From the IMG/VR virus record IMGVR_UViG_3300008107_005969, positions 1 through 22,235 of that record: a DNA stretch of 22,235 nucleotides; one strand, given 5' to 3'. A program made the position numbers and the translations under genes. The notes beneath the pieces were generated by a model. That model saw nothing but the letters and a program-made list of their open reading frames with translations, had not been told where the DNA came from and ran no database searches. This DNA comes from a virus. This document shows positions 1 to 22,235 of the stretch, in pieces; within the stretch, counting starts at the first letter, position 1; every line of letters begins with the position of its first letter.

Positions 1-1
1 A

Positions 2-274
2 AAGAAACCAACATTAAATGAGGTGATGTATGAATGCGAAAAATTCATACGAGACCAAAGCGTTTCTGGTGGACTAGATATTAATTCGATCTTTGCTGAT
101 GCTATTGAAGGTGCGGTCATTTATGTTAAGTTTGATATAACAATAAATGGTGTAAGTGAGTGGGATGTAATTGTATCAAGTGATATTAAGAAAATCAAGA
201 GTGGTAAAAAAGCATTCTTGCGTACAAAAAATGGCTACACAAGAGCCGCAGATAGAATGGGCGTGCAAATTTAA
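2..274 (+). CDS. Unrecognised protein, 5' end outside the window
   Basis: The reading frame is open to the left edge of the window and stops at TAA 272-274, so at least 91 codons are visible. In-frame GTG (23) and ATG (26) codons exist, but the only purine-rich stretch (GAGGTG) touches them directly and is too close to act as a ribosome site. I therefore read this as the C-terminal part of a longer gene. The visible part is a mixed alpha/beta sequence with no motif I recognise; its end is basic (KSGKKAFLRTKNGYTRAADR). It is followed after 10 bases by rmlB, whose TTGAGG ribosome site lies in that gap, so it is probably co-transcribed with the sugar genes. No function is proposed. Confidence 0.55.
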   Translation, partial: KKPTLNEVMYECEKFIRDQSVSGGLDINSIFADAIEGAVIYVKFDITINGVSEWDVIVSSDIKKIKSGKKAFLRTKNGYTRAADRMGVQI

Positions 275-284
275 TTGAGGCTTT

Positions 285-1157
285 ATGACTACATTTGTGA
301 CTGGTGGTTTGGGATTTATTGGTTCTAATTTTGTAATCTCTCATCTGAAGAAGTATCCTGAAGATGAGATCATTATCATCGACAATAATTCTTATGCTGC
401 AAACGAAAGCAATTTAGAAGGTTATTGGAACGATTGGCGACTCAAACTCAAGCGTTGCGACATTCGCAATTTCGGGCATTTGGAGAGTTTGTATCATGAT
501 CACGAGCCGCATATTACTTTCCATTTTGCTGCTGAATCTCATGTGGATAATTCCATTCGTGGCGACGATATTTTCTTGGATACAAATATTAATGGAACCC
601 ACAACATTCTCAAGTGTATTCGCAAATACGGTGGGAAATTAGTCCACGTTTCTACTGACGAAGTGTACGGAAGTTTGGGTCATGATGATCCAGGGTTTAC
701 TGAAAGCACTCCATACGATCCTCGCAATCCATACTCTGCAAGCAAAGCAGCCAGTGACCATTTAGTTCGTGCTTATGTCAACACGCATGGGCTTGATGCA
801 GTTGTGACTAATTGTTCAAATAACTACGGTCCGCGACAACATTCAGAAAAGTTCATCCCGACAGTCATTCGTCACATTAAGAACAATACTCCAATCCCTG
901 TTTATGGCACAGGTCAGAATATTCGCGACTGGTTGTTTGTTGAAGATCATTGCGAAGCATTACTGACTATTGGTCAAAACTTTAAATCTGGCGAGCGATA
1001 CAATATCGGCGGCGGCGTCGAGATGAGTAATCTAGATATGGTTACACTCATTCTTGATTTGATGGGTAAGCCAGTTCACATGTATCAGAACTGGATTAAT
1101 TTTGTACCTGATCGTATGCACAAAGGTGATTTCAAAACAATTGCTTCCTGTATATGA
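285..1157 (+). CDS. rmlB: dTDP-glucose 4,6-dehydratase, C-terminus missing
   Basis: The enzyme converts dTDP-glucose to dTDP-4-keto-6-deoxyglucose with bound NAD+. Seen: Rossmann glycine motif GGLGFIGSN at residues 7-15; catalytic Asp-Glu in STDEVYG; the YSASK active-site pair (YxxxK); and the signature CSNNYGPRQHSEKFIP, which marks the dTDP rather than the CDP-glucose branch of this family. Start ATG 285 has TTGAGG just upstream. Homology ends near FVPDR (about residue 278). The remaining residues to the stop at 1157 are out-of-frame reading of rmlA. Family members are about 340-360 aa, so roughly 60 C-terminal residues are absent. The break coincides with a missing rmlA start, so a block of DNA is gone rather than a single base changed. 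As written, the substrate-binding C-terminal lobe is incomplete. Confidence 0.88.
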   Translation: MTTFVTGGLGFIGSNFVISHLKKYPEDEIIIIDNNSYAANESNLEGYWNDWRLKLKRCDIRNFGHLESLYHDHEPHITFHFAAESHVDNSIRGDDIFLDTNINGTHNILKCIRKYGGKLVHVSTDEVYGSLGHDDPGFTESTPYDPRNPYSASKAASDHLVRAYVNTHGLDAVVTNCSNNYGPRQHSEKFIPTVIRHIKNNTPIPVYGTGQNIRDWLFVEDHCEALLTIGQNFKSGERYNIGGGVEMSNLDMVTLILDLMGKPVHMYQNWINFVPDRMHKGDFKTIASCI

Positions 1158-1641
1158 TAAGCCGCTTGTATATTATCCAATTTCTACATTAATGATGGCT
1201 GGCATTCGTGATATTATGATTATCACCTCCCCTGCTGATCGCGCACCATTTGAGAATTTAATTGGTGATGGTTCGCAATGGGGTCTTAATATTACATACG
1301 CAACTCAACTTGAACCTAAAGGCATCGCTGAATGTTTTCGTATTGCCGAGAAATGGATCGGTAGAGATGATGTGACTCTTATTCTTGGTGATAATATTTT
1401 CTACGGTAATGAATTAATCAATCGTTTCAATCATGCTGCTTGGAATAACTCTGGTGCAACATTGTTCGCATATCACGTTGCTGATCCAGAAAGATTTGGT
1501 GTAATTGAATTGGACGATAATGATGAGCCTGTAAGAATTATCGAGAAGCCTAAATTTGCACCAACCAATTATGCGGTCACTGGGCTTTACTTTAAATCGG
1601 ATTATGGTAAATACTTGTCTCAAATTTTGAGGGTGAAATAA
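1120..1641 (+). pseudogene. rmlA: Glucose-1-phosphate thymidylyltransferase, N-terminus and an internal block missing
   Basis: RmlA makes dTDP-glucose from dTTP and glucose-1-phosphate, the step before RmlB. Seen: TKVISKQLLPVYDKP at the very start, then GDGSQWGLNI, LGDNIFYG and NYAVTGLYF, all hallmark RmlA segments. The first 20 or so residues, including the nucleotide-binding GGxGTRLxP loop, are absent; the only in-frame upstream start (TTG 1102) lies inside rmlB sequence and is not credible. After TGLYF (about 1592) the text jumps to KSDYGKYLSQIL, which matches the extreme C-terminus of RmlA, so about 100 residues of the sugar-binding half are missing in frame. The stop overlaps the next start (TAATG). 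What remains cannot be a working enzyme. Family identity is firm; whether the loss is biological is not. Confidence 0.85.
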
Positions 1642-2468
1642 TGAGTGACGTGAAGCAAATGATTGAAGAGTTGGTTGCGGCTGTTGGTACACCGAAGTAC
1701 GCATATAATTGCAAAGAGTTTACTCCTGGCAAGGATACTGTCTTTTATTCTGGTCCATATTGGGACGAGAAGGAAGTCATTGCTGGTGTCACTGCATTCC
1801 TAACAGGTAAGTGGCTCGTTTCTGGTGAGCAAGTTGCCAAGTTTCAGTGGGCGTTTGGACATAAGTTCAATGTAAAGCATTGCCACATGGTCAACTCTGG
1901 TTCATCGGCTAACTTGACGATGGTTGCTGCGCTCAAGAAGCATTTGGGTTGGAAAGATGGTGATCAAGTTATCGTTTCACCAGTAGGCTTCCCAACTACA
2001 ATTGCTCCGTTGGTTCAAAATGGGCTTGTGCCAGTCTTTGTTGATATTGAAATGAAGACACTCAACTTTGATCTTGATCATGTTGAAAAGTGGATCACCG
2101 ATAAGACCGTTGCCATTTTTGTCTCACCAGTTCTTGGCAATCCGCCAGATATGGACCGAATCAAGGCTATGTGCGAGAAACATGGCATTCGTTTGATTGG
2201 TGATAACTGCGATTCACTTGGCACAAAGTGGGATGGTAAACTTCTGACGGATTATTACTATGCGTGGACAACATCTTTCTATCCTGCTCACCACATTTCA
2301 ACGGGCGAAGGCGGCATGGTTTGCTCAAATGACGAAAACCTCATCAACACCGCTCGTAGCATTAGCTGGTGGGGTCGTGATTGCCGTTGCGTTGGTGCTG
2401 CTAATCTATTGGCTTGCGGAACATGTGGTAATCGCTTTGATAAATGGCTTGAAGGATATTCTCTTTGA
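1641..2468 (+). CDS. rfbH: RfbH-type PLP/[2Fe-2S] 4-keto-6-deoxyhexose 3-dehydrase, N-terminal part
   Basis: These enzymes belong to the DegT/DnrJ/EryC1 aminotransferase fold but remove the C3 hydroxyl of a nucleotide-linked 4-keto-6-deoxy sugar, using PLP/PMP and a [2Fe-2S] cluster. Seen: SGPYW and the NSGSSANL phosphate-binding loop; the GDNCDSLG PLP aspartate region; SFYPAHHISTGEGG, where a histidine replaces the Schiff-base lysine of normal aminotransferases, the diagnostic RfbH/E1 change; and a cysteine cluster (DCRC, then ACGTC) fitting the iron-sulfur site. ATG 1641 follows a good GAGGGTG ribosome site and overlaps the rmlA stop. Homology runs to RFDKWLEGY; the frame then stops at 2468. 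The C-terminal third continues in another frame with about 60 residues missing. Confidence 0.87.
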   Translation: MSDVKQMIEELVAAVGTPKYAYNCKEFTPGKDTVFYSGPYWDEKEVIAGVTAFLTGKWLVSGEQVAKFQWAFGHKFNVKHCHMVNSGSSANLTMVAALKKHLGWKDGDQVIVSPVGFPTTIAPLVQNGLVPVFVDIEMKTLNFDLDHVEKWITDKTVAIFVSPVLGNPPDMDRIKAMCEKHGIRLIGDNCDSLGTKWDGKLLTDYYYAWTTSFYPAHHISTGEGGMVCSNDENLINTARSISWWGRDCRCVGAANLLACGTCGNRFDKWLEGYSL

Positions 2469-2787
2469 GAAGTATATTTCAGGCGTTCGTGTTGCTGAGA
2501 ATCTTCTCTTGGCTGATCCGTCATGGTTCGGCGTACCACTGATTACGGATACACCTGAACTGAAGGAAAAACTTCAAGCATTCTGCGAAGAAAACAAGAT
2601 TCAAACTCGCAATTACTTCGCTGGAAATATTCTGCTGCATCCTGGCTATAAGCATCTTGACGATGCTTCGAAGTATCCAAACGCAAACAAGGCATTGAGC
2701 AACGTATTCTTCGTTGGATGCCCACCGCATTATGGTGAAGAAGTGTTTGCCTACTATGAGAGTGTAATGCAAAAATGGGTATGCTAA
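2461..2787 (+). pseudogene. rfbH: RfbH-type dehydrase, C-terminal fragment in a shifted frame
   Basis: This continues the preceding dehydrase. FEKYISGVR, then ADPSWFGVP, then IQTRNYFAGNI, then VGCPPHYGEE are the usual C-terminal landmarks of RfbH proteins. The segment is in frame 1 whereas the N-terminal part is in frame 3. The family segment that should lie between them (the part normally holding the GYNLKP-like motif and following helices, about 60 residues) is absent, so this is a deletion and not a simple one-base slip. There is no start codon at the point where homology begins. The stop (2785-2787) overlaps the start of the next gene. Confidence 0.8.
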
Positions 2788-3659
2788 ATGTTTTCGGAGG
2801 AAACGGGTTCGTCGGATCGCAATTCTGCAATACAACGAAAAATGGGTATTTCAAAAATTATCGAGAAAATATCGGAGTATTTTCTCCCGACGTTGTTTAT
2901 TTTATTAGCACTGTTGACAATTATAATGTACACGTCGATCCTACTCTGGATATACATACTAATTTAACCATACTTGTAAAGGTTCTTGACAATTACAAAG
3001 CCTATATAAAATCATCTAAACAACCTGGATGCTTTAATTTCATCTCAAGTTGGTTTGTGTATGGTCGAGACTCTGGCTTCGGTGAGGGGTCAATCGGTAT
3101 TTCAGAAACTGATTTATGCGATCCGAAGGGATTCTATTCCATTACAAAGAGATGCGCCGAGCAGTTGCTCATGTCATACTGCGAGACGTTTAATTTAAAC
3201 TATCGCATTTTGAGGTTGGCGAATGTTCTTGGTCCAAATGATAAAAAGGTTTCTGCGAAGAAAAACGCAGTCCAATATCTATTGGGCGAACTCTCTGAAA
3301 ACAAACGAGTCGACCTCTATGATAGCGGTTATTTTTATCGTGATTATATTGATGTTCGCGATTGCGCTAGAGCAATCGATCTGGTTATCAACAAAGGCGA
3401 ACTCAACTCAATCTACAATATTGGAAACGGAAAGGGAATAATCTTCCGCGACATTATTCGCTATGCTCGAGATGCCATGGATTCTGGCTCAGAGATTCGT
3501 ACGATCGAACAGAAAGAGTTTCACAAGAAAGTTCAATCCTCTCGCTCTTTCTTTATGGATAATACCAAGTTGAGAGAACTCGGTTATCGTCCAGAATACA
3601 CCATCAACGAAACAATTGATAGCGTCATTCAAGGCATCTTAACGAATAAAATTAACTAA
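2775..3659 (+). CDS. Extended short-chain dehydrogenase / nucleotide-sugar epimerase-reductase
   Basis: An NAD(P)-dependent extended SDR, probably the last sugar-modifying step of the cluster (4-keto reduction or epimerisation); the exact substrate cannot be read from sequence. Seen: FGGNGFVGS dinucleotide loop at residues 7-15, ISSWFVYG (catalytic Ser strand), YSITK (YxxxK), LANVLGP, and RDYIDVRDCARAI typical of nucleotide-sugar SDRs. The stretch between the glycine loop and the next strand (SPDVVYFIST) is only about 25 residues, shorter than in bacterial family members; I recall similar compact forms in aquatic T4-like phages, so I treat the gene as intact at 294 aa. The start could be ATG 2775 or ATG 2781; both overlap the end of the dehydrase, suggesting coupled translation. 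Confidence 0.8.
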   Translation: MGMLNVFGGNGFVGSQFCNTTKNGYFKNYRENIGVFSPDVVYFISTVDNYNVHVDPTLDIHTNLTILVKVLDNYKAYIKSSKQPGCFNFISSWFVYGRDSGFGEGSIGISETDLCDPKGFYSITKRCAEQLLMSYCETFNLNYRILRLANVLGPNDKKVSAKKNAVQYLLGELSENKRVDLYDSGYFYRDYIDVRDCARAIDLVINKGELNSIYNIGNGKGIIFRDIIRYARDAMDSGSEIRTIEQKEFHKKVQSSRSFFMDNTKLRELGYRPEYTINETIDSVIQGILTNKIN

Positions 3660-3693
3660 ATATACTAGTAAAATCCCACAGTGTGGAGAGAGT

Positions 3694-4836
3694 ATGTTTG
3701 GCTTCAAGCAGTATATTCCATTATTATCAGAACAGAAAAAACCAGTTCGCGGAATACTACACCTCCCACATCCTTCTGAAGCCGCTTTTAACACTCGTAA
3801 AGGCGCAGTCGGTTCCACTCTCTCCAAGATTCAAGGTGTTATCAGTGGTCGCACTCCGATCACTCGTAAGATCGACGATCGAATGTCTTTCCAAGCCATT
3901 CGCACACCAGAAGGTAAAGTCGGTGTAAAGTATAAAGGCACTGGCGCAACTTATAACTTCTCTTCAGAAGATATTAAGAAACAACACAGCGAAAAGCCAT
4001 ACATCGCTGGTCCACTTATGAATATCCTCAAGCACGTCCATAAAGTGCTTCCAAAGGGTTCAGGAGAATATCAGGGTGGATATCTCAGTTCTCTTGAAGA
4101 CCGCACCGAAGAAGATGGCAACATCGGTCACAAACCGAATACTATTCGTTATTCTGTAGATAAAAATTCTGCAGAAGGAAAGAAACTCGCAAAGGCTCCA
4201 TTGAGCATTGCGCTTCACTCTCGTATTGCTGCTGATGGCAGCACATCTCCAATCGGTGAAGGCGAGTTGCAAGAACATCCAGATGTTCATCTAATGAGTC
4301 ATCTTGTTTCTTCAGAAGAAAGAAAACTCAGCCCAGAAGCAAAGCGAAAAGCACTTGAACATATCGCTGCAGCAAAAAAACTCTCAAAAGATCATTCACA
4401 TGACCACCATGAAGGTCATGAAGAAACTCTATTGCGTTACGCAAACTCAACTGTTGATAGTGGAGAAAAGCCAAGTGCAAAGGGTTACACAAAATTTCTT
4501 CAACAAGATCATCAAAAGAAGATTGATAAAGTTAAGACTGATAAAGCAAAGGCTCAGAAAACTGAAGTCATGAAAGCATCAATTAATCATGTAAATGATA
4601 ATCTTGATAAGTTTGATAGAACATTCGAAGTTCATCATCATATTCACCAAGCAACTCAAGCTGTTGCAAATGCTTTATCCAAAACAGCGCATGGTGGATA
4701 CTCGCACAAGATAAATGGTCAAGAAGCTGCTGGCGAAGGGTTTGTTTCTGGAGGAATGAAGTTTGTTCCTCGAGCATTTACTGAAGCAAATCGCAAACGT
4801 TCAGCGGAATTGAAAGCACAAAAGAGTGTATTATGA
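3694..4836 (+). CDS. T4-like phage protein with ligase/nucleotidyltransferase-like motifs (probable DUF6267 family)
   Basis: 380 aa; from memory it resembles a family of T4-like phage proteins I believe is called DUF6267. Its landmarks fall in the order of covalent nucleotidyltransferases (DNA/RNA ligases): KIDDR at residues 59-63 in place of KxDGxR (motif I), GEYQGGY at 124-130 (motif III-like), HKPNTIRYSV at 146-155, EGFV at 348-351 (motif IV) and MKFVPRAF at 355-362 (motif V-like). The motif I glycine is Asp here, so activity is uncertain. A Lys-rich helical insert with His-rich patches (233-242 and 314-318) separates the halves. The N-terminus MFGFKQYIPLLSEQ resembles T4 capsid-targeting peptides. 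ATG 3694 follows GTGGAGAGAG. The stop overlaps the next start by four bases. Confidence 0.7.
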   Translation: MFGFKQYIPLLSEQKKPVRGILHLPHPSEAAFNTRKGAVGSTLSKIQGVISGRTPITRKIDDRMSFQAIRTPEGKVGVKYKGTGATYNFSSEDIKKQHSEKPYIAGPLMNILKHVHKVLPKGSGEYQGGYLSSLEDRTEEDGNIGHKPNTIRYSVDKNSAEGKKLAKAPLSIALHSRIAADGSTSPIGEGELQEHPDVHLMSHLVSSEERKLSPEAKRKALEHIAAAKKLSKDHSHDHHEGHEETLLRYANSTVDSGEKPSAKGYTKFLQQDHQKKIDKVKTDKAKAQKTEVMKASINHVNDNLDKFDRTFEVHHHIHQATQAVANALSKTAHGGYSHKINGQEAAGEGFVSGGMKFVPRAFTEANRKRSAELKAQKSVL

Positions 4837-5429
4837 GTAAAGCAACATTCACCTTTGGAAGATTTAATCCACCAACCGAGACTGGTCATGGCAAATTGGT
4901 TTCTGCTGTTCAAGCGCATGCAGAAAAAACTAGTGGCAAACATTATATCTTTCCATCACATTCTCAGGACTCAAAAAAGAATCCATTGAGCCACAAAGAT
5001 AAGGTTGGTGCAATGAATCGTTTGTTCCCAAATGCAAACGTTGTTGCGAGTGGCAAAGTGCGTACTGCAATTGATGCTATGAAACATTTAGAAGCGCAAG
5101 GTCACACTCACGTCACTATGGTTGTAGGTTCTGATCGCGTTGATAACTTCCAATCTCTACTCGATAAATATAGAACTAAAGAGTATCCAAAAATTAAAAA
5201 GGTTAATGTTGTATCAGCAGGAGATCGTGATCCAGATGCAGAAGGAGCAGAAGGTATGTCTGCTTCTAAACTTCGTGAATTAGTTTCTGCTGGCAAGAAA
5301 AAAGAATTTGTTTCACATTATAGCGATCCAAAATTGGGCGCACATATACATGATAAGGTAAAAGCAGGTATGCAAATGGAATCAGTTTCACCTATATCCT
5401 TAAGAATATCTTTTCGCGTTTTGATTTAA
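4833..5429 (+). CDS. NMNAT/cytidylyltransferase-like nucleotidyltransferase, C-terminus disrupted
   Basis: Member of the HIGH-motif nucleotidyltransferase superfamily, which transfers AMP or CMP to a phosphate-bearing acceptor. Seen: TFGRFNPPTETGH at residues 7-19 (HIGH-type loop), the phage-typical SQDSKKNPL (44-52), VVGSDRV, VVSAGDRDPDAEG, and GMSASKLRE near residues 140-148 (ISTMTS-like second motif). Compared with the usual FNPPTxGH there is one extra residue (FNPPTETGH), so the Thr/His normally three places before the final His is displaced. Homology ends at about VKAGMQME (near 5380); the last 15 or so residues are read out of frame from the following kinase segment and are probably not native. 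ATG 4833 overlaps the previous stop. The acceptor is unknown. Confidence 0.8.
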   Translation: MSKATFTFGRFNPPTETGHGKLVSAVQAHAEKTSGKHYIFPSHSQDSKKNPLSHKDKVGAMNRLFPNANVVASGKVRTAIDAMKHLEAQGHTHVTMVVGSDRVDNFQSLLDKYRTKEYPKIKKVNVVSAGDRDPDAEGAEGMSASKLRELVSAGKKKEFVSHYSDPKLGAHIHDKVKAGMQMESVSPISLRISFRVLI

Positions 5430-6622
5430 CTGAAGTTCAAGCTGATCAAATTCTCACTGGTGCTGCCGCAGAACTATTCGAATTAAATAAAAACATTGTG
5501 ATCAATGGTGCCAATGATGCCGATAAAATCGAGCTTGTGCAAACCATGCTTGAAGGATATACATTTGATTTTGTTCACGTATCTGTAACAAATAAAGTTT
5601 CTCGTTTGCGCAACGAACAACGCGAACAACCAATTGCAGAATCAAAGAGAATTGAGAAGTATCTCAAGGCTGAGCAATTAGCAAAAGATGTTGAAGCATT
5701 TATCTTTAACAACTCAATCAATCTTAATGAATCAACTGAGATGGAAAGAGTTTTCTTTGGATCTCAAATTGAGAAAATTCTAGAGCGTATTATGACTCTT
5801 GGTTTGGAGATTCAAGAGGAATCTTCACCAAAGTCTTTTACTCTTCTTCGCGAAAAAAAGTTTCCACCAGTCGCGAAAGATAAAGAATCTGGTTTACCAA
5901 AGAAATATGTTCGTGGATTGAGTGCATCAACAGCAAAAGCACGCAAGACTCATTGGAAAAAGATGGATAAACTTTCCGATAAAGATCCGCGAGCATATGA
6001 GCCAGCTCCTGGCGATGCAACTGCAAAAACGAAACCAAGCACGCATACTCTCGCTGTTCGTAAGATGATGGATGAGGCTGAGCAACAAAAGGTTCGCCGT
6101 ATTGCTCGTAGTGGCAATATCACTGCAGTGATGGACAAGCGTAAAGAAACAGGTCGTGTCAGTGAGTCTGCAGATTCTTCAATTTCTGCAAAAGCCAAGA
6201 AGTCAGGCATCTCTGTTGGTACACTTCGTAAAGTTTACAAGCGCGGAGTTGCTGCTTGGAATTCTGGACATCGTCCAGGAACGACACCACAACAGTGGGG
6301 TCATGCTCGTGTAAATTCTTATATCAATAAGGGTAAGACTTATCACACAGCAGATAAAGATTTGCGCGAAGAAGCAGACATTGATGAACTATTTGAAATG
6401 CAATTGGTGGGTACAGATGAATATCGTAAGCATGCCATTGCTATGACACCAGGACAAAATCAGGAGATTGAAAATGCTTACACTGCTACGAAATCTGTTA
6501 CAGCCAAAGAAGACTGTGATTGTGGAGGAGAAGGCATCCAGTTCCTCCAGGATATGAGCGTGTTAAGTCTTGGGGTGGCGCTTATGAACTACGCAAGATT
6601 CGCGAAAAGCCAGCAACGGTGA
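5393..6622 (+). CDS. P-loop kinase C-terminal half fused to small phage domains; start missing
   Basis: The first block, about 5393-5720, resembles the C-terminal half of a small phage P-loop kinase (YILKNIFSRFDL, NIVINGAND, VTNKVSRLRNEQRE). The Walker A loop and the start codon that should precede YILK are absent. The frame stays open upstream into the previous gene, and the first in-frame start-like codon, GTG 5498, lies inside homology. Next comes a module around GLPKKYVRGLS...AYEPAPGD (5858-6070) and one around SGISVGTLRKVYKRG...WGHARVNSYI (6200-6370); from memory both are recurrent small domains of unknown function in T4-like phages. Motifs of type (L/I/M/V)-x-E (LLRE, MMDE, RVSE, DIDE) lie between the modules. 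Homology ends near CDCGG (6525); the rest to 6622 reads through an apparent break. Confidence 0.6.
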   Translation, partial: YILKNIFSRFDLTEVQADQILTGAAAELFELNKNIVINGANDADKIELVQTMLEGYTFDFVHVSVTNKVSRLRNEQREQPIAESKRIEKYLKAEQLAKDVEAFIFNNSINLNESTEMERVFFGSQIEKILERIMTLGLEIQEESSPKSFTLLREKKFPPVAKDKESGLPKKYVRGLSASTAKARKTHWKKMDKLSDKDPRAYEPAPGDATAKTKPSTHTLAVRKMMDEAEQQKVRRIARSGNITAVMDKRKETGRVSESADSSISAKAKKSGISVGTLRKVYKRGVAAWNSGHRPGTTPQQWGHARVNSYINKGKTYHTADKDLREEADIDELFEMQLVGTDEYRKHAIAMTPGQNQEIENAYTATKSVTAKEDCDCGGEGIQFLQDMSVLSLGVALMNYARFAKSQQR

Positions 6623-7122
6623 AAGAAGCTGTAGAATATCACATGGAAAATGAGATCTCTTTTACGGAAAATGTATTTCGTCCAGGCTCAGAGATGTTCT
6701 TCGAGATGATTGCCGAAGCCAAGAAACTTTATAAAGAAGGCAAATATACACCTGCTGATGAATTCGAATTAGACATGCTCAATTCCGATATCGGAGAGAA
6801 AGTAATCTTCGAAGGTCAGGAAGTGATTCTTGACTATCCATTCGAAGAAGAGTTGAACGAAGAAGATAAAACTGGCGGCAAGGGTATTGGCAAGCCATGG
6901 CGCGAAGGCGGTGGCGGTGCTGTTTATGTTCGTGACGGTGGATCAATTCGTAAAGTCAGTTTCAGTAAGTCTGGAATGAAAAAGAGATATATGGACCCTG
7001 CTGCAACTCGTAGTTTCGTTGCTCGTCATCGTTGCTTAACAAACAAAGATAAGACTAGCGCATCCTATTGGGCATGCCGTTGGCCAAGATTCTTTAGCAA
7101 TTCAGGCAAGACATGGTGGTAA
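6520..7122 (+). CDS. Multi-domain T4-like phage protein of unknown function, continuation of the previous gene after a break
   Basis: Frame 1 opens at TTG 6520, but plausible protein begins near PPGYERVKSWGG (6544), suggesting the N-terminus belongs to the gene in frame 2 upstream and that DNA is missing near 6525-6545. Modules seen: FRPGSEMFFEMI...DIGEKVIFEGQ...LDYPFEEE (6674-6855), a domain type I know as widespread in T4-like phages of aquatic bacteria; GKGIGKPWREGG with a strand-rich AVYVRDGGSIRKVSF (6873-6970); and a C-terminal FVARHRC...KDKTSASYWACRW (7014-7085), whose Cys, Arg and aromatic residues recur at the ends of many such phage proteins. No enzyme motif is visible. The stop is immediately followed by the cupin start. 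Confidence 0.65.
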   Translation: MWRRRHPVPPGYERVKSWGGAYELRKIREKPATVKEAVEYHMENEISFTENVFRPGSEMFFEMIAEAKKLYKEGKYTPADEFELDMLNSDIGEKVIFEGQEVILDYPFEEELNEEDKTGGKGIGKPWREGGGGAVYVRDGGSIRKVSFSKSGMKKRYMDPAATRSFVARHRCLTNKDKTSASYWACRWPRFFSNSGKTWW

Positions 7123-7395
7123 ATGGTTGATAAACCATACATTGACGAAAAACTAAATAATTGGACATTCGTGCGTACATTTAAACACGACGTCTTGAGT
7201 GAAGAATTAGTATGGCATCGTGACGAAAATGGAAGATTTATAGAAGTTTTGGAAGGTAGTGGCTGGGAAATCCAGCTTGATGATAAACTTCCAAAGAAGT
7301 TAATTAAAGGTGATAGGTTTTTTATTCCTGCAAAAACCTTTCATAGAATAAAGCGCGGGACAACAGATCTTAAAGTGAAGATCGAGGAATTCTAA
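7123..7395 (+). CDS. Small cupin-fold protein
   Basis: 90 aa. The pattern of short strands fits a single cupin barrel: VWHRDENGRFIEVLEGSGWEI-type first half, then a GDRFFIPAKTFHRI second half, where the G(D)xxxIPxxxxH element is the second cupin motif. His 26 (VWHRD) and His 66 (TFHRI) could hold a metal, but the first motif lacks the usual HxH, so catalysis is doubtful. Similar single-domain cupins are known to me in T4-like phages beside these multi-domain proteins; their role is unknown. The ATG begins on the base after the previous stop, and its own stop directly precedes the next ATG, so the three genes are translationally coupled. Confidence 0.7.
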   Translation: MVDKPYIDEKLNNWTFVRTFKHDVLSEELVWHRDENGRFIEVLEGSGWEIQLDDKLPKKLIKGDRFFIPAKTFHRIKRGTTDLKVKIEEF

Positions 7396-8838
7396 ATGGC
7401 AAACGTAAAAGTTCCAGCATTATTGCATAAGATGTCAAAAGCTGCTCAAAAGGCATGGTATAAGAAAAATAATATGGAAATGCCGCAAGAGAGATCTGCT
7501 GCTGGTGCCAAAAAGATTAAGCCAGTAGAAGTCAAGCCAGTAGAAGCTCCAGAAGTTCCTGCTGTAGATAGACCAAAGACTGCTCGTGAAATCAGTGCAG
7601 AACGCCAAGCAGCATACTACGCCAAAGGTGGACGTCAGCCAATTGGTGCTGGTGGTTCTGGTGGAAGCAGTGCAATGGCTGGTGGTGGACAATCAACCAT
7701 TAAAGATCTGAAAGCAAGTATCAAAGCAGGATTTAACCCAAAGGTTTCTTTAGATCCATATGAATCAGAAAGAGCAAAAAAAACTGGACCGAGGTCATTA
7801 AAAATGAAAAAAGAAGAAGTTCAAATTGGCGAAGCATTGAGCCCAGAACGTAAAAGAATGTTTGACCTCAAACTAAAATTGATCAAGAAAGTTGCCAACA
7901 AAAAGGCATACACAAAACCATCAAAGGTAGATTCGCCACGCGCACTATTAAATCCAGCAGCAGATATGAAATTAAATCCAAGACCACCAAGCGGTGACGG
8001 TAAGGAATACTACCGAGAAGAAATGCAGATCGATGAAGTTACAAAGAAGGAAGCCGAATCAATGCTCGGCGGTCCAGTCAAAGAAAAGCCAAAGATGCCA
8101 CCAGGAAAACAACCAGCAGCATATCGTTACGTTCGTGGTCTTGCCCGCAAAGCGATGAAAGCAGGAATGAAGAAAGAAGAAGTCACACTTGATGAAGTAA
8201 CTGGATACGAAGGCGTCAAAGATCGTACAGATATGATTAAGAGAGCCGCTGCAATGGGTAGAATGGGTAAGAATGTTTTCCTTGCACGAGTAAAAGCTCG
8301 TGCTACTGAAATGAAGAAACAAAAGGCAATGAAGGAAGAAGTTCAAGATCAAGCAGATGTCGGCGAATATGATTACGAAGGCGATATGGCAAAGTCTCAA
8401 CTTCGCAGCATTCTAGCCAATGCAAAGCGTATGCACGATATGCTTGAAGAAAACACAAATCTTCCTGAATGGGTTCAGAGCAAGATTACTCTTGCCGAAG
8501 ATTACATCCTCACCGCCGCCAATTATATGGAAGGTGAGATGAATGAGGAACTTATCAGTCAAGAAGAATCAATCTTCGAAGCAATGAAGAAGATGGAGCT
8601 GGACGACGAAGAAGATGAAATGGACGATGAAGATGAAATGGATGATGAAGATGAGATGGACGATGATGAAGAAGAAACAAAAATAAAGAAAGAAGAAGTC
8701 GGCGGCAAAGTTGCTGTAACTCCAAAAGAAAAGGCACTCGCTGCACATCATGGCGATAAGACCAAAATCACTTACGGTGATGTAATCAAGGCTCGTTTAA
8801 AGTCTGTCGCTGCAAAAGCAATGAATAAAGGTAAGTAA
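7396..8838 (+). CDS. Lys/Glu-rich multi-domain phage protein with repeated KKEEVxxIxE motifs (possible capsid-internal polyprotein)
   Basis: 480 aa, rich in Lys, Glu, Met and Ala. Small domains: an N-terminal VPALLHKMSKAAQKAWYKKN segment; a Gly/Ser linker (81-98); SPERKRMFDLKLKLIKK (149-164); DRTDMIKRAAAMGRMGKN (277-293); a helical module YDYEGDMAKSQL...YILTAANYMEGEM (325-382), common in T4-like phages; an acidic DDEDEM repeat (404-421); and TPKEKALAAHHGDKTKITYGD (442-462). Between them lie KKEEVQIGE-A (138-146), REEMQIDE-V (207-215), KKEEVTLDE-V (259-268) and looser KEEV...VGE-Y (313-325) and SIFE-A (392-396). These match the (L/I)-x-E cleavage rule of T4 prohead protease. GAGGAATT precedes ATG 7396. 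A structural or capsid-internal role is inference. Confidence 0.7.
   Translation: MANVKVPALLHKMSKAAQKAWYKKNNMEMPQERSAAGAKKIKPVEVKPVEAPEVPAVDRPKTAREISAERQAAYYAKGGRQPIGAGGSGGSSAMAGGGQSTIKDLKASIKAGFNPKVSLDPYESERAKKTGPRSLKMKKEEVQIGEALSPERKRMFDLKLKLIKKVANKKAYTKPSKVDSPRALLNPAADMKLNPRPPSGDGKEYYREEMQIDEVTKKEAESMLGGPVKEKPKMPPGKQPAAYRYVRGLARKAMKAGMKKEEVTLDEVTGYEGVKDRTDMIKRAAAMGRMGKNVFLARVKARATEMKKQKAMKEEVQDQADVGEYDYEGDMAKSQLRSILANAKRMHDMLEENTNLPEWVQSKITLAEDYILTAANYMEGEMNEELISQEESIFEAMKKMELDDEEDEMDDEDEMDDEDEMDDDEEETKIKKEEVGGKVAVTPKEKALAAHHGDKTKITYGDVIKARLKSVAAKAMNKGK
8605..8658 (+). repeat. In-frame 18-bp tandem repeat coding for acidic DDEDEM units
   Basis: Three consecutive 18-base units (8605-8622, 8623-8640, 8641-8658) encode DEEDEM, DDEDEM and DDEDEM, followed by a run DDDEEE. 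The units differ at only a few bases, so this is a young expansion compared with the other repeats in the window. It forms a strongly acidic patch in an otherwise basic protein. Confidence 0.85.
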
Positions 8839-8839
8839 A

Positions 8840-10093
8840 ATGAAATACGTTGTACAACTTTCATACACAAATCCAGCTCACGAACACGTTTCATTGCGTC
8901 GTCGCGTTGATACAGTTAATCGTATCATTGAGGCAGCAAATGAGAATCAAGCAATTCTCCGCGCATCACAGCAACAACGCGCTTTAGGTTTTATGATCAA
9001 AGAAGCAAAGATCGTAAAAGAAAAAGAAAAGATGAAGAAAAAAGAAGTTGTGGTTGATAGTAACGAAAAAACAGAAGTTGCTGCATCGGGTGGTATGAAA
9101 GAAGAAGTCGAGCAGATAGATGAGGCTCGCCGTATGAGTGCAGCAGAAAAGTTGGGTCGTGCATTTGACAGAGAAAAAACAGCAAGCGATGCCAGCCGTA
9201 AGCGTGGCGAGGAAATGCTGGCTCAGGCTCGTGCAGAATATGCAAAGAAGCAAGCCGCTAAGACAAACGAAGAAGCCGAGCAGGTGGATGAAGCCAACAT
9301 GCGCTTTGATCCAGAAGCTGCTGCTCGTCCAAAGTCATCTGATGTCAAAAACTTCTTGAATCGAAATAAGAATGCTCGTGCTGGCGCTGCTTCTAAAAAG
9401 TATATTCGCCGCATGACAAAACTCGGTGGTCTTGGTCCAAATCAAACCAAAAAAGACACTGAAAAGCATATGAAGAATTATTTCGAAGAAGTCCAAATCT
9501 CAGAAGCATCAAAAGAAGGCAAATCTGTAATGTACGGTATGCGCGCTTCAATGAAAGCAATGGATCTACGTCACGGCGTTGATTCAGACAAGCGTGATTC
9601 TGGCTACAAGATGTCACCTGCTGTTCGTGCTGCTCAAGCCAAGTCTGATGCTCTTTCTAAGGTTGAAAAACCAGTGCAGGCAGGAACTCTTGCTGCTCTA
9701 AAACGAAGAGAGATGAAAAAAGAAGAAGTTGAGTACATTGAAGAAAAACTATCAGCTGGTGATCCTGCATCAAAGTGGATCAGTGACTTCGTTGCTTCTG
9801 ATAATCCAAAATTTGCTGGTAAAACAAAGAAAGAGCGCATCAATATGGCTCTTGGTGCCTACTATGCAGCAAAGAAAGGGAAGAATGAAGAAGTTGAACA
9901 CGTTGAAGAGGCTGCTGATCCAGGTAAATTACGTGTTGTAAATAAGAAAGTTGAGGCGCAAGCGTCAAAAGATACAAAAAAATCTGAACAGAAGTCAAAG
10001 GCAACTGAAAAAGCAATTGACGTCGCAAAAAGTAAGAAAAATCCAGTTAATCTAAAGCCAGTACTCGGTGGAGACAAGGTGAACAATGCTTAA
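8840..10093 (+). CDS. Lys/Ala-rich multi-domain phage protein with repeated EEVxxIxE motifs (possible capsid-internal polyprotein)
   Basis: 417 aa. It opens with a folded-looking domain MKYVVQLSYTNPAHEHVSLR...EAANENQAILRASQQQRALG (1-50). The rest is a string of basic helical segments separated by the same motif as in the preceding gene: MKEEVEQIDE-A (86-96), NEEAEQVDE-A (143-152), FEEVQISE-A (215-223), MKKEEVEYIEE-K (292-303) and NEEVEHVEE-A (349-358). The segment between the last two holds a module common in T4-like phages (WISDFVASDNPKFAGK, then ERINMALGAYYAAKK), so its edges coincide with the motifs. The C-terminal 60 residues are Lys/Ser rich and probably disordered. AAGGTAAG precedes ATG 8840, one base after the previous stop. 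Function is not known; processing by prohead protease is proposed as inference. Confidence 0.7.
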   Translation: MKYVVQLSYTNPAHEHVSLRRRVDTVNRIIEAANENQAILRASQQQRALGFMIKEAKIVKEKEKMKKKEVVVDSNEKTEVAASGGMKEEVEQIDEARRMSAAEKLGRAFDREKTASDASRKRGEEMLAQARAEYAKKQAAKTNEEAEQVDEANMRFDPEAAARPKSSDVKNFLNRNKNARAGAASKKYIRRMTKLGGLGPNQTKKDTEKHMKNYFEEVQISEASKEGKSVMYGMRASMKAMDLRHGVDSDKRDSGYKMSPAVRAAQAKSDALSKVEKPVQAGTLAALKRREMKKEEVEYIEEKLSAGDPASKWISDFVASDNPKFAGKTKKERINMALGAYYAAKKGKNEEVEHVEEAADPGKLRVVNKKVEAQASKDTKKSEQKSKATEKAIDVAKSKKNPVNLKPVLGGDKVNNA

Positions 10094-10547
10094 ATTTAAA
10101 GATTTCTTGAATGAACAAGCTGAAACTGATGTAATTGAAGTTGATTCAACATACGTTTCATCAAATAAAGATGCTATCAACGCAGATTTTGATGTTTTAA
10201 CCGCAAAACCATATCAAAACGCACCTATTTTCTTAAATCAGTTGCGCGGAACAGTAGAACGCTATGGTATGTTGATCCCAGCGGAAGCAACACCACACTT
10301 TCTGAACTTGTCTGCTGAATTAGTATATGCTCTTGGCGATTCAGATCTCTATCTTTACATCGTTTATGACACTGGTGAAGATGGATTTGTAGATGGATAC
10401 GCTCAAGTTGTTACTTCTGATGAATTAAGCGATCTAACACAGTTAGATTCAGAAGAACTTCTAGGTGATCGCGATCCAATCGGACCAAGATCGTCAATTT
10501 CATATGCAAGAAAAGACGACGATTCAGGAAACAGCAGCGAATATTGA
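10086..10547 (+). CDS. Conserved T4-like phage protein with capsid-targeting-like N-terminus
   Basis: 153 aa, acidic. The N-terminus MLKFKDFLNEQ has the form M-x-x-(F/Y)-x-x-(F/L)-(I/L)-x-E seen in T4 internal-protein capsid-targeting sequences, which gp21 cuts after the Glu. The body (DAINADFDVLTAKPYQNAP, FLNQLRGTVERYGMLIP, then GYAQVVTSDELSDL) and the C-terminal KDDDSGNSSEY match, from memory, a conserved hypothetical protein of aquatic T4-like phages; no motif gives a function. ATG 10086 lies inside the end of the previous gene, so translation is probably coupled. It is followed after three bases by the next start. Confidence 0.7.
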   Translation: MLKFKDFLNEQAETDVIEVDSTYVSSNKDAINADFDVLTAKPYQNAPIFLNQLRGTVERYGMLIPAEATPHFLNLSAELVYALGDSDLYLYIVYDTGEDGFVDGYAQVVTSDELSDLTQLDSEELLGDRDPIGPRSSISYARKDDDSGNSSEY

Positions 10548-10550
10548 TTT

Positions 10551-10937
10551 ATGTTTGAAAATTTGAATGAATCAAATATATTATTGTATGCAGCAAAGTG
10601 TTACGAAAGACCTAACTGCGTCTCTAGTGAATTTGATGAAGATTATAAAAAAATTAGATACATCAAACGTTTATTGCAAAAGTATAGAATGACTGGTGAG
10701 ATAAAAGAGAGATTGCTTTTAAATCATTTGGTAGTAGCACAAAACGTTTTTGGTATTGAAGCATGCACTAGAATGCTTTTTCTGAGGATTAATGAGAAAG
10801 ATTATAGTGCGCTTAAAACTTTTTTAGTTTACACTTCCGCAATGCCAAAAATTGTAAAAGGAATTGATGATAGAAATATTGTTTCAAGTGATATTGAACT
10901 CGATCAAAAACTTGTAGATATGTTACGAAAGATTTAA
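10551..10937 (+). CDS. Conserved helical T4-like phage protein of unknown function (possibly DUF7207)
   Basis: 128 aa, predicted mainly helical. Landmarks FENLNESNILLYAAKCYE at the start, IRYIKRLLQKYRMTGEI, LNHLVVAQNVFGIEACTRM and the end LDQKLVDMLRKI match, from memory, a small protein conserved across T4-like phages (I believe labelled DUF7207). No catalytic motif is visible. It is fairly free of the repeats that fill the preceding two proteins. The ribosome site is weak (ATTGATTT before ATG 10551), suggesting re-initiation from the gene ending three bases upstream. A 51-base gap follows. Confidence 0.7.
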   Translation: MFENLNESNILLYAAKCYERPNCVSSEFDEDYKKIRYIKRLLQKYRMTGEIKERLLLNHLVVAQNVFGIEACTRMLFLRINEKDYSALKTFLVYTSAMPKIVKGIDDRNIVSSDIELDQKLVDMLRKI

Positions 10938-10988
10938 CCGAAACCAGACATAGTTATTCTAACTGACAGGCAAATAAAGTCAAGTAAG

Positions 10989-11165
10989 ATGAAAAAATTT
11001 AAAGAATTTCTTGGAAAAAAGAAGTTCAAAAGATTTAAATCATACGTTGGCGGTGAAATCGGAGAAGAAATTCGTCAATACGCCAGAGAAAATAGAGATG
11101 CGTCTATTATTGTGCAAGATGAAAAGACTGGTGCAATGTATTATTTAAAGAATGGGAGAGAATAA
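10989..11165 (+). CDS. 58-aa basic protein with capsid-targeting-like N-terminus
   Basis: A short ORF: ATG 10989, stop TAA 11163-11165. It begins MKKFKEFLGKKKFKRFKSYV and continues through a charged helix (GEEIRQYARENRDAS) to a short strand-like end (SIIVQDEKTGAMYYLKNG). The first eight residues resemble the M-x-x-F-x-x-F-L start of other genes here, but the Glu expected for cleavage is replaced by Gly-Lys. It fills the 227-base gap between its neighbours, ends one base before the lipoprotein start, and its last codons carry that gene's GGGAGAG ribosome site, all of which support real coding. Function unknown. Confidence 0.65.
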   Translation: MKKFKEFLGKKKFKRFKSYVGGEIGEEIRQYARENRDASIIVQDEKTGAMYYLKNGRE

Positions 11166-11166
11166 A

Positions 11167-11352
11167 ATGAAAGCAGCATTTTTAGTTTTGACTGCTTTGT
11201 TATTGGTTGGATGCTCAGATACATATAGATATCCATGCCAGGATCCTGCAAATAAGGATAAGGCAGAATGCAATCTTCCAGCATGTGAAGCCGATGGATT
11301 TTGCTACGATAAATTAAATGGCTTACAACACGTTATACTGAAACTGAATTGA
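11167..11352 (+). CDS. Small phage lipoprotein
   Basis: 61 aa. The N-terminus is a short basic-hydrophobic signal MKAAFLVLTALLLVGC with a lipobox LVGC, so Cys 16 would be lipidated after signal peptidase II cleavage. The mature part is small and cysteine-rich (YRYPCQDP, AECNLPACEADGFC), with four further Cys that could pair in the periplasm. Very similar small lipoproteins occur, from memory, beside lysis genes in T4-like phages. It could be the outer-membrane member of a spanin pair or a superinfection-related lipoprotein. An upstream in-frame ATG (11152) lies inside the preceding gene; ATG 11167 has GGGAGAG at the right distance. The stop overlaps the next start (TGATG). Confidence 0.75.
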   Translation: MKAAFLVLTALLLVGCSDTYRYPCQDPANKDKAECNLPACEADGFCYDKLNGLQHVILKLN

Positions 11353-11669
11353 TGGCTCGATTGAAATTTACGGTCGGTCTATCATTGGCATTTACATTGA
11401 CAGGAATTGTGTTTGTAGTTCTCTACTCACTTATCTTTGTCACCCAGCCAATGCAACAATCACCAAATGACGCAAAGTTTTTTGAGTTGATTACACCAAT
11501 CGCAACATTCTTAACAGGTATTCTATCAGGTATCATGTTGGGTAAGAGCGAAAAAGATAATGCTCCACCAACACCAGAAGCACCAAAAGTTGAAGAAGTT
11601 CGACCAGAAGATTTGCTTCCAACACCTGTAAAGGAAATGGTTGAAGAAGTCGAAGATCATATCGCTTGA
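11352..11669 (+). CDS. Two-helix membrane protein, holin or inner spanin candidate
   Basis: 105 aa. Two hydrophobic segments: about residues 6-30 (VGLSLAFTLTGIVFVVLYS) and 45-64 (LITPIATFLTGILSGIMLG), joined by a short polar loop, then a charged Pro/Glu-rich C-terminal tail (PPTPEAPKVEEVRPEDLLP). It sits between a lipoprotein and an endolysin, the usual place for a holin; two helices with a charged tail fit a holin topology but are not specific for it. I chose ATG 11352, which overlaps the previous stop, over the TTG one codon earlier. Nine bases separate it from the endolysin start. Confidence 0.65.
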   Translation: MARLKFTVGLSLAFTLTGIVFVVLYSLIFVTQPMQQSPNDAKFFELITPIATFLTGILSGIMLGKSEKDNAPPTPEAPKVEEVRPEDLLPTPVKEMVEEVEDHIA

Positions 11670-11678
11670 GGTTAAGTC

Positions 11679-12611
11679 ATGAGTTTGAAAGCACTTCAAC
11701 AAAAGATCGGAGTTACAGCAGATGGTTCGTGGGGTCCAGGAACTCTACGAGCAGCTGCTGCATTCTATAAACTATCACCAGCAAGAGCAGCACACTTCTT
11801 TGGACAAACTGCTCATGAAACTGGCGGATTCAAGGCATTCTCAGAGAACTTGAGTTATGGCGCAAAGGGCTTGATGAGTATATTCAAGAAATACTTCCCA
11901 GATGCTGCCACTGCTGCAAAGTATGAGAGAAAGCCAGAAGCCATTGCTAATAGAGTCTATGCTAATCGCATGGGCAATGGTCCAGAATCATCTGGTGATG
12001 GTTGGAAGTATCGTGGTCGTGGTGCTCTTCAATTAACAGGTAAAGATAATTACCAGGCGTTTGCAAAATTCTGCAATCGTCCAGATGTAATGACAAATCC
12101 TGATCTCGTTGCCACTGAATTGGCATTCGAATCAGCAATGTTTTTCTTCGAACGAAACAAACTTTGGAATATTTGCGATCAAGGAGTGACTGATGCTGCG
12201 ATATTATCCCTTACTAAGAAAATTAATGGTGGTACTCACGGCTTGGAAGATCGCAAGAATAAGACGAAAACGTACTATGCGCAATTAAGTGCACCTGCTG
12301 GCGCAACACCAAAAGTTGTGACTCCAACAGCATCGAATGGAATTGTTGTTCCACCACCAGCTCAGTTAGTTGCTGCATCAAAACCAGCAGCAATTGCTTC
12401 TGTTTCTCCAGAAATGAAATTGTCTGAACACTTTAATCTTAAAGAGTTCACCAAGTCAGAAACAGCAACAAGAAAGCGAATTGACAATACACCAAATGCT
12501 CAACATGCACAAAACCTCAAAAATGTCTGTGACAAAATTCTTGAACCTGTTCGTAAACATTTTGGGAAGCCTGTTCGTATTAACTCTGGTTATCGCGGTA
12601 GAATTCTATGA
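11679..12611 (+). CDS. Endolysin: GH19 glycosidase followed by a truncated M15 peptidase domain
   Basis: Degrades host peptidoglycan at lysis. Residues 1-30 hold a short IGVTADGSWGPGT motif like the repeat of peptidoglycan-binding domains. Residues 35-205 are a GH19 (chitinase/lysozyme-like) domain with the catalytic Glu in HETGGF (E47), a second acid in SENLSY (E56), the YRGRGALQLTG core (101-111) and a GGTHG loop. After an Ala/Pro linker (207-243), residues 246-306 begin a peptidase M15-type domain (LSEHFNLKEF, HFGKPVRINSGYR). Right after SGYRG the frame ends. The next family segment, which carries the zinc-binding SxHxxGxAxD motif, is absent, while the domain's C-terminus continues downstream in another frame. 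As written, only the GH19 activity should survive. GAGGTTAAG precedes ATG 11679. Confidence 0.85.
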   Translation: MSLKALQQKIGVTADGSWGPGTLRAAAAFYKLSPARAAHFFGQTAHETGGFKAFSENLSYGAKGLMSIFKKYFPDAATAAKYERKPEAIANRVYANRMGNGPESSGDGWKYRGRGALQLTGKDNYQAFAKFCNRPDVMTNPDLVATELAFESAMFFFERNKLWNICDQGVTDAAILSLTKKINGGTHGLEDRKNKTKTYYAQLSAPAGATPKVVTPTASNGIVVPPPAQLVAASKPAAIASVSPEMKLSEHFNLKEFTKSETATRKRIDNTPNAQHAQNLKNVCDKILEPVRKHFGKPVRINSGYRGRIL

Positions 12612-12738
12612 TCCAAAGGAAGGTCCAAACTCGGGTTGGGTTCATGCATCATATTCTGCAGGAAAGAACCGCAAACAAAAATTGACTGCTGTTACGGTCA
12701 ATGGCAAAACAGTCTACAAGCCAGGATTTGTAGTGTAA
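12601..12738 (+). pseudogene. C-terminal remnant of the endolysin M15 peptidase domain
   Basis: In frame 1, EFYDPKEGPNSGWVHASYS followed by GKNRKQKLTAV matches the C-terminus of phage M15-type peptidases (the EFYDP...GPNSGWVH strand, whose His is normally a zinc ligand). It has no start codon of its own and directly follows the endolysin N-terminal part, with about 45 family residues lacking at the junction near 12598. The stop TAA 12736-12738 would be the true end of the endolysin. Confidence 0.8.
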
Positions 12739-12748
12739 GGAAAAACAA

Positions 12749-13138
12749 ATGAGCTGCGATACAGATAACAAATATAATCTAACAATGTGGCAAGGATCTA
12801 CATTTGGACTTGCTATCACAGTAAAAGATGCAAACAATGCAGTGCAGAATCTAACGAGTTATACTGCTCGTATGCAAATTCGAAAGGATTATACTTCTGG
12901 AACAGCAACTGAAACACTTACATCTGCAAATGGTGAGATTACCATTACTGCAGCAACAGGAAATGTTTCTATTGAACTTGCTGCTTCTAGAACTGCAAAC
13001 ATCGCAGTTGATATGAGCAACGGTAAACCACCAAAGTCCTCTTATGTTTATGATTTAGAATTGATTGATGCTGCAAGTAAAGTCACCAAATTACTATATG
13101 GTGATGTCACAGTATATGGTGAAGTTACGCGCATATGA
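12749..13138 (+). CDS. Ig-like baseplate/tail protein, BppU N-domain type
   Basis: 129 aa, nearly all beta strand. [17 protein letters not shown], then [12 protein letters not shown], then [19 protein letters not shown], then [10 protein letters not shown] and a last strand pair [16 protein letters not shown] follow the pattern of a widespread phage Ig-like domain, also found at the N-terminus of baseplate proteins such as BppU. It probably sits at the baseplate or as an anchor for the fibres encoded just downstream. AAGGA precedes ATG 12749. The stop overlaps the next start (ATGA), so it is likely made in step with the first fibre protein. Confidence 0.72.
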
Positions 13139-14307
13139 GTTTAGATAATCCTACTGTAGTACAAGCAACAAGTAATACAGTCACTGTTGTTTTAAATCCT
13201 TCTCTTAGCCAAATTGCTGTGGTTCAGCCACAAGTTGGCAGCACAGTTGTTCGTGATAATGTTGTTCGTGGTCCAGAAGGTCCTTCTGGACCTTCTGGAG
13301 CATTAAGTCCATGGACAATCAAAACTGCAAATTATACTGCTGTTGATGGCGATCGTATTGTCGCTGATACAAGCAACGGTGCATTCACGATTACTTTACC
13401 TAGCAGTCCAATCGGTGGCGCATACGTTCAATTTACTGACGGTTCAAGTTGGTCAAATAATAATCTAACAGTCGCTCGCAATGGATCAACTATTGAAGGA
13501 TTTAGTCAAGACCTTCTATTGAATATTAGTGGTGTAACTGTTGAGTGCATCTACAATAGTTCTCAGGGAACTTGGGAAGTCACAGCAACTCTTGGACCAC
13601 GTGGTCCTCAAGGACCAACAGGACCAAGTGTGACAGGTCCACAAGGACCAACAGGACCACAAGGTGCACAAGGATTTCAAGGACCTCCTGGATTTACAGG
13701 TAATGCTGGTCCTCAAGGACCGTCAGGACCATCTGGACCAGAGGGATCGTTTGGTGGCATTACTCTAGAATATACTTTTGACACAAATACTGCAAATACT
13801 GATCCAGGCGTCGGTCAATTAAAGTTTAATCAAACAAATTTGCAATTAGCAAATCAAATGTATATTAGTGAATTTGCTGATGGTGGTATTGACGTTACAA
13901 GTTTTCTACAAACTATTGATGACTCAACATCACCAATTAAAGGACATTTTAAAGTAACTTCCAGATCTAACGTAGAAGCGTTTTTGCTTTACACGATTTC
14001 TAGTACGGTTCATCCTGGTGTCTATTCTATCGTAAATTGCTCTTATGTTTCTGGAGACACAAATCTTTCTGGAATTCTTTTCACAGAAAATCAAAATGTA
14101 CTGATAACTTTTGCGCGTACAGGTGATATTGGTGCGCCTGGTCCACAAGGACCACAAGGTCCATCTGGAGTTGTGTGGGTTTCTACTCCATCTACCAATG
14201 TAAGTACATGTAATGTTAATGAAATGTCATATGATGCAAATGGAAATTTTTACATCTGTATATCTCCAAACACTTGGAGTAAGATAGATGGTAGCACTAT
14301 CTGGTGA
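13135..14307 (+). CDS. Collagen-like mosaic tail-fibre protein
   Basis: 390 aa. Order of parts: a short N-terminal strand region; Gly-x-y triplets at about 44-56; a beta domain common in T4-like fibres ([15 protein letters not shown]...FTITLPSSP...VARNGS...TWEVTA, 62-151); a collagen-like block of about 18 triplets (153-206); an [20 protein letters not shown]...FARTGDIG domain (207-332) that recurs in the large fibre gene at 16970; another short collagen block (333-343); and a C-terminal [20 protein letters not shown]...[16 protein letters not shown] module. Collagen triplets imply a trimeric fibre. It starts on the ATGA overlap at 13135. Receptor-binding specificity cannot be read from sequence. 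Confidence 0.78.
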
Positions 14308-14311
14308 TTAG

Positions 14312-14920
14312 ATGTCAATAACCTTACAAGATATTCTTATTAGCGGCGCACCTCCTGGACCACAAGGTCCACAAGGTGCTGCAGGACCAACAGGTCCTCA
14401 AGGCGCACAGGGTAATACTGGTCCAACAGGTCCATCTGGTCCACAGGGATTAAGTGGTCCAACTGGTCCCCAAGGACCAGCAGTTGATCTAGAAAACATC
14501 ACGACGAATATTATTCCTTCGACGAATAATACTCTCGATCTCGGTTCTACTGTAAAGAGATTTAATGATATTTACTCCGAGACTCTAACTCTTGGAATTT
14601 TTAAAACTCTCACACAGCAAATTGAGTCGAATTCGAATTCTCCATATACGATTGATACATTCCTTTCTTCGGCGTTCAGAACTGTGAAATACATCGTTCA
14701 AGCGACAAGTATTAGTGGAATTCACTCAACCGAAGTCTTTTGTATGCAGGACGGTGTGACAGCGTATCTTACAGAGTACGCCACACTGATTTCTGGTAGT
14801 CCACTCGGAAATTTCTCTATTGGAGTTGTAAGCGGAAATGTTAATTTAACGTTCTCTCCAATAAACCCAGACAATAATATTATAACTTTAAAAGTGATAA
14901 GATACGCTGTAACCAGCTAA
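14312..14920 (+). CDS. Short collagen-like tail-fibre protein
   Basis: 202 aa. Residues 12-56 are Gly-Pro-Gln/Thr/Ser triplets. Then follows an [22 protein letters not shown] module (shared with the next fibre gene as NIIPAANVTFNLGSPEARFKDLY). The C-terminal 80 residues ([29 protein letters not shown], then LKVIRYAV) match the C-terminus of the fibre encoded at 14953, so the two probably end in the same folded tip or trimerisation domain. The gene starts five bases after the preceding stop with only a weak ribosome site, suggesting coupled translation, and is followed by a late promoter. Confidence 0.75.
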
Positions 14921-14923
14921 TAA

Positions 14924-14931
14924 TATAAATA
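14924..14931 (+). promoter_or_regulatory. T4-type late promoter octamer
   Basis: TATAAATA is an exact match to the -10 element recognised by the T4 late sigma factor gp55. It lies in the short gap between two fibre genes, 21 bases before ATG 14953, with AGGAG (14942-14946) between. It would give the 14953 fibre its own late transcript. The element needs no -35 box in T4. Confidence 0.7.
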
Positions 14932-14952
14932 GTTTATCACTAGGAGATCTCA

Positions 14953-16923
14953 ATGGCCACATTAAATCGTACATTTAGCGTCAAGAACGGTATTGACGTT
15001 GCGAATACAATAATTGTCGATTCAAATCGAAATGTCTCCAATGTCGCAAATCTTAGTGCAAACACTGGTACGTTTAGTGGTAATGTAAACGTCTCTGGAA
15101 CGTTAATCACACAAAATATCATTCCAGCCGCAAATGTTACGTTTAATCTCGGTTCTCCTGAAGCAAGATTTAAAGATCTCTATTTGAGCGGAAGTACGCT
15201 CGACTTAAATGGCGTTGCATTGAGTGCAAATGGGGATGAACTCCGCGCCAATACGTTTAATGCTTCAGTTTCGTTCGTTAGTGCTGGTCTAAACGTACTT
15301 GATCAAGCAAATACAGCTCGCACTCAAGCCAATACTGCATACGGACAAGCGAATGTTGCGTATGGTCAAGCAAACACTGCAAGCGATCAAGCAAATACTG
15401 CTCGAGACCAATCAAATTCCGCATTTGCTCAAGCAAATGCTGCATATGTCCAAGCCAACGCTGCCAGCACCAGCTCAAATTCTTCTGCAAACACGGTTCG
15501 TGTTTCTGCGAATGGCGGTTCGACGCTTTCTGGAAAACAACTAAACTTTGTCAATACATCAACGGCTCTTATCTCTGTCACAGACGCAGTAGATGGTAAT
15601 GCAAACATCACGGTTAACGTTATCGGTGGTGGTGCAATCGGTCAAGCATATGACCAAGCAAATACTGCTCGCGATACTGCCAATGCCGCATATGCTCAAG
15701 CAAATACTGCTCGAAGCGATGCAAATGCAACATTTGCAAATATAAACACCACTTTCAGCACCACGAACACAACCTTTGGTACAACGAATACAACGTTCGG
15801 GACTGTTAACACTACCTTCGGAACAGTCAATACTGCTGTAACGGCTGCTCATAACCAAGCCAATGCTGCTTACGGTGCAGCAAACCTCAAGTTAAATTTA
15901 ACTGGTGGCACGGTTTCTGGCGATCTTACTGTTCAAGGTAACTTGTTCCTAACTGGTAATGCAACGTATATCAACGTTGCAACCTTGAAGGTCAATGACT
16001 CTATCATTCAGTTATCAACAAATTCAACCTCAGACGCAGTCGATATCGGTTTTGTTGGACACTACAGTGAAGATGGCGGTACGACGAATCTTCATGCTGG
16101 CTTTATTCGTCACGCATCAGATAATGTGTTCTATGCCTTTGATGGATATGGAACTGAACCAACTAACAACGTAATTGATCTTGCTTCTGCAAATCTTGCA
16201 ACAATACGAGCACACGTTAATGCTGCAACGTTGTTGATTAATGGTAGTCCTGCTGCAACACAAGCAAACCTAACTCTTGCACATAACCAAGCCAACGCCG
16301 CTTACGATCAGGCTAATGCTGCTCGTTCTGATGCGAATACAACCTTTGGTACAATTAATACCACATTCGGTACTGTAAACACGACATTCGGTACGACGAA
16401 TACTACATTCGGCACTGTTAATACAACGTTCGGAACAGTTAATACTGCCGTTACAGCCGCACATAACCAAGCCAATGCTGCCTATGATGCCGCAAATACT
16501 CGTGTATTGAAGTCTGGCGATACAATGACTGGTGCGCTAACAATCAATACATCTGGTATTGGTTTGAGCGTATCAAATGCGAACGTAAGATTCTCGTTAC
16601 AAGTTAATTCGTTAAATGTTACGACGAATACTGTAACAACCTCTTCATCTGGTCAAGTTGTGTTGGATAAATTCCCAACGACTCAACTTGCATCAGCCAA
16701 ATACTTCGTCCAAGCAAATAGTGCATCTGATTATCAAACGACAGAAATCGTTCTTGTTCAAGATGCAACAAATGTTTGGCTCACAGAATACGGTAGCATT
16801 CAAACTGGACCATCGCTTGGAACCTTTACAGCAGACATTAGCGGTGGTGATGTGAGATTGCTCTTTACAGCAGTAAATAATATTAACACAATTCGCTCAG
16901 TGAGATACGGCATTATCCCATAA
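14953..16923 (+). CDS. Tail-fibre protein with N-containing heptad repeats
   Basis: 656 aa. The N-terminus [23 protein letters not shown] is shared with the 16970 fibre. Then a NIIPAANVTFNLGSPEARFKDLY module; eight heptads of QANTAYx type (residues 118-173); an [21 protein letters not shown] module; a second heptad tract (235-311) that turns into TTNTTFG units; a GDLTVQGNLFLTGNATYIN...DIGFVGHYSEDGG domain typical of T4-like fibres (about 320-430); a third heptad tract (446-515); and a C-terminal AKYFVQANSASDY...TEYGSIQTG domain shared with the 14312 gene. The regular xxN(T/A)(A/T)(Y/F/R)x heptads suggest a trimeric rod. A late promoter and AGGAG precede ATG 14953. It is probably a long or side tail fibre. 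Confidence 0.78.
   Translation: MATLNRTFSVKNGIDVANTIIVDSNRNVSNVANLSANTGTFSGNVNVSGTLITQNIIPAANVTFNLGSPEARFKDLYLSGSTLDLNGVALSANGDELRANTFNASVSFVSAGLNVLDQANTARTQANTAYGQANVAYGQANTASDQANTARDQSNSAFAQANAAYVQANAASTSSNSSANTVRVSANGGSTLSGKQLNFVNTSTALISVTDAVDGNANITVNVIGGGAIGQAYDQANTARDTANAAYAQANTARSDANATFANINTTFSTTNTTFGTTNTTFGTVNTTFGTVNTAVTAAHNQANAAYGAANLKLNLTGGTVSGDLTVQGNLFLTGNATYINVATLKVNDSIIQLSTNSTSDAVDIGFVGHYSEDGGTTNLHAGFIRHASDNVFYAFDGYGTEPTNNVIDLASANLATIRAHVNAATLLINGSPAATQANLTLAHNQANAAYDQANAARSDANTTFGTINTTFGTVNTTFGTTNTTFGTVNTTFGTVNTAVTAAHNQANAAYDAANTRVLKSGDTMTGALTINTSGIGLSVSNANVRFSLQVNSLNVTTNTVTTSSSGQVVLDKFPTTQLASAKYFVQANSASDYQTTEIVLVQDATNVWLTEYGSIQTGPSLGTFTADISGGDVRLLFTAVNNINTIRSVRYGIIP
15304..15471 (+). 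repeat. First heptad tract: eight 21-bp in-frame units of QANTAYx type
   Basis: Eight consecutive units of 21 bases encode QANTART, QANTAYG, QANVAYG, QANTASD, QANTARD, QSNSAFA, QANAAYV and QANAAST. The amino acids repeat far better than the bases do, so the period is kept by selection on the protein. Confidence 0.85.
15655..15885 (+). repeat. Second heptad tract, changing from QANTAxx to TTNTTFG units
   Basis: Eleven 7-residue units, beginning [35 protein letters not shown], then TTNTTFG and TVNTTFG forms. Asn stays at the third place of the first nine units, down to TVNTAVT; the last two, AAHNQAN and AAYGAAN, keep the length but not that Asn. The last five units (15781-15885) are nearly repeated at 16393-16497. 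Confidence 0.85.
16288..16497 (+). repeat. Third heptad tract, protein-level copy of the second
   Basis: Ten 21-base units encoding QANAAYD, QANAARS, DANTTFG, TINTTFG, TVNTTFG, TTNTTFG, TVNTTFG, TVNTAVT and two Ala/Asn units. Comparing 16393-16497 with 15781-15885 codon by codon, 18 of 35 codons differ, 17 of them synonymous and one changing Gly to Asp. Confidence 0.85.
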
Positions 16924-16969
16924 TGCCTTAAAAAACTTGGCGTTGCTTCTTCAGGGATAGTGAACTGGG

Positions 16970-19900
16970 ATGACAACAGAAAATAGAACGTTCAGCGTTA
17001 AAAACGGACTGAGCGTCGCAAATACAATTGTTATCGATTCAAATCGAAATCTTTCCAATGTTAATTCAATAAACGTTGGTGGACATAATCTTTTTGCAAA
17101 TGTAAATTCAGCTGCCAACACCGTCAGAGTTTCGCAAAATAGTGGCTCTACTCTTTCTGGCAAACAATTAAACTTTGTAAACACAGCAAATGTAACGATT
17201 GCTATCACTGATTCAGGTGATGGTAATGCAAATATTGCAATTTATGCAGCAGCAGGTGGTGGTGGCGGCACTGGAACAGGTAATCCTGGTTCTACTCTTA
17301 ATGGATTTACTGGCACTGGTGCGTGTACAACTTTTGCATTATCCGTAACACCAACAAATATTGGACATACTCTTGTATTCGTTGATGGTGTTCTACAAAA
17401 AACAACAACAGACTATTCATTAAGTTCTGCTGATATCGTCTTTACAACTGCTCCAGTAAATGGCGCAGAAATCGAAGTTTACACTATTGGCGATTCAGGT
17501 CCACAAGGTCCGCAGGGTGCAGCTGGATCAACTGGTCCACAAGGTCCGCAAGGCGCAACAGGTGCAACTGGTCCACAAGGTCCATCTGGTCCATCTGGTC
17601 CTGCATCATCATTAGCTGCAAGTAATTATGTTATGCGTGCTGTCAAGAATGGCACTGCACAAACAGTCACTAGTGGATCTGATGTTGTTGTAACATTGAT
17701 TGATGATTTTGATCCGCAAGGTTGGTTTGCTTCTAATAAATTTCAACCAACAATTGCTGGTTACTATAATATTGATGCTTCAGTTTGGTGGGATGCTGGT
17801 TCTGTAACAAACAACCAAACAAATATTCAACTTAGAAAAAATGGCAACACTCAACTTGCTATTGATCAAGCGCAAATTGTTACTGGTGCTGGTTATGGGC
17901 AAACATTATCTACAATAGTATATTTCAACGGTAGCAGTGATTATATTGAACTTACTGCATTTACAGGAAATACAACATCTCAAAATATCAATGGAGCTGG
18001 TAGCGGTACATATATTGTTGCAAATTTAATTGCTTATGGTGAAACTGGTCCGCAAGGTCCTCAAGGACCACAGGGTCCACAAGGTCCGCAGGGTGCAACA
18101 GGCTCTACTGGTCCACAAGGTCCGCAGGGTCCACAAGGACCTCAAGGTCCACAAGGCACAGCAGGTTCAACTGGTCCACAAGGTCCACAAGGTGTTATCG
18201 GTCCGCAAGGTCCACAAGGTCCACAAGGTGTCAAGGGTGACACTGGTGAATTTGGTGGCGCAACGTTTGAGTATGTTTACCTAACAAACACAGCAAATAC
18301 TAATCCTGGTTCTGGAAATTTAAAATTTGATAATACCACGTTTAGTGGTGTGACAACGTTGTATATCAATGAATTGGATAGTAATGGCGCAAACGTCTAT
18401 AATTATCTACAAACAATTGATGATTCAACATCAACGATTAAAGGTACATTTAAAGTTGCGAATAGTGCAAATACTCTTGATTTTGCATATTTCAATATTA
18501 ATGGATCTCATACGCACGGATCAAATTATTTCTCCGTCCCATCTGCACACCTCAATGGTATAACAACATTACCAAATAGCACCAATGTAATTATTACATT
18601 CGTTCGAACTGGTGATAAAGGTGATGCGGGTCCACAAGGTCCACAAGGTGTTGCTGGTCCACAAGGTCCATCTGGTCCAACAGGAAATTCAATATTCGCC
18701 ACGCAAAATGGCGCTGGATCAATCACTGCAAATACAATTAATTTTGTTAACACTGCAACAGTTACAATTGCCACATCAAATAATAATGGTATTTTAAATG
18801 TAGAATTTACCAGTATTGGTGGTGGAAGCGGTGCAGCAAATGTTGCAATTAAAAATGAAGGCACGACATTAACAAATACCGTGACAAGTATTGATTTTGT
18901 TGGTGCTGGTGTTAATGCAACAGCAACTGGAAACAATGTCACAGTAACTATTACTGGTGGTGGTTCAGGCACAGGTAATCCTGGCGCAACTAGAGATTCA
19001 TTTACTGGAACTGGTGCGTGTACAACATTCACTCTTTCAGTAACACCAACGAATGAAAGTCATACTCTTGTATTTGTCGGAACAGTTCTTCAAGGAGATG
19101 CTGCTTATAACATCAGTGGATCAAACTTGGTATTCACAACTGCACCATCAAATGGTACAGAAATCGATGTATACACCATTGGAGATTCAGGTCCACAAGG
19201 ACCACAAGGACCACAAGGACCACAGGGAGCACAAGGTGTAACTGGATCAACAGGTCCACAGGGTCCACAAGGACCACAGGGTCCACAAGGTCCACAAGGT
19301 GCGCAAGGTTCTTCGGGTGACACAGGACCGCAAGGTCCACAAGGACCAGCTGGTTCTTCTGGATCAACAGGACCACAAGGACCACAGGGACCACAAGGTG
19401 TTGCTGGATCAACAGGTCCACAAGGTCCACAAGGTCCTACATTAACTGTAACTGCGAATGGCGGTTCAGTACTCACATCTGGCAATATTAATTTTGTCAA
19501 CACTTCTTCTGTAACTGTTAGTGTCTCAAATAACAATGGCGTAACTAACGTTGCCTTTACATCCACTGGCGGTGGTGGCGGTGGTGGGGCAAGCATCATT
19601 GTTCAAGATGAAGGAACAACTCTCACTACAAATGTAACGAGTTTCAATTTTGTCGGTGCTGGTGTAACTGCAACAAATTCAGGCGACAATGTTACGATTA
19701 CTATTTCTGGCAGTGGTGGCGGTGGTGGTCAAGCAGAACTTGCCATCTATGATGAAAATGTTTTAATTACAAATACTGTTACATCATTGAACTTTGTTGG
19801 CGCTGCGTTCCAAGCAAATTCAGTTGATGGCACTAATGTTACAATTAGTTTTGTAGAAACTGGTGCTGGTCTAGGTAATGCCAACTTAACAGTCGGAACA

Positions 19901-20170
19901 AGTGCTCCCGCCAATGCAAGAGCAAATCTAGATTTTTGGTGGAATAATGATAGTGGTAAATTAAAACTATATTATAATGATGGAACATCATCTCAGTGGG
20001 TTGACGCTTCTCCAGCAAATCCAGGTCCTCAAGGTCCTGCTGGTCCAACAGGTCCAGCCAACCCAGACGCATACAATCAAGCAAACGCTGCTTATGCTCA
20101 AGCAAATGCTGCTCGAGCAGCGGCAAACTCTAGTGGATTAATCCACCCATTTTTCTTAGTAGGAATGTAA
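16970..20170 (+). CDS. Large mosaic collagen-like tail-fibre protein with a C1q-like module
   Basis: 1066 aa, the largest gene here. Order: N-terminal [15 protein letters not shown] segment; [13 protein letters not shown] module; [10 protein letters not shown] module (17302-17505); collagen 1; a C1q/TNF-like jelly roll (17624-18040: YVMRAVKNG, then [36 protein letters not shown]); collagen 2; an [11 protein letters not shown] module shared with the 13135 fibre; collagen 3; NFVNT and DEGTTLTxxVTS modules; a second [10 protein letters not shown] module; collagen 4; further NFVNT and two DEGTTL-type modules; an [19 protein letters not shown] module; a last short collagen; QANAAYA heptads and [13 protein letters not shown]. 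It was built by repeated duplication of cassettes. The 46-base gap before it shows no clear promoter; the ribosome site (CTGGG) is weak. Confidence 0.78.
18046..18250 (+). repeat. Collagen-like Gly-Pro-Gln array (block 2 of the large fibre)
   Basis: About 22 uninterrupted Gly-x-y triplets, 15 of them GPQ. Codons alternate (GGT/CCA/CCG/CCT/CAA/CAG), but nine-base words recur many times, making this a likely place for short-read assembly or recombination to change copy number. Confidence 0.85.
19190..19440 (+). repeat. Collagen-like Gly-Pro-Gln array (block 4 of the large fibre)
   Basis: About 28 Gly-x-y triplets, mostly GPQ, broken into runs by [12 protein letters not shown] and GDT triplets. 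It is the longest collagen block in the window. The long antisense ORFs over it are composition shadows. Confidence 0.85.
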
Positions 20171-20173
20171 ATT

Positions 20174-20380
20174 ATGCCAACAATATACAAAGTTCTAGCG
20201 CAATCTGCACCGTCATCAACTTCTATTGCGAATGTGTACACAGTTCCTTCTTCAACGAATACAATTATTTCAACGTTGATGATTTGTAACAGAGCAACTG
20301 TCAATGCATCGTATAATATTGCAGTTGTTCCTGGTGGTGCTGCTCTTGGATTTACTTTATTCGGAACTGAATTATCATAA
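20174..20380 (+). CDS. Small tail/fibre-associated protein, central part missing
   Basis: 68 aa as written. The N-terminus MPTIYKVLAQSAPSSTS, then VYTVPSSTN, then MICNRATVNASYNIAVVPGGAAL, matches a small phage structural protein that from memory is about 110 aa. Its C-terminus there is a strand like FTLFGTELS, which is also present here. Between GGAAL and GFTLFG, about 40 residues of the usual sequence (the part with HYIAYD-like and LGITL-like strands) are absent, and the frame is kept. So this looks like an internally deleted copy, with the junction near 20347. TAGGAATG at the end of the large fibre gene serves as its ribosome site. It may be a cap or connector for the fibre. Confidence 0.65.
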   Translation: MPTIYKVLAQSAPSSTSIANVYTVPSSTNTIISTLMICNRATVNASYNIAVVPGGAALGFTLFGTELS

Positions 20381-20381
20381 G

Positions 20382-21389
20382 ATGACAAGAAAGGCGTTGA
20401 GTCAATTTAAGACAAGCACGAAAGTAGCAACTGCTGATAGAGTTACTGCTCGAAGCACGTCATCATTTACAATGGCTGTTGCGATTGCTGGTCAAGGTGG
20501 TAGTGTTTCTCGAATTTTTACAATATCTCCTTCATTTAGTGGAAAAACAACTTGGGATTTATCTGCTGATGGCGATTTAAATTTAAGTTCTGCAGCAAAT
20601 GGCACATGGACGATCACGCCTCAAACAACATTTATTGCAAATGTGGTAATGTGGGGTGGTGGAGGAGGAGCAGTATATAACCAATCTGGTGGCGGTGGTG
20701 GGTCATCAAATGGTAAAATATCATTTCAATCTGGCGTAGAATATGAATTCATCGTTGGAAGCAGTGGATTTGGTGGTGCGGGAAATCGCGATGCAGGAAG
20801 TGGCGCTGGCGGAACAGGAATTCAGTTTAAATCTAACACAACTGCAATTATGGTCGCAGGTGGCGGTGGTGGTGGATCAGGTCAACCAGCTCCAGGTGCT
20901 GGTGCTGCAGGTGGCGGTGGCGGCAGTAGTGGTCAAGATGGTATCAGTGGTGATCGCGGTTTCGGATTTACTACTGCTGGTCGTGGTGGCACTCAGTCCG
21001 CTGCAGGTGCTTCTGCTCCAGGTCCAAGAAGAACTGGTTCTGGCGGCTCAGGAAGAAATGGTGGCGGCGGAGGAACTGGAACACTACAATATGCTGGTGG
21101 TGTTGGATTTGGCACTGGCGGTATTGGTGCATTTAACTCTGGTGATGCTGGTTCTGGCGGCGGTGGTGGTGGTTACTTTGGTGGCGGTGAAGGTGGTGGT
21201 GACGCTGGTGGTTTCGGTGGTGGCGGTGGATCAGGATATATTAATCCTGCTGTTGTGACTGACGGAACAACAACACAAGCAAATTATTCAACTGCAGCAT
21301 CATCTGGTGATTCAAAACGTGGCACAGCAGGAGATTCGGGAAATGCAGGTAGAGGAGCAAACGGCGCGATATATATGTCAGCGGCTTAA
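20382..21389 (+). CDS. Glycine-rich protein, candidate fibre-tip adhesin
   Basis: 335 aa from ATG 20382, one base after the previous stop; the open frame extends further upstream but only over the preceding gene. Residues 1-80 are strand-rich (FTMAVAIAGQGGSVSRIFTISPSF, TWDLSADGDLNLSS). From about residue 86 (VMWGGGGG) to 300 the protein is dominated by runs of four to six glycines separated by short polar loops, with hallmark MVAGGGGGGSG, GRGGTQSAAG, GGGGGGYFGGGEGGG and FGGGGGSGY. Such domains occur in the Gly-rich family and in polyglycine-sandwich adhesins such as gp38 of some T4-like phages. Position at the end of the fibre block fits a receptor-binding tip. Without a search, the gp38 link is only a suggestion. 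Confidence 0.65.
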   Translation: MTRKALSQFKTSTKVATADRVTARSTSSFTMAVAIAGQGGSVSRIFTISPSFSGKTTWDLSADGDLNLSSAANGTWTITPQTTFIANVVMWGGGGGAVYNQSGGGGGSSNGKISFQSGVEYEFIVGSSGFGGAGNRDAGSGAGGTGIQFKSNTTAIMVAGGGGGGSGQPAPGAGAAGGGGGSSGQDGISGDRGFGFTTAGRGGTQSAAGASAPGPRRTGSGGSGRNGGGGGTGTLQYAGGVGFGTGGIGAFNSGDAGSGGGGGGYFGGGEGGGDAGGFGGGGGSGYINPAVVTDGTTTQANYSTAASSGDSKRGTAGDSGNAGRGANGAIYMSAA

Positions 21390-21403
21390 TTTATGGAGTT
21401 TTT

Positions 21404-21988
21404 ATGAGTGATGTATTTTGTAATGTTTTATTTCCGACTTTTATTGTTTATACGGATAAACCAGAAACGGTGAAACAAGAAACAGTTAATTTTGCTAAAA
21501 CAATTATTAATGAAAATGCGAACAGACCATTTCATAGCGATTGTTTAAGCACAGTTAAAACGATAGGCGATATATTAGAATATAAAGAATTTTCTGAGAT
21601 TAAAAAAGATATTATCTATTGTTTGGGTGCATATTGTAAACGAACGAAAGTTAAAAGTGCAAATTTAAGGTTTAGTGGATCTTGGTTAAATTTGTATAAT
21701 GAACACGGTTATCAAGATTTACATGCACATTCTGGGAGTATGATATCAGGAGTCTATTATTTAAAAAGTGACGGCGAAAAAGATTTAATTTTTCAATCTC
21801 CATATCATTTTTTCCAACCAGTAGAACCAGATTACGAGGAAATAGATTTAGAAAATTGTAGTAATGTTGATTATAATTCGAATGTTGGGAGATGCATTAT
21901 ATTCCCAAGTCATTTAATGCATAGAACATTACCTGCAAAATCAGAAAGAATTAGTTTAAGTTTTAATATTACACATGATTATCGATAA
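21404..21988 (+). CDS. 2-oxoglutarate/Fe(II)-dependent oxygenase, phage type
   Basis: 194 aa. Seen: GYQDLHAHSGSMISGVYYL (102-120) with H107 and H109 as candidate iron ligands, IIFPSHLMHRTLPA with H173 as the distal ligand, and R182 in ERISLSFN as the 2-oxoglutarate-binding Arg. The first ligand pair is H-x-H rather than H-x-D, as far as I recall normal for this phage-associated family of putative 2OG oxygenases. An IxGVYYL strand and a RISLSFN strand complete the double-stranded barrel. It follows the Gly-rich gene by 14 bases with GGAG before ATG 21404 and precedes another fibre gene. Its place among collagen-like fibre genes suggests hydroxylation of a fibre protein, but a host or nucleotide substrate is equally possible. 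Confidence 0.75.
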   Translation: MSDVFCNVLFPTFIVYTDKPETVKQETVNFAKTIINENANRPFHSDCLSTVKTIGDILEYKEFSEIKKDIIYCLGAYCKRTKVKSANLRFSGSWLNLYNEHGYQDLHAHSGSMISGVYYLKSDGEKDLIFQSPYHFFQPVEPDYEEIDLENCSNVDYNSNVGRCIIFPSHLMHRTLPAKSERISLSFNITHDYR

Positions 21989-21996
21989 AATAAATA
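21989..21996 (+). promoter_or_regulatory. Probable T4-type late promoter, one mismatch
   Basis: AATAAATA differs from the T4 late octamer TATAAATA only at the first base. It starts right after the oxygenase stop, 25 bases before ATG 22022, with TAGGAATAG between, the same arrangement as the exact octamer at 14924. Confidence 0.45.
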
Positions 21997-22021
21997 TCTA
22001 AAATAGGAATAGAAGTCTCTC

Positions 22022-22235
22022 ATGCCAATTAATTTTCCACCATCACCGAGTATTAACGATACATATCAGATTAATGGTCTGTTATATGTGTGGGATGGTG
22101 CATCTTGGGTAAGCGCAGGATCATTACCAGTTGGACTTCCTGGTTCTTATCGCGATCAATTTACTGGTACAGGTGCTTGCACCACATTTACATTAAGTAA
22201 TGAAGCAGTAAATGAAGACTCAACGATGGTATTCG
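22022..22235 (+). CDS. Tail-fibre protein, 3' end outside the window
   Basis: The frame is open from ATG 22022 to the right edge (71 codons). The start MPINFPPSPSINDTYQINGLLYVWDGASWVS follows the common phage-fibre N-terminal pattern of a short Pro-rich stretch and a WxxxSW strand. It is followed by [16 protein letters not shown], a third copy of the [10 protein letters not shown] module found twice in the 16970 fibre. It therefore belongs to the same mosaic fibre family. A late-promoter-like octamer and a TAGGAATAG ribosome site precede it. Confidence 0.7.
   Translation, partial: MPINFPPSPSINDTYQINGLLYVWDGASWVSAGSLPVGLPGSYRDQFTGTGACTTFTLSNEAVNEDSTMVF

Follow-up and report, generated by a model that had tools for sequence, protein, structure and literature searches.

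Organization of the locus

The window, by which we mean the whole stretch of 22,235 nucleotides that was analysed, was a 22-kb fragment. It contained two adjacent genes for modular proteins of 480 and 417 amino acids, and their source is an uncultivated T4-like water phage. The genes and modules were as follows. Here and below, a slash stands after the Glu that ends a site.

3694..4836, + strand: DUF6267 protein (380 aa), N-terminus MFGFKQYIPLLSE/Q
4833..7122, + strand: cytidylyltransferase/NadR-like gene with DUF5824, split in the window (ORFs 4833-5429, 5498-6622, 6520-7122)
7396..8838, + strand: modular protein 1 (480 aa), from its ORF, motif statistics and architecture among relatives
8840..10093, + strand: modular protein 2 (417 aa), modules O-H-D-G-B-R, from its ORF, architecture and the near-identical relative L006
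9125..9292, + strand: module H (residues 96-151), basic
9293..9505, + strand: module D (residues 152-222), pI 10.6 without its acidic tail
9506..9745, + strand: module G (residues 223-302)
9746..9910, + strand: module B (residues 303-357, WISDFVASDNPKFAGK)
9911..10090, + strand: module R, C-terminal (residues 358-417)
10086..10547, + strand: downstream protein (153 aa) with the T4-type capsid targeting sequence (CTS) MLKFKDFLNE/QAE, kept in relatives

Modular protein 1 was composed of module A (residues 1-146, the conserved N-terminal region), residues 147-214, module C (residues 215-267) and a C-terminal part (residues 268-480) with a YEGDMAKSQL domain and an acidic tail. In modular protein 2, module D was of a kind present in 10 collapsed proteins at several positions. 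Relatives of the DUF6267 protein carried canonical CTSs (MLQFSAFLTE/A, MKSFIDFLKE/E). In addition, cyanophage homologues of the cytidylyltransferase/NadR-like gene carried a CTS and occurred in virions.

Neither modular protein gave a match in Pfam and PHROG searches. The 417-aa protein and modules B and J gave none in tblastn against isolate phages, and a pattern scan of genome contigs returned 287 pattern matches, none of which was a relative. PF03420 (Peptidase_S77, gp21) was not matched in the window, by a search that was also silent in 14 of 14 control genomes. Both the window and its closest relative were fragments without gp21.

Candidate cleavage sites

A preliminary description of this DNA had listed ten (I/L/V)-x-E sites as apparent cuts of a T4-type prohead protease. 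All ten were found in frame, five in each protein, and an EE(V/M/A) lead preceded eight of them. The conservation of a junction was taken as the share of distinct upstream sequences in relatives that kept (I/L/V/M)-x-E.

7825..7833, + strand: junction IGE/A (KKEEVQIGE/ALSPER), residues 144-146; kept in 2/2 upstream variants
8029..8037, + strand: junction IDE/V (REEMQIDE/VTKKEA), residues 212-214, start of module C; kept in 13/13
8188..8196, + strand: junction LDE/V (KKEEVTLDE/VTGYEG), residues 265-267; motif statistics, one upstream sequence
8359..8367, + strand: VGE/Y, residues 322-324, probably no site; kept in 4/19
8572..8580, + strand: IFE/A, residues 393-395, candidate from the preliminary description; one upstream sequence
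9116..9124, + strand: junction IDE/A (KEEVEQIDE/ARRMSA), residues 93-95; kept in 7/7
9284..9292, + strand: junction VDE/A (NEEAEQVDE/ANMRFD), residues 149-151; kept in 8/8
9497..9505, + strand: junction ISE/A (FEEVQISE/ASKEGK), residues 220-222; kept in 3/3
9737..9745, + strand: junction IEE/K (KEEVEYIEE/KLSAGD), residues 300-302; kept in 5/5
9902..9910, + strand: junction VEE/A (NEEVEHVEE/AADPGK), residues 355-357; motif statistics, one upstream sequence

At the six junctions with several upstream sequences (IGE/A, IDE/V, IDE/A, VDE/A, ISE/A and IEE/K), the pattern was kept in 38/38 cases, and VGE/Y served as an internal negative control. These six of the ten proposed sites were conserved in relatives. 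VGE/Y was rejected as a cutting site, since only 4 of its 19 upstream variants kept the pattern.

The bare (I/L/V)-x-E pattern was not enriched. There were 17 such sites, 9 in the 480-aa protein and 8 in the 417-aa protein, where composition predicted 7.8 and 6.4 (p 0.37 and 0.31). The strict form EE(V/M/A)-x-(I/L/V)-x-E occurred three times against 0.05 expected in the 480-aa protein and twice against 0.02 in the 417-aa protein (p<0.0005 each). The p-values given here and below overstate certainty, since related proteins do not supply independent junctions.

Module exchange in relatives

In the relatives, the extended motif coincided exactly with the borders of 34 recurrent module families, which had initially been delimited with the motif pattern, and the orders of the modules were shuffled. 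Modules were swapped, gained and lost precisely at the motif borders. This agreed with the earlier remark that several sites fall at the edges of small domains. The near-identical relative of modular protein 2, L006, had one extra 56-codon module at IDE/A, flanked by repeated motif DNA, and the pair L024 and L025 also differed by exactly one module. Some modules of relatives matched DUF6321, DUF5824 and PHROG 727/30733. These sequence comparisons suggested that, by gain, loss and reordering of modules at the sites, one gene may supply the phage head with many small proteins.

The predicted products were small and basic. Among 130 internal modules of relatives, 95% had a pI above 9, compared with 22% of control fragments. 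The median pI of the modules was 10.1. With the acidic tail, the predicted products had a median pI of 9.5 and a median length of 71 aa. The claim that cleavage would release small basic proteins was consistent with these values. AlphaFold models of both full proteins were of low confidence (mean pLDDT 54), and they were therefore not used for a fold search. The leads and sites were mostly in stretches with pLDDT below 50.

Association of relatives with the phage head

We found gp21 in 15/15 module-bearing records longer than 130 kb and in three more contigs (104-157 kb) with CTS-plus-module proteins. It was close to the modular gene in two short contigs. In three lineages (L060/G014, L061 and L064-L066), a modular protein was located between the portal gp20 and the protease gp21, and module B recurred there in G014 (L060) and in L064-L066. 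The modular genes of the window and of G001 had other positions.

No CTS was recognisable at the N-terminus of either modular protein of the window. In relatives, a CTS and modules were found in the same chain. Module B immediately followed the CTS-like MKSYKDMINE/ in L068 (relaxed CTS), and a module came directly after a CTS in L195 and L185. L043 carried the CTS MKKFQEFINE/ and later EEVxxE sites, the chains of L163, L158, L166 and L165 were similar, and L071 also had a CTS. CTS-like N-termini were concentrated in the modular locus, where 9/11 fell within the intervals listed (Fisher p 3e-9). In the case of the AWQRKEGK module, (I/L/V/M)xE stood at the junction in 11/12 cases with a CTS versus 8/55 without (Fisher p 6e-7).

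According to published proteomes, the virions of S-CREM2 and S-SZBM1 contained module-bearing relatives and the CTS-bearing neighbour. The proteins detected were S-CREM2 gp154 (MKNFSSFLTE/A), gp160 and gp137, and S-SZBM1_139 and _140 (PMC10665884, PMC9146016), of which gp160, gp137 and S-SZBM1_139 bore modules. Composition and gene neighbourhood pointed to the head rather than to a tail-fibre or host-gene reading.

Scaffold and protease also turned up in those proteomes.

Proposed explanation and alternatives

We consider it likely from these data that both genes code for mosaic polyproteins of the prohead core or the head interior, which would be cut by gp21 into basic products about 55-80 aa long. 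Each protein would be a chain of mostly basic cassettes. The acidic tail that closes a cassette would carry a gp21-type site, (I/L/V/M)-x-E/, as its final residues. As the head is assembled, the chain would become part of the prohead core, and the gp21-type serine protease of the phage would cut after Glu at the cassette borders, so that one gene may yield several such basic products in a fixed ratio. Most likely, at least some of them would remain with the DNA and, as T4 IPI-III do, pass into the host. Incorporation of the two proteins, their cleavage, the retention and injection of products, and any role of a module are inferred. Since the cassettes are flanked by nearly identical DNA and share one cutting rule, they could be added, removed and reordered in frame by recombination, and the cassette set could change quickly by in-frame recombination between the repeats.

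The core idea, putative gp21-type polyproteins with sites at module borders, was well supported by comparison, and the proposal of the preliminary description was borne out in part. It was strengthened by border-exact swapping, the retained (I/L/V/M)-x-E, the gp20-gp21 slot, the N-terminal CTS of several relatives, gp21 in every sufficiently complete relative, and the virion detection of module-bearing relatives. Against it, the window proteins had no obvious CTS, VGE-Y failed, and V was common at P3 (28/83 distinct junctions). P3 was always L or I at the apparent MCP sites of the inspected relatives, and L/I-x-E is the site described for T4 gp21 (PMC9026906). Release in the head followed by injection is one of two possible fates of the products, and discard is the other.

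Discard corresponds to a core-scaffold fate, in which the proteins would be prohead-core proteins like T4 gp67/gp68/gp22 that gp21 shreds and clears before DNA packaging. The modules would then be assembly parts and not cargo. The cutting step is common to this and to the preferred explanation, and the fate differs. The gp67/gp68 slot between gp20 and gp21 was occupied in three lineages, cyanophages are reported without gp67 and gp68 (PMC2984593), and in T4 the core proteins are reduced by cutting to multiple fragments, most of which leave the head (PMC9026906). However, module-bearing relatives were found in purified virions, though scaffold and protease were found there as well. The modules were also basic and unusually variable among close relatives, as one would expect of cargo more than of parts with a conserved role in assembly. 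We regard this fate as somewhat unlikely.

It is distinctly improbable that KEEVEQ(I/V)DE is merely a shared DNA and protein linker for module exchange between domains of uncut proteins. The codons inside the motif differed from the rest of the genes (V as GTC, 53% vs 19%; Q as CAG, 69% vs 27%), and the motif copies, sharing these biased codons, had a mean pairwise DNA identity of 87%. This codon use was a sign of shared DNA descent, and part of the motif conservation may therefore reflect recombination. Repeated DNA also bounded the difference between L006 and the window. However, different leads were seen before the same module (DSVELDGPVIDE, APQNVSE, RMALIMNE, HPDLIKE, MKYIEE, KKKKVDE), and where the lead was altered, (I/L/V/M)-x-E was still at the border in 31/37 cases, against a background of 5.8%. 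The linker-only reading appeared weakened by this persistence. A CTS, which ends in a gp21 site in T4, can also directly precede a module. Homologues in phages lacking a gp21-type protease had been named beforehand as evidence against processing. One module did occur in contigs without detected T4 head genes, yet its copies stood alone and lacked the site.

We give still less weight to the reading that the repeats are docking motifs, which would bind scaffold or capsid as multivalent internal targeting signals, with cleavage absent or incidental. The window proteins lack an N-terminal CTS and would need another targeting signal, and hydrophobic-x-Glu is common to the CTS and the motif. However, docking would rest on the lead, and it was the lead that varied between junctions, with the residues read by gp21 persisting. 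That these are not head proteins and are instead intracellular DNA- or RNA-binding multi-domain proteins made in infection is very improbable: basic composition and a cyanophage locus near the replication genes uvsX, gp41 and gp61 would fit it, and the virion proteomics of relatives, the gp20-gp21 position, and the CTS on neighbours and some modular proteins speak against it.

The polyprotein explanation would account in a testable way for a class of proteins that lack annotation in T4-like water phages, Kyanoviridae-like ones among them. Cyanophages apparently miss gp67/gp68, for which the modular proteins are candidates, and a CTS plus (I/L/V/M)xE borders may serve as a rule to predict from sequence which proteins are internal head cargo. 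Should the products be injected, cassette shuffling would offer a quick way to new host-directed or anti-defence proteins. Type IV restriction enzymes are blocked by T4 Ip1, Ip2 and Ip3, a different one by each (PMC12373910). With the balance slightly against it, we put forward that a T4-superfamily phage may carry its injected internal proteins as protease-released polyproteins, where a single cutting rule and a single recombination repeat would allow a cartridge-like swap of host-directed peptides.

Comparison with known systems

Searches of open-access papers turned up no description of such polyproteins, in agreement with the earlier remark that none was known of this as a processing system. 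DUF6321, DUF5824 and PHROG 727/30733 are families of unknown function in databases, and no cassette or processing account of them was found in the literature.

P1 DarA and Hdf are internal head proteins, as the modular proteins may be, and the prohead protease trims DarA (PMC12810830). They differ in that an N-terminal propeptide is removed and in that they are structured, capsid-lining proteins with no cassette chain. Phages phiKZ and SPN3US have many processed head or ejected proteins, cut after a short Glu-ending motif and sometimes at several sites in one protein (PMC5694885, PMC7411985, PMC9026906). In their case, propeptides are removed and the extra sites lie within the propeptide, and the available parts of these sources describe no chain of swappable small modules.

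T4 gp67, gp68 and gp22 likewise have several (I/L)-x-E sites, and the position of gp67/gp68 between gp20 and gp21 is taken in three lineages by relatives of the window proteins. Unlike these T4 proteins, the window proteins had no family match and are far longer than gp67/gp68, their relatives were detected in virions, and the sites of the modular proteins lie at the borders of exchangeable modules. T4 IPI, IPII and IPIII (and Alt), which occur in variable sets, are small basic head proteins with a terminal (I/L)-x-E site, and the predicted products would resemble them. The 10-residue CTS pattern is also alike, MKTYQEFIAE/ in T4 and MLKFKDFLNE/ in the neighbour at the window locus. In contrast, each T4 IP is a protein by itself that bears a CTS and is cut once, and in the window proteins, which have no recognisable CTS, many units of IP size follow one another in a single reading frame, with internal sites recurring along the chain.

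Gene neighbourhood of the modular proteins

The window was a virus record of 22,235 bases. The two modular proteins lay in a row with the following genes.

3694-4836: DUF6267 protein
4833-7122: cytidylyltransferase/NadR-like gene with a DUF5824 part, split into three ORFs
Start 7123: cupin-like protein
7396-8838: modular protein 1, 480-aa ORF
8840-10093: modular protein 2, 417-aa ORF, adjacent to modular protein 1
Start 10086: 153-aa protein
Start 10551: DUF7207 protein

Neither modular protein matched a PHROG or Pfam family. A comparable neighbourhood was found again in T4-like cyanophages and Pelagibacter phage HTVC008M. In three relatives (L016, G001, G009), the cytidylyltransferase/NadR-DUF5824 gene was a single ORF of about 900-1040 aa, versus three in the window. 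The overlapping ORFs at 285-1641, 1641-2787 and 11679-12738 had a similar appearance. Such splits may be contig frame breaks or true pseudogenes. The large neighbouring proteins at 13135-20170, with collagen-like GPQGPQ repeats and repeated AYxQAN segments, were probably tail fibres, and a glycine-rich protein followed at 20304-21389.

Mosaic architecture and selection at module borders

Searching viral contigs with the two proteins gave 38 and 30 related loci, and a single protein there held as many as seven KEEVEQ(I/V)DE-like motifs. When 52 collapsed proteins were cut at the motif, 34 module families recurred among them in varying order, and a further 86 modules were singletons; this initial delimitation by the motif itself was circular, and the two border tests below were meant to avoid the circle. 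Module order was A-C-I-N-F-J in one locus (L024) and A-C-I-N-F-D-J in another (L025). In locus L006, the protein most closely related to modular protein 2 had exactly one additional 56-codon module, and the breakpoint with the window fell within repeated motif DNA, GAAGAAGTCGAGCAG. Codon usage of the motif was biased, which showed shared DNA descent; many relatives were not independent of one another.

The ten (I/L/V)-x-E sites proposed in the preliminary description were all present, eight of them preceded by an EE(V/M/A) lead. Enrichment held for the extended motif (3 vs 0.05 expected in the 480-aa protein, 2 vs 0.02 in the 417-aa protein; p<0.0005). It did not hold for plain (I/L/V)xE, which showed no excess over composition (9 vs 7.8 and 8 vs 6.4). 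One profile was built per module family, and the 12 residues upstream of every match were read with no motif required. The canonical lead was absent in 37 of 116 distinct upstream sequences, and 31 of these 37 retained (I/L/V/M)-x-E at the border, against a background of 5.8% in the same proteins (p 8e-33, nominal only because the sequences are related). Site by site, with patterns composed after data inspection, (I/L/V/M)-x-E was retained at the six testable borders from the preliminary description in 38/38 upstream variants, whereas at VGE↓Y (arrow, putative cut point after Glu) it was retained in just 4/19, and VGE↓Y was not upheld as a site. Thus the residues read by gp21 were conserved and the rest was variable. 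V occupied P3, the first residue of the site, at about a third of junctions, in contrast to the L/I-x-E specificity of T4 gp21 described in a review (PMC9026906).

The expectation that the units would be small and basic was borne out: pI exceeded 9 in 95% of 130 internal modules vs 22% of control fragments. AlphaFold models of both modular proteins were of low confidence, and leads and sites lay mostly in stretches with pLDDT <50.

Capsid targeting sequences

T4 IPII and IPIII begin with the capsid targeting sequence (CTS) MKTYQEFIAE↓A. According to that review, targeting relies chiefly on residues 4 and 7, and processing on residues 8 and 10 (PMC9026906). The protein at 10086 began with MLKFKDFLNE↓Q. 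CTS-type N-termini were retained in its homologues and in those of the DUF6267 protein, which made the uncharacterised DUF6267 family a candidate for an internal head protein. No CTS was recognisable on the two modular proteins of the window. Across eleven genomes or fragments, 11 genes matched the CTS pattern, 9 of them within listed intervals of the modular locus (Fisher p 3e-9); the tenth was an S-SM2 cytidylyltransferase homologue, matching at its N-terminus and adjoining a module-bearing gene. A further candidate internal protein, of 117 aa, was encoded between the modular gene and gp21 in L065 (7178-7531, + strand); its CTS, MLTFKEFLAE↓GSARGAY, was perfect.

CTS and modules also occurred in one chain: L166, L163, L165 and L158 had a CTS and at least one module, with EEVxxE-type sites as joints. 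A CTS-like MKSYKDMINE↓ immediately preceded module B in L068, and in L195 and L185 the CTS end directly abutted an AWQRKEGK (DUF6321-like) module. This module was very common in IMG/VR, with at least 595 confirmed matches. In loci L158-L237 it either stood alone, often with a Gly/Lys-rich lead, or followed a CTS or an EEVxxE site. The junction (I/L/V/M)xE was found in 11/12 AWQRKEGK proteins with a CTS vs 8/55 without (p 6e-7). Stand-alone copies lay on contigs of up to 114 kb that gave no match to gp21 or to the T4 portal. Both were present on the contigs carrying the CTS-type protein, which measured 104-157 kb; this contrast was suggestive only, as fragments may miss genes.

A 121-aa protein (L081; G001 C1:156919-157284) began with the CTS MKSFKEFIKE↓, followed by DAPANAMGAAGISS...GIAGFDPVMG. 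This stretch was a close copy of the N-arm of its own major capsid protein past the apparent cut, NLWE↓AAPANAMGSAGISG...GVTGFDPILIG. Residues 17-70 of S-CREM2 gp160, a protein detected in virions, matched a major head protein family. Judged by these resemblances, both may mimic the capsid lining.

Virion proteomes of relatives

Published virion proteomes covered relatives of the window proteins, and they identify proteins rather than map their ends. The S-CREM2 virion proteome contains gp154, gp136, gp137 and gp160 (PMC10665884 Table 3), although its authors warn of possible contamination of the virion preparation by some non-structural proteins (PMC10665884). The cytidylyltransferase gp154 began with MKNFSSFLTE↓A and gp136 with MQTFSMFFSE↓D. 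An AWQRKEGK-type module formed the C-terminal end of gp137, and KKEETEISE↓GKKDACYHKVK linked modules in gp160. S-SZBM1 virions contain S-SZBM1_140 and S-SZBM1_139 (PMC9146016 Table 1); the former began with MRFRQFIIE↓A, and its neighbour had a module core in common with the module set. The cytidylyltransferase T4-GC190 is present in S-SM1 virions (PMC3037559). It began with MKKFSAFLNE↓A, and the adjoining next gene encoded KKEEVENVEE↓G.

Proposed processing and comparison with T4

The gp21 protease (PF03420) was found in 15/15 module-bearing records >130 kb tested, of which 13 were isolates and two were IMG/VR contigs (173 and 136 kb). Contig G009, at 101 kb, had no gp21 match, and likewise none to gp17-gp20, gp22 or gp23. 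A modular protein lay between gp20 and gp21 in L060 (genome G014), L061 and L064-L066, a slot that gp67 and gp68 occupy in T4.

Already known are the T4 internal proteins (IPs) and their variable sets, the CTS, and processing by gp21. Open-access text gave no account of chained, swappable internal-head modules bordered by protease sites. The sequences and gene neighbourhoods were observed directly, and incorporation, cutting, retention and injection of the modular proteins are inferred. In the favoured reading, chains of basic cassettes would be built into the prohead core, and gp21 would cut after Glu at cassette borders. This would yield products of about 55-80 aa in a fixed ratio. The products may share either of two fates described for T4, where core proteins are shredded and most of the material exits the head (PMC9026906), and the IPs remain in the head and are then injected (PMC12373910).
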